DNA from: Phycisphaerales bacterium
GTDB taxonomy: Bacteria; Planctomycetota; Phycisphaerae; Phycisphaerales; UBA1924
Reading direction: 5' to 3'
Length of the DNA stretch: 56,313 nt
NCBI GenBank assembly: GCA_029260475.1
Contig: JAJDDE010000095.1
Span: 1 to 56,313, forward strand
Made by a program: the position numbers and the translations under genes. Below are positions 1-56,313 of this stretch, piece by piece (position 1 is the stretch's first letter; each line of letters starts with the position of its first letter). The notes under the pieces are model-generated. The model saw only the letters and a program-made list of their open reading frames with translations, was not told the origin of the DNA and made no database searches.

Positions 1-116
1 GCCGAGGTTGGATCGGCTGGTTATCAGACGCAGTATGGCGATCTATGTGCAGCGGCACAAGCACATTCAATGCGTAGATGTGTATCTCATACCCACTTTG
101 CCCAGTTTTCTCAAAC
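1..116. other. window edge, no gene recognised
   Basis: This short stretch lies downstream of the minus-strand carboxyltransferase gene. One plus-strand frame is open from the first base to about 273, but its product has no recognisable motif and it overlaps a solid gene on the other strand, so I do not call it coding. Confidence 0.4.
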
Positions 117-1736
117 TCACACCTGCAGCACACCCGTCTTGAACTCCCGGTGCTCCCAGTCGCGTGTCAGCGCCAGCGCAGCCCCGAGTTCCTTGCGGGT
201 CTCGTGGGGTTGGATGATGCGGTCCACCCAGCCTCTCGCGGCGCCGTGCCGGATGTCCTGCTGCTCGTTGTAGCTGGCGCGGATGGCGTTGAGGATCTCG
301 TCGCGGGTGTCGGGGTCGATCTCCTCGCCCTTGCGCTGGCGGCTGCGCTCTTCGATGCTCGCGAGCACGCCGGTCGCCTGTGCGGCGCCCATCACGGCGC
401 AGCGGCTGCCAGGCCAGGCGAAACTGAGGAAGGGGTCGAAGGCGCGGCCGCACATCGCGTAGTTGCCGGCGCCGTAGGAGCCGCCCATGATGAGAACGAT
501 CTTCGCGGTGGTGGTGTTGCTCATCGCGTTCACGAGCTTGGCGCCGGCGCGGATGATGCCGTGCTGCTCGCTCTCGCGCCCGACCATGAAGCCGGTGGTG
601 TCGTGGACAAAGAGGATGGGCAGCTTGCGTTGGTTGCAGTCCATGATGAAGCGTGCGCCCTTGTCGGCCGAGTCGTGGTAGATCACGCCGCCGATCTGGA
701 TACCGCCCTGCGCGGGGCGCTGCATGGTCTTCTGGTTGGCGACGATGCCGCAAGGCTGTCCGCCGATGGTGGCGTAGGTGGTGACGAGGGTTTTGCCGTA
801 CTCGGACTTGTACTCGTCGATGGAGCCGGCATCGACGATGCACTTGAGGATCTCGCGCGTGTCATACTGCGCGCCGGGCTTGTCGCTGAAGAGGTCGTAG
901 ACGTCCGACTGCGGGCGTTCGGTCTCGCCCGGCGCGGCACCCATGAATGGATCGGGCGTCGGCTGGATCGCGTTGTGCTTGGCGACGAGCGAGCGGAGGC
1001 GTGTGATGCAGGCGTCGTCGTCGGGTTCGCGGAAGTCGATGGTGCCGCTGACGCTGGCGTGCATGAGCGCGCCGCCGAGTTCCTCGTCGGTCACTTCCTG
1101 CCCGATCGCGGCCTTCACCAGCGCGGGCCCCGCGAGGTACAGCCCAGAGCCGTCGGTCATCAGCAGGTTGTCGCAGAGCACCGGCAGGTAGCCGCCGCCC
1201 GCGACGCAGAAGCCCATGATCGCCGAGATCTGCGGGATGCCGGCGGCGGAGATCGTGGCGTTGTTGAAGAAGATGCGCCCGAAGTCGTCGGTGTCAGGGA
1301 AGACGTCCTCCTGCAGCGGGAGGAAGACGCCCGCGGAGTCCACGAGGTAGAGCAGCGGTAGGCGTGCCTTGCGCGCGATCTCCTGTGCGCGGATGATCTT
1401 CTTGCAGGTCATCGGGAAGAAGGCGCCGGCCTTCACCGTCGCATCGTTGGCGACGATCATGCAGCGACGCCCCTCCACGCGGCCGACGCCGGTGACAACG
1501 CCCGCGCCGGGTGCCCCGCCGTACTCGGTGTACATGTTGAAGGCGGACCAGAGGGCGTATTCCTGGAACTCGCTGGGGTCGTCGAGCAGCTTGTCGATGC
1601 GCTCGCGTGCGGTGAGCCGGCCCTTGGCGTGCTGTCGGTCGGCGGCCTTGGGCCCGCCGCCCGCGCATATCTCGCGCTCGGTCTGCTGGAATTCTTCGTT
1701 GAGGGCGCGGAGGGCGTTGATGGCGGGGCTCGTCAT
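117..1736 (-). CDS. acyl-CoA carboxylase carboxyltransferase (beta) subunit, methylcrotonyl-CoA type
   Basis: A 539-residue carboxyltransferase that would move CO2 from carboxybiotin to an acyl-CoA in a cytoplasmic complex with a biotin carboxylase/carrier subunit not present here. The N-terminal half has the MCC-beta pattern, with CMIVANDATVK, then LVDSAGVFLPLQEDVFPD and FGRIFFNN. Glycine-rich oxyanion motifs (VAGGGY, then GSYGAGNYAMCGRAF) mark the two crotonase-like halves. Length matches methylcrotonyl-CoA and propionyl-CoA carboxylase beta subunits. The ATG at 1736 is chosen because the family N-terminus (INALRALNEEF) begins right after it; there is no clear Shine-Dalgarno sequence, and the open frame upstream is low-complexity. 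It is divergent from two LiuC-like crotonases, which supports a leucine-degradation role. Exact substrate is inference. Confidence 0.9.
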   Translation of the reverse strand: MTSPAINALRALNEEFQQTEREICAGGGPKAADRQHAKGRLTARERIDKLLDDPSEFQEYALWSAFNMYTEYGGAPGAGVVTGVGRVEGRRCMIVANDATVKAGAFFPMTCKKIIRAQEIARKARLPLLYLVDSAGVFLPLQEDVFPDTDDFGRIFFNNATISAAGIPQISAIMGFCVAGGGYLPVLCDNLLMTDGSGLYLAGPALVKAAIGQEVTDEELGGALMHASVSGTIDFREPDDDACITRLRSLVAKHNAIQPTPDPFMGAAPGETERPQSDVYDLFSDKPGAQYDTREILKCIVDAGSIDEYKSEYGKTLVTTYATIGGQPCGIVANQKTMQRPAQGGIQIGGVIYHDSADKGARFIMDCNQRKLPILFVHDTTGFMVGRESEQHGIIRAGAKLVNAMSNTTTAKIVLIMGGSYGAGNYAMCGRAFDPFLSFAWPGSRCAVMGAAQATGVLASIEERSRQRKGEEIDPDTRDEILNAIRASYNEQQDIRHGAARGWVDRIIQPHETRKELGAALALTRDWEHREFKTGVLQV

Positions 1737-1954
1737 GGGGAGGAGTGTACCGGTGACGCCGCACCGTAGATAAGGACGTGCGACGGCGGGGGGCGCACGC
1801 CCGCGAGCACAGCATGCAGCGTTCGGGCGCGAGATCGGTGGGCGGTGTGCATCACGTTCGCCGTTGGCCAGCGTGCCGACGCTTCGCTCGATCTCATTCG
1901 CCCGCGATCGACGCGGCATCGGTCCGCGTCCGGTGTTGGGCGTACCCTCTGCCC

Positions 1955-2728
1955 ATGATCCGCACCGAGCGCTACGACAGCCAGATGCCCGGCGTGGGCG
2001 CCGTCGTCCTGGACCGCCCCGAGCGACGCAACGCCCTCGACGAGTTCGCTCTCCGCGACCTCTCGCTCGAGCTGGGCGCGATGGGGGCCGACGATTCGAT
2101 CCGGGCCATCGTGCTGCGGGGCGAGGGGTACGCCTTCTGCGCGGGCTTCGACCTGCCCGCCTGCTTGGAAGAGCCCGCACGATTGGGCAAGATGCTCGAG
2201 GCCCTCGCCGAGACGTGCGCCACGATCCGGCGATTGCGTGTGCCGGTCGTCTGCGCTGCGCAGGGGGCCGCCATCGCGGGCGGGTGCGCGCTCGCCGCGA
2301 GCTGCGATCTGGTGATCACCGACCGCGCCGCGAAGCTCGGCTACCCCGTGGTCACGATCGGTGTGAGCCCCGCGATCAGCGCACCGATGCTCTCCCTCGC
2401 CATTGGCGACGGTCGTGCCCGCGAGCGACTGCTCGACCCGGCGCTCATCACCGGCGGCCGGGCGCAGGAGATACACCTGTCGGCGCTCTGCGTGGACTTG
2501 CCCGAGGACGTGACGCCCCGGGCGCAACTCGAGGCCAAACGCTTCGCGAGCAAGCCGCCCCACGCGATCGCCCGCACCAAAGCGTGGCTTAACGAGATCG
2601 AGGGCACCGATCTCGACGACGAGATCATCAAGGCCCGCGACGCCTCGCTCGCGCTCGTCGGCAACGAAGAACAACGGCAACTCCTCGCCAGCGTGCTGGG
2701 CAACCGATCCAAGAAGAGGCAGCGATGA
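1955..2728 (+). CDS. crotonase-fold protein lacking both usual catalytic glutamates
   Basis: A 257-residue enoyl-CoA hydratase/isomerase superfamily member. The CoA-binding and oxyanion-hole segments are clear (NALDEFALRDL, FCAGFDL, GAAIAGGCALAASCDLVI). In classical enoyl-CoA hydratase two Glu residues act at the GGGxEL and PExxLG positions; here they read GGCALA and YPVVTIG, so both are absent. It may catalyse another crotonase reaction or be a partner of the next gene. It starts at the ATG at 1955 and its stop overlaps the next start (ATGA). Sequence around VSPAISAPML resembles LiuC/methylglutaconyl-CoA hydratase-like proteins. Hydratase activity is doubtful. Confidence 0.8.
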   Translation: MIRTERYDSQMPGVGAVVLDRPERRNALDEFALRDLSLELGAMGADDSIRAIVLRGEGYAFCAGFDLPACLEEPARLGKMLEALAETCATIRRLRVPVVCAAQGAAIAGGCALAASCDLVITDRAAKLGYPVVTIGVSPAISAPMLSLAIGDGRARERLLDPALITGGRAQEIHLSALCVDLPEDVTPRAQLEAKRFASKPPHAIARTKAWLNEIEGTDLDDEIIKARDASLALVGNEEQRQLLASVLGNRSKKRQR

Positions 2729-3480
2729 CCGACACCACAACCCACCCCGCGACCCTCGAAATCGAAGGACGCATCGCAACGCTCACGCTCAACCGCCCCG
2801 AGAAGCGCAACGCCCTCTCGCGTGAACTCATCAGTGCGCTCCGTGAGCACGTGGAGACCGTGCGCCACAAAGAGGGCGTCTCGGTCCTGCTCCTGAGGGG
2901 CGCGGGGCGGAGCTTCTGCGCGGGGATGGACCTCAAGGCCGTCCTCAAGGAGCCCGGAGCGCCGCTCGAACTCCTCTCGGGCATCGCGGAACTGACCATC
3001 GAGATGCGCACCATGCCGCAGGTCGTCGTCGCCGACGTGCGCGGCGCCGCCATCGGAGGCGGGTGCGGGCTGGTGGGCGTCGCGGACCTCGCGATCACGC
3101 ACCCCGACGCCAAGCTCGGCTACCCGGAGGTGGATCTGGGAGTGTGCCCCGCGGTCGTCGCGCCGTGGCTGGTGCAGTCGGTTGGCGCCGGCGTAGCGCG
3201 GCGGATCCTCCTGCAGGGGGGCACGCTCTCGGGCCAACGCGCCTACGAGCTGGGCCTCGTCTCGCACTGCGTTCCCGTCGAAGAGATCGACCGCGTGCTC
3301 AAGTCCCTCACCGACCGCCTCGCCCGAGCCGGCATCCGCGCCTTGGCCGCGACCAAGGGCCTGCTGGGCGACCTCGAGGCCGAACGCATCCACGCAGCCG
3401 TCCGTGAGGGGGCGAAGATTTCGGCGGATGTCATCGCCAGCCCCGAAGCACAAGAACGCCTCGCCAAGCTCTACGGCTAA
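2725..3480 (+). CDS. enoyl-CoA hydratase, LiuC (methylglutaconyl-CoA hydratase)-like
   Basis: A 251-residue crotonase of normal family length. NRPEKRNALSRELISAL and FCAGMDLKAVL form the CoA pocket, and GAAIGGGCGLVGVADLAI the oxyanion hole. The first catalytic Glu position is Gly (GGGCGL) but the second is kept (YPEVDLG). This pattern, with PAVVAPWLVQSVG instead of PGGGGTQRL, is what I know from LiuC-type hydratases of leucine catabolism. The ATG overlaps the preceding stop by 4 bases, so the two crotonases are translationally coupled and paralogous. The nearby MCC-type carboxyltransferase supports hydration of 3-methylglutaconyl-CoA; the substrate remains inference. Confidence 0.85.
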   Translation: MTDTTTHPATLEIEGRIATLTLNRPEKRNALSRELISALREHVETVRHKEGVSVLLLRGAGRSFCAGMDLKAVLKEPGAPLELLSGIAELTIEMRTMPQVVVADVRGAAIGGGCGLVGVADLAITHPDAKLGYPEVDLGVCPAVVAPWLVQSVGAGVARRILLQGGTLSGQRAYELGLVSHCVPVEEIDRVLKSLTDRLARAGIRALAATKGLLGDLEAERIHAAVREGAKISADVIASPEAQERLAKLYG

Positions 3481-3764
3481 ACAGCAGACAGCGACAGGGT
3501 CTTTGCGTGTCGTTCGGCTCGATGTGGACATGCTCAACGCAGAGCCGTTGAGCATGCCACCCGAACCCCGCGCCGAACATCGTCAGGGGTCTGATGCGGA
3601 AAACCGTTGATCCAGCGGCGCAGCGGGGTGCGGGGCGTCCCTCTGTCGGTTTTCTGGGGGGTCTGACGCGGGTTCTTCGGCTATCATGCCCACGCGACGC
3701 GAAGAGGCGTGCACCGCGGTCGGTGCGCCCGCTCGTCGCGGCCCGAAGGAGGTTTGAGGAACGC
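3481..3764. other. intergenic region upstream of the FadB-like hydratase
   Basis: These 284 bases hold no gene I can support. The last 20 bases carry a good ribosome-binding site (AAGGAGG at 3746-3752, GAGGA at 3756-3760) for the gene starting at 3765. A TATCAT at 3682-3687 could be a -10 element but has no convincing -35 partner. Confidence 0.4.
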
Positions 3765-4676
3765 ATGAGCGTGGACGCATCGCCCCTGCATGTCGAGCGC
3801 GTGGAGTCAGGCCCCCAGGCCGGCGTCGTCACGCTCACACTCGAGCAGCCGGGCCGCCCCGTCGTCGTCCTCGACCACGCCCTCCTCAAGGCCATCGACC
3901 GTGCCCTCGACGGGATCGAGGCCGAGCACGCCAGCGGGATGACCGGCCTCGTCCTCGCCTCCGCCGCCCCGCGCTCCTTCGTCGCGGGGGCCAACCTCAA
4001 AGAGATCATGGACCTCGACGACGAGGCCCTGCACGAGTACCTCCGCTTCGGTGCCAAGGTCTTCCACCGCTTCGCGACCATGCCCGTGACCACCGTCGCC
4101 GCGATCAACAACGCGGCCCTGGGCGGCGGGCTCGAACTCGCGATGCACTGCGACGTCCTGATCGGCGCGGACTGGAAGAGCGGGGGGGGCGAGAAGCCGT
4201 ACCCCGTCGGCCTCCCCGAAGCGGGCCTGGGCATCTGCCCCGGCTGGGGCGGCACCAACATGCTCCCTGCGCGCATGGACGCGGCCGACGCCATCATCCG
4301 CACCGCGACCGGCAGGCCGATGAAGTCCGACCAAGCTCGGGACGCCGGTCTGCTCAGCGAGACCGTTGACCAAGACACCCTCCTCGACCGCGCCCGCGAA
4401 CTCGCCGCCGCGCCCAAGGCCGCGCCGAGCGTGCACGCCAAGTCCATCAGCGACAGCGACACCAGGGGCCGCGCGCTCGCCGCCTTCACCGAGGCGCGAG
4501 ATACCCTCGAGGACAAAGACCCCGAAGGCGCCGTGCTCGCGTGTGTCCGCGCCGGCCTCGAATCCGGCTGGGACCACGCGATCGAGACCGAGCGCAACGA
4601 ACTCGTTCGCCTCCGCTCCACCGAGCAGGGGCGTCGGTCCATCCAGGCGTTCTTCGACAAGAGCGCCAAGCGGTAA
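3765..4676 (+). CDS. enoyl-CoA hydratase, FadB/FadJ N-domain-like
   Basis: A 303-residue crotonase resembling the hydratase half of FadB/FadJ. It has FVAGANLKEI, GGGLELAMHCD (first catalytic Glu present) and GLPEAGLGICPGWGGT (second Glu present), so it should be an active 2-enoyl-CoA hydratase. The 3-hydroxyacyl-CoA dehydrogenase half found in FadB is missing. The ATG at 3765 follows a strong ribosome-binding site. It sits 87 bases before an acyl-CoA dehydrogenase gene, so the two may perform consecutive beta-oxidation steps. A loop with five glycines near WKSGGGEKP is unusual but does not touch the motifs. Confidence 0.87.
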   Translation: MSVDASPLHVERVESGPQAGVVTLTLEQPGRPVVVLDHALLKAIDRALDGIEAEHASGMTGLVLASAAPRSFVAGANLKEIMDLDDEALHEYLRFGAKVFHRFATMPVTTVAAINNAALGGGLELAMHCDVLIGADWKSGGGEKPYPVGLPEAGLGICPGWGGTNMLPARMDAADAIIRTATGRPMKSDQARDAGLLSETVDQDTLLDRARELAAAPKAAPSVHAKSISDSDTRGRALAAFTEARDTLEDKDPEGAVLACVRAGLESGWDHAIETERNELVRLRSTEQGRRSIQAFFDKSAKR

Positions 4677-4763
4677 CCGAACACACCCATGTCGGGCCGG
4701 AGCCGTGCGCCGCGGCTCGCAGACGCCCGTTTTCAGCGAACGGCGCCGAGCAGCGAGGACGAC

Positions 4764-6779
4764 ATGGCAGAGGTCAAGGCCGATCTGAAGAAGATGAAGG
4801 GCATCTCCGAGAAGGACCAGCGCATGCTGGCGGACGCGGAGACCCTCATGGGCCCCGACCCCTCCGAACTCGGGTTCATCAAGAACGTCTTCCGCGGCAA
4901 CATGCGCGAGGAGATGGTCTTCCCCTACCCCGAGCAGGACGCCGAGCAGACCGCGCGCTGCGACCAGCTCATCGCCGAGCTCGATGAGTACATGCGCAAC
5001 GAGCACCCTGCCATCCAGATCGACCAGGAGCAAGAGATCCCACGCTGGGTCATCGACCGCCTCTTCTCCATGGGCGTCATGGGCATGACCATCAGCCGCG
5101 AGCACGGCGGCCTGGGCATGGGCGTCACCAGCTACGTCCGTGTCCTCGAGAAGATCGGCGAGTTCTGCGGCTCCACCGCCGTCCTCGTCTCCGCGCACCA
5201 ATCCATCGGCTGCAAGGCCGTCATGCTCTTCGGCAACGAGGAACAGAAACAGCGCTGGCTCCCCCGCCTCGCCAAGGACTGGGTCAGCGCCTTCTGCCTC
5301 TCCGAGCCCAACGCGGGCTGTGACGCGGGCGGCCAGGAATCCCATTGCGAGCTTACCGAAGACGGCGAGCACTACATCCTCAACGGCGAGAAGAAGTGGG
5401 CTACCTCCGGCGCCATCTCCGGTCTTTTCACCGTCATGGCCAAGCAGAAGATGGAGGACGGCAAGGAGAAGGTCACCGCCCTCGTCTGCACGCCCGAGAT
5501 GGAGGGCGTGGACATCTTCTCCAAGAACCGCAGCAAGTGTGGCATCCGCGGCACGTGGCAGGCCCGCATCCGCTTCAAGAACGTCCGCGTCCCCAAGGCC
5601 AACCTCCTCCACAAGGAGGGCAAGGGCCTCAAGGTCGCGCTTACATGCTTGAACTACGGGCGATGCACGCTGTCGGCCGGTATGCTCGGCTCCGCGCACC
5701 GCTGCATGGACCAGTCCATCAAGTGGAGCCGCACCCGCTACCAGTTCCAGCGCCCGCTCAGCGAGTTCGACCTCATGCAGCAGCGCATCGCCAACATGGC
5801 GTCGCTCTGCTACGCGATGGACGCGATGCTGTATATGACCACCGGTTTCCTCGATCGTCACGACGAGGACATCATGGTCGAGACCGCCATCTGCAAGACC
5901 TTCTGCTCCGAGATGGGATGGCGAGTCGTCAACGACGCCGTCCAGATCATGGGCGGCGAGTCCTACATGACCGAGAACGAGGTCGAGCGTGCCTTCCGCG
6001 ACTCGCGCATCAACCTCATCGTCGAGGGCGCCAACGAGGTCATGCAGGCTTTCGTCTTCGGGTACGGCGGCAAGTCGCTCGCCGAGCAGATGGTCGGCGT
6101 GCAGGAGCGCCTGCTGTGGAATGCCGAGGAGGGCTTCGGTGCCAACGTCGGTCGTATCTTCAAGAGCATGACCGACATGCGCGTCATGTCCCTCGCCGCC
6201 CCTCTGGGCCTCGAGCTCTTCCTGGGCCTCAAGAAGGCCGCGCCGAAGATCACGAAGGTACACCCCTCGCTCTCGGGCCCCGCCTCGCGCATCGCCTGGC
6301 TCATCCGCGAGCACTCGCACCAGTTCAAGATCGCCTCGAAGATCAACAAGGAGAAGATCCTCGAGCGTCAGACCGTGCAAGCGCGCGTCGGCGACGTGGG
6401 CATCTACGTCCACGCGATGGTCTGCACGCTCAGCAAGCTCGACCAGCAGATCCGCGCGGGCCACGACGGCCCCGACTTCGATCGCGACAAGGCCGCCGCC
6501 ATGCACTTCTTCGAGATGGCCGAGGAGTGGATCCAGGACCGCTGGCGCGGCATCCACAAGAACACCGACGAGTCCATGCGCAAGGCCGCCGCCGCCGCCA
6601 TCGCGCACAACGACACGCTCCCCACGAACCGCTTCGTGGTCCCCGAGCGCTCCCCCGTCGCCACCGGTCAGGGGCGCACCCCGGACCAGACCTCCATTAA
6701 ACAGTTCCCGGGCGACGGCTACCAGCCCCGAACCGGCAAGCAGCTCACGGAGCAGGCCCACGAGCACCACGCCTCGTAA
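4764..6779 (+). CDS. acyl-CoA dehydrogenase, large (very-long-chain type)
   Basis: A 671-residue FAD-dependent acyl-CoA dehydrogenase that would introduce the 2,3 double bond into an acyl-CoA and pass electrons to ETF. The order is normal: an N-terminal helical domain, the beta domain with FCLSEPNAGCDAGGQ and YILNGEKKWATSG, then the C-terminal helical domain with the catalytic-Glu region INLIVEGANEVM. About 250 extra residues follow the core, as in VLCAD-like enzymes, which run well beyond the roughly 380 residues of short-chain members. The start is placed at MAEVKADL; the frame is open upstream but low-quality. It lies downstream of a hydratase with both catalytic glutamates, giving two consecutive steps. 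Chain-length preference cannot be read from sequence. Confidence 0.9.
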   Translation: MAEVKADLKKMKGISEKDQRMLADAETLMGPDPSELGFIKNVFRGNMREEMVFPYPEQDAEQTARCDQLIAELDEYMRNEHPAIQIDQEQEIPRWVIDRLFSMGVMGMTISREHGGLGMGVTSYVRVLEKIGEFCGSTAVLVSAHQSIGCKAVMLFGNEEQKQRWLPRLAKDWVSAFCLSEPNAGCDAGGQESHCELTEDGEHYILNGEKKWATSGAISGLFTVMAKQKMEDGKEKVTALVCTPEMEGVDIFSKNRSKCGIRGTWQARIRFKNVRVPKANLLHKEGKGLKVALTCLNYGRCTLSAGMLGSAHRCMDQSIKWSRTRYQFQRPLSEFDLMQQRIANMASLCYAMDAMLYMTTGFLDRHDEDIMVETAICKTFCSEMGWRVVNDAVQIMGGESYMTENEVERAFRDSRINLIVEGANEVMQAFVFGYGGKSLAEQMVGVQERLLWNAEEGFGANVGRIFKSMTDMRVMSLAAPLGLELFLGLKKAAPKITKVHPSLSGPASRIAWLIREHSHQFKIASKINKEKILERQTVQARVGDVGIYVHAMVCTLSKLDQQIRAGHDGPDFDRDKAAAMHFFEMAEEWIQDRWRGIHKNTDESMRKAAAAAIAHNDTLPTNRFVVPERSPVATGQGRTPDQTSIKQFPGDGYQPRTGKQLTEQAHEHHAS

Positions 6780-6889
6780 CCGGTCTCCGGCACCCGCACC
6801 GCCGGACACAGTACGATCCATCCCGGGCGTGCGCCCCACAGCGCACCACCGGTTTCACACCGACTCCAACCCACACGGGGAACACCGCA

Positions 6890-8020
6890 ATGCCCAAGCG
6901 CACCGCCTACACCGCGAAGATCGAGCACTACCAGATCCTCGACGAGAACGGCGAACTGGACACGCGCCTCGCCAAGAACACCCTCACCGATGAGGACGTG
7001 GTCTTCCTGTACGAGCAGATGTCCATCAGCCGTCACTACGACGAGATCGCCTTCAAGCTCCAACGCTCCGGGCGCATGGGCACCTACCCGCAGAACAAGG
7101 GCCAGGAAGCCGGCCCCGCCGCCGCCGGCCTCGTCATGAAGCAGCGGGGGAGCGTGGACTGGATCGCGCCCTGCTACCGCGAGAATCTCGCACTCTTCCT
7201 CAACGGCCTCCCCATGGAGAGCATCCTCCTGCACTGGATGGGCGACGAACGCGGCAACAAAATCCCCGACGGCGTCAACATCCTCCCCATGGCCATCCCC
7301 ATCGGCACGCACCCCCTGCACGCCGTCGGGCTCGGCTGGAGCGCCAAGTACAAGGAAGAGGACCGCGTCGGTGTCGCCTTCTTCGGCGACGGGGCCACCT
7401 CCGAGGGCGACGTCCACGAGGCCATGAACTTCGCCGGCGCGCTCAAGCTCCCCTGCGTCTTCTTCTGCCAGAACAACAAATGGGCCATTTCCGTCCCCAG
7501 CTCCACACAGACCGCCTCGGAGACCTTCGCCCAGAAGGGCCTGGCCTACGGGCACCACTGCGTGCAGGTGGACGGCAACGACATCTTCGCCTGCTACAAG
7601 ATATTCAAGGAAGCCATCGACCGCGCCCGCATGGAGCACAAGCCAACCTTCATCGAGGCGCTCACGTACCGCTTGGGCGACCACACCACCGCCGACGACG
7701 CTCGTCGCTACCGCGACCAAGCGGAGGTCGATGAGTGGGCCAAGAAGGACCCGCTGATCCGCACCCGCAAGTACCTCGAGAACAAAGGCCTCTGGGACGA
7801 CGACCGCCAGGCGCAGATCGAAGCCAAGGCCAAGGAGATCGTCAGCCGGGTTGTGAAGAACGCCGAGGGCATCGAGAAGCCCAAAACCAGCGACTTCTTC
7901 GACGATATGTTCGCCGTCCTCCCCGACGAGCTCGTCCGCCAACGCGAGACCATGCGCACCAGCGTCTTGGGCCAGCGTCCGCAGACCGAGACCCTCGCCG
8001 GTCAGCCCCAGCACGCCTGA
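6890..8020 (+). CDS. pdhA: pyruvate dehydrogenase E1 component, alpha subunit
   Basis: A 376-residue thiamine-diphosphate enzyme subunit that decarboxylates a 2-oxoacid and reductively acylates E2, with the beta subunit encoded at 8366. The ThDP motif runs from GDGATSEGDVHEAMNFAG to QNN. Upstream, GRMGTYPQNKGQEA, YREN and NKIPDGVNILP follow the PdhA pattern of Gram-positive-type complexes. The phosphorylation-loop region YRLGDHTTADDARRYR is normal. Length is typical. Pyruvate is the likely substrate, but branched-chain 2-oxoacids are possible, since this family overlaps BkdA1 and the upstream cluster looks like branched acyl-CoA oxidation. The stop overlaps the next start (TGATG). Confidence 0.88.
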   Translation: MPKRTAYTAKIEHYQILDENGELDTRLAKNTLTDEDVVFLYEQMSISRHYDEIAFKLQRSGRMGTYPQNKGQEAGPAAAGLVMKQRGSVDWIAPCYRENLALFLNGLPMESILLHWMGDERGNKIPDGVNILPMAIPIGTHPLHAVGLGWSAKYKEEDRVGVAFFGDGATSEGDVHEAMNFAGALKLPCVFFCQNNKWAISVPSSTQTASETFAQKGLAYGHHCVQVDGNDIFACYKIFKEAIDRARMEHKPTFIEALTYRLGDHTTADDARRYRDQAEVDEWAKKDPLIRTRKYLENKGLWDDDRQAQIEAKAKEIVSRVVKNAEGIEKPKTSDFFDDMFAVLPDELVRQRETMRTSVLGQRPQTETLAGQPQHA

Positions 8021-8304
8021 TGCTCATCCCGTTCACCGACATCAAGGGCCGCACCTACTACGTCAACCCCGTGTACGTCCGCGTTGTGCAGACGAACAAG
8101 AAGGGGCAGACAGAGATGTGCCTGACGTACTCGGGGTCCACATGGGCCTCGTCGAACGTCACGATCACGGTCGATCAACCCGCGGACCAAGTGGTCTCGG
8201 AGTTGAACGCCGCGATGCCCTTGGCGCTCGACCTCCCGCCGAGCATCCAAGACGACGAGGCGCAGGCCGCGGCACAGGCCGCCGCGACCGCCTCGATGGG
8301 GTGA
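8020..8304 (+). CDS. small FlbD-like protein between E1 alpha and E1 beta
   Basis: A 94-residue protein whose ATG shares a base with the pdhA stop codon, so it is probably translated with it. The first half (LIPFTDIKGRTYYVNPVYV, then a short turn, then a TITV strand and a QPADQVVSELNAAM helix) resembles the small beta-rich FlbD fold in outline; this is a visual likeness, not a demonstrated homology. The C-terminus is Ala/Gln-rich and probably disordered. No cofactor or catalytic motif is visible. Its position suggests a link to the dehydrogenase complex or simply co-expression. Confidence 0.6.
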   Translation: MLIPFTDIKGRTYYVNPVYVRVVQTNKKGQTEMCLTYSGSTWASSNVTITVDQPADQVVSELNAAMPLALDLPPSIQDDEAQAAAQAAATASMG

Positions 8305-8365
8305 GCCCCAGCCACGCACACCGATAGACCCACCGAACCGCACTCCAGACCCGAGACCGAACCCA

Positions 8366-9340
8366 ATGGCCAGCCTCACACTCGTACAAGCCATCAACCT
8401 CGCCCTTATCCAGGAGATGGAGGCCGACGACCGCGTCCTCATCCTGGGCGAAGACGTCGGCAAGAACGGCGGCGTCTTCCGCGTCACCGAGGGCCTCCAC
8501 GAACGCTTCGGCGCCAAGCGCGTCGTGGACACGCCCCTCGCCGAGTCCGGCATCATGGGCTCGGCCATCGGCCTGGCGATGGGCGGCCTCCGCCCCATCC
8601 CCGAGATCCAGTTCGAGGGCTTCATGGGCCCCGCCTACGACCAGCTCACCAACCACGCCGCCCGCTACCGCTCGCGCTCGCGTGGCTCCATCACCATCCC
8701 CATGACCGTTCGCGTCCCCGTCGGAGGCGGCATCCACGCCCCCGAGCTCCACTCGGACTCGCCCGAGGCCATCTACGCCCACACGCCCGGCCTCAAGGTC
8801 GTCATGCCCAGCAGCCCCTACGACGCCAAGGGCCTGCTCATCAGTGCTATCCGTGACCCGGACCCCGTCGTCTTCTTCGAGCCCAAGCGCATCTACCGCT
8901 CCTTCCGCGAGGAGGTCCCCGAGGACGAGTACACCGTCCCCATCGGCAAGGCCAAGATCGTCGAAGAAGGGAGCGATCTCACCGTCGTCACCTGGGGCGC
9001 GAGCACCGTGCAGTGCATCGAAGCGATGGACAGCCTCCCCGAGGACCTCTCCGTCGAGCTCATCGACCTCCGCACCATCTACCCATGGGACGAGGAGACC
9101 GTCGTCGAGTCCGTCAACAAGACGGGCCGCTGCGTGATCGTCCACGAGGCCCCCAAGACCGCCGGCTTCGGCGCCGAGGTCGCGACGGTCATCCAGGAGC
9201 GCTGCTTCCTCAAGCTCCAGGCACCCGTCCAGCGTGTCGCCGGTTTCGACACCGTCATGCCCTACTACAAGCTCGAGCTCGAGTACCTGCCCGATGCCGC
9301 GCGTATCGGTAAGGGCATCCTCGAGTGCGCGGCGTACTAA
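8366..9340 (+). CDS. pdhB: pyruvate dehydrogenase E1 component, beta subunit
   Basis: A 324-residue beta chain of the alpha2beta2 E1 enzyme. ILGEDVGKNGGVFRVTEGL supplies the conserved ThDP-contacting Glu region, and DTPLAESGIMGSAIGLAMGG and EIQFEGFM are standard. The C-terminal transketolase-type domain has LIDLRTIYPWDEETVVESV and the HEAPKTAGFGAEV segment. Length and domain order match PdhB/BkdA2. Together with the gene at 6890 it forms a full E1, and the E2 partner is at 13101 on the same strand. Confidence 0.9.
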   Translation: MASLTLVQAINLALIQEMEADDRVLILGEDVGKNGGVFRVTEGLHERFGAKRVVDTPLAESGIMGSAIGLAMGGLRPIPEIQFEGFMGPAYDQLTNHAARYRSRSRGSITIPMTVRVPVGGGIHAPELHSDSPEAIYAHTPGLKVVMPSSPYDAKGLLISAIRDPDPVVFFEPKRIYRSFREEVPEDEYTVPIGKAKIVEEGSDLTVVTWGASTVQCIEAMDSLPEDLSVELIDLRTIYPWDEETVVESVNKTGRCVIVHEAPKTAGFGAEVATVIQERCFLKLQAPVQRVAGFDTVMPYYKLELEYLPDAARIGKGILECAAY

Positions 9341-9346
9341 ATCTGC

Positions 9347-9958
9347 ATGGAGCGCGTTCCTCGGCAATACAGATGGGTACTGAAGTGGTTTGCTAAGCAA
9401 GGGCGAGTGGGTGCCCGACTGGCGCGTAGCACTGGTTGCAAACCCCTCATGGCGGATCTTCCAGCTTGCAAACAGTTCGGCTGTGTTTATGCTGATGTTT
9501 CTTGGTGGTTGACCTACAAGCAAGGCTGTCTCGCCCTTGGAAAGCGGCATGATTCATACGCTTTTGAGGAGCTTTCTCGCGCGGCAACAGTTGCGACTGG
9601 CTCGGAAGCGACGGCAAGTCGCTTGCGAGAGATAGATGTGGCCTGTGAGACGCTTGTCGATAAGCGGTGGGCTGGGCGAATTCAGAACTCAATGGAGTAC
9701 CGGCTACTCTGCTGCTGGGTGGCATCGACCTACGCGATTGCTAAGGCGTATAGAGTGTTGCCGCGGGCTCGCCACGAGCATCTTCGCATATGCGCCAGTG
9801 TTTCGCTATTCAACACGATCTTTCGCATACATCCGTCGCTTAGTGAGAAGTATCGAATGACTGACTTGCGGGTAGATCGAATGTACTCATTCACGCTGAT
9901 GTATCCGTCGCTGGATCATGAGTTGGCGAAACGCATATTGCTTGGAGAGCCGCTCTAG
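9347..9958 (+). CDS. hypothetical protein
   Basis: I do not recognise this 203-residue protein. It starts 6 bases after the pdhB stop. It is rich in aromatic residues, Arg and Cys (eight or so cysteines, not in a metal-site spacing) and shows no signal peptide or clear membrane helix. Its base composition is visibly lower in GC than the genes on either side, with many A/T third positions, which suggests acquisition from another source. A cluster of palindromes follows directly. No function can be offered. Confidence 0.55.
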   Translation: MERVPRQYRWVLKWFAKQGRVGARLARSTGCKPLMADLPACKQFGCVYADVSWWLTYKQGCLALGKRHDSYAFEELSRAATVATGSEATASRLREIDVACETLVDKRWAGRIQNSMEYRLLCCWVASTYAIAKAYRVLPRARHEHLRICASVSLFNTIFRIHPSLSEKYRMTDLRVDRMYSFTLMYPSLDHELAKRILLGEPL

Positions 9959-9974
9959 AATCCGGTTGCTGATG

Positions 9975-10050
9975 GGTGCCCTGCTACGGCGCAGCCGAAG
10001 CAGGGCGCGGCGTCAACGAACCTGCTTTGCCTTCGGCTTAGCAGGGCACC
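9975..10050. repeat. large imperfect palindrome, REP-like
   Basis: The outer arms are perfect over 11 bases (GGTGCCCTGCT at 9975-9985 against AGCAGGGCACC at 10040-10050). Nested arms GCCGAAGCAGGG (9994-10005) and CCTGCTTTGCCTTCGGC (10021-10037) extend the pairing with a bulge. It would fold into a long stem on either strand. Possible terminator for the pdhB/hypothetical transcript or a dispersed repeat. Confidence 0.65.
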
Positions 10051-10072
10051 GAGAATCGCAAACCACATGTGC

Positions 10073-10099
10073 CGTGGGTTGAGCACAGCGAGCCCCACG
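10073..10099. repeat. hairpin, REP-like
   Basis: CGTGGG (10073-10078) pairs with CCCACG (10094-10099) around a 15-base loop that itself contains GCAC/AGCG elements. It is one of three dyads in 215 bases. Confidence 0.5.
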
Positions 10100-10164
10100 C
10101 GATCTCGGATGTTCGTTCATTGTCGTACGGCTGCGCCTCCGACCGACGGCACCGCGCCGGGTGC

Positions 10165-10187
10165 CACTGGTGGCTTGCCCACCAGTG
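10165..10187. repeat. perfect hairpin, REP-like
   Basis: CACTGGTGG and CCACCAGTG form a perfect 9-base stem around CTTGC. I associate this kind of palindrome with dispersed intergenic repeats of planctomycete genomes, but copy number cannot be tested in one window. Confidence 0.6.
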
Positions 10188-10284
10188 CCTTGTGTGCGGT
10201 CTCGCGCCTTGCCAAAGGTTATTAATATACGTAGCCTGTAGCGAGTTGATACTCGTAACTCGCAACCTTTGTCTGGAGCAGCAG

Positions 10285-10572
10285 ATGTCCGCCAAGCCTG
10301 AGCCCAACCCCGTCATCCAGAAGATCGTCACCGCCCTCATCGGCCTCGGGATGCTCGGCTTCGCGGTCTACATGTTCATCGAGCCTGCCTCACCATTTGG
10401 ATCGACGCAGACCACTGGACGCAAGGGTGGCTTCATAATGACGGTGTTGGACTGGATCTGGGGCGTGTCCGGCGGGATTGTCCTCGCGCTGCTCGGCCTC
10501 CTGATCGTCGCCGGCCTCTTCATGAAGCCGCAAGAGGAGGGGGGCACCGAGCCCGCTGCGAACGATGTCTAA
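10285..10572 (+). CDS. small membrane protein (two predicted helices)
   Basis: A 95-residue protein with two hydrophobic segments, IVTALIGLGMLGFAVYMFI and, near the C-terminus, a Gly/Ile/Leu-rich span after WIWGVSG. A short polar loop separates them. It overlaps the next gene by 8 bases, and that gene has the same size and topology, so the two look like a small operon of paired membrane proteins. ATG at 10285 follows GGAGCAGCAG. No known family recognised. Confidence 0.6.
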   Translation: MSAKPEPNPVIQKIVTALIGLGMLGFAVYMFIEPASPFGSTQTTGRKGGFIMTVLDWIWGVSGGIVLALLGLLIVAGLFMKPQEEGGTEPAANDV

Positions 10573-10852
10573 CCCCGTGCAGCCCGGCTCGATGGACGAG
10601 AAGATCGGCGCGATCGCGATCCTCGTCGTGCTCGTGATCGTCGGCGTCTGGATGTTCACGCACCACGACATGGGCTTTCTCACTCAAGACCTTATGGATA
10701 CCAGCGGCACGAGAGGGAGCCGTAGCGATCGGAAGATCAACAGTTGGTCCAAGATCATTGACCTCCTCTGGTCGAGGCCCGTCGCAGTAGTGCTCGTCGT
10801 CTGCGGCCTCGCGATGATCCCCACGATCCTCCGCAAGAAGCCCGCCGCCTGA
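10565..10852 (+). CDS. small membrane protein (two predicted helices)
   Basis: A 95-residue protein that begins inside the last codons of the preceding gene. Hydrophobic segments are IGAIAILVVLVIVGVWMF near the N-terminus and a VAVVLVVCGLAMI span near the C-terminus, with a basic tail. A basic polar loop lies between. Probably co-translated with and perhaps interacting with its neighbour. No family recognised. Confidence 0.6.
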   Translation: MSNPVQPGSMDEKIGAIAILVVLVIVGVWMFTHHDMGFLTQDLMDTSGTRGSRSDRKINSWSKIIDLLWSRPVAVVLVVCGLAMIPTILRKKPAA

Positions 10853-10930
10853 CTACGCTTCATCGGGTGGCGCGAGCGGCTCGTCCGCCGGAGCCTCGCC
10901 TTACGCACCCACTGAAACGAGTACACCAGC

Positions 10931-11653
10931 GTGAGCCCCAAAGACCGCAAGCGGCGCAAGGGCACCAACCCCTTCCGCACCACCGTCGAGCGCCTCACGG
11001 CGTGGTTCCTCGTCGGCATCGTCGTCCTCAGCTTCCCGCTCTACGCGGTGCCGCAGCTCATCGACGTAGCCCGCCAGCTCTCCACCTCCGGCTGGACGGA
11101 AACACAGGCCTTCATGTTCGAGAGTTCCCTCACCACGCGAGCCGGCGATGGCCTAGTCGCGAGGGTGAAGTACCGGTACGACGTCGAGGGCGCGGGCCGC
11201 CCGACCGACGTCATGCGCCTCTCCACCAACGGCTACAGCGACCCCTTCGCGCGTCGCGTCGTCAGCGAGCGTCCCATCGGCGCCACCGTCGAGGCCTACT
11301 ACGACCCGGGCGACCCCGAGCGTGCGGTGCTCATCCGGGGCCTGCACAACCAGACGGTCGCGCAGCTCATGGGGCTCTCCGCCGGTGTGTTGCTGTACGC
11401 CCTTGTGCTCCTGCTCCTCGCGCGGGCGCTGTTCGGCTCGTTCCCCTCGCTCTCGAAACATGCCCTCAAACGCGCCGCCTGGTCCATCGTCGTCTTCGCG
11501 ACGCTCATCCTCATAGCGCTCACCGTCGAACGCCAGACACACCTGAGCGCCGGCCTCCTCGGTGTCTGCTGGCTGGTCTCGGCGGTCGCCGGCGCTGGCG
11601 TGCTGTCCACCACGCTTCTCGGCAGAGACCGCCCGCTCACACGCTCGGCGTGA
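10931..11653 (+). CDS. DUF3592 domain membrane protein
   Basis: A 240-residue protein starting with GTG. One N-terminal transmembrane segment is followed by an extracytoplasmic domain (GWTETQAFMFES ... KYRYDVEGAGRP ... VEAYYDPGDPERAVL) with the W-x-(A/E) ... Y-x-Y ... Y-x-P-x-x-P pattern of DUF3592. Three more hydrophobic segments follow. The function of this family is unknown to me. It lies downstream of two small membrane-protein genes and convergent with an acetyltransferase gene, which it overlaps at the 3' end by 17 bases. Confidence 0.7.
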   Translation: MSPKDRKRRKGTNPFRTTVERLTAWFLVGIVVLSFPLYAVPQLIDVARQLSTSGWTETQAFMFESSLTTRAGDGLVARVKYRYDVEGAGRPTDVMRLSTNGYSDPFARRVVSERPIGATVEAYYDPGDPERAVLIRGLHNQTVAQLMGLSAGVLLYALVLLLLARALFGSFPSLSKHALKRAAWSIVVFATLILIALTVERQTHLSAGLLGVCWLVSAVAGAGVLSTTLLGRDRPLTRSA

Positions 11654-12455
11654 GCGCCTCGCCCGCGCGCGCCATCTCGAGGCGCGGGTACACCAATCGC
11701 ATCCCCGCCCGCATCGCGTTGCGTTCCGTGCCGATCCCCGCGACGGAACCGATCGTCGCGTACCGGCACCCCGCCTCCCGCGCAAGGCGCAGCCGCTCGT
11801 GGATCAGCGCGAGCTGAATGCCGCGCCGCCGATGGTCCTCGCGCACCGCCGCGCCCCACAGCGCCGCCAGTTCTCCGAACGTCTCGAAACCCCCGACGCC
11901 CACGTCCTCGCCATCAGAGGTCACCATCAGCGACGTCGCCCGGTCCACGAGCGCGCACCGCCGCGCCGCCTCCACGTGGACCGCGTGGTCGCCCTCGCCG
12001 AAGAAGAGCAGCGTGTTCATCCGGGCCCAGTCGTCGATCCGCGCCGGGTCGTTCCGAGCCACGGTCTCGAAGGCCACGCCGTCGGGCATCGCGACATCCT
12101 CCAACGCCGCCGCCTCCAGATCGATCGCGTACACCAACTCCACCTGCTTGCACCGGTACCCGAGCGCCGTCACACGCTCGAGCAGCCCCGGATGCACGTG
12201 CGGCGCCACGTTGATCTGCGGCTCGACCCCTCGAGCCACATAGAACGCGTCCGCCGCTTCGATCGCGTCCGCATCGGGCTCGCCCTCGTAGGGCAACACG
12301 ATCGTCTGGTTCTGCCACGACCCCGCGCCCCCGAACCCGCAGAGGTACCCGCCAAACGCCGCGAACTCCGTCCCCACCTCGCGCATGACATGCGCCATGC
12401 GCCCCTCTTCGAGCGACGCGATCGTGACGGGGTGGAGGGGGATGGTGATGGACAT
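11637..12455 (-). CDS. GNAT family N-acetyltransferase
   Basis: A 272-residue protein. The C-terminal half is a GNAT domain with the acetyl-CoA pyrophosphate loop in REDHRRRGIQLALI, followed by the RLAREAGCRYATIGS strand-helix and a typical NAMRAGM turn. The N-terminal half has no recognised motif and may be a second, degenerate GNAT-like domain. Substrate unknown. The start at 12455 is set by MSITIPLHPV; longer readings upstream are on the opposite strand of the GrpB-family gene. It is divergent from that gene with 24 bases between starts. Confidence 0.75.
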   Translation of the reverse strand: MSITIPLHPVTIASLEEGRMAHVMREVGTEFAAFGGYLCGFGGAGSWQNQTIVLPYEGEPDADAIEAADAFYVARGVEPQINVAPHVHPGLLERVTALGYRCKQVELVYAIDLEAAALEDVAMPDGVAFETVARNDPARIDDWARMNTLLFFGEGDHAVHVEAARRCALVDRATSLMVTSDGEDVGVGGFETFGELAALWGAAVREDHRRRGIQLALIHERLRLAREAGCRYATIGSVAGIGTERNAMRAGMRLVYPRLEMARAGEALTPSV

Positions 12456-12479
12456 CGTGGTCAGGGTATCCTCGGATGC

Positions 12480-13019
12480 ATGCAGGAGGTTCGCGTCGTC
12501 TCGTACGATCCCGATTGGCCCAGAGCTTTCGCGACGCTCCGCGATACGGTCATGCCGACACTCAAAGACATCGCACTCCGTATCGAGCACGTCGGCTCCA
12601 CCAGCGTCCCGGGGCTCGACGCGAAGCCGATCATCGACATGACCGTCGTCGTGCGCGAGCCCGAGGACGTCGCGGTGGCCATCCAAGCCCTCGAGCGTCT
12701 TGACTACGAACACCGGGGCAACCTCGGCATCATCGGGCGCGAGGCCTTCTACGCGCCGCCCGGTGCCATCCCGCACCACCTCTACGTCTGCGTCGAGGGC
12801 TCCACGCCATTGATCAACCACACGCACGTGCGTGACCATCTCCGTGCGCACGACGCCGACCGAGCGGCGTACGCGCGACTCAAACACGACCTCGCTCGTG
12901 CGCACGCGGGCGACATCGACCGCTACACACGCGCGAAGACCGACCTCCTGATGCGCATCCTCGCGACCGCCCCCCTCACGCCCGCCCAGCGAGCGGTGAT
13001 CCGGGCCCAGAACGCCTGA
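12480..13019 (+). CDS. GrpB family protein (nucleotidyltransferase-like fold)
   Basis: A 179-residue protein with the signature of the GrpB/UPF0157 family: VVSYDPDWPRAF at the N-terminus, then RIEHVGSTSVPGLDAKPIID and a later FYAPPGAIPHHLYVC. The family is related to nucleotidyltransferases by fold; its cellular role is poorly known. Length is standard. Two ATGs overlap as ATGCATGC; the one at 12480 is in frame with the family N-terminus. Confidence 0.82.
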   Translation: MQEVRVVSYDPDWPRAFATLRDTVMPTLKDIALRIEHVGSTSVPGLDAKPIIDMTVVVREPEDVAVAIQALERLDYEHRGNLGIIGREAFYAPPGAIPHHLYVCVEGSTPLINHTHVRDHLRAHDADRAAYARLKHDLARAHAGDIDRYTRAKTDLLMRILATAPLTPAQRAVIRAQNA

Positions 13020-13043
13020 CGGGACCGGTCGCCTCGGATGCCC

Positions 13044-13049
13044 TAGAAT
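13044..13049 (+). promoter_or_regulatory. possible -10 element before the E2 gene
   Basis: TAGAAT lies 52 bases before the E2 start. The same hexamer occurs before the tRNA at 21529. No good -35 is present, so this is only a candidate. Confidence 0.25.
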
Positions 13050-13100
13050 GTTTACCCCATCGGGACCACCCATCCAGCGACCGAACGAAGGACCCACTCC

Positions 13101-14528
13101 ATGGCAGGCCACGCTTCCACAGACCCCAACGTCTTCATCCTCCCCGACCTCGGCGAGGGCGTCCACGAGGCGGAGCTGATCTCATGGAAGGTGAAGCCGG
13201 GCGATCACGTCGAGGAGCACCAGGTCATCGCCGAGATGGAGACGGACAAGGCGCTCGTCGAAGTGCCCTCCCCTCGCGAAGGCGTGATCAAGGAACTCTT
13301 CGGCAACGTCGGCGACATCCTCAACGTCGGCAACCCCGCGTGGACCTACGAGGGCGCGGGCGACGTCGCCCAGCCGCAAGCCCAGGCGCAGGCAACGCCC
13401 CAAGCAGAGCCCAAGCCCCAGGCGGCTTCGAACACCAACGGCAAGTCGGGCGCTCCCGTCGCGGAGCCTTCTGCCGAGCGTGAAGACGCGGGCACCGTCG
13501 TCGGCACCATGTCGGGCGAGATGGGCGGTGTCTCGTCCAAGGACGGCAAGGCCCTCGCGACCCCCGCGGTCCGGCGCCTCGCGCGGGACCTCGGCGTAGA
13601 CATCGACAGCGTGACGGGCACCGGCCTCGCCGGGCGCGTCACCGAGAAGGACGTCCGCGCCGCGGGCGGTTCGGCCCCCGCGCACGCGCACCGTTCCGCG
13701 CCCCAGCCTGTGCAGCAGCCATCCCCCCAGCCCGTGCAGCGTCAAGAGTCGCTCGCGACCACCGTCTCACGCCCCGACCAGGTCATCGACGTCTCCCCGC
13801 GCTCCGGCAGTTCGCTCGTCCCCGCCCCCGAGTCCGGGCGCATCCCCTTCCGGGGCATACGCCGCACCATCGCCAACCGCCTGCGCCAATCCGTGGACAC
13901 CGCGGTGCACTTCACCGTGATGGACGACGCGGACGTCGCGGCCCTCGACGAGGTCCGCAAGCGCGTCGCTGCTGCCTCGGGCGAGAAGATGAGCTACCTC
14001 CCCTTCGTCGCCAGCGCCGTGATGCGCGCTCTCCGCGACTTCCCCTCCCTCAACGCAACGGTGGACGACAAGAACGAGGAGATCGTCCGTCACGCGGGCG
14101 TGAATCTCGGCATCGCCGCCGACACCGAGCACGGGCTCACCGTCCCGGTCATCAATCGCGCCGACACGCTGGGTGTCCTCGAGCTGGGGCGCCACATCGA
14201 CGAGCTCGCGCGCATGACCCGCGATCGCTCCATCCCCACCGAGCGCCTCAAGGGCAGCACCTTCACGATCAGCAACGTCGGCAGCTACGCTGGCAAGTAC
14301 GCGACGCCGATCATCAACTACCCCGAGGTCGGCATCCTCGCCTGCGGGCGCGTCTACGAGGGGGTCATCGCCCAGAACGGTGCGATCAAGATCGCCAAGC
14401 TCATGCCCCTGAGCCTCACCTGCGATCACCGCAGCGTGGACGGTGCCGAGGCCGCCCGCTGCCTCGCGCGGATCAAGGAACTCCTCGCCCGCCCCGAGGA
14501 CCTCTTGACCCCCGCGCGACTCGCGTGA
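13101..14528 (+). CDS. pdhC: 2-oxoacid dehydrogenase E2 (dihydrolipoamide acetyltransferase)
   Basis: A 475-residue E2 core protein. The single lipoyl domain (residues about 10-85) carries the lipoylation lysine in EMETDKALVEVPSP. An Ala/Pro/Gln-rich linker (QAQAQATPQAEPKPQ) precedes the E1/E3-binding domain (ATPAVRRLARDLGVDI ... GLAGRVTEKDV). A second Pro/Gln linker leads to the catalytic domain with SNVGSYAGKYATPIIN and the active-site LTCDHRSVDGAEAARCL (His and Asp present). It completes the E1 subunits encoded at 6890 and 8366, although separated from them by unrelated genes. It overlaps purU by four bases (GTGA). Confidence 0.92.
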   Translation: MAGHASTDPNVFILPDLGEGVHEAELISWKVKPGDHVEEHQVIAEMETDKALVEVPSPREGVIKELFGNVGDILNVGNPAWTYEGAGDVAQPQAQAQATPQAEPKPQAASNTNGKSGAPVAEPSAEREDAGTVVGTMSGEMGGVSSKDGKALATPAVRRLARDLGVDIDSVTGTGLAGRVTEKDVRAAGGSAPAHAHRSAPQPVQQPSPQPVQRQESLATTVSRPDQVIDVSPRSGSSLVPAPESGRIPFRGIRRTIANRLRQSVDTAVHFTVMDDADVAALDEVRKRVAAASGEKMSYLPFVASAVMRALRDFPSLNATVDDKNEEIVRHAGVNLGIAADTEHGLTVPVINRADTLGVLELGRHIDELARMTRDRSIPTERLKGSTFTISNVGSYAGKYATPIINYPEVGILACGRVYEGVIAQNGAIKIAKLMPLSLTCDHRSVDGAEAARCLARIKELLARPEDLLTPARLA

Positions 14529-15367
14529 GCGCCCCCGCCCGCCTCCTGATCGCGTGCCCCGACGCGACGGGTATCGTCGCGTCGGTCACCGGCTTCCTCG
14601 CCGAGCGGGGTGCCAACGTCTTCGATCTCGAGCAGCACAGCGACCCGCAGCGCAACGAGTTCACCATGCGAGTGGAGTTCGAGCCGGGTGATCGCCGGTC
14701 CTTCGAAGCCGACTTCGAGCGACTCGCCAGCGAGCGTGCCTTCCAGCACCGCCTCAGCTTTGAGCCGCAAACCAAACGCATCGCCGTGCTCACCGGGCCC
14801 TCGTCCCACTGCCTGGCCGACCTGCTCTGGCGCTGCACCACCGATGACATCGACGCGAACATCGTGGGCGTGATCTCCAACCACGACGACCACCGCGCCT
14901 TCGTCGAGCACCACGATATCCCGTACCACCACGTCCCCGTTGCGTCCGAGGACCGCGCTGTGCACGAAGCCGGCCTCATGCGCACACTCGACGCTCTGCG
15001 GCCCGACCTCGTCGTGCTCGCCCGCTACATGCGTGTGCTCTCCCCCGCCTTTGTTGAGTGCTGGGCCGGACGCATGATCAACATCCACCACTCCTTCCTC
15101 CCCGCCTTCGTCGGCAGCGACCCCTACCGCCAGGCCCACGAGCGCGGCGTCAAGGTCATCGGCGCGACCAGCCACTTCGTCACCGCCGCCCTCGACGAGG
15201 GACCCATCATCGCCCAGGCGGTGCAGGACGTCTCGCACCACGACACCGTCAACGAACTCAAGCGCAAGGGACGCGACCTCGAGCGTGTCGTCCTCGCGCA
15301 CGCCGTCCGCAAGTGGATCGAGGAGAAGATCCTCATCCGCGGCAACCGCACCATCGTGTTCCGATGA
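14525..15367 (+). CDS. purU: formyltetrahydrofolate deformylase
   Basis: A 280-residue enzyme that hydrolyses 10-formyl-THF to THF and formate. An N-terminal ACT domain (ARLLIACPDATGIVASVTGFL) is followed by a formyltransferase-fold domain with NHDDHRAFVEHH, DLVVLARYMRVLSP, INIHHSFLPAF and GATSHFVTAALDEGPII. The catalytic Asn-His-Asp set is visible (INIHHS and LDEGPI). It begins with GTG overlapping the E2 stop, so expression is coupled to the dehydrogenase gene, an unusual neighbour. Confidence 0.93.
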   Translation: MSAPARLLIACPDATGIVASVTGFLAERGANVFDLEQHSDPQRNEFTMRVEFEPGDRRSFEADFERLASERAFQHRLSFEPQTKRIAVLTGPSSHCLADLLWRCTTDDIDANIVGVISNHDDHRAFVEHHDIPYHHVPVASEDRAVHEAGLMRTLDALRPDLVVLARYMRVLSPAFVECWAGRMINIHHSFLPAFVGSDPYRQAHERGVKVIGATSHFVTAALDEGPIIAQAVQDVSHHDTVNELKRKGRDLERVVLAHAVRKWIEEKILIRGNRTIVFR

Positions 15368-16071
15368 TGATGCGCGAGATCGAACCGTCATCCATCAAAC
15401 GTCACCCGGTCAAGACGCCTTTGCTTCGGGCCGACACCGAGTGGGACGGGACTGGATGGGGACCGATGCAACCACAGCCTCTGGCGGTAACGACGAAGAG
15501 CGATGGCCGAGTCGTTGTCGGATGCCGAACAATGCCGTACGCGTGGGAAGTGCTGGGGACACTTGGCATGGGAACGCTCGCGGGATTCGGCATACCAGGC
15601 GCCTTGTTCATCGTCTTCAAGCAGTATCCCTTGCCCATCCCCGTGACGTACTTGGATTGGGGGTGGTGCGTCCTCGGTGTGCTCGTGATGAACGCAATGT
15701 GCTTGGGGTTCTTGTTCCTGCTGTGCGCTGGGGCTCGGAACAAGACGCCCGAAGTGACGGCGCGCGTTTTGGAGCGTGTCATCGAGCACTCTCATCACGG
15801 TTGGCGGTGTCAGTTGGAAGCGGGTGCTCAAGTCGCAGTTATGCAGTCTGAGTACGGTGCCCCCGCAGTCGAGAACCCGAAACAAACTGAGACGTACCGG
15901 ATGACACAAGTCTGCCTCGCACCCGATGGTGGTCCGCAACGGAGGCTGCTGCTTTGGATGGAGCAGAATCCGCAGCCGAATCGCATTGCCCGCGCGAAGA
16001 AGTTCGCACGAGAAGTCGGCCTCCCTTGTGTCGACTATCGGCGATCCGACGAGGGTATCCAGATCGCCTGA
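15364..16071 (+). CDS. hypothetical membrane protein
   Basis: A 235-residue protein whose first of three consecutive ATG codons overlaps the purU stop. Two hydrophobic segments (LGTLGMGTLAGFGIPGALF and a Val/Leu/Met-rich span after YLDWGW) lie in the middle, followed by a soluble C-terminal domain of about 110 residues with VIEHSHHGWRCQLEAG. No family recognised. Third-position composition is less GC-rich than purU, so it may be a later addition to the operon. Confidence 0.6.
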   Translation: MMMREIEPSSIKRHPVKTPLLRADTEWDGTGWGPMQPQPLAVTTKSDGRVVVGCRTMPYAWEVLGTLGMGTLAGFGIPGALFIVFKQYPLPIPVTYLDWGWCVLGVLVMNAMCLGFLFLLCAGARNKTPEVTARVLERVIEHSHHGWRCQLEAGAQVAVMQSEYGAPAVENPKQTETYRMTQVCLAPDGGPQRRLLLWMEQNPQPNRIARAKKFAREVGLPCVDYRRSDEGIQIA

Positions 16072-16155
16072 AGCGACGTGGTCTCGCGAGAGCGCTCGGG
16101 CGTACGCGGCGCCGCTCCCCGATCCCCACCGCCCTCCAGAACAGCGGTTTCGAAT

Positions 16156-17562
16156 TCAGGGATGATCGGGCACGAACGACGTCGGCACGGTTGCCCGGGC
16201 GTCCGTCCCGCTGATCCCCGCCGCTCGCTCCGCCTCCTCCGCGGCGCGTGAGCCCCGTTCCTGACGCACGCCCGCGAGCATCGCGGCCCCCACGACGAAG
16301 AAGCACGCCAGCGCGATGAGCGAGGCGACGTTGCCCGCGACATCGCGCACGAGCCCGAAGATGAGCGGGCCCGTCGCGCCGGCCAGCTTGTACGCGAAGC
16401 CCCAGAGCGCGAAGAACTCGCCGCTGCGATGGATGGGCGTGAAGAGCCCAACACAGGCGCGCGTCGCGGTGCCGATGCCGCCGATGCCCAGACCTACACC
16501 GTTGCCGATAAGCCACACAGGCCACTCCGGGAAGAGGCTCGGGTTGGGTGAGACTGCACGCAGGTGCGCCACCGCGGTCAAGCCGACGGTCGTCAGCACC
16601 CACACCGCGAGGTACGCGAGGATGGTGTTGACGTGCCCGATGCGGTCCTGCACCGCGCCTGCGACGACCGCCCCGATGCCCGCGGTGATCGTCAACTGGA
16701 GCACGTAGACCACCAGCTTCGAGTTCGTGAACCCGAAATCGTCCGCGACGATGATCCCCGCGAAGAAGACGATGGTCTGCACGCCGAACGCGTAGACGAG
16801 AAACGCGAGCAGCAGCGTCCGCAGATCCTTGAACCCCCACGCGCTCCGCAGCGCCTTGCGCGTGGTGCGCAGCGCATCGACCACGGGGTTCACCCCCGCC
16901 TCGCGCGAGACGGGCTCGGCGCGCTCGGGGAGGAAGATCGCCGTGGGCAGGGCCATCACCGCGAACCAGACCGCCGCGAAGACGAAGAGCGGGCGCCACG
17001 AGGACGTTTCACCCAGCCCGAACCCCAGCATGGCCAGGGCTGTGATGATGAGCAGCACCAGTGCGCCCGCGTACCCCATCGTCCACCCGATCGCGCTCAC
17101 GCGACCGATCGTGGACCGCGTAGAAACCTCGGGCAGGAAGGACGCGAGCAGGTTCTCGCCGATGTTGAAGGCGAAGTTGGCGGGGACGTAGACAAGTGCT
17201 GCGATCGCGAGGGCCGCGCCGACGCCGACGTGCTGCGCGGGCGGGAGCAGCGCGAGGGCCGCGGTGCAAATGACGCAGAGCACCGCCGACGAGAGCATCG
17301 CCAGCTTCTTGCGCGCCCGGGCGTCCGCCCACACGCCCACGATGGGCCCCGTGATCACCACGAGCATCATCGAGACCGAGACGAGCAGCGACCACATCGT
17401 GTTCGCGTAGCCCTCGCCCTCGAACAGAAACGACTTGAAGAAGACGGAAAACAGCAGCGTGTTGATCAGCAGCGTGAACGACTGGTTCGCGAGGTCGAAC
17501 ATGCCCCACGACCACACCTCACGCGGGTTCGGGAGCGACCGAAAGGGTGGGGGCCACTTCAC
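16156..17562 (-). CDS. MFS transporter, UMF1/Atg22-like
   Basis: A 468-residue inner-membrane protein with about twelve hydrophobic segments. The N-terminus WSWGMFDLANQSFTLLINT is the hallmark of the UMF1 family (prokaryotic relatives of yeast Atg22). The GPIVGVWADARARKK loop between helices 2 and 3 is the MFS signature. Substrate is unknown for most members. It starts 6 bases after the metallo-beta-lactamase-fold gene, so the two form an operon. The ATG at 17562 is the family start. Confidence 0.8.
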   Translation of the reverse strand: MKWPPPFRSLPNPREVWSWGMFDLANQSFTLLINTLLFSVFFKSFLFEGEGYANTMWSLLVSVSMMLVVITGPIVGVWADARARKKLAMLSSAVLCVICTAALALLPPAQHVGVGAALAIAALVYVPANFAFNIGENLLASFLPEVSTRSTIGRVSAIGWTMGYAGALVLLIITALAMLGFGLGETSSWRPLFVFAAVWFAVMALPTAIFLPERAEPVSREAGVNPVVDALRTTRKALRSAWGFKDLRTLLLAFLVYAFGVQTIVFFAGIIVADDFGFTNSKLVVYVLQLTITAGIGAVVAGAVQDRIGHVNTILAYLAVWVLTTVGLTAVAHLRAVSPNPSLFPEWPVWLIGNGVGLGIGGIGTATRACVGLFTPIHRSGEFFALWGFAYKLAGATGPLIFGLVRDVAGNVASLIALACFFVVGAAMLAGVRQERGSRAAEEAERAAGISGTDARATVPTSFVPDHP

Positions 17563-17568
17563 GCGGGG

Positions 17569-18231
17569 CTACTCGGGTCGCACATGAGGGTTGGTGAGCT
17601 TCTCGTGCCCGATGACGGTGGGGGGGCCGTGCCCGGGCAGCACAAGCGTGTGGTCCGGCAGGTTGTAGAGCGACTGTTGGATCGAAGCGAAGAGCTGGTG
17701 CCCATCGGAGGTTGGGAAGTCGTAGCGGCCGATGGAGCCGTGAAAGAGCGTGTCGCCCGCGAAGCAGGCGTCCTCGCGATCGCCGTACAGACTCACACTG
17801 CCCGGCGAGTGCCCCGGCGTGTGGATCACGCGCCAGGTCTCTCCGGCGAGCTCGAGCGTGTCCCCGTCCTTCAGCTCCCGCTCGGCGGGGGCAAAGGTGA
17901 GCGACATCCCGAAGTTGTTCGAGAGGTTCAGGTCCGCGTCGTCCAGCCAGTGTGCCTCGGCCTCGTGGATGAGCGTGGGCACGCCGGGGAACGCGGCGCG
18001 GAGGTCGTCGAGGCCCCCGATGTGGTCGGCGTGGGCGTGCGTCAGGATGATGAGCTCGGGCTTCAGCCCCTGGGCGCGGACGTAATCGATCAGCACGTCG
18101 GGGACGAAGCCGGCGTCGATGATCCAGCAGGCGTCAGAATCGCCGGTGGCCCGCAAGACGTAGCAGTTGGTCTGGAAGGGGCCCAGGGGGAATCGGATGA
18201 TGCGTTCGGGGGGGTTGATCTCAAGTGGCAT
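17569..18231 (-). CDS. MBL-fold metallohydrolase (glyoxalase II-like)
   Basis: A 220-residue metallo-beta-lactamase-fold enzyme. Metal ligands are visible in order: THAHADHIGG (HxHxDH), the HTPGHSPGSVSLYG histidine, the FAGDTLF aspartate and the LPGHGPPT histidine. GRYDFPTSDG after GSIGR is the pattern of the small glyoxalase II-like hydrolases (YcbL type), which hydrolyse S-lactoylglutathione or similar thioesters. Short length compared with classical GloB (about 250) fits YcbL. Divergent from the cupin gene with 49 bases between starts. Confidence 0.85.
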   Translation of the reverse strand: MPLEINPPERIIRFPLGPFQTNCYVLRATGDSDACWIIDAGFVPDVLIDYVRAQGLKPELIILTHAHADHIGGLDDLRAAFPGVPTLIHEAEAHWLDDADLNLSNNFGMSLTFAPAERELKDGDTLELAGETWRVIHTPGHSPGSVSLYGDREDACFAGDTLFHGSIGRYDFPTSDGHQLFASIQQSLYNLPDHTLVLPGHGPPTVIGHEKLTNPHVRPE

Positions 18232-18280
18232 GGCGAGGATGGTACCGTTTCGAGTACGCACCCCGCCCGAGGAACCCGCG

Positions 18281-18649
18281 ATGGCACTGATCCGAAACAT
18301 CGACGACGTCGAGATGTCCCCCGTCCAGATGGAGGGCGTCCAAGGGGCGAGCATGGCGATGATGGTCGGGCGTGCCGACGGCGCCCCACACTTCGCGATG
18401 CGCAGCTTCCGCGTCGAGGCGGGCGGGCACACGCCCAAGCACAGCCACGACTACGAGCACGAGGTCTACATCGTGGAGGGCACCGGCGAGATCCTCCTGG
18501 ACGGCCAGTACCGCCCCATTCGCCACGGCGACACGATCTATGTGCCGGCCGACGAGGAACACCAGTTCAAGGCGGGGACCGACGGGCTCCGGTTCCTCTG
18601 CTTCGTTCCCGTCGAGCGGAACTGCGGCGGGGACACCCCCGGCAGTTAG
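18281..18649 (+). CDS. cupin domain protein
   Basis: A 122-residue single-domain cupin. Motif 1 is GGHTPKHSHDYEHEVYIVEG (two His and a Glu ligand) and motif 2 is the later HGDTIYVPADEEHQF, giving a complete 3-His/1-Glu metal site. Such small cupins act as isomerases, dioxygenases or sensors; none can be chosen here. Its 3' end overlaps the convergent gene at 18646 by 4 bases. Confidence 0.82.
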   Translation: MALIRNIDDVEMSPVQMEGVQGASMAMMVGRADGAPHFAMRSFRVEAGGHTPKHSHDYEHEVYIVEGTGEILLDGQYRPIRHGDTIYVPADEEHQFKAGTDGLRFLCFVPVERNCGGDTPGS

Positions 18650-20373
18650 GCGAGCCGGCGCAGGCCGCGCCCTGCGTGAAGCATCACCACTGCGAGGAGA
18701 ACGCTGAAGAGCGCCGCGGAGGTGTAGGCCCATGCAGCCACGAGCGAGACGACGATCAGAGGCGAGAGGTACGCGAGGTAATACGAGCCCTCCGCGACCC
18801 CGAACGACACGAGCAGGAGCCCCGCGCAAACCAGCCCGACGATCCGCTGGTGACGGGCGGCGAGCGGGCCGCGGAATCGCGTGGTGAGCCGTGTCAAAAA
18901 AAGTGTGGTGTGTAAGACCATCCAGGTCCCACTCGCCAGGCTCAACAGCAGGACAGCGAGGTGTAATTCGTAGAACACACTCAGAACCCAGAGAGGCAGA
19001 ATCGAACTAAAGAAGCGCTGTTCGAGTGCGATCACCACGGACGATGAGAGCAGCGCGACGAGCGCCGACAAGCGCAACCATGTTGCTGAGCGCCGCATAC
19101 CCGGGCCCTCCGTCTCGCGACTGCTGATACGCCGCGCACCGAGGAACGCTAGGAACAGGGCGATGACGAGCATGATGTACGACACTTTATGGATCGCATC
19201 GATCGCTTCAAACCCGATGGTCAGCAGCGTGCCGTTGGACAGTTGTAAGAAGTACCATTCCACGAATCCAAACCCAGTGCACGCCAACGCGCACACCAAG
19301 AGTGCAAGGAACAGCTGCCGGTGGCCGCGGATGACCTTCGCGCGCCACCGAGGGTCCGTGTCGGAAAACCCCGGGCCACCGCTCGCCCACAGGTGTTCCG
19401 TGCCGCATTCGGGACAGGGCAAACCGTCGGGGAGCCTGCGGTTATCGAAGCCGCAGGTGAGACATAGCGATAAGCCTTCAGTGGTCGGCATATAGGCACT
19501 ATAACGCGGCGGCCTGTCCACTCGTACCACCGCTCGGAGCCTGCGTGAAAGGCGGAGCATCAGCGTGCTCAGCCACACACCGCTCAACAGGACCAGCAGC
19601 ACCACCACGCCGAACGCCAGCATGAAGGGCCGATCGTTCGGGTCCGACCAGCGGAACGTCTTGAACTGCCCCGGGATGCTGCAAATCGCACCGAGCCCCG
19701 CAAGCAGCGCGAGCGTGCGCGCGCTCTGCAGGAGGCGTGCGCCGAGCTTCGCATCGGGCACCCGCACCGCGACGCGGGCGAGGTACGCGGCACCCGTCAC
19801 CGCGAGCACGAGGGCCGCGGAGCCCAGGGCGATGAGCAGGCCGTCGAGGACCATCAGCGGCAGCCTCTTGCTCGGCCCTCCGAGCGGGACAACGAGCGCA
19901 ATCCCGCCCATCACTCCGCCGATCACCACGATGACGCCCAGCAGCCAGCGGAACGTCACCCGCTGCGGCAGCGCCTCGGCGTCAGACCTCTCGCGCGTCG
20001 TCACCAGCACCCCACCCGATACGAGCAGCGTGAACCCGAGCACGAGGCAAGGCCCGATCGTGAAGACCGCGATCGTGCTCAGCGAGCGCCAGTTCACGAA
20101 CGCCTGCGCGACCAACATGAGGACGTACACGCCCAAGAGGAGCGTGCCGGCCGACCACAGGGCGCAGGCCCACGCGAGCTGCCGCTGCCCGTTGGCGAGC
20201 CGGCGCACCCACCCCGGGTCGCAGCGGTCGAGCGTCGGCCCCTGGTAACTCTTGCGGATCCGTGTGCCGCACTCGGGGCAGCGCTCGTGCAGGGGAATGC
20301 CGACGACGTCGTACCCACACGCGATGCAAGGGCACGGGAAATCCACGACGGGTATGGGTGCGTGTGCGTTCAT
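18646..20373 (-). CDS. multi-pass membrane protein with two zinc ribbons
   Basis: A 575-residue protein made of two similar halves. Each starts with a four-Cys zinc ribbon (CIACGYDVVGIP ... CPECG and CLTCGFDNRRLP ... CPECG) followed by the same W-x(A/R)-x-V-x(6)GQ-x-L pattern and four to six hydrophobic helices. The halves look like an internal duplication. The CGYD...CPECG ribbon is a feature I know from many uncharacterised planctomycete membrane proteins. I start at the ATG at 20373; a GTG 21 bases upstream (20394) is also in frame. It follows a paralogue at 20420 on the same strand. Confidence 0.7.
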   Translation of the reverse strand: MNAHAPIPVVDFPCPCIACGYDVVGIPLHERCPECGTRIRKSYQGPTLDRCDPGWVRRLANGQRQLAWACALWSAGTLLLGVYVLMLVAQAFVNWRSLSTIAVFTIGPCLVLGFTLLVSGGVLVTTRERSDAEALPQRVTFRWLLGVIVVIGGVMGGIALVVPLGGPSKRLPLMVLDGLLIALGSAALVLAVTGAAYLARVAVRVPDAKLGARLLQSARTLALLAGLGAICSIPGQFKTFRWSDPNDRPFMLAFGVVVLLVLLSGVWLSTLMLRLSRRLRAVVRVDRPPRYSAYMPTTEGLSLCLTCGFDNRRLPDGLPCPECGTEHLWASGGPGFSDTDPRWRAKVIRGHRQLFLALLVCALACTGFGFVEWYFLQLSNGTLLTIGFEAIDAIHKVSYIMLVIALFLAFLGARRISSRETEGPGMRRSATWLRLSALVALLSSSVVIALEQRFFSSILPLWVLSVFYELHLAVLLLSLASGTWMVLHTTLFLTRLTTRFRGPLAARHQRIVGLVCAGLLLVSFGVAEGSYYLAYLSPLIVVSLVAAWAYTSAALFSVLLAVVMLHAGRGLRRLA

Positions 20374-20419
20374 ACGACGGGAGTCGATACGCACCTGTGA
20401 CCGGGCACGGTTGCGAGAT

Positions 20420-21265
20420 TCAGTGCCGCGGGCCGGGGGCGTCCAACCGCGAGCGCTTCAGGGCGTTGATCTGGATGCCCATCAAGACGAGCACCAGCAC
20501 AAGCGCGGCGATCGGACCGAGGCCACACGCCAGGAGGCCGACCGTCGCGAGCAGCGGGACGAGCCATACGCACGTATCCGCGAGCTCGAGGCCCGCCCGG
20601 CCCTGGAGCCGGCGCGAAACGAACCGGAGGTAGAGCGCCTGCATCGAGATGAGGAGCGCACTGATCAACAACCCGATCGCGCCCAAAATCAGATCGTCTG
20701 GCCGAATATAATTCCAAATCGAGAAGGCCTGCCCTGGCTGCGGGGGTGGTATGGCTTGCGGCGGGTTCACGATCAGCCGTACGGTCGCAGCGATCGCGAG
20801 CACGAGGCTCACGAACATCGTGAACCGGACACCGTTGCGCGCACGCGGTGCGTTGTACTCCGGCGCGATCGACGGGATGGGCTTCGTGATCCTCCACCAC
20901 GCTGCGAGGAGGAGCACGTTGACCGTCACGCTAAAGATTGACAGCCAGAGCGTGTACGAGTTGACGAACTGCTGATTGGGCTGCCCGCTGGCGGCGCCGC
21001 TGAGCGCCGTGAGCACCCCAAAGACTGCCCCCAAAGCGAAGCCGAGCCCGAGCTGAGCAATCGTCAGCCAGAACACGAAACGGAGACCGCCGAGCAGCGA
21101 CCGAGTGGTCTCGGGGTCCAGGGGTCGATCGATCGGCCCGCCGCACTCCGGGCAGGCAGCGCCTATTTGGAGACCCTGAAGGCTGTATCCGCAGAAGAAA
21201 CAGCTCACCCCTGCCATGTCCGGCTCATCGCCGCGCGAGGGCATCGGTGTTTGAAACTCGTTCAT
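20420..21265 (-). CDS. membrane protein with one N-terminal zinc ribbon
   Basis: A 281-residue protein with one zinc ribbon (CFFCGYSLQGLQIGAACPECG, residues about 20-40) followed by five or six hydrophobic segments. It is a single-unit relative of the double protein encoded 46 bases downstream, so the pair probably arose by duplication and may be co-transcribed. Longer upstream reading is possible but MNEFQTPMPS gives the best start. No function known. Confidence 0.7.
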   Translation of the reverse strand: MNEFQTPMPSRGDEPDMAGVSCFFCGYSLQGLQIGAACPECGGPIDRPLDPETTRSLLGGLRFVFWLTIAQLGLGFALGAVFGVLTALSGAASGQPNQQFVNSYTLWLSIFSVTVNVLLLAAWWRITKPIPSIAPEYNAPRARNGVRFTMFVSLVLAIAATVRLIVNPPQAIPPPQPGQAFSIWNYIRPDDLILGAIGLLISALLISMQALYLRFVSRRLQGRAGLELADTCVWLVPLLATVGLLACGLGPIAALVLVLVLMGIQINALKRSRLDAPGPRH

Positions 21266-21528
21266 GGCTCCCGAGTGTAACCCATGCAGGCACCACCGAA
21301 CTCCGACCCGAGCGGCAGAGTACTGGAGCGCGAGCCAGATTCCGAGCGCGTTCAGAGACCGATGCATGACGAGAGCCCCGAGGGCTACAACAGCATCGCG
21401 ATCACCGCGAACAGTCCCGCCCCGGAAGGCGAATGCACAACACCGTCAAGACCACCGACCCGCAGCTACAACCGGGAGGCAAGACCCCGTGGCCTCACGG
21501 GCGGTTGACAGGTAGAATGGGAACCACT
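21266..21528. other. intergenic region upstream of tRNA-Gly
   Basis: A 74-codon plus-strand frame (21284-21508) exists but its product is low-complexity and polar with no ribosome-binding site, so I leave it uncalled. The end of the region holds a TTGACA at 21505-21510 and a TAGAAT at 21513-21518 just before the tRNA. Confidence 0.4.
21513..21518 (+). promoter_or_regulatory. possible -10 element of tRNA-Gly
   Basis: TAGAAT ends 10 bases before the tRNA 5' end, a normal distance for a stable-RNA promoter. The -35 region is not clear: the nearby TTGACA is far too close to serve as its partner. Confidence 0.3.
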
Positions 21529-21600
21529 GCGGGTGTAGTTCAGTGGTAGAACGTCAGCTTCCCAAGCTGAATGTCGTCGGTTCGATCCCGATCACCCGCT
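21529..21600 (+). tRNA. tRNA-Gly (anticodon CCC)
   Basis: A 72-base cloverleaf. The acceptor stem GCGGGTG pairs with CACCCGC (21593-21599), the anticodon stem TCAGC/GCTGA encloses TTCCCAA giving anticodon CCC, and the T arm GTCGG/CCGAT encloses TTCGATC. The 3' CCA is not encoded. The D loop has AGTGGTAGA. It marks the left border of the accessory region; tRNA genes are common integration targets. Confidence 0.93.
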
Positions 21601-21651
21601 TTCAGAAGTCTAGGCACAGCAGTCGGTTGCAAGAATTTTAAGAGGTGGCGA

Positions 21652-21712
21652 ACTACATCTTGCGAGGTAGAAATCGCCCTATGTAGTGCAGGTTCGCCCC
21701 AAATGTAGTGCA
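21652..21712 (+). repeat. left copy of 61-bp direct repeat bounding the metal cassette
   Basis: The repeat is built from ACTACATC, a 22-base variable spacer, then TGTAGTGCA, a 12-base spacer and AATGTAGTGCA. The partner at 42805-42865 matches at 47 of 61 positions, 29 of the last 31. The first element is an inverted copy of the other two. This arrangement (inverted plus direct binding-site-like motifs) resembles a recombinase site or transposon end. It begins 52 bases after the tRNA. Confidence 0.75.
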
Positions 21713-21721
21713 AGCCCCAGT

Positions 21722-21760
21722 GAGACACCGGCGGCCAGACCACTGGCCGCGCCGTGTCTC
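21722..21760 (-). terminator. strong hairpin after the P-type ATPase gene
   Basis: Outer arms GAGACAC (21722-21728) and GTGTCTC (21754-21760), and inner arms GGCCAG and CTGGCC around ACCA, form a nearly continuous 17-base stem. It lies 36 bases beyond the stop codon of the last gene of the cassette, so it probably ends the long minus-strand transcript, although no U-run follows. Confidence 0.5.
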
Positions 21761-21796
21761 CCCCCGCGAACCGACAGCTTACCGAGGCCAGTCTTG

Positions 21797-24163
21797 TCAG
21801 CGCCGAGCGGTCACGAATCGTAATCGGAGTGCATTTCCGATCACAGACACCGAGCTGAAGCTCATCGCGGCGGCGGCGATCATTGGGCTGAGTAGGACGC
21901 CGAAGAAGGGGTAGAGCACTCCGGCGGCGATCGGGACGCCGGCGGTGTTGTACGCGAACGCGAAGAAGAGATTCTGACGGATGTTCCGCATGGTTGCACG
22001 GCTCAACTCGCGGGCACGGACGAGCCCGTTGAGGTCACCGCCGACGAGCGTGATGGCGGCGCTCTCGATGGCGACGCCCGCGCCAGTCCCCATCGCGACT
22101 CCGATGTCGGCTTGGGCGAGTGCCGGGGCGTCGTTGACGCCGTCCCCGGCCATGGCGACTTGATGGCCCGCTTGTTGGAGCTTGCGGATGACCTCCGCCT
22201 TCTGCTCGGGAAGGACATCGGCTTCAACTCGGTCGATACCGAGTTGTTCCGCGATCGCCTCGGCGGTTGTCCTGTTGTCGCCGGTCAGCATGAGTACGGC
22301 GAGGCCGTTGCGGTGGAGCTCGTCGATGGCTCTCTTGGTGGTCTCCTTGATTGGGTCGGCGACGGCGAGCAGGGCCGCGAGTTGCCCATCGATCGCTGCG
22401 AACATCGCGGTGCCGCCTTTACGGCGCTGCTCGTCAGCCTGGTCGGCCAATACCGCCACATCGACGCCCTCATTCTGCATGAGTGCGGGCGAACCGATGG
22501 CGACGCGCGCACCGTCAACAGTGGCGACGATGCCCTTACCGGTCACACTGTCGAAGGTGGTCGCGTCGAACCGTTGGTCGGTACGGTCTTCGAGTCCGAC
22601 GACGATGGCCTCCGCGAGCGGATGCTCCGAGCCTCGCTCTGCTGCCGCCATGAGCGCGAGGACGCGCTGCTCATCGAATTCGCTCTGCACCTCGACGACA
22701 ACCAGCTTGGGCTTGCCCTCCGTGAGTGTTCCGGTCTTGTCGACGACGATCATGGTGATCTTCTCGAAGGTCTCAAGCGCCGCGGCGTTCTTGATCAGCA
22801 CGCCCTGCTTGGCTCCCTGACCTGCCGCAACCATGATCGACATAGGTGTGGCGAGCCCAAGGGCACACGGGCAGGCGATGATGAGCACGGACACCGCGGC
22901 GATCAACGCATAGCTGAACGCGGGTGTGGGGCCGACGAGCAGCCAGACCACGAATGCAATCACGGCGACCGCGACAACGACCGGGACGAACCACGCCGCG
23001 ACCGAATCGGCGAGCCGCTGAATCGGCGCGCGAGACCGCTGGGCATCGGCGACCATCTGAACGATCTGAGCCAGCGTCGTTTCGGAGCCCGTACGGCTGA
23101 CGGCCATGATGAACGAGCCCGTCTTGTTGACGGTGCCGCCGGTCACTCCGTCACCCGTCGACTTCTCAACCGGAACGGGCTCGCCCGTGAGCATCGATTC
23201 GTCGACCGTGCTTCGTCCTTCGGTGACCTCACCATCGATCGGGATCTTGTCGCCCGGGCGCACCCGGACCTTGTCCCCGGCTCGGAGCTGGTCGACGGCG
23301 ACCTCTTCATCCGATCCATCGCCAGTGATCCGACGGGCTGTTGGCGGGGTGAGTTCAAGAAGCTCGCGGATGGCTCCGCCGGTCTGCCGGCGTGCTCGCA
23401 GCTCCATGACTTGGCCGAGCAGGACCAAGGTCACAATCACGGCCGCGGCCTCGAAGTAGACGCCCACGCGCCCAGCATCATCGCGGAGTGAGTCCGGAAA
23501 AAGCCCCGGAGCGATAGTGGCAACGACACTGAAGACGTACGCGATCGAGACGCCGATGGAGATGAGCGTCCACATGTTCGGACTGAGGGATCGAACAGAG
23601 CGGATGCCGCGCACGAAGAACGGCCATGCGCACCAGAGCACAACCGGCGTCGCCAAGACGAGTTCTGTCCATTGGCTCGTCGCGGGCCCGATCCATCGGT
23701 GGAATGGGTGTCCGAAGAGCATGTTACCCATGACATAGATCAGCAGCGGTGCGGTGAACACCGTGCCGATCCAGAACCGCCTAGTCATGTCGCGGAGCTC
23801 TGTGTCGTCCTGCTCTGCTGTGGCGTCTACGGGTTCGAGCGCCATGCCGCACTTCGGGCAATCGCCGGGGCCGACCTGGCGGACCTCGGGGTGCATCGGG
23901 CAGGTGTAGATCGCGTCCGGTCGCCCCGCGTCTGCTCTGTCATCGCCAGTGCGGCTTGAACAGCACGAATGCGGGGTCTCGGGCGCTTCGGCATCATCCG
24001 ACTGAGTGCCCGTGAACCTCGCAGGGTCGTCGCGGAACTTGGCCGCGCAGCGCGTGCTGCAGAACAGATACTCGTGCCCTTCATGGGTGACTGCGTCCGC
24101 TTCCTTTCCGGGGACAACCTGCATGCCGCAGACTGGGTCGGTGGGGATGGCTTCATTCGTCAT
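21797..24163 (-). CDS. copA: copper-type P1B ATPase with YHS and heavy-metal-binding N-terminus
   Basis: A 788-residue cation pump that would export Cu(I)/Ag(I) (or a similar metal) from the cytoplasm. The N-terminus has a YHS domain (DPVCGM at 9-14, [10 protein letters not shown] near 34-43) then a heavy-metal-binding domain (YTCPMHPEV ... DCPKCGM, residues 86-107), and no classical GMxCxxC domain. Core motifs are LTGEP (325-329), the channel CPC (431-433), phosphorylation-site DKTGT (475-479) and [20 protein letters not shown]. Eight membrane segments are expected. It is the last gene of the cassette and overlaps the APC permease gene by 11 bases. Metal identity is inferred from CPC plus context. 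Confidence 0.9.
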
Positions 24164-25493
24164 GCGTGTTCTCCTGCCGGCGGATAAACCACCACTCGGC
24201 CCCGAATATGATCGCCATGCCCACGACGGACACGATGAGGACGAGAGGGTCGGTCGTTGCCTTCATGTAGAAGAAGGCACCAAGCACCACCGCATCGAGC
24301 ACGAGTGCGGTGAGGACGATCGTCGCCTTGGCTCCGATGCCTTTGCGGAGGTGTCGGTACACGCCCCAGTGGATCGTCATGTCCATCACGATGTAGAAGA
24401 TCGCTCCGAGTGATGCGATGCGGCTGAGATCAAAGAAGATCGTCAACGCCATCGCGATCACAGCGGTGTAGACGAGCGTGTGCTTCTGGATTCGCCCGGG
24501 CATGCCGAAGTGGCGGTGCGGGACGAGGTCCAAATCTGTGAGCATGGCCAGCATCCGCGAGACTGCGAACATGCTCGCGATCACGCCCGAGATCGTGGCG
24601 ACGATCGCGAGAGCGATGGTGAGCCACTCTCCCCACTGGCCGACCGCGGGCTTCGCGGCTTCGGCGAGCGATGAATCGCGTGCGGCGATGATCTCGTCCA
24701 CGCTCAGGTTGCCAGCGACGGCGAGCGTGACCATCAGGTAGAGCCCGGTACAAATCACAAGGCTGACGATGATCGAACGCCCGACATTCTTCATGGGCTC
24801 CTTGATCTCGTCGCCGCTGTTCGTGATGGTCGTGAATCCCTTGTAGGCCAGAATCGAAATGGCAACCGCGGCGAGGAATCCGCCGACGCCGCCGCGGGCC
24901 TGCGAAGCCGAGCCGTCGCCGACGAGGTTGTCGAATGAGAGCCCGGACACCCAGAGCCCGATGCCCGCGAACACGGCGATGCCGCCGATCTTGATGATCG
25001 CAGTGATCTTGCTCAGGCCTCCGATTAGCTGATTGCCGAGCAGGTTGACGATGAAGGCCACGGCGATCAATCCGACACCCTGGGTCGGCACGAGCCATGT
25101 GTCGGATCCCTCGCCGAAGATCCGCATGGTGTATGTACCGAAGGTACGAGCAACCAGACTCTCGTTGATGACCATCGAGAAGTACATCAGCAGCGAACAT
25201 CCAGCGGTCACCACGCCCGGGCCGTACGCCTTCTTGAGGATCATCGCGATGCCACCCGCGGACGGGTACTCGTTGCAGACCTTGATGTACGAGTACGCGC
25301 TGAACGCGACGACGAGAGCTGCGGCGATGAAGGCGACGGGGAAGAGACCGCCTGCGAGTTCGGCGACTTGGCCGGTGAGAGCGAAGATGCCCGCGCCGAT
25401 CATGACGCCGGTGCCCATCGCGATCGATCCGGTGAGCGTCAGACTTCCCTTTTCGTAGTCGTCTCCGTGCTTGTGATCCTCGTGCTTGGTCAT
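24153..25493 (-). CDS. APC family permease
   Basis: A 446-residue integral membrane protein with about twelve hydrophobic segments. [16 protein letters not shown] is the first-helix signature of amino acid-polyamine-organocation carriers, and [19 protein letters not shown] is the conserved segment after helix 6. The N-terminus [16 protein letters not shown] is His/Asp-rich and could bind metal. It is sandwiched between the TRASH-repeat gene (2-base gap after its stop) and copA (overlap). An APC carrier inside a copper operon is uncommon; import of a metal ligand such as a thiol or histidine, or metal transport itself, are possibilities I cannot separate. ATG at 25493 follows GGAG. Confidence 0.85.
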
Positions 25494-25495
25494 GT

Positions 25496-26545
25496 TTACT
25501 CCTGAGGCAGCTTCGAGAGGTACTTCTGAGGGTCGGCCTTGAACTTCGGGAGGCATCCAGCGCAGCAGAAGCGAACGAACTGCGTGCCCGCGATGATCTC
25601 AACGGGCTCGCCCATGGAACCCAGCTTGCCGCCCGCGACGACGCAGGTGTCGATCGGGTACGCCCCACGTTGGGCGTCGGCGTACGCCTTGTCGAGCTTG
25701 GCCATGTACTTCGCGGGGTCGTTGATGAGCGACTTCTCGCACCCGCCGCAGCAGAAGCGGACGAGGCGATTCATATAGATGAAGTTGACCGGCTCGCCCA
25801 TGGAGCCGAGGGGGCCGCCGACCGGGCAGGTATCCAGGGGATACTCGGGAAGCTGAATCTCGATGATCTTCTTGTCGAGGGCTTCGAGATGCTTGGCGGG
25901 ATCAGCCTTGAACGCGTCGGCTGCGTCCGTGTTCGCGAGGCGGACCAGCCGGTTGTTGTGGACGTGGTTGATCGCCCTTTCGTCGAGCTTGTCGCCGGTG
26001 ACGATGCAGGTCTCGATCGGGTAGTGCATGAGCTGTTGCTCGACGATCTTGGCGTCGATCTCGCCCCAGTACTTGGCCTTGTTGCCCTCGAACTCGCCGA
26101 GGCAGCCGGCGCAGCAGAAACGCACCTCGCGGTTTTCGTAGACCTTCACAACCGGATCGCCCATCGATCCAAGCGCACCGCCGATGGGGCAATCGGTCAG
26201 TGTGTATGGGTACGTCGGACCGGGCAAGCCGGCACCGGTCACAGGGAGAGTTGGCACAGTCTCGCGTTGCCCGGGCTCGCGTTGGGCGACGGCCATCGTG
26301 ACGAACTGGTCCTTGCGGGTGTCATCCCACGCGAGGAACTGATTGCCACAGCCGGGGCAGCACAGCCCGACCCGGTTGCCTTTGTACTCGACTGTGCCGG
26401 CCGAGGGGACCACCGGCTCCTTGCCGATGGGACACATCGCGTTGATGGACGCAGCCTCCGCGCCCGACTCCGCTTGGGCGTTCGCGAACGGGTTAAGTGT
26501 GCAGACGCAGAGTGCGGCTGCTGCGATACTGAATGATTTGAGCAT
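25496..26545 (-). CDS. secreted protein with five TRASH/YHS-like repeats
   Basis: A 349-residue exported protein. A signal peptide (FSIAAAALCVCTLNPFANA) ends near residue 24. Five repeats of about 55-75 residues follow, each with a C-P-x-G (or similar) turn, a G-x-x-x-x strand and C-C-x-G-C: CPIGKEPV...LCCPGC, CPIGGALG...FCCAGC, CIVTGDKL...(no CC), CPVGGPLG...FCCGGC and CVVAGGKL...FCCAGC. The third has lost the C-terminal cysteines. TRASH/YHS motifs bind soft metals, so this is probably a periplasmic copper or silver store or chaperone. It starts 2 bases after the CusA-type gene, with GGAGCC upstream. Confidence 0.82.
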   Translation of the reverse strand: MLKSFSIAAAALCVCTLNPFANAQAESGAEAASINAMCPIGKEPVVPSAGTVEYKGNRVGLCCPGCGNQFLAWDDTRKDQFVTMAVAQREPGQRETVPTLPVTGAGLPGPTYPYTLTDCPIGGALGSMGDPVVKVYENREVRFCCAGCLGEFEGNKAKYWGEIDAKIVEQQLMHYPIETCIVTGDKLDERAINHVHNNRLVRLANTDAADAFKADPAKHLEALDKKIIEIQLPEYPLDTCPVGGPLGSMGEPVNFIYMNRLVRFCCGGCEKSLINDPAKYMAKLDKAYADAQRGAYPIDTCVVAGGKLGSMGEPVEIIAGTQFVRFCCAGCLPKFKADPQKYLSKLPQE

Positions 26546-26547
26546 GA

Positions 26548-30400
<3,853 letters not shown>

Positions 30401-30408
<8 letters not shown>

Positions 30409-32464
30409 GATCGTGACCCTCCATCTCGGTATTGCCAGCATTCATCGCGGCAGGCGTGAGCGGTGCAAACGACTCGCGGACCTCGCCGCAGCGGAGCATG
30501 GATGCTCCGAAGTACGGGTTGTTGATCTGCGTGCCGCGCTGGAGCCAATCCGCTCCCTTGTTGTCGAACGCCATCGGGCAGTGGGCGAGATTCCATGTCT
30601 CGCTGCCCCGATGCCCGAAGCGGCGTTGCAACGCGATGACAGCCTCGCTCATGTCCTCGAAGTGCGTCCGTGCGATCTCGATGTCGGTGATCGCACCGTC
30701 AACACGGAGCTTTGCCGCGGCCCGGCGCCATGCCCCGAGCGGTTCGCCCACGAGACCGGCCTCTTCAACGAAACCGAGCGCGGTCCGGAGGTCCGTAGCC
30801 GCCAGCGCAAACCCGCCGAGGTCGTCGACGGCGAGCGACTCCTGTGCATCCAAGTAGGCCGCGTAGACAGGCTTGAGCGCGAACACAAAGCTGTCCGGCA
30901 CGGTGACGCGTTCGGGCATCGCCGGCATTGGTCCGCCTGCCGTGTCGCCGTGCCCGGCGTGCGGGTTCCCGCCGCCGCCTCCACCGGGTGTCATCATGCT
31001 CGGCTTGGCGGCGATCTGCATCGCGCTGTCAACACGGAACGCGCCGTTGACCACGACCCGCTCGCCGCGGGTCAGACCTTCGCGGACGATGTAGAACTCC
31101 CCGGCCCGCGGCCCGAGCACAACGGCCCGCCCTTCGTAGGTCGGTTTCTCGGCATCCGGTACCTCGACATACACGACTGAGCGAGTTCCCGTGAACAGCA
31201 CCGCCGATCGCGGGATCACAAGCGGCTCGGCCACAGTGCTCGGATCACCAACCACGCCGAGCGACTCCGCGGGCACCATGTCCATGCCGCAGATGTCGCA
31301 TGGTCCCGGTCCATCTTTGACAACCGTCGGGTGCATCGGGCTGACCCAGCGGCCGGCGAGTTCGTCGTTGACGACGGCACCATCATTCGCGACGCGTGTC
31401 CGGACCACCGCCGAAGCGAACATACCCGGCTTGAGTCGTCGCTCGGGGTTCTCGACGGCGACGCGAACGGCCGCGGTCCGTGTGCGTTCGTCCACCATCG
31501 GCTCGATAAACGCGATGCGCCCCTCGAAGGTCTCGCCGGGGTGTGCCTCGACCGTGAAGGTCACAGGCTGGCCCCATCGGAGCAGCGGGAGTTGCGATTC
31601 GTACGCCTCCATGTCGAGCCAGAGCCGCGAGAGGTCGGCGACGGTCGCGATCGGTGCGCCGGTCTGGACATAGTCGCCCTCACGGACGGCCAGATGCGTG
31701 ACGACGCCGCCAATCGGCGCGAAGATGGCAAGCCGGTCGGAATCGAACGAGCCGTCCTCGACGGCCGCGATCTGCTCAGCGGTTAGTCCGAAGAGCCGGA
31801 GCTTCTCGCGTGATGCCGTCAGCGTGTCTCTTGTCGTCGAGCGAATAAGCTCGCTTGTACTGGTGGAACCGCTCGCCGCCTGGGTGGACTGTCGAAGTTC
31901 TTCAAACGCGGCGAGGACTTCGGGGCTGTAGAGCTCCGCCATGTGGTCGCCCTTCGCGACAGGCACACCGATGTAGTTCACGAACAGTCGTTCGATCCGT
32001 CCCGGGAAGTACGCCGTGAGCCGGGCGACCGAAGTCTCGTCGTAGGTGACCTTGCCGTAGAGCCGAATCTCTGCGGTTGGGAAGAACCGGCCGACGGGGG
32101 CTGTCTCGATCCGGCTCATCGCCTCCGAGGTTGCGCTCATGGTGACGCGAAGTTCGCTCCCCTCGCCGCCATCATCATCCGCAACGGGGATGAGGTCCAT
32201 GAAGCAGATCGGGCACTTGGCGTCCGGATCGGGCAGACGGACCGAGGGGTGCATCGAGCAGGTGTACATCTGCGGCTCAGCCGATTCGGCTTCGCCGTGC
32301 TCGTGGCCGGTATCGGCCACCTCGCCGACGGGCTCTGGCGCTGGCTTGCCGATCTGATACCCAATGACGAGGGCGGCCAGAATCGCCACCACCGCGATGC
32401 CCGCCGCGGTGTGTTTCCAGATCCATCCGAGCACGGATTGTGAACGATGCAAAAAGTTGCTCAT
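30401..32464 (-). CDS. cusB: RND periplasmic adaptor, CusB-type, with two metal-binding domains
   Basis: A 687-residue membrane-fusion protein linking the pump to the outer-membrane channel. After an N-terminal anchor (AAGIAVVAILAALVIGYQI) comes a heavy-metal-binding domain (YTCSMHPSVRLPD ... KCPICFMDL). The barrel-sandwich/lipoyl core follows (DHMAELYSPEVLAAFEEL, then AIFAPIGGVVTHLAVREGD). A second metal-binding domain (SPMHPTV ... CDICGMDM) is inserted in the C-terminal part. The last 150 residues (VYAAYLDAQESLAVDDL ... HCPMAFDNKGADWLQ) resemble the DUF3347 domain found fused to such adaptors. Usual CusB proteins are about 400 residues, so this is a heavily extended form. Overlaps its neighbours by 4-8 bases. 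Confidence 0.9.
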
Positions 32465-33900
32465 GGCTGCACCTCGTCAGAGTCAGTCTCAGTTGTGGAT
32501 GCGGTTGCAGGCTCTGTCGGCACGGCTCGGCCGACGAGTGTGTTCAGTCGTGCGAGTGCTTGCCCCCGGTCCGCCCGCGCACGCTCGGCCGAAACCGCGA
32601 ACTCAAGCAGCGTCCGCTCGGTGTCGAGCAGATCGAGAAAGCTCGTCTCACCGGCGCGGAAGCCTGTGAGGGAGGCACGCAGCGATTCCTCGGCCTTGGG
32701 GATTAGCGTCGTCTCGAACAGCCGAACACGACGATCGGCGTCCGTGTGCTCGAACCATGCACGCTGGATCGACGCGGTGATCCGATTCGCTTCGTCGGCT
32801 CGCTCGAATGACACCGCGAGCCGGCGGGCGAGCGCTTCACGAATGCCCGCGTTGTACTTGTCACGCCATAGCGGGACGGTGATACCAAAGCTGAGCAGGA
32901 TCGGATCATCACCGCTCTCTGCAATCGAACTATTGATGGCCTCGTTGGTGACGATGTAGTCGAGGCCGACGGTGAAGTCCGGCAGACCTTCTTTCCGGGC
33001 GACATCAGTCCGGATCCGCTGCTCTTCGATCCGCTCGTCGAGCGCGAGCAGCACGGGGTTGGAACGCCGAGCGATCTCTGCGAGCGCAGGTCCATCAACA
33101 GAGGCCACGCGACCCGGAAGCTCGGTGAGTGCTTCGACCGGTGCGTCGGTCGGCCGGTTTAGAGCTGCGTTCAGGTCCGCGACGTAGGTGGGCCGCATCG
33201 ATCGAAGCTGGGCGAGCCGATCTTCAAGCTGCCCCAACTCGACCTGCACGCGGATGAGTTCCGGGTGCGAGCCGGAGCCGACCCGGTAGCGGGCGCGGAC
33301 CACCTCCTCGAACGAGCTCAGCAATTCGAGGTTGTCGCCCGTGATGCGGATCGCGGCATCGAGGTAGGCAACCTCGTGGAGCGTCTCGACGACACGCTCG
33401 GTGACGGTGAGCCTCGCCGCCTCAAACTGCTGCCATGCGGCACGGGCCGCCATCGCGGCAGCGTCTTCACGATCACTCAGAAGCCCAGGCCATGGGAACG
33501 ATTGACTCACACCGACGCGCGCCTGCTGTGCTCCGGTCCGTGTCTCGACCTCGTCGAGGAAGAAGCCGAAGTTCACCCTCGGGTCGGGCAGCGAACGCAC
33601 CTGCGGAAGCCGCTCTGCTGCGGCGGCCCATCGCTGGTACGCCGCCTCGACCTTTGGGCTGTGATACAGGGCGTAGCGAACAAACTCATCCGCGGACGCA
33701 CCCGTGATGAGAGCCGGCGCAACAACATCGGACTCTGATTCGGAGCGGTAGACGGATCGCGAAGGTGCTTCGGCATCAGCCGGTAGGGAACGGGCGTAGG
33801 GAGGTGACAGGCCACGGGCGGGATCGAACGGCGACGAGCAGCCGCCGGTGATTCCGACCGCCGCGGTGCCCACCGCGCACGCGATGAGACGAACGGCCAT
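32461..33900 (-). CDS. cusC: outer-membrane efflux lipoprotein, CusC/TolC-type
   Basis: A 479-residue outer-membrane factor. The start at 33900 gives a lipoprotein signal peptide with lipobox ITGGC at about residue 20 and follows AGGAG; an in-frame ATG further upstream would spoil the signal. The body shows the two OEP repeats with long helices (YHSPKVEAAYQRWAAAAERL, RVGVSQSFPWPG, later FGITVPLWRDKYNAGI), as in TolC-like channels. Stop overlaps the CusB-type start by four bases, so the three genes form a CBA efflux operon. Confidence 0.88.
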   Translation of the reverse strand: MAVRLIACAVGTAAVGITGGCSSPFDPARGLSPPYARSLPADAEAPSRSVYRSESESDVVAPALITGASADEFVRYALYHSPKVEAAYQRWAAAAERLPQVRSLPDPRVNFGFFLDEVETRTGAQQARVGVSQSFPWPGLLSDREDAAAMAARAAWQQFEAARLTVTERVVETLHEVAYLDAAIRITGDNLELLSSFEEVVRARYRVGSGSHPELIRVQVELGQLEDRLAQLRSMRPTYVADLNAALNRPTDAPVEALTELPGRVASVDGPALAEIARRSNPVLLALDERIEEQRIRTDVARKEGLPDFTVGLDYIVTNEAINSSIAESGDDPILLSFGITVPLWRDKYNAGIREALARRLAVSFERADEANRITASIQRAWFEHTDADRRVRLFETTLIPKAEESLRASLTGFRAGETSFLDLLDTERTLLEFAVSAERARADRGQALARLNTLVGRAVPTEPATASTTETDSDEVQP

Positions 33901-33948
33901 GGGAGGCTCCTGGGTGTTTGGAGGAACGAGTGTCCGAGTAACAGCAAC

Positions 33949-33981
33949 AGGGACGGAACGCACTTAGCGCGCACCGTCCCT
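33949..33981 (-). terminator. hairpin between small Cys-rich gene and cusC
   Basis: AGGGACGG (33949-33956) pairs perfectly with CCGTCCCT (33974-33981) around a 17-base loop. It lies in the only sizeable gap upstream of cusC and could attenuate read-through or serve as an operator. Confidence 0.4.
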
Positions 33982-33995
33982 ATGAGACTCGGGCT

Positions 33996-34430
33996 CTACG
34001 TTTGCCAAACGCCCAGAAGGGCCTGCACTTCGTTGTGGGTCTTGCTCGCGCGGAGTCCGACGACCAGCGACGCCAGCGAAGGCGTCGTGTCATCGGGCTC
34101 GATCACAGGGGTGATCTTTGGCGGGCCGTTTGGAAGCCCCGTGACCGAATCGCGATCGGTCCTCGGGAGCGGTGCATCAGGGAGGCGTTCAGGTGCTGGT
34201 GTCGGGGAGATACCGCACCGGCATGGACCATCGCTCATCGGGCAGAACGCGTCGCTCCCGCAGCCGAAGTCAGAATCGGTCGGGGGGATCGGCTCCCCGC
34301 AGCAGTTCACCTCGACTGCGGGCACATGGCATGAAGTCTCGCCGCAGCGGTCCTGGCCAGCAGCGAACCCCATCCCAAGACGGGGGAGGCCGCTAGCGAT
34401 GAGCACCAAGATGGCAAGTATTCTGATCAT
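33996..34430 (-). CDS. small Cys-rich exported protein
   Basis: A 144-residue protein with a hydrophobic N-terminus (ILAILVLIASGLPRLGMGFA) typical of a signal peptide. The mature part begins with a cysteine-dense segment (CGETSCHVPAVEVNCCGE, then FGCGSDAFC and CRCG), about nine Cys in sixty residues, then a Pro/Asp-rich tail. It is unrecognised. It heads the CusCBA set just as another small Cys/His-rich exported protein (42245) heads the CzcCBA set, so a periplasmic metal-binding or sensing role is plausible. An earlier in-frame ATG at 34445 is possible. Confidence 0.6.
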   Translation of the reverse strand: MIRILAILVLIASGLPRLGMGFAAGQDRCGETSCHVPAVEVNCCGEPIPPTDSDFGCGSDAFCPMSDGPCRCGISPTPAPERLPDAPLPRTDRDSVTGLPNGPPKITPVIEPDDTTPSLASLVVGLRASKTHNEVQALLGVWQT

Positions 34431-34523
34431 GGTCAAAAAAAGCATAGCCGGATTTCCGCTGACTGACGAACCGGGCACGCAGCACGATTGTTCCCACTCG
34501 TCCCGCACACATTGCAGGTGTGT

Positions 34524-35432
34524 TCAATGCGGAGTGATCAGGGGCTCGCCTTCAAGCCTGCCTTTAGGCAGAACTTCAATGGTGATGTGGCCTATGCCGA
34601 ACTCGGTTTCCAAGTGACTTCGCAATCGACAACGAAGCTCATCGGCTTCGCTAAGCCCGGCATCATCGCGCATCGCTATTCGGACCTCGATCGAAGTCGT
34701 GCGTTCATCAATGGGCCACACATGAAGGTGTGCCACCGCCTCCACGCCGGAGATGCGCCCGATACTCTGGCTGATCTCCTCGATTGATAAGTGATCAGGA
34801 ACACTCTGCATCAGAATCCGGATGCACCGCTTCATCGGTGACCACGACATCCACACAATGTAGACTGAGATTCCGATGGTCGCGACGATGTCGGTCCAGT
34901 ACCAGTCAAACAGGATGATCAGGGTGCCGGTGATGATCACCGCCACCGAGGCGAGGGCGTCGGCGATGTTGTGCAGGAACGCTGCCTTGATGTTCACGCT
35001 CTCCTTGGACATCGAATAGGTGAGCACGGCGGTCGCCGCGTCGACGACCAGTGCGATCCCAGCCACGATCACCATCATCCACCCATCGACCTCGGGCCGG
35101 TCGAACATCCGGGTGATCGCCTCGATGAGCAGGTAGCCCGCGATAACCATGATGGACGTGAGATTGATCAGTCCGCCAACGACCTCGGCTCGGCCGTAGC
35201 CGAAGGTGCGATGCTCGTCGGCGGGTCGCTTGGAGATCCGCCGGGCCACCAGAGCTAGCAGCAACCCAGCTGCATCACTGAAGTTGTGCAGAGCATCGGC
35301 GACGAGGGAAAGGCTGCCGGACAGCACGCCCCCGACCACCTGGGCCACCGTCAACAGAAGGTTGATGGCGACGGCCCAGGCGAGCCGGCGGGTTCCGAGG
35401 TCGGATCCGTGATGATGGTCGTGGTTGCTCAC
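34524..35432 (-). CDS. czcD: cation diffusion facilitator, CzcD/ZitB-type
   Basis: A 302-residue inner-membrane metal/proton antiporter exporting divalent cations such as Zn, Co or Cd from the cytoplasm. The N-terminus is His-rich (SNHDHHHGSD). Six hydrophobic segments carry the paired metal-site motifs LVADALHNFSDA (helix 2) and AAFLHNIADALASV (helix 5). The C-terminal cytoplasmic domain (HLHVWPIDERTTSIEVRI) is the metallochaperone-like fold. GTG start at 35432 follows AGAAGG and lies 9 bases after the lipoprotein stop. Confidence 0.9.
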   Translation of the reverse strand: MSNHDHHHGSDLGTRRLAWAVAINLLLTVAQVVGGVLSGSLSLVADALHNFSDAAGLLLALVARRISKRPADEHRTFGYGRAEVVGGLINLTSIMVIAGYLLIEAITRMFDRPEVDGWMMVIVAGIALVVDAATAVLTYSMSKESVNIKAAFLHNIADALASVAVIITGTLIILFDWYWTDIVATIGISVYIVWMSWSPMKRCIRILMQSVPDHLSIEEISQSIGRISGVEAVAHLHVWPIDERTTSIEVRIAMRDDAGLSEADELRCRLRSHLETEFGIGHITIEVLPKGRLEGEPLITPH

Positions 35433-35441
35433 GAATACCTT

Positions 35442-35960
35442 CTACTGGAGCGGAACGGCGACGTCCTGCCGTTCACCGCCGGCGGTTTCGATCTCGATCC
35501 AGAGGCTCGCGCCGGCCATGGTCGCAGGTGCTTCGGTCTGGCCGTGGAAGTGGTCGTCGTGGGCGTCCGCCTTGGACTTGAGTGCACCGGTCCCGGCCTG
35601 ATCGCCGATCCAGAAACGCACGGCGGCGGGAATCGGCCCAGACTCAACTTCGAGATCGAGGTGCAATTCGGAAGAAGGCTTGATGTCGCTGGATACCGAC
35701 ACCGCCAGCGTCGTCCCGGCGATCGTCACGCTGCCGAGCGACCGCATCTCGCCGTGGTCATGATCGTCGTGCTCACCGTGTTCACCCTCGGCATGGTCGT
35801 GCCCCTCATGGTCGTCGCCGTCACCAGCGTGATCATGACCGTCGTCCGCGGAGTGCGTTTCGGCGGACTTTGATTCTGAGGACTCCCCGCAGCCGGGCAG
35901 CGAGACCGACAGTGCGATGGCCGTACCGGCGACGGCAAGAATCTTGATGAGGTCGTTCAT
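35442..35960 (-). CDS. His/Asp-rich lipoprotein
   Basis: A 172-residue lipoprotein with lipobox SLPGC at about residue 24. Residues 33-72 are almost entirely His, Asp, Glu and Gly (HDHAGDGDDHEGHDHAEGEH and on), a classic unstructured metal-binding tract. A beta-rich C-terminal domain follows, with DAHDDHFHGQ inside it. Located between the CzcA-type pump and CDF transporter, it probably buffers zinc or another divalent metal in the periplasm. Start follows GGAG. Confidence 0.75.
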   Translation of the reverse strand: MNDLIKILAVAGTAIALSVSLPGCGESSESKSAETHSADDGHDHAGDGDDHEGHDHAEGEHGEHDDHDHGEMRSLGSVTIAGTTLAVSVSSDIKPSSELHLDLEVESGPIPAAVRFWIGDQAGTGALKSKADAHDDHFHGQTEAPATMAGASLWIEIETAGGERQDVAVPLQ

Positions 35961-35962
35961 AT

Positions 35963-38900
35963 TCAGGACTCCTTCGAGGTGATGGCCTTGGGTCGGCGGA
36001 ACGCACCGACAAGCCGGGAAAGCACGGACGGGTGTTCAGCGGGACGACGCTCGGGCTTGTGGCCGAAGACGAGCGAGTATCCCGCTGGAACAACGATGAG
36101 ATTCAGGAACGTGGAGGTCAGCAGGCCCCCGAGGGTGACGATGGCGAGGGGCGCGAGCAGTTCGCTGCCCGGTTCACCCGCGGCCAGTGCCAGCGGGACG
36201 AGCCCGAGCACCGCGGAGATGGCCGTCATCAGGATCGGCACGAGCCGCTCCATGGACCCTTGGACGATGGCCTCGCCGAGGGGGACGCCCTCGGCTTCCA
36301 TGAGGTGGTTGTAGTGATTGATGAGCAGGATGCCGTTGCGAACCGCGATCCCGAAGAGCGTGATGAAGCCGACGAGGCTGGCGATGGACACCACGGGCGG
36401 GATGTACGGGCCACCGATGCCGATCAACGCCAAGGTGTTGTGGACCAGCCCGCCCCCCTCGGTGATATAGATCGCCGCGATGCCGCCGATGAGCGCGAGG
36501 GGCATGTTCAGCATCACGAGCACAGCGGCCCGCATTGATCCCGTCGAGATCTGGAGCAGCATGAGCATGATGAGCACGACAGCAACGCCCGCAACAAGAA
36601 TGGTCCGGGAGGCCGACTGCTGCGCCTCGAACTGACCGCCGTAGGACACGGTCATGCCGGCCCGTTGGACAATGGGATCGACACGCTCTTGCACCTGGGC
36701 CACCAAGTCGCCCAGGTTGGACCCTTCAGCGACATTGAGCGACACCACCGCCTTGCGCTGTGCATTCTCGCGGGTGATGAGGTTGCTCGATCGCTCGGGG
36801 CCGATGTCGGCGACATCGCTCAGGCGAACGGTGGCCCCACCCCGGCCCCTGAGCAGCAGGTCGCGGACCTGCCGGATGGACTCACGTTCCTCGGGTGCGA
36901 GCCGCACGACAAGATCGTACTGCCGCACTCCTTGGTTCACCTTATCCACGACCTCGCCATAGAGAGCTTCGCGGACCTGCTCGGCGGCGTCGGCTGGGCT
37001 GAGGCCGACCGCCGCGAGCTCGGCGTGCCGGTAGCGGATGGGAAGCGAGGTGATAAGGACCTCGCGGTTGGCATTCACATCGCGAGCGCCCGGCAGTCCT
37101 TGGAGTTCGGCCTCGATCGCCTTGGCGACATCACGAAGCTCGGTCAGATCCTCACCAAAGACATTGATTGCGATCGCAGCGGGCGTACCTGACAGCACAT
37201 GGCTGAGCCGGTGCTCGATGGGCTGGCCGACCATCGTCGTGATGCCGGGGACAGCCCCAAGAATGCGGTCGATCTGTTCACGCACCTCGAATCGGTCGCT
37301 CCCCTCATCGACGGTGACCTCGATCTCGGAGTTGCTGACCGGCTCGGCGTGCTCGTCACGCTCGGCCCGTCCGGTGCGCCGTGAGACGGACCGGACGCCC
37401 TTGATCTCGACGAGCTGCTTCTCGACCTCCGTTGCGAGCCGATCGCTCTCGACGATCGATGTACCGGGAGGAGCGAGCAGGAAGACGGTGAACGTGCCCT
37501 CGTTGAACGACGGGAGGAATGAGCTTCCAAACGTGCTCGCCAGCAAGAGTGCGGCGGCGGTTACGGCACCGGCGGTGCCGAGCACCCACGCCCGGTACCG
37601 AATGGCTGCCCGGAGTGACGGCTCGTACGCCCGCTTCAGAAGGCGGACCAGGAATCCGTCCCGGTCCTCGTGCTTGCCGCCGAGCTTGCCCTTGAGCAGG
37701 AAGCGACACATCGCGGGCACGACCGTCAGGGCGACGACCAGTGAAGCGAGGATCGAGATCATGTAGGTGAGTGCCAAGGGCTGGAAGAATCGGCCTTCCA
37801 GCCCCTGCAGGAAGAGCAGTGGCACGAACACCATGACGATGATGACCGTCGCGAAGACCATCGCCGGTCGGATCTCGTTACTGGCGTCGAAAATGACCTC
37901 CGTAAATGGACGCTTGTCGGCCTCGGGCATGGCCCGGTTCTGTTTCAGGCGTCGGAAGACATTCTCCACATCGATGATCGCGTCGTCGACGAGGACGCCG
38001 ATCGCCACTGTCAGACCACCAAGAGTCATGACATTCAGCCCGAGGTTCATCGCGTCCATCATCAGGAGGCCGACGGCCAGTGAGATCGGGATCGCGGTGA
38101 GGGTGATGAGCGTCGTCCGCAGATTCATCAGGAACAGGACGAGCACAACGAGCACGATGATGATCGCCTCGCCAAGCACCTTGGTCACGTTGTGGACCGC
38201 GCGGTCGATGAAGTGTGACTGGCGGACGACATCGCGGTTGAGCACGACGCCTCCGGGAAGCGTCGGCTCGATCTGGTCGAAGAGCGCATCAAGATTTTCG
38301 GTGAGGGCGAGCGTGTTGGTGCCCGGCGACTTTTGGATAGACAGCACGACAGCGGGCTTCCCGCCCTCAGAAGCGGTTCCCCGCTTGATCGCCGGCCCGA
38401 GGATGACCTCGGCAACCTGACCGATCGTCACGGGGACGCCCTCGTGGTACTTGATGACCGTGTTGGCGATGTCCTCCGGGCGTGTCACCCGGCTTTGCTG
38501 ACGGATCGGGATCTCGAAGTTGTCCACGTTCACCAGATAGCCGCCGCTCGCGGTGCTGTGCGCTCCACCCGCGGCCTCGACCACATCCGTGATGGTCAGG
38601 TCGTAGAGCCTCAGCCGTTCCTGATCGACATTGACCTGGTATTCGGGCAGCTCGCCGCCGATCGCGACGACTTGGGCGACGCCAGGCACCGCGAGGATCT
38701 TGGTCCGAAGGTCGAACTCGCCGTAGGAGCGGAGCTGCATCGGATTAACCGACCCGTCGGGTGACGACAGTGAGATCAACATGATCTCGCCGGCGATGGA
38801 GGTGATCGGGGTAATAAACGGTTCGACGTCGTCGGGGAGGTTCTCGCGAGCGGTCACGAGCCGTTCGGCGACGAGCTGCCTGGCATCGAACAGGTCCGAG

Positions 38901-39199
38901 CCCCATTCAAGGTCCACCCAGACGATGCCCAGGCCGATCGCGCTGGCGCTTCGGACCCGCCGAACGCCGGACATGCCGTTGACGGCGGTCTCAATTGGGA
39001 AAGTGACGTACTGCTCGACCTCGTCGGCGGCGAGCCCGCCGGACTCGGCCATGATCGTGACGGTCGGCGCGTTGAGTTCGGGGAACACATCGACGCTCAT
39101 CCTCGGCAGGCGATAGCCGGCGTAGCCGACGATCATGACCGCTGCGATGAGCACGAGCGTGGAATAGCGGAGTGAGAAGCGGATGACGGCTTTCAACAT
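35963..39199 (-). CDS. czcA: heavy-metal RND efflux pump, CzcA family
   Basis: A 1078-residue RND antiporter of normal length for the heavy-metal group. The N-terminal RLPRMSVDVFPELNAPTV and EVEQYVTFPIETAVNGMSGV are family motifs. The transmembrane-4 signature reads VAIGVLVDDAIIDVENVFRR, with two Asp rather than the DGA of classical zinc CzcA or the DAA of CusA, so substrate cannot be assigned by this motif. The C-terminal half mirrors the first. Only two bases separate it from the HlyD-type gene upstream and two from the lipoprotein downstream. Confidence 0.88.
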   Translation of the reverse strand: MLKAVIRFSLRYSTLVLIAAVMIVGYAGYRLPRMSVDVFPELNAPTVTIMAESGGLAADEVEQYVTFPIETAVNGMSGVRRVRSASAIGLGIVWVDLEWGSDLFDARQLVAERLVTARENLPDDVEPFITPITSIAGEIMLISLSSPDGSVNPMQLRSYGEFDLRTKILAVPGVAQVVAIGGELPEYQVNVDQERLRLYDLTITDVVEAAGGAHSTASGGYLVNVDNFEIPIRQQSRVTRPEDIANTVIKYHEGVPVTIGQVAEVILGPAIKRGTASEGGKPAVVLSIQKSPGTNTLALTENLDALFDQIEPTLPGGVVLNRDVVRQSHFIDRAVHNVTKVLGEAIIIVLVVLVLFLMNLRTTLITLTAIPISLAVGLLMMDAMNLGLNVMTLGGLTVAIGVLVDDAIIDVENVFRRLKQNRAMPEADKRPFTEVIFDASNEIRPAMVFATVIIVMVFVPLLFLQGLEGRFFQPLALTYMISILASLVVALTVVPAMCRFLLKGKLGGKHEDRDGFLVRLLKRAYEPSLRAAIRYRAWVLGTAGAVTAAALLLASTFGSSFLPSFNEGTFTVFLLAPPGTSIVESDRLATEVEKQLVEIKGVRSVSRRTGRAERDEHAEPVSNSEIEVTVDEGSDRFEVREQIDRILGAVPGITTMVGQPIEHRLSHVLSGTPAAIAINVFGEDLTELRDVAKAIEAELQGLPGARDVNANREVLITSLPIRYRHAELAAVGLSPADAAEQVREALYGEVVDKVNQGVRQYDLVVRLAPEERESIRQVRDLLLRGRGGATVRLSDVADIGPERSSNLITRENAQRKAVVSLNVAEGSNLGDLVAQVQERVDPIVQRAGMTVSYGGQFEAQQSASRTILVAGVAVVLIMLMLLQISTGSMRAAVLVMLNMPLALIGGIAAIYITEGGGLVHNTLALIGIGGPYIPPVVSIASLVGFITLFGIAVRNGILLINHYNHLMEAEGVPLGEAIVQGSMERLVPILMTAISAVLGLVPLALAAGEPGSELLAPLAIVTLGGLLTSTFLNLIVVPAGYSLVFGHKPERRPAEHPSVLSRLVGAFRRPKAITSKES

Positions 39200-39202
39200 G
39201 GC

Positions 39203-40678
39203 TCAATCCTCCCCTTCGTGGAACGTGCCATCGGAGTGGAAGTGGCCACCCTTCTGGATCGACCCGCTGGTGGCGAGCATGAGCTGGAAAGCACCGTCGA
39301 GCACAACCTCGTCGCCGTCACGCAGACCGCTAAGCAGGGCAACCCACCGCCCGTCGTCAAGACCCAAGTCGGCCTCCATGCGGATCGCCTCGTTCGGGTT
39401 GCTGGGATTTCGGCGGAAGATGACGGGCGAGAGTCCATCACGCTGCACCGCGGCGAGTGGGATGGCGAGTTCGGGCGAAGCCGTCGCGTCGGTCACGATT
39501 TCGAGTTGAGCCGAGACGCCCGGCCGGGCCCAGGGCCTGAGCTCACTGGGTACGACAAACAGTTCGAGCGTGCGGTCGTTGGGATCGCCGGCCAGCCCAA
39601 GCGAGATGGTGCCATCCATGGTTTGGGTCAGAGGTACCGCCCGTCCCGCGGCGGTCGGCGTTGGCGGGACGATCCGGGCTGTGAGCCCGTCCCGCAGCAC
39701 ACCCAGATCGCTTTGGAGCGCAGACGCCCTGAAACGGAGCCGGTCGGGCTGCACGACGGTGACGACTGGCGTCTTCTCGTCTGCCCAAGATCCGTTGGTC
39801 AGGCCCAGCATCTCCACGACACCGGCTTCGGACGCGGTCACTTCGATCGCGGCGATCGTGGCCCAAACGGGCTCGGTCCCATGAGGCGTCTCGACGGTCC
39901 GGGCGAGTTCGTCCCTCGAACGGGAAACGACCGACGAGGCGGCGTCGAGCAGATAGTCCAGGCGTGACCGGGCCGCACGGAGATCAGCAACGGTCTGCTG
40001 CCGGTCCGCTCCGAGTTCCGCCTTCTTCTCCATCACGTTGGCAAGGTCGGCTCGGGTGCTCGCGAGAGACGCACGGGCCTGGGTAAACTCATCAACACGG
40101 CCGCCACCGGCTTCGCGGACCGACTGCAACTGCTCGACCCGCTCGTTCCAGACAGTAACGCTCTCGTGGAGGCTGTCCTCGTGCTGCTGATGCGCCGCGA
40201 GCAGCGGCTCGAAGGTATTCAGGCGTGCGTCGAGCCGCTCGATCTGTGCCTCGGCGTCTGCGAGTTGCTGCTGCATTTCTCGCCATGACGGCGAATCGAG
40301 CCGATAGAGCGGTTGTCCCGCTTCGACCCGATCGAACTGTTCGACGACCAGCTCAACCCGCCCCGGCACGGCGGTCCGGTACTCGCGTCGCGCCGTGGGC
40401 AGGTACTCAAACCGGCCCGGCACGCGGAGCGTCTGCTCAACCCGCCGACGCTCGACCTTGACGAAGCTGATGCCGAGGTTCGACCGCACCGCGGCCGGGA
40501 TGGCCACACGGTCGGACCCGGTTGCCTCGGCCTCGACCTCTGACGAGTGGTCGTGCCCGTCCCCCTCGCCGTGCTCTGCCTCGCTGGATGTCTTCGGAGA
40601 TCCGCCATCGCAGGCGGCCAGTGTCAGCGGCAGAAGTGCCGCGAGGGCGATCGCGATCGCCCGTTCCATGATTTTCAT
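39203..40678 (-). CDS. czcB: RND periplasmic adaptor, CzcB-type
   Basis: A 491-residue membrane-fusion protein with a lipoprotein-like signal (LPLTLAACDGG, Cys near residue 23) and a short His/Glu-rich stretch (EHGEGDGHDHSS). The lipoyl/barrel-sandwich half (YRTAVPGRVELVVEQFDRVE) is followed by a long coiled coil (about residues 140-250) and a second half with IPLAAVQRDGLSPVIF. The longer than usual hairpin suits a tripartite CzcCBA pump. It overlaps the czcC-type gene by four bases. Confidence 0.87.
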   Translation of the reverse strand: MKIMERAIAIALAALLPLTLAACDGGSPKTSSEAEHGEGDGHDHSSEVEAEATGSDRVAIPAAVRSNLGISFVKVERRRVEQTLRVPGRFEYLPTARREYRTAVPGRVELVVEQFDRVEAGQPLYRLDSPSWREMQQQLADAEAQIERLDARLNTFEPLLAAHQQHEDSLHESVTVWNERVEQLQSVREAGGGRVDEFTQARASLASTRADLANVMEKKAELGADRQQTVADLRAARSRLDYLLDAASSVVSRSRDELARTVETPHGTEPVWATIAAIEVTASEAGVVEMLGLTNGSWADEKTPVVTVVQPDRLRFRASALQSDLGVLRDGLTARIVPPTPTAAGRAVPLTQTMDGTISLGLAGDPNDRTLELFVVPSELRPWARPGVSAQLEIVTDATASPELAIPLAAVQRDGLSPVIFRRNPSNPNEAIRMEADLGLDDGRWVALLSGLRDGDEVVLDGAFQLMLATSGSIQKGGHFHSDGTFHEGED

Positions 40679-42159
40679 CGGGATGCCTCCTCGGCGGGCG
40701 TATCGCCTCTCGCCGCGGTGTGTGGTGTGGTTGCTGTTGTGGTGTCCTCGTCGGTGGCGGGCTCGACTGAAGCCGGAGATTCCGGCTCGTCCGGACCGAG
40801 CAGCCGAGTGATCTCGATCGCCGCGTCGGTCTCGGCCAGACGAAGATCGAGTAGACGGCTCTTGGCCTCGAACCGTCGCGTGACGGTTTCGAGCAAGAGC
40901 AGCGTGTTGACCTCGCCAAGATCGATCAGTTGCTCGACTTCGGATGCCTGCTCGTCGAGCATCGGCACAAGTTCACGCTCGAATGCATCTCGCTGCGTTC
41001 GCGAGGCGTTATACGCGGCACGGGCCATTGCGAGTTCGCGGGTCAGACGCTCAAAGGTCGTCTCCGCCACGGCCCGAGCCACCTCGCGGCGAGCCTTCGC
41101 TTCCGCGATGCCCGCCCGGTTCGCGTTGAGGATTGGTATGGGTATCGACACGCCAAGCAGCAGGCGGTCGTCGTTGTCCTCGCTCCCGTAGCCCGTGCCG
41201 ATCGTGATGTCCGGATACTGCTTGCGAACTTCCAGGCGGAGTGTCTCCTCGGCGACCTGATACTCGGCCCGCCGCACCGCGAGGGTCGTGTTCGCCTCGA
41301 TGAGTCGCCCGATCGCGTCGTTCATCTCAGCGATCGAAGCGGGCGGCAGCGCCGGCAGCAACTCCACCGGAGCATCCGGCGGAAGCCCCATCAGACCGAG
41401 AAGTTCGACACGGGCCCGGGCTTCTGCGAGCACCGCCCCTGCGACATCCGCTTGCGTCTCGACCAATTCGGCCCGCAGGAGCCGAGCCTCGACCCGCGTA
41501 AGTTCTCCCGCCGTCTCCAAACGGTCAGTGATGGCCGAGATCCGTTCGACCTGATCGATCACCTCACGCAGCAAGCGGAGCCGCTCGGACGCCGCGGACC
41601 AGGACGCCCAGGCCGAGCGAACCGCGGCCCGCGTGCTCCACTCGGCATCGACGATCCGGCGGAGCTCGGCCTCGTACGCCGCCCCGGCCCGATCCTTCTC
41701 GACGCCGAGCCGCCCCGAGATCGGGATCGTCAGGCTCAGCGTGAGCCCGTACTCGAACGGCCCCGCCGGCGAGAGAATCTCCGCCCCGTCGAAGCCGAAT
41801 TGCGGGTCCTCCCATAGCCCCGCCGTCTCGAAGGTCGCGAGCGCGACACCGGCATCGAGGCGAGCGAGCCGGAGGTCGGGGTTATAGAACATCGCGAGCA
41901 CCTCGCCCTCGGCGGGGGAAAGCCCGTCGTTCGGGTCGAACCGCTCCGGGACCTGGTTGCCGGCCTCCGACAGCCGCTCAACAAATTTCGAGATGGGTTC
42001 AGTGGCAACGAGCCGTGCATCGAGCGAGGCCCGATGATCGGTCAGCTCCAGCGGCACCCGATCGTACGACTGGCAGCCCGCCAGCGCGATCAGGGCGACC
42101 GCCGAGCCGAGGCCCGGCAGCATGACCCGCGTTCGACGCGGGCGTTTCAGGTTGTCCAT
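40675..42159 (-). CDS. czcC: outer-membrane efflux lipoprotein, CzcC-type
   Basis: A 494-residue outer-membrane factor with signal peptide and lipobox (VALIALAGCQS). Two OEP domains are visible: MFYNPDLRLARLDAGVALA ... YGLTLSLTIPISGRLGVEKD and RAEYQVAEETLRLEVRKQYP ... LLLGVSIPIPILNANRAGI. The C-terminus is a Pro/Thr-rich tail. First member of the CzcCBA set, 85 bases after the small Cys/His-rich gene; AGGAA lies upstream of its ATG. Confidence 0.87.
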   Translation of the reverse strand: MDNLKRPRRTRVMLPGLGSAVALIALAGCQSYDRVPLELTDHRASLDARLVATEPISKFVERLSEAGNQVPERFDPNDGLSPAEGEVLAMFYNPDLRLARLDAGVALATFETAGLWEDPQFGFDGAEILSPAGPFEYGLTLSLTIPISGRLGVEKDRAGAAYEAELRRIVDAEWSTRAAVRSAWASWSAASERLRLLREVIDQVERISAITDRLETAGELTRVEARLLRAELVETQADVAGAVLAEARARVELLGLMGLPPDAPVELLPALPPASIAEMNDAIGRLIEANTTLAVRRAEYQVAEETLRLEVRKQYPDITIGTGYGSEDNDDRLLLGVSIPIPILNANRAGIAEAKARREVARAVAETTFERLTRELAMARAAYNASRTQRDAFERELVPMLDEQASEVEQLIDLGEVNTLLLLETVTRRFEAKSRLLDLRLAETDAAIEITRLLGPDEPESPASVEPATDEDTTTATTPHTAARGDTPAEEASR

Positions 42160-42244
42160 GGTTTGTGATTCCTGTCTGGGTCCAAAGCGATGACCACCGC
42201 AACGGACAACGCCGCCGCGGCACGCGCGAATGAACTGACAGGAA

Positions 42245-42670
42245 TCAGATGGTCAGGCGAACGCTCGCCACGATCGCGAGCCTGTGGACCCCGCCTGGGT
42301 CAAACCAAGGCGGTGGCATCGGCGGGCCGCGGCGACCAAGACCGGTCTCCGCGAGGATCACGCCCCACGAGGGAGACGAAACGATCGCGGGCGGCGAATC
42401 GCTTCCACCGTCTCTACGGGGGAGCGTCAGGAGTTCCGCCGTCGTGATCTCGACGTCGGTACAGCCGCAATCGTGCTCATGCTCTCCCGCGGGCACGGGG
42501 AGTGGCCACGAACTGTCATGTCCGCAGGCCGACTCGCAGTGCTCGGTTTCCGCGGGTGCATGCTCATGCCCCCCACCGAGGCACAGCACAACCATGCGGC
42601 CAGCGCCGCCGGCGAGGGCATGGAACGCGATGATCGCGGTCAGCAGAATGGCGAGCGGACGACACCTCAT
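42245..42670 (-). CDS. small Cys/His-rich exported protein
   Basis: A 141-residue protein with an N-terminal hydrophobic segment (RPLAILLTAIIAFHALAGG) followed by LCLGGGHEHAPAETEHCES, CGHDSS and GEHEHDCGCTDVEI, a cluster of His and Cys that should bind metal. The Pro-rich C-terminal half is unremarkable. It is the first gene of the whole minus-strand cassette, directly behind a candidate promoter, and has the same architecture as the protein at 33996. I know no family for it. Confidence 0.6.
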   Translation of the reverse strand: MRCRPLAILLTAIIAFHALAGGAGRMVVLCLGGGHEHAPAETEHCESACGHDSSWPLPVPAGEHEHDCGCTDVEITTAELLTLPRRDGGSDSPPAIVSSPSWGVILAETGLGRRGPPMPPPWFDPGGVHRLAIVASVRLTI

Positions 42671-42676
42671 GGTTGT

Positions 42677-42682
42677 AGTATA
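42677..42682 (-). promoter_or_regulatory. candidate -10 of the cassette promoter
   Basis: On the minus strand TATACT ends 6 bases before the ATG at 42670, which would give a leaderless or nearly leaderless mRNA. Just upstream is a CTCG...CGAG dyad (42684-42699) that could be an operator. The -35 is weak. Confidence 0.35.
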
Positions 42683-42804
42683 CCTCGGCTTCAGTCGAGC
42701 GTTGCTTGAGATCGGACGGATCTATCGGGAAGGATCGTCCTCAGAGCCCGGATCGACGAAGTCTCGATAAAACAAGCACTTACGAGGCTTCGCTCGGGGC
42801 AGGC

Positions 42805-42865
42805 ACTACATCCGAGGGCTCAATAATCGGCCTTTGTAGTGCAGATTCGCCCGAAATGTAGTGCA
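42805..42865 (+). repeat. right copy of 61-bp direct repeat bounding the metal cassette
   Basis: Same layout and spacing as the left copy at 21652-21712, 21,153 bases away: ACTACATC, 22 bases, TGTAGTGCA, 12 bases, ATGTAGTGCA. Here the first element with its preceding bases reads GCACTACAT, a perfect 9-base inverse of ATGTAGTGC. The last 31 bases differ from the left copy at two positions only. Confidence 0.75.
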
Positions 42866-43083
42866 GCGTGGCTGGCCATCATTCACCAAACGGTGTTTGA
42901 GTACCGCTGCCAGGCGTGCTATTCAAGAGACTGACAGCTCCCGCTGGCCACCGCAGACTTGATTGCCTGTGGTGCGCGCCCGGGGGAGCTGCCCCTTGTT
43001 CTTCACATCGCTGAGTTGGGTCAAGAAGTTGGCCGCCGGTTCCGCGTCGTCGAGCGTTGCTCGTCGCCGGGAAGCCGGTGGTG

Positions 43084-43107
43084 CACACAAGGTTTCACAC
43101 AAGGTTC
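43084..43107. repeat. tandem 12-base repeat upstream of the DUF932 gene
   Basis: CACACAAGGTTT is followed directly by CACACAAGGTTC, ending 29 bases before the start codon. Its position in the leader suggests a repressor or RNA-binding site. Confidence 0.5.
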
Positions 43108-43136
43108 AGCAACACCCACACGCGAAAGGACACATC

Positions 43137-44177
43137 ATGGGACAGACACTCACTCGGGCTCACGACGAACTCTTCCGTCGAACGGAGGACGAGTCGTTCG
43201 CCACCATGCAGGAACTCTGGCAGCACTGCTACGACAGCCGCCAGAACACCGAGGTGCTCTGGCACCGCCCGCAGGACATGGCCGCCGTGCCGTTCGAACG
43301 ACGGCTCGAACTCGCCGTCACCCCCGCCGACACACGGCGACTCAACAGTTGGTCGTTCGGCCAGCTCTGCCAACTCTCCGGCGTCAGTCGCGACACTGTC
43401 AACCGGCTCAGCCCGGAGACGGCGTCGAAGGTCTTCGAGGAGACCCTGCCGCGGAGCGACAAGCCACTCCAGGTCTACGCCGAGGGCCAGCAGGTCCGCT
43501 CGATTCACGGAGCCAGTTACACGCGGCTCCACAACGTGGACCTGCTCACGATGCTTCGGGAGTTCGCGACGGACTTCACGCCGCCGCAGGAGTCAGGGGC
43601 ACCCAACACAAAGGGAGCCAGCGGGCTCTACTGCGGGGAGCAGGACATGTTCTGCTTCTTCATCGACCCGACCGGATGGACGGAGATCAACGGCGAAGCG
43701 TTTGCTCCGGGCTTCTTCGTCTGGAACAGCGAGGTCGGCAAGCGGTCTGTCGGTGTGCAGACGTTCTGGTTCCAGGCGGTCTGCCGGAATCACATCGTCT
43801 GGGACGCGATCGAGGTCGTCGAGTTCAGCCGCAAGCACACGGCGAACGTCCACGACTCGCTCGGGCAGATTCGCTCGATTATCGAGCGTCTCGTCGAGAA
43901 GCGGGACGAACGGCGGGACGGCTTCGCCGCTGTCATCAAATCCGCCATGACCGAGCGGCTCGGCGACGACGCCGACGAGGTCATGAAGGTGCTCACCCGA
44001 CACGGTGTCACACGACAGCTCGGCAAGGAGGCTCTTGAGCTCGCCCGCGAGCAGGGAGCGTTCACGATCTTCGCCATGGTCGATGCCCTCACCCGGATCG
44101 CGGGCCGGCTTCGCCAAGCGGGTGACCGCTCGGAGGTTGACCAGAAGGCATCGTCGCTGCTCGCACTCGCGAAGTAG
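43137..44177 (+). CDS. DUF932 family plasmid/phage protein
   Basis: A 346-residue protein of the DUF932 group common on plasmids, phages and integrative elements. Visible family features are FGQLCQLSGVSRDTVNRLSP, then RSIHGASYTRLHNVDLLTML, and GFFVWNSEVGKRSVGVQTF with FQAVCRNHIVWDA. No enzymatic motif is known to me. The ATG at 43137 follows GAAAGGA. It is the first gene outside the metal cassette and belongs with the plasmid-like backbone. A hairpin-rich spacer follows. Confidence 0.8.
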   Translation: MGQTLTRAHDELFRRTEDESFATMQELWQHCYDSRQNTEVLWHRPQDMAAVPFERRLELAVTPADTRRLNSWSFGQLCQLSGVSRDTVNRLSPETASKVFEETLPRSDKPLQVYAEGQQVRSIHGASYTRLHNVDLLTMLREFATDFTPPQESGAPNTKGASGLYCGEQDMFCFFIDPTGWTEINGEAFAPGFFVWNSEVGKRSVGVQTFWFQAVCRNHIVWDAIEVVEFSRKHTANVHDSLGQIRSIIERLVEKRDERRDGFAAVIKSAMTERLGDDADEVMKVLTRHGVTRQLGKEALELAREQGAFTIFAMVDALTRIAGRLRQAGDRSEVDQKASSLLALAK

Positions 44178-44326
44178 CGATACCACTCTGGTCGGAAGGA
44201 TCTGTGCACCACCGGACCTTCCCTCCATCCCATTCGTGCCCCCGGCCAACCGATTCACCCAACCGCACCATCGCTCAGACCTCGGGGAGCCCGTCCGCAG
44301 GCCCCGGCCAGCGGCTGCCCTATCGC

Positions 44327-44365
44327 CCGTCGCCCTCTCGCTTCGCTCGGCTGGGCGAGCGACGG
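44327..44365. terminator. stem-loop after the DUF932 gene
   Basis: CCGTCGC (44327-44333) pairs with GCGACGG (44359-44365); an inner CGCTCG/CGAGCG pair extends the stem. It sits in the 230-base gap between the DUF932 stop and the insertion sequence, which otherwise holds nothing I recognise. Confidence 0.4.
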
Positions 44366-44505
44366 CCGACAGGGTCCCGAGCCGCAGGCCTTCAGGCTGC
44401 CTGCGTGGTTGACCTGCCCCCTCAAACCCGGTCCAGTCTGAGTGTTAGTCTCGGCTGGGCCTGCGCTTGTACCCGTTCCTGTGCCAACCGCAGCGTGAGT
44501 CTTCG

Positions 44506-44541
44506 GCATCATCCGGCCAGGTACTCCTGGCCGGATGATGC
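44506..44541. terminator. perfect 16-bp hairpin at the orfB 3' end
   Basis: GCATCATCCGGCCAGG and CCTGGCCGGATGATGC are perfect arms around TACT, overlapping the last codons and stop of orfB. It could end transposase transcription or block incoming transcripts. Confidence 0.6.
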
Positions 44542-45360
44542 AGCGAACTCCTCGGGGGCCAGGTTGCCCAAGGCGCTGTGTGGTCGATCCTCATTGTAAT
44601 GCCGACGCCAGTCTCCGACCTTCGCCTTCGCGTCGTCAAGCGACAGGAACCAGTTCTCGTTCAGACACTCGGCGCGCAGCCGGCCATTGAACGCTTCGAT
44701 GAGCCCATTGTCCGTAGGCTTTCCGGGCCGGCTGAAGTCCAAGCGAACTCCGTTCAGGTACGCCCACTGATCCATCCGCTTGCCCGTGAACTCGCTCCCG
44801 TTGTCGACACGGATCTTCTCGGGCAGTGCACCGCGGCTCCGCTTGATCCCGTCCAGAACACCGGCGACATCGTCGCCGTTCAACCTCGGGCCAACCTTGA
44901 TCGCGAGGCTCTCGCGTGTAAAGTCATCGACGATCGTCAGCAGCCTGAACCGGCGGCCATCGAAGAGCTGATCCGACATGAAGTCCATCGACCAGCTCTC
45001 GTTGGCGCGCAGCGCCTTCGTCAGTTCTGGACGCGTGACGCAGCTCTTGTGCCGACGCGGCTTGTGCCTGCCCACGCACAGCCCCTCTTCCTTGTACAGC
45101 CGGTAGATCCGCTTGCGGTTCACTCGCCATCCTTCTCGTCTGAGCTTGATCCAGATCCGCTGATACCCCCACGCCGCGTGCACGCCTGCGATCTCGCGGA
45201 TGCGCAGTCTCAGCGCGGCCTGCTCGTCTTTGGTGCTCCGATATCGCTGCGTCGAACGCGGCGCCCTCAGCACCCGGCACGCGCGACGCTCGCTCACGCT
45301 GTACGCGGCCTGCGCCTTGTGCACCATCTCACGACAACGAGCAGGCCTCAGAGCTTTCCC
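44509..45360 (-). CDS. IS3-family transposase, OrfB part
   Basis: About 283 residues read after a -1 frameshift from OrfA. An HTH_21-type region (AGVHAAWGYQRIWIKLRREG) is followed by the integrase core with catalytic residues in WSMDFMSDQLFDGRR (Asp), IRVDNGSEFTGKRMD (Asp) and GLIEAFNGRLRAECLNE (Glu), so the DDE triad is complete. No independent start is obvious; the frame is open through the orfA overlap. The C-terminal YNEDRPHSALG motif is typical. Confidence 0.88.
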   Translation of the reverse strand, partial: GKALRPARCREMVHKAQAAYSVSERRACRVLRAPRSTQRYRSTKDEQAALRLRIREIAGVHAAWGYQRIWIKLRREGWRVNRKRIYRLYKEEGLCVGRHKPRRHKSCVTRPELTKALRANESWSMDFMSDQLFDGRRFRLLTIVDDFTRESLAIKVGPRLNGDDVAGVLDGIKRSRGALPEKIRVDNGSEFTGKRMDQWAYLNGVRLDFSRPGKPTDNGLIEAFNGRLRAECLNENWFLSLDDAKAKVGDWRRHYNEDRPHSALGNLAPEEFAASSGQEYLAG

Positions 45361-45614
45361 TTCAGCGCGTCCTGCAGGATCTGCCGATCGAGGCTCAGGT
45401 CCGCCACCAGCTGCTTGAGCTTCTTGTTCTCTTCCTCGAGTTGCTTGAGCCGGCGGGTCTCGGCGACGCCGACGCCACCGAACTTCTTCTTCCATCGGTA
45501 GAACGTCTGTTCGCTCACGCCCAGCTTCCGGCACACCTCGCGGACCGAGGCGCCGCCCTCTGCCTGCCTCAACGCGAACGCGATCTGCTGCTCCGTAAAT
45601 CTCGACTTCTTCAT
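45348..45614 (-). CDS. IS3-family transposase, OrfA part
   Basis: An 88-residue DNA-binding protein: a helix-turn-helix (TEQQIAFALRQAEGGASVRE ... VSEQTFYRWKKKF) and a leucine-zipper-like tail (LKQLEEENKKLKQLVADL). An in-frame ATG 15 bases upstream would add MEVVL. Near its end the mRNA reads G GGA AAG (45360-45354), a good -1 slippery heptamer that would shift ribosomes into OrfB to make the fused transposase. Confidence 0.87.
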   Translation of the reverse strand: MKKSRFTEQQIAFALRQAEGGASVREVCRKLGVSEQTFYRWKKKFGGVGVAETRRLKQLEEENKKLKQLVADLSLDRQILQDALKGKL

Positions 45615-45680
45615 CAATACGACCTCCAAACAGAGGCCGAATGATCGCCGATTCTCTCAACCTACGAGTGGAGCAGGATT

Positions 45681-47481
45681 CGGGTACGAGCGCACCGGGC
45701 CGATTGACTACAAGAACGGCTATCGCAGCTCGTCATGGATGACGCTCATGGCGGACCGTTTGGAGCAGGCGCATCCCTTGCTTCGATCAGATGGCATTCT
45801 CTGCGTGACCATCGACGACTACCAGGTGAATGAACTGGCATTGCTTTTGGACAGTATCTTTGGCAGTGAGCGAAACTTGGGAGTGTCGGTCATTCGAAAC
45901 AATCCCTCGGGCCGGTCCACGGTTCGCGGGCTGTCGATCTGTCACGAGTACGCGCTCTTCTACCAGCGGACCGACTCGGCGAACCTCGCACGGTTGCCGC
46001 GGACCGAGCAGCAGCTCGAAAGGTTTGACGTTGAGGACGGACAGTACGTGGACTGGCGCAACTTCCGCAAAGATGGCGGCGCAGTCACCTACCGCACCGA
46101 GCGTCCGAAGCAGTACTACCCCGTCTACGTGAGGCAGTCTGATCTCACGCTTCGCATCCCTGACATGGACTGGGACAGTTCAGAGAGAGCATGGATTTGT
46201 CTAGATGAGCCGGGTGGAGACGAGGAGGCTATTTATCCCATCGATGCAAACGGGAATGAGCGAGTCTGGAGCCTGAATAGCGACTCAGCTCGCGCCGCTA
46301 TCCCCGACCTCGAAGCTCGTCGCACGAACTCTGGCGAGATCCAGGTCTATCGCAAACACACCCCGGCGGATGGTGTCGTGCCACGTTCATGGTGGGACAA
46401 GAACACCTATGCCGCACGTGAGCACGGAAGCGCAGCGTTGACGGATCTGTTCGGCGAATCAAAGGTCTTCTCCTTTGCGAAATCGCCGCACGCCGTCAAG
46501 GATTGCGTATGGGTCAGCGGCCTTGACTCCTCTGAGTCGGAGTGGGTCTTGGATTTCTTCGCCGGATCCGGGACGACAGCCCACGCTGTAGTGAACATGA
46601 ACCGCGAGGATGATGGAGCACGACGCTTCGTTCTTGTTGAGATGGGCGCGTATATCGAGACCGTCCTACTTCCTCGAATCAAGAAGGTCAACTACGCCGC
46701 CGAGTGGAAGGCTGGAAATCCAGTCCTTGCTGAAGGCTACCCACCTGTCGGGACGCGGGTCGTCAAAGTAGTGTGCCTCGAATCGTACGAGGATGCGTTG
46801 AACAACCTACGCGAAGCGGACACGTCGTCGCACGAAGTTCTCGAAGGGCTCGGCGATTCGGCGATGCGTGAGTCGTTCATGCTGCGATACATGCTCGAAA
46901 TGTCTCACAGAGGAAGTCCTTCGCTACTGGACGTCGAAGGTTTCGTGGATCCCAGTAGATATCGCCTGACGATCCGTCCTCCAGGTTCGGATGACAGTGT
47001 TCCGGCCGCCGTCGATCTGATCGAGACTCTCAATTGGCTGCTCGGACTTCGAGTCATGAGCATCGCTTCGCCCAAGAGCTTTAAGGCGAACTTCGCTCGT
47101 GACGCCGAAGGTCGTCTCGCCGTCAAGGGCCGCATCAAAGAAGACCCTGACGGCCCATGGTGGTTCCGCACCGTCACCGGCACGACGCCCGATGGCAAGC
47201 GTGCCCTGATCATCTGGCGGAAGCGACCCGGCGGCGACGAGCCTGAGGGCATCGAGCAGGACAACGCCGTGCTCGACGCGTGGTTCCGCACGCAGGGCTA
47301 CTCGACCACCGACAGCGAGTTCGACATCGTCTGGGTCAACGGCGACAACAACCTTGCCAATCTCCGCCAGGACGACACGCCCGACGACGGGCTCGGCGAG
47401 ACCGGCTGGAAGGTGCGGATCATCGAGCAGGACTTCCACCGCCTGATGTTCGACACATCCGATGTGCCGGGAGGGGCGTGA
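45681..47481 (+). pseudogene. mod: type III restriction-modification methyltransferase (mod), 5' end removed by IS
   Basis: About 600 codons of a beta-class adenine methyltransferase. The residual protein starts with FGYERTGPIDYKNGYRSSSW, the segment that normally follows the catalytic DPPY motif, so motif IV and everything before it is missing. Motif I is present (VLDFFAGSGTTAHAVVN), as are the target-recognition region and C-terminal part. The IS3 element abuts the break, and the missing 5' part is not on its other side, so insertion was accompanied by deletion. An internal ATG at 45739 could produce a fragment, but without DPPY it cannot methylate. One base separates its stop from the res start. 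Confidence 0.82.
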
Positions 47482-47482
47482 G

Positions 47483-50400
47483 ATGGCCCGTCGTCCGCGA
47501 GCCCGCGGTCCCGAGCAGGCGAAGTTCCACACCCGACTGGTACTCAACCAGTGGGCGTGGAGCCTCTTCGGCCTTGACACCGTTGACGGGTATGTCGAGT
47601 TCGAGGGCAAACGCCGGCCGGTGCTGGATGTCTTCAAGCAGAAGTTCCAGATCAACGCCGGCACCGCTGAGGGGCTCGTCCCCGACGACAACAGTCACTT
47701 CTTCCTGCACTCGCTGCTGAACCGCCCCGAGCCCGTGCCCGGGCTGACCGAGGACGAGCTACGGCAGTACGACCAGAACATTGTCCGTCACACCATGCGG
47801 CTCAACGAGCCCCGCGAGAAGCCGGGCATGGAGCCGATCCACTGGAAGTACTTCCAGTGGCTGACGCTGCTGTTCACCGAGATCTATCTCGACCGCTTCT
47901 TCCGTGACCCGAAGGCCTTACGGGATGAGCTAAACGCCCACATCGACCGCTACAACGGCGAGCGCCACGATGTGGACGCGATCGAGCGCTTCGACGAGTC
48001 TGGCGATGCCCGCGTGCAGCTCAACAAGCTGGCATTCTGGAGCGCAACGGGTTCGGGCAAGACGCTGATGATGCACATGCACCTGCTCCAGTATCAGCAC
48101 TATGTGAAGTACCACGCGCGAGAGCGGGACCTGAACCGGGTCATCCTGCTGACGCCGAACGGGGGATTGAGCCGCCAGCATCTTGAGGAGTTCCAGGCGG
48201 CGGGGATACCCGCGGAGATCTTCGACAAGGAAGGCCGCGGGTTATTCGCAGGTAAATCGGTCGAGATCCTTGAGATCACCAAGCTCGTCGAGGAGGGCAA
48301 GCAGAAGACGATCTCCGTAGATTCGTTCGAGTCGGCCAATCTGGTGCTGATCGATGAGGGGCACCGAGGGGCGAGCAGCGGCGAAGAGGGCACGTGGATG
48401 AAGTTCCGCGAGCGTCTCTGCGAGAAGGGTTTCTCGTTCGAGTACTCCGCGACCTTCGGTCAGGCAGTCAAGAATAAGCCGAAGCTCCAGAACCTGTACG
48501 CGAAGGCGACTCTCTTCGACTACTCGTACCGTTACTTCTATGGGGACGGTTACGGCAAGGACTACCACATCCTCAACCTCGACGAGGACACGGAGCGTCG
48601 CCAGCTTGAGCCGTACCTGACGGCGTGCTTGCTCGCGTTCTTCGAGCAGCAGCGCCTGCACCGTGTCACCGGCGAGCCGCTGAAGCCATTCAACATCGCC
48701 AAGCCGCTGTTGATCTTCGTGGGCGGCAGCGTGAACGCCGTGCGAACGCAGAACAAGCGCCAGGTCTCCGACGTAACCGAGGTGTTGCTCGTCCTGGCTT
48801 CGTTCCTCGCCAACCCCGACGAGTCAGCGCGTCGGATCGAAGAGACGCTGGAGACGGGATTGGTGTCCGCAGATGGCCGGAACATCTTCACCGGCCTCTT
48901 CCGGCATCTCCGCAAGACGGGACTGTCCGGTCGCGATTTGTACCGTGAGATGCTGGTCTCCCTCTTCAATGCCGAGGGTGGCGGGGCGCTTCACGTAGAA
49001 TATTTAAAGGGCCAGGACGGGGAGATTGCCCTTCGCGTTGGTGACAACGACCCATTCGCTGTGATCAACGTCGGGGACGCGAAGAAGCTCGCCGATCTCT
49101 GCGGCACCTACGAGGAACTGCATGTCCACGAGTCGGAGTTCGGCGAGTCGTTGTTCGGCGGGCTGAACGAAGCCGATAGCCGCGTTCACATGCTGATCGG
49201 CTCGAAGAAGTTCACCGAGGGCTGGAACAGCTGGCGCGTGAGCACGATGGGCCTCATGAACATCGGCAGCACGGAAGGTTCACAGATCATCCAGCTTTTC
49301 GGCCGTGGCGTCCGCCTGAAGGGCTGGCAGAACTGCTTGCGACGGAGCAGTCGTGCTGACCTGCTGACCGGGATGCGTCGTCCGGACGATCTGGGCCTAC
49401 TTGAGACGCTGAATGTGTTCGGCGTCAAGGCCGACTACATGGCCGAGTTCAAGAAGTATCTGGAAGAGGAAGGGCTGCCGCCCAACGAACAGCCGCACGA
49501 GATCCTGCTCCCGGTGCTGAAGACAAAGTGGTCCAAGCCGCTCAAGACCCTGAAGCTCAAGGGGAAGATCAACGGCGTCAGCACTCGCTTTGGAGACCCA
49601 TTCAAACGGTTCGGACCGATCCCAACGCTTCAGGCTCCGTCAGCCGATCCGACATCGCGCGAGCGATATTTATTCGACCACCGGGTCAGCCTCAACTGGT
49701 ATCCGCGGGTGAAGGCGGTAAGGGCACGGGGTATCGCCGTCGAGGACGATCACGCCGACTTGAACAGCGCGAAGCTGACCAAGGAGCATGTCGCGCTGCT
49801 CGATCTCGATGCGATCTACTTCGAGTTGCTGCGATTCAAAGCCGAGCGCGGCTGGAACAACCTCAACATCACCCGCGGAGGCATAGCGGATCTACTGGCC
49901 AACACCGACTGGTACGACCTCCAGATCCCGGCAAGCGAGATGGCGTTCGATTCGTTCGAGCGGGTCCGCCTGTGGCAAGAGCTCGCGATCTCCCTGCTGA
50001 AGAAGTACTGCGAGCGGTACTACACGTTCCGCAAAAGGGAGTGGGAACTGCCGCACCTCGAATACCAGTTGCTGTCCCCGGAGGACCCGAACTTTGCCGG
50101 GTATTCCGATGGAGACGAGGAGCACTTCTACCGGGTGCTCGTCGACCAGTCCCGAGAGGACATCATCGCGGACATCGAGCGACTCAAAGTGGCCATCGAG
50201 TCCAAGGATCTGGCCAAGGCACAGTTCGGTCTCGTGTCAGCGTTGTGGTTCGATCGACATCTTTACGAGCCGCTCCTTCATCTCACCGGCGGCGGTGAAG
50301 TCGTCATCAAACCGGTTAGCCTGAACGCTGGCGAGCGACGTTTCGTCGAGAGCCTGCGGCAGTACTGGGCGCGGCATCGCGAAGAGCACAAAGGCAAGGA

Positions 50401-50794
50401 GCTGTATCTGCTCCGCAACCGCAGCCAGGGCGGCGGCGTCGGCTTCTTCGAGGCAGGGAACTTCCACCCAGACTTCATGCTGTGGGTCGCAGAAGGCGAC
50501 CGCCAGCGGATCGTCTTCATTGACCCGAAGGGCCTGCTTCGCGGCGATGTCGGTCCGGATCATCCAAAGATCCAGTTCTACAAGACGATCAAGGAGATCG
50601 AGCAGCGGTTGGCAGACGAGGAGGTAACACTCGATTCCTTCATCATCGCAGATCCAACCCCGCGCCCACTAGTACGCAACAACTGGGGAAAGACCGATGC
50701 GTGGTTGGACGAGCGGCACGTCCTGTTCCCGGACGACGGCCCCGACTATTTGGACGCTGTATTCAATCTGCGAGCAAGACAACCGAATGGCTGA
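47483..50794 (+). CDS. res: type III restriction enzyme subunit (helicase-nuclease)
   Basis: An 1103-residue SF2 helicase-nuclease that with Mod would translocate along or diffuse on DNA and cut between head-to-head unmethylated sites. Walker A is SATGSGKT (about residue 187), motif II LIDEGHRG (about 289), motif III YSATFGQ, motif VI QLFGRGVRLKG (about 603). The C-terminal PD-(D/E)XK nuclease is visible as FHPDFMLW ... IVFIDPKG (about 993-1015). All motifs are intact, yet the partner mod is broken, so the enzyme should be inactive. Start at 47483 follows GGGAGGGG. Confidence 0.9.
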   Translation: MARRPRARGPEQAKFHTRLVLNQWAWSLFGLDTVDGYVEFEGKRRPVLDVFKQKFQINAGTAEGLVPDDNSHFFLHSLLNRPEPVPGLTEDELRQYDQNIVRHTMRLNEPREKPGMEPIHWKYFQWLTLLFTEIYLDRFFRDPKALRDELNAHIDRYNGERHDVDAIERFDESGDARVQLNKLAFWSATGSGKTLMMHMHLLQYQHYVKYHARERDLNRVILLTPNGGLSRQHLEEFQAAGIPAEIFDKEGRGLFAGKSVEILEITKLVEEGKQKTISVDSFESANLVLIDEGHRGASSGEEGTWMKFRERLCEKGFSFEYSATFGQAVKNKPKLQNLYAKATLFDYSYRYFYGDGYGKDYHILNLDEDTERRQLEPYLTACLLAFFEQQRLHRVTGEPLKPFNIAKPLLIFVGGSVNAVRTQNKRQVSDVTEVLLVLASFLANPDESARRIEETLETGLVSADGRNIFTGLFRHLRKTGLSGRDLYREMLVSLFNAEGGGALHVEYLKGQDGEIALRVGDNDPFAVINVGDAKKLADLCGTYEELHVHESEFGESLFGGLNEADSRVHMLIGSKKFTEGWNSWRVSTMGLMNIGSTEGSQIIQLFGRGVRLKGWQNCLRRSSRADLLTGMRRPDDLGLLETLNVFGVKADYMAEFKKYLEEEGLPPNEQPHEILLPVLKTKWSKPLKTLKLKGKINGVSTRFGDPFKRFGPIPTLQAPSADPTSRERYLFDHRVSLNWYPRVKAVRARGIAVEDDHADLNSAKLTKEHVALLDLDAIYFELLRFKAERGWNNLNITRGGIADLLANTDWYDLQIPASEMAFDSFERVRLWQELAISLLKKYCERYYTFRKREWELPHLEYQLLSPEDPNFAGYSDGDEEHFYRVLVDQSREDIIADIERLKVAIESKDLAKAQFGLVSALWFDRHLYEPLLHLTGGGEVVIKPVSLNAGERRFVESLRQYWARHREEHKGKELYLLRNRSQGGGVGFFEAGNFHPDFMLWVAEGDRQRIVFIDPKGLLRGDVGPDHPKIQFYKTIKEIEQRLADEEVTLDSFIIADPTPRPLVRNNWGKTDAWLDERHVLFPDDGPDYLDAVFNLRARQPNG

Positions 50795-50805
50795 GAAAAA
50801 CTTGA

Positions 50806-51873
50806 TTACCGCAAATCGCGAATGAGCGCTCGTGCTCGGTCTTCATCGATACTTGAGAGCGTCTCCCAGCGTTGCTGTGCGATAAGCCAACGAAAGAGGC
50901 CCGGAGGATTCTGTGTTCCTACTCGGACGGCATGAGTCGCTGCAGCGAATACTGACAGGATGTCCGCTTCGGTCTTCCGAACCCAACCCCGCAGCCTCGC
51001 CTGTTTGAACAACGCCGCCAACCGCCACGGGTCCTTGAGGTCGGCCTCCGTCACGTCGTTGAGGTCCGGGGCCTTCGCTCGCAAGCGAGCACCAGCCGGG
51101 CCCGCCGCTCGGGCGGGTTTCTGGTGATCATCTCTCCGATAGGAGAGTTCCTTGTGCTTCTTGGGGGGGGCGGATTCGGTTGTGGGAAACGCCTTCCGGG
51201 GTGCGGATCCGCCGGCCCATTGCAAACACACCACGAGCGGGCTCCCGAACCGGTTCAGACGGAGCTGGTCGGCTCGGAGCATCCGAAACAGCCCGAGCCC
51301 GACGAGCCTGGAGCGTGCATCCTTCACGGCACGCAACGCGACGCCGAACACTTCCGCGATCCAGGATGCCTTGCACCAGCCGCCCGAGCGGCAGACACCC
51401 CGCGTGTAGTACAGGCACCGCAGCAGGTGCCCGAGCACCGTCGCGATGAACGCACGGCCTCGGCTCTTGGCGAGCAGGCGGAGCACGGGACGGGGCACCG
51501 GCACCGGGCGTCCCGGGTCTTCGGTCACCTCGAACGGCGTCGTATCGATGCGGTCCTCGTCGAACTGCAGCAGGCCCAACCTGGTGAGTCTGCGGAGTGA
51601 CCTCCGGACGTGCTCGCCGCCGGTGCCGCCGATGAGGGCGTGCAGCTCGTCGTGGGTAAAACACGGTTTGCGCGATTGGTCCAGTGTGCAGCGTCTCGCT
51701 TGCATCTCGTGGCAGGCGAGCCATACCCGGACGTCCCGCAGTTCGAGCTCACCCAGCCGCAGGTACGACCAGACCGCGTGGATGCTGTTCTCGTGGATGA
51801 AACAGAACCCCCCGCGTGGCTTCCGTGATTCGACGTGCCAGTCACGGCCCCGTGCGTACGCCAGTGTCTCCAT
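50806..51873 (-). CDS. winged-helix protein, putative replication initiator
   Basis: A 355-residue basic protein. The N-terminal region has an HTH-like segment (FTHDELHALIGGTGGEHVRR SLRRLTRLGLL split over two helices) and a second in CKASWIAEVFGVALRAVKDA, spaced as in plasmid initiators with tandem winged helices. The C-terminus (DPWRLAALFKQARLRGWV, ILSVFAAATHAVRVGTQNP) is helical. I cannot name a family. Its position, divergent from parA across a hairpin-rich 437-base gap, supports a replication role. Start follows GAGAGGGGAG. Confidence 0.5.
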   Translation of the reverse strand: METLAYARGRDWHVESRKPRGGFCFIHENSIHAVWSYLRLGELELRDVRVWLACHEMQARRCTLDQSRKPCFTHDELHALIGGTGGEHVRRSLRRLTRLGLLQFDEDRIDTTPFEVTEDPGRPVPVPRPVLRLLAKSRGRAFIATVLGHLLRCLYYTRGVCRSGGWCKASWIAEVFGVALRAVKDARSRLVGLGLFRMLRADQLRLNRFGSPLVVCLQWAGGSAPRKAFPTTESAPPKKHKELSYRRDDHQKPARAAGPAGARLRAKAPDLNDVTEADLKDPWRLAALFKQARLRGWVRKTEADILSVFAAATHAVRVGTQNPPGLFRWLIAQQRWETLSSIDEDRARALIRDLR

Positions 51874-52310
51874 GGTGCTCCCCTCTCGATGGCGAACGCT
51901 CGGGCGTTCGCGGTTGTGGGAGACCGGTGGTTCACTCGGACACACCAACCGTTGACGGCACGATGCGAAATGTCGTAGCGTCGGGGTATCGGTTCGGTGT
52001 TGCGTCCGTGTCGACCTCCAGTCTCTGCGGCCGCCGGCTCCCCGGCGGCCCTCTCTTCCCAAACACATTCACCCCTTTCGATGCGTTCGCGCAACACCTT
52101 TGTGCGGCCAGCGTCCTGTGGCGACCCGTTCGGGCCATCGTGCCCGTGTGGTCTGATGGCCCAGTAGACCGCGTGCAGTTGTGCTCTTGACTCGTGTGGG
52201 CATCCCGTGACAGGTTGAGCTCGGAGCGTGGGCCGTTGAGCCATCGGGCCCGTTGGCCCACATGGCATCGGCTCACCGCTCGAAGACGTGAACATCCACA
52301 GGAGGGAGGC
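51874..52310. other. hairpin-rich divergent region, candidate replication origin
   Basis: These 437 bases hold no gene but four perfect inverted repeats: GCGAACGC/GCGTTCGC (51892-51911), GCCGCCGG/CCGGCGGC (52030-52049), GGGCCATC/GATGGCCC (52132-52162) and GTGGGCC/GGCCCAC (52228-52261). The region separates the putative initiator from parA and must carry promoters for both. Iterons are not evident. Confidence 0.45.
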
Positions 52311-53194
<884 letters not shown>

Positions 53195-53195
<1 letters not shown>

Positions 53196-53629
53196 TGACG
53201 ACACGACGTGAACCGCCCCGGCCCTTCTCGCCGCTCGCTGGGTTGTCGCCCTCGTCGACCGTTGCCCCATCGCCACAGACTCGTGAGACACGCCGCTCAT
53301 CCGTGAAACATCACGGCCATGCATCATCCGCTGCCGAACCCTCCATAACGGAGACAACACTCCGGACACGGATGCACCCCGACGACAAGCGTCGCGTTGA
53401 GTCGTTGTGTGTCCGCTTGAGCGAGAGCCTGCGAGCCACCGTCCGGCCGAGCAACCTGATGCGGTCGCTGCTGCTGCTCGCCCAGGACTGTGAGCCCTCG
53501 CTCCAGGCCGAGGCCCGGGGTGTTCGCGGGCTGCGAAGGCCTGCGAACGATGACCGGCAAGGCATGGCCGAGTTCGAACGGTTGCTCGCCGTCGTATTGC
53601 GTGATGGGGTCGCCCGAACGTCTCGCTGA
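53195..53629 (+). CDS. small ParA partner, probable centromere-binding protein
   Basis: A 144-residue protein co-translated with ParA. The N-terminal 55 residues are Ser/Pro/Arg-rich and disordered. The C-terminal half (LRTRMHPDDKRRVESLCVRL, then RPSNLMRSLLLLAQ) has the beta-strand then two-helix outline of ribbon-helix-helix DNA-binding proteins used as ParB substitutes. Assignment is by position and outline only. Confidence 0.6.
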
Positions 53630-53776
53630 GCCCGGACCTCTTCGGCACACGGCAACGCGTCATTCAAGCGGAACGGCCCCGCTCGCCTGCAGGAGTCGAG
53701 CCAGCCTCCGCTTCGCTCCGGCCGTCACGCCACCTGCTCGTCGGCGAACGGGACGCGGCTTCTTTCTACAAGGTCT

Positions 53777-53804
53777 CGCTCCAGGCACGCTGCGCGTGCG
53801 TCGC
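53777..53804. repeat. 28-base repeat with hairpin, copy 1
   Basis: Begins CGCTCCAGGCACGC and contains GCACGC TGC GCGTGC. The second copy lies 55 bases on and differs at two positions. Candidate binding site for the ParA partner. Confidence 0.5.
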
Positions 53805-53831
53805 TCGCGACTGGTTTCTGGTCTGCGGACA

Positions 53832-53859
53832 CGCTCCAAGCACGCTTCGCGTGCGTCGC
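53832..53859. repeat. 28-base repeat with hairpin, copy 2
   Basis: Begins CGCTCCAAGCACGC and contains GCACGC TTC GCGTGC; 26 of 28 bases match copy 1. Confidence 0.5.
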
Positions 53860-53872
53860 GTGGCGGTCTTTG

Positions 53873-53956
53873 TCCTTTCGCTTCGGCTGCGGTCGTGAGC
53901 TTTGACGGCTCCGCCTTTGAAATCAAAGCACACCCCCTCCGCCGAAGGCGAAAGGA
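53873..53956. repeat. long inverted repeat
   Basis: TCCTTTCGCTTCGGC (53873-53887) is the inverse of GCCGAAGGCGAAAGGA (53941-53956) but for one extra G. The 53-base loop has a smaller CTTTGA/TCAAAG palindrome. Confidence 0.55.
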
Positions 53957-53991
53957 CCGGCCGGGGAAGGTGCCACCAAGGAGGCGTAGAC

Positions 53992-54060
53992 ATGACATGC
54001 ACGAAGCAGGGACACACGGAACGGGTTGCGGGATACCGCATCCAGGACGGTGCCCGATGA
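53992..54060 (+). CDS. 22-residue leader ORF
   Basis: A very short frame encoding MTCTKQGHTERVAGYRIQDG plus two residues. It has the best ribosome-binding site in the neighbourhood (AAGGAGG, 7 bases before the ATG) and its TGA overlaps the ATG of the HTH gene (ATGA), so it could set translation of that gene by coupling. An in-frame ATG of the HTH gene at 53997 is the competing explanation. Confidence 0.45.
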   Translation: MTCTKQGHTERVAGYRIQDGAR

Positions 54061-54359
54061 CACAGTTCAACGCGGGGCGACACCCGAAGCAGAACCACAC
54101 CGACACAACACTCGACACATCGGCATTCCCCAAGGACATGCCGCGGTGGCTGAGCGTGAACCAGATTCACAAGATGCAGCGTTGCCGTCGGGAAACCGTC
54201 GTCGACGCCATGCTCCGCGGTGAGCTGCCCTTCGAGCAGCGTGGCCGCATCCGGTACGCACGACTCAGTGACGTCATCGCGTGGGAAGAACGTCGGCTCC
54301 GGCCCGACGTGCAGCCCGTGCGTGGTCTGATTCACCCTGACCTGGAGGAGTTCGTATGA
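54057..54359 (+). CDS. excisionase-like helix-turn-helix protein
   Basis: A 100-residue protein with a MerR/excisionase-type winged helix: WLSVNQIHKMQRCRRETVV (turn and recognition helix) then LPFEQRGRIRYARLSDVIAW, the wing and following helix. Such proteins act as recombination directionality factors or small regulators. Basic, cytoplasmic. Start at 54057 is coupled to the leader ORF; an in-frame ATG at 53997 would add 20 residues. It overlaps a possible early start of the next gene. Confidence 0.65.
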   Translation: MTQFNAGRHPKQNHTDTTLDTSAFPKDMPRWLSVNQIHKMQRCRRETVVDAMLRGELPFEQRGRIRYARLSDVIAWEERRLRPDVQPVRGLIHPDLEEFV

Positions 54360-54440
54360 GCATGCACGCGACACCGCGAGCTCATGCGGCTCGCTCCGAA
54401 TCCCCTTCGACATCAGAGCCCCTTTCGACCGTGTCCGCAC

Positions 54441-54466
54441 GGCCCGCCAGCTCTTACGAGCGGGCC
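54441..54466. promoter_or_regulatory. hairpin before the ArdC-like gene
   Basis: GGCCCGC...GCGGGCC with an inner CTC/GAG pair. It lies inside the 144 bases between the two possible ArdC starts, which argues that this stretch is an mRNA leader, not coding sequence. Confidence 0.45.
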
Positions 54467-54499
54467 GCGTCGGCCCCGGAACCGAAAGGAGCTCGAACC

Positions 54500-55339
54500 A
54501 TGACGAAGGCACAAGAAGCACGCAAGACCATCGACGAGTCGCTTGAGCGGCTCAGCGAGGAACTCACCGCCGGCAAGAGCGAGACGCTCACAGCGTTTCT
54601 CGCGATGGCCGGCAAGTTCCACCGGTATAGCTTCGGGAACATCATGCTCATCATGTCGCAGCGTCCCGACGCGGTCCGCGTCGCGGGCTATCGCACCTGG
54701 CAGGGCCTCGGCCGTCAGGTCCGCAAGGGCGAGAAGTCCATCACCATCATCGCACCGATGATGCTCAAGAAGGACGCCAAGGCCGGCGAGGACCCCGAGA
54801 AAGTCCTCCGCTTCAAGGCGACCAGCGTCTTCGATGTGTCGCAGACCGACGGCGACGAGCTGCCGATGCCCGCCAAGGTGCAGGGCACGCCCGGCGAGCA
54901 CATCGACCGGATCAAGGCCCACATCGCTTCGCTCGGCATCCGGCTCGATTTCTCAGAGGAGTCTGGCGGAGCCTCCGGGATGAGCATGGGCGGCATCATC
55001 GTGATTCGCACGGGGCTCGGCGACGCCGAGACCTTCTCGGTTCTCGTGCACGAGCTCGCCCACGAGATGTTGCACCACGGCGAGAACGCCGAGCGGGGCG
55101 ACAAGCCCACGCGTGAGCTCGAAGCCGAGGCCGTCGCCCACGCGGTGTGCTGCGGCATCGGGCTGGAGCCCGGCACCGCGTGCAGCGATTACATCCAGAG
55201 CTACGGCGGCGACGCCGAGAAGCTCGGTGCGGTGCTGCACCGCGTGCAGCGGACCGCCTCGGTCATCCTCGAAGCGGTACTCATCCCGGCGGATGACACG
55301 GCCCCGGCTGAACAGACCGCGGCCGTGGCGAACGGCTGA
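54500..55339 (+). CDS. ArdC-like antirestriction / ImmA-IrrE metallopeptidase
   Basis: A 279-residue protein. Residues 1-100 match the ArdC N-terminal ssDNA-binding domain (FHRYSFGNIMLIMSQRPDA, VAGYRTWQGLGRQVRKGEKS). The C-terminal zincin domain has HELAHEMLHH (about 184) and the ELEAEAVAHAV helix with the third ligand. ArdC proteins protect incoming plasmid DNA from restriction; IrrE-type relatives cleave repressors. I start at 54500, with AAAGGAG upstream; the ATG at 54356 overlaps the previous gene and also has GGAGGAG, but the added 48 residues are low-complexity. Confidence 0.82.
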   Translation: MTKAQEARKTIDESLERLSEELTAGKSETLTAFLAMAGKFHRYSFGNIMLIMSQRPDAVRVAGYRTWQGLGRQVRKGEKSITIIAPMMLKKDAKAGEDPEKVLRFKATSVFDVSQTDGDELPMPAKVQGTPGEHIDRIKAHIASLGIRLDFSEESGGASGMSMGGIIVIRTGLGDAETFSVLVHELAHEMLHHGENAERGDKPTRELEAEAVAHAVCCGIGLEPGTACSDYIQSYGGDAEKLGAVLHRVQRTASVILEAVLIPADDTAPAEQTAAVANG

Positions 55340-55355
55340 CACAACTTTCAGGGTG

Positions 55356-55382
55356 TCCGCGGTCGGTCCCGTCGGCCGCGGA
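55356..55382. terminator. hairpin after the ArdC-like gene
   Basis: TCCGCGG (55356-55362) and CCGCGGA (55376-55382) pair around 13 bases, 17 bases past the stop codon. Confidence 0.4.
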
Positions 55383-55391
55383 TGCCCTGTC

Positions 55392-55408
55392 TCGTGATGG
55401 CTCATCAC
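55392..55408. repeat. perfect small hairpin
   Basis: CGTGATG and CATCACG around GCT. Second of three stem-loops in the 135-base spacer. Confidence 0.4.
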
Positions 55409-55430
55409 GGGGCGAACCCAAACGAATAGG

Positions 55431-55457
55431 AGCCGACGCCCGCGGGACGGGCGTCGG
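55431..55457. promoter_or_regulatory. perfect 11-bp hairpin before the DUF6573-like gene
   Basis: GCCGACGCCCG and CGGGCGTCGGC around CGGGA, ending 17 bases before the next start. Could protect the mRNA 5' end or control translation. Confidence 0.5.
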
Positions 55458-55474
55458 CATCAATGGAGAGAACC

Positions 55475-55852
55475 ATGCAACACGCAACAGTGACACCGAC
55501 GACCGGCGAAGTCGTCATGCCAGAAACCTTGGAACAATGCAGGCAGCTCTACGCTCCGGAAGACATCGTCTCGCTCGGTGACTTTGGCCGTGCAGCGGGC
55601 TTTGGGCCCCCTGTGCTCATGACATCCGAAGCCCTACATCGGGTTGTGGGGCGTGCGAGAACGGTCAAGCCTCATGAGCTCGCGGAGATGCTGGCGGGTG
55701 TGCTCACGGAGCTCCACCGGGCAGCCGCATCCCAGCAGCCATTCGACGCCTACACCGTCGAGCGGAATGCGGAAGACGGGGCGGCCTACGGGCTGCTCGT
55801 CAGGCAGAACCTCTTGTCGGCATCACCATTCGTTCTGGTGTCGCTCGCCTAA
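55475..55852 (+). CDS. DUF6573-like small protein
   Basis: A 125-residue soluble protein. IVSLGDFGRAAGFGPPVLMT, a central helical region (ELAEMLAGVLTELHRAA) and the C-terminal PFVLVSLA strand resemble the outline of DUF6573 proteins found on plasmids and integrative elements; I am not certain of the match. Start at 55475 follows GGAGAG; ATG at 55463 is an alternative. Flanked on both sides by 11-base hairpins. Confidence 0.55.
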   Translation: MQHATVTPTTGEVVMPETLEQCRQLYAPEDIVSLGDFGRAAGFGPPVLMTSEALHRVVGRARTVKPHELAEMLAGVLTELHRAAASQQPFDAYTVERNAEDGAAYGLLVRQNLLSASPFVLVSLA

Positions 55853-55859
55853 TCAGCAC

Positions 55860-55888
55860 GCCGCGGCGGGAGAGATGCCCGCCGCGGC
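55860..55888. terminator. perfect 11-bp hairpin after the DUF6573-like gene
   Basis: GCCGCGGCGGG and CCCGCCGCGGC around AGAGATG, 8 bases past the stop. No U-run, so it may be a processing or stability element as well as a terminator. Confidence 0.5.
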
Positions 55889-55906
55889 CCTACGGGAATC
55901 AAGGAT

Positions 55907-56313
55907 ATGTATGCTGTTCAAGAAGCACCGAATCAATACGAACCGACGAAGGGACTCTGTTCACTCGTCAGCTACCCCGAACGATGCACACTCTGGGGAG
56001 ACTCTCGCTATCGCGGCAACTGCGACGGCACGCTCTTCAAAGACCTCGTGCTCTGGTACGGACCAAAGAGCGTGGCCGACCCGATGCTCGGCTCCGGGAC
56101 GACCGCGGATGTCATGACCGGCCTGCGAGAACACGGACGCTTCCGGGGGAAGTTCTGGGGCAGTGACCTGAAACGCGGGTTCAACCTGTTGACCACCCCG
56201 CTCCCCGGCTCATTCGACTTCATCTGGGTGCATCCGCCGTATTGGGACATTGTCCGCTATTCAGATGCTGCGGCAGACCTGAGCACCATGCCCTCGTTCG
56301 AGGCGTATCGGCA
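55907..56313 (+). CDS. DNA methyltransferase, 3'-truncated by the window end
   Basis: The first 135 codons of an N4-cytosine or N6-adenine methyltransferase. Motif I is VADPMLGSGTTADVM (about residues 56-70) and motif IV is HPPYW (109-113), with His in place of the usual Asp/Asn/Ser. Motif I before motif IV with a short gap fits the gamma-like order. ATG at 55907 follows AAGGA at short distance; a second ATG at 55911 is out of frame. An orphan methyltransferase on such elements commonly protects against host restriction. Confidence 0.78.
   Translation, partial: MYAVQEAPNQYEPTKGLCSLVSYPERCTLWGDSRYRGNCDGTLFKDLVLWYGPKSVADPMLGSGTTADVMTGLREHGRFRGKFWGSDLKRGFNLLTTPLPGSFDFIWVHPPYWDIVRYSDAAADLSTMPSFEAYR

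Follow-up and report, generated by a model that had tools for sequence, protein, structure and literature searches.

A secreted protein with five TRASH/YHS units encoded beside a CusA-type pump in a Phycisphaerales bacterium, a putative periplasmic copper or silver chaperone

Cus pumps are usually served in the periplasm by the chaperone CusF, a single small OB-fold domain with Met/His/Trp ligands. Csp/DUF326 proteins are cysteine-rich copper-binding storage proteins, NosL is a lipoprotein, and CopM is a cytoplasmic protein with a single TRASH domain. In the Sulfolobus copTMA operon, CopM is described as a TRASH-domain copper-binding protein encoded beside a copper ATPase (PMC5328820). In a published classification, L24 and YHS are grouped into a single TRASH family, and NosL, the periplasmic copper chaperone of nitrous oxide reductase, is described as a secreted protein with two TRASH-like treble clefs that have lost zinc binding (PMC4999995). 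The same source treats NosL and MerB as cases of duplication with loss of zinc binding, and this provides a precedent for units that have been disarmed, that is, have lost their metal site.

We analysed a 56,313-nucleotide stretch of DNA (the window) from a Phycisphaerales bacterium (GCA_029260475.1, contig JAJDDE010000095.1, positions 1 to 56,313). A first-pass annotation had noted in it a secreted protein with five TRASH-like repeats, one of them without its cysteine motif. Our analysis bore this out. A unit profile, built from 168 unit seeds of 51 relatives with the units of this protein (TRASH5) included, found five units scoring 66, 82, 41, 93, and 74 bits for units 1 to 5. Independently of this profile, three Pfam entries passed their gathering scores, namely YHS (PF04945, 40.5 bits; gathering score 30.3), TRASH_HVO_1752_C (PF24273, 35.9 bits; 27), and Arc_trans_TRASH (PF08394, 28.0 bits; 27). 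Judged by eye, the N-terminus has the look of a type I signal peptide, with a hydrophobic core followed by ANA/AQA, and secretion is likely. Lipoprotein identity was considered and dropped, since no lipobox was seen by eye at the N-terminus. The features are listed in Table 1.

Table 1. Features of TRASH5 and its operon, in positions of the window.
Feature	Position	Strand	Basis
TRASH5, 349-residue secreted-type protein with five TRASH/YHS units	25496..26545 (including stop)	-	frame exact; unit profile and Pfam
Signal-peptide-like start, residues 1-25	26471..26545	-	judged by eye
Unit 1, residues 33-90, intact CCPGC, distinct N-terminal unit type	26276..26449	-	unit profile, unit tree
Unit 2, residues 114-172, intact CCAGC	26030..26206	-	unit profile
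Unit 3, residues 175-232, disarmed (CCxxC lost, first cysteine kept)	25850..26023	-	unit profile, alignments
NHVHNNRLVRL, residues 193-203, inside unit 3	25937..25969	-	invariant in 9/9 five-unit proteins of the clade
Unit 4, residues 235-293, intact CCGGC, extra relative to four-unit proteins	25667..25843	-	unit profile, unit tree
Unit 5, residues 296-349, intact CCAGC	25499..25660	-	unit profile
P1B ATPase of the CopA copper type, itself carrying YHS and HMBD domains	21797..24163	-	Pfam, NCBIfam
APC-type amino acid permease, His-rich N-terminus, 2 bases downstream of TRASH5	24153..25493	-	Pfam
Heavy-metal RND pump CusA, with all three Met that form the metal site in E. coli CusA	26548..30408	-	NCBIfam, PDB match, alignment
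Adaptor CusB, two heavy-metal-binding domains (HMBD), DUF3347 match below the cut-off	30401..32464	-	Pfam
TolC/CusC-type outer membrane protein (start uncertain)	32461..33963	-	Pfam
Small protein rich in Cys, probably secreted, encoded upstream of TolC (start uncertain)	33996..34508	-	related loci

Each intact unit of TRASH5 resembles the TRASH/YHS family in its CxxxC region, and the predicted order of helices and strands fits. TRASH5 differs from that family in that its single secreted chain contains five units, that a further vicinal cysteine is present (CCxxC), and that 23 to 25 residues separate the first cysteine from the CC, more than the 19 to 22 residues found at the corresponding spacing of TRASH domains. 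Compared with CopM, an operon with an ATPase is common to both, but CopM is archaeal and has no RND pump, while TRASH5 has five units. NosL has two units and another client, and its profile was absent from the Pfam matches of TRASH5 at E <= 1. The likeness to Csp/DUF326 lies in the cysteine-rich copper-binding type; those proteins are four-helix bundles, and PF03860 (DUF326) matched neither TRASH5 nor anything else in the genome of the window. The likeness to CusF, in proposed role, cellular place, and partner pump, is an analogy that would rest on operon position; TRASH5 belongs to a different family, is cysteine-based and multi-site, and gave no match to PF11604 (CusF) at E <= 1. Pfam and NCBIfam contain no named entry for a secreted, multi-unit, CusA-linked family, and none was found in the open-access literature that we searched. 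In that literature nothing was found joining the YHS domain with CusA, or with copper in Planctomycetes; articles joining the TRASH domain and planctomycetes concerned mer genes, and those joining CusF, planctomycetes, and RND made no mention of TRASH or YHS. The TRASH/YHS domain itself is known.

The predicted model of TRASH5 had a mean pLDDT of 76.8 and a pTM of 0.64, with units 2 to 5 mostly at 80-95 and unit 1 lower. Units 2 to 4 were each modelled as a strand pair followed by a short helix and a long helix. Foldseek with this model gave no match at E <= 0.001, and a sequence search of the PDB gave nothing relevant (best E 0.72). The best VIA structural matches, covering residues 176-230 (unit 3) only, were to the YHS-like part of toluene/methane monooxygenase hydroxylases, with Z up to 6.1 and an rmsd of 2.7 over 55 residues, in a range where unrelated matches also occur. 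The match to ribosomal L24e (Z about 3.5 to 4.4) was likewise in the range of unrelated matches.

A cysteine followed by CxxxC was present in units 1, 2, 4, and 5 of TRASH5, whereas unit 3 had the first cysteine only. Homologues without conserved cysteines, named in the first-pass annotation as a finding that would count against it, were not the rule, as the four positions were C in 291, 281, 277, and 281 of 302 aligned units. Among 26 related loci, seven encoded five-unit proteins, all with a disarmed unit 3, and 13 encoded four-unit proteins, all intact. The rest were a three-unit protein (L023), a verrucomicrobial locus (L021), and four loci matching only the YHS parts of CopA-like ATPases. 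The arrangement is not a matter of chance, as 20 relatives share the order of units, with four or five of them per protein. In 19 of these 20 loci, all but L022, the gene directly upstream was CusA. In a unit tree of 196 rows and 60 columns, with many weak forks, the units clustered by position across proteins and unit 1 was separate from the others. Within the five-unit proteins, unit 4 formed one clade, and units 2, 3, and 5 needed two changes owing to L041. The simplest history would place the loss of the third unit's site in the five-unit clade and treat the fourth unit as an addition. Recent tandem duplication with all units alike was ruled out by the position-wise grouping in this tree.

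Our profile search of 392 planctomycete genomes gave some match in 247. Multi-unit relatives, with two to six units and mostly three, were found in 66 of the 392, counted by hand at a best E <= 1e-25, a value that implies several units. The multi-unit form is therefore less unusual than had been thought at first, and the variation in repeat number that the annotation had proposed to look for does exist. Architecture was counted in 86 proteins with three or more units, some of them from near-identical loci: 44 had three intact units, 21 had four, and one (L062) had five, while nine had five with unit 3 disarmed, eight had three with unit 1 disarmed, two had three with unit 2 disarmed, and one had six with units 1 and 4 disarmed. 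The six units of L070 (G387) and L049 fall into two halves of three, and in both halves the first unit is disarmed (first Cys to Asp); this gene lies directly before TolC-CusB-CusA. In the Verrucomicrobiales locus L021 (5000-6500), three consecutive single-unit TRASH/YHS genes precede a CusA; their products have lipobox-like starts by eye and look like an unfused version of a three-unit protein.

The surroundings of the multi-unit relatives were examined for the 65 cases other than the window. In 28 of them the stretch contained CusA/CusB/CopA-type genes, while none of 20 further stretches of the same contigs, hand-picked and not random, did so. In the other 37 loci no CusA, CusB, or CopA-type gene was present in the fetched stretch, which was a contig end in some cases and the full 18 kb in many. 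This suggests that the family also exists apart from the pump, and pump-less relatives are common outside the window's own order.

In the window, TRASH5 belongs to a compact minus-strand run, TolC-CusB-CusA-TRASH5-APC permease-CopA, whose members overlap or lie 2 bases apart; CusA is directly upstream of TRASH5 with a 2-base gap. Both the copper-type character of this operon and the CusA-type pump just upstream agreed with the first-pass annotation. CusA matched TIGR00914 with 781.3 bits (cut-off 701.45), and its best PDB match was E. coli CusA. It has Met at all three positions aligned with M573, M623, and M672 of the E. coli protein, which we take to be the Cu(I)/Ag(I)-binding site. This Met triad was complete in every one of the 34 loci in which the CusA-type pump could be aligned across the three sites (18 loci, L002-L005 and L007-L020, and 16 multi-unit-relative loci across the phylum), a count that leaves out partly aligned pumps, such as those of L067, L072, L078, L112, and L115, and that somewhat favours the Met-bearing class, as pumps were picked by best match to the CusA of the window. 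The triad was held even in pumps only 34 to 40% identical to this CusA, and other RND pumps of the same loci, closer to the window's second pump, were without it. CopA matched the copper-type TIGR01511 with 602.9 bits (cut-off 397) and has the motifs CPC, YN, and MSFSS, presumably marks of the copper type. Given a CopA of the copper type and the Met triad of CusA, the metal is likely to be Cu(I)/Ag(I), as was first supposed.

Several neighbouring genes recur in related loci. The APC permease between TRASH5 and CopA is a recurrent member of copper islands; relatives of it follow the TRASH gene in L002, L003, L004, L006, L007, L011, L058, and L061, and one in the copper island of Phycisphaera mikurensis is 62% identical over 458 residues. 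The small Cys-rich protein opens the operon and has no Pfam match. ORFs resembling it precede TolC in most related loci, with an SCC...CPMSxGPCxC cluster and a conserved HNEVQALLGxW end. The region directly upstream, at 34524-42159 on the minus strand, encodes a CDF exporter together with another RND operon (35963-39199, 39203-40678, and 40675-42159), probably of a CzcCBA-like type. Because these adjoin the TRASH5 operon, the window contains a metal-resistance island of about 20 kb.

A search for CusF (PF11604) gave no match in the genome of the window, a 97% complete draft, so that its absence is not certain. CusF was rare in the phylum, with matches in 16 of 392 genomes, 13 of them over the cut-off. 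Six of these 16 belong to the window's own family and five of the six also have a multi-unit relative, which means that the two can coexist; by their coordinates, the CusF-like matches were not beside the TRASH gene.

Although unit 3 of TRASH5 has lost its CCxxC, it is well preserved. In the alignment of the nine five-unit proteins of the clade, NHVHNNRLVRL is the longest invariant run of the whole protein, and C180, the first cysteine of the unit, is likewise retained. Both His of HVH were present in all nine disarmed third units but in only 4 of 281 intact units at the same columns. A profile of the nine had as its top match the intact third unit of the four-unit protein of L010 (68.2 bits), with third units of other four-unit proteins among the best matches, and this comparison indicates that unit 3 derives from an intact unit. 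Over eight pairs, w was 0.04 to 0.48 for unit 3, the highest value coming from a pair with dS 0.20, and 0.02 to 0.22 for the other units. With a mean identity of 0.75, against 0.73 to 0.83, unit 3 is the least or second least constrained unit. These values point to purifying selection on a unit that is changed, not decayed; the idea of a decaying remnant was excluded by this range of w together with the long invariant run. As the nine proteins are akin to each other, the loss of the site counts as one well-kept event and not as nine. Separate losses occurred elsewhere, in unit 1 of several three-unit proteins, where the first cysteine became Asp, and in unit 2 of L110 and L119, which is without CCxxC. 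In this clade, unit 3 would have lost the ancestral CCxxC site and gained a different conserved surface with a His-x-His. Most likely it docks to the pump or spaces the other units; binding of Cu in some other way seems less likely.

On balance, the sequence evidence makes it probable that TRASH5 serves the CusCBA efflux pump in the periplasm as a Cu(I)/Ag(I) chaperone or buffer, in the manner of CusF but with another fold and several sites. Each intact unit would bind Cu(I) or Ag(I) through its thiols, giving four thiolate sites. Metal delivered by CopA or leaking in would be caught in the periplasm and handed on to CusB/CusA. TRASH5 would thus act as a relay and buffer and not as a long-term store, a preference that follows from its fixed place beside the pump and from sites that have not been multiplied. 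Several points weigh against a chaperone. CusB has two HMBD domains of its own, which could do the work of CusF with no need of TRASH5. In the periplasm, disulfides may form between vicinal cysteines, and the ion bound by treble clefs with four thiols is often structural zinc. Most of the multi-unit relatives (37 of 65) had no pump genes found nearby.

The first-pass annotation had suggested a multi-site periplasmic store feeding the pump. Its multi-site architecture was upheld, but with TRASH5 beside an efflux pump and CusF not found, storage is less favoured than a chaperone or buffer. As a store or sponge without the feeding step, the protein would hold several Cu(I) per chain and so keep free copper low, but would not pass metal specifically to the pump. 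Having four intact sites of four cysteines in each chain would suit this, as would the relatives without a nearby pump and a genome in which the DUF326 four-helix copper-binding protein (PF03860) was not found. We nevertheless consider a store unlikely, since the position beside CusA is kept (19 of 20 loci) far beyond the needs of a free-floating store, the number of units is small, with exactly three intact ones in 44 of 86 proteins with three or more units, and one unit is disarmed yet well preserved, unlike what selection for capacity would give. Rather unlikely as well is a reading in which zinc plays a structural role in treble-clef units and the protein helps to scaffold or assemble CusCBA, with no part in metal trafficking. 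The treble-clef class is mostly structural zinc-binding (PMC4999995), and units without all or most cysteines occurred at 21 places in 12 kinds of background with the remaining motif kept. Against this, four of the five units of TRASH5 hold four cysteines at fixed places while the surrounding sequence varies, and the context of the gene is one of copper.

It is very unlikely that mercury, cadmium, or another soft metal is served instead of copper or silver, or that several are. The second, probably CzcCBA-like RND operon and the CDF exporter next door would fit such a role, and TRASH-like folds were also the origin of the organomercurial lyase MerB (PMC4999995). However, the Met triad of CusA (34 of 34), the copper-type CopA, and the multicopper oxidase and CopB of the P. 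mikurensis island all speak for copper.

If TRASH5 is indeed a chaperone or buffer of the pump, the family would be a candidate route for metal to RND pumps in bacteria without CusF, and its presence in 66 of 392 planctomycete genomes and in a cultured strain with a plasmid-borne copper island makes this candidate testable. A wider and rather unlikely picture is that a multi-unit relay working through thiols took over from CusF in planctomycetes and in some Verrucomicrobia, with a separate place and task for every unit. Unit 3 of the five-unit clade would then have swapped its Cu(I) thiolate site for a His-x-His beside the kept cysteine, as a pump-docking module or a site for copper in another state, and the added fourth unit would have kept the thiol sites at four. 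The relatives form a natural series for module number and site loss, from three single-unit lipoprotein-like genes in a row to fusions of three, four, five, and six units. As disarmed units occur at several positions, the series allows one to ask what a metal-binding module does once its site is gone.

Spread of the family by plasmids was considered and dropped, as a plasmid search gave one matching record, pPSMK1 of Phycisphaera mikurensis NBRC 102666, which carries the copper island. Its three-unit relative, WP_014438594.1, encoded by PSMK_RS15525, is annotated as a 'hypothetical protein' and lies directly before TolC, CusB, CusA, a copper-resistance multicopper oxidase, and copper resistance protein B (CopB). 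A separate four-helix copper-binding protein, a metal-sensitive regulator, and an APC permease are annotated within 12 kb. Unit 1 of WP_014438594.1 has lost all four cysteines, leaving two intact units.

In a few matches across the phylum a TGA lay within the alignment, which raised the question of selenocysteine; in one of them, G251 (L109), the protein has three intact units in an open frame. Elsewhere in the window, at 45739-50794 on the plus strand, two long overlapping frames look by eye like the methyltransferase and the large partner of a restriction-modification system.
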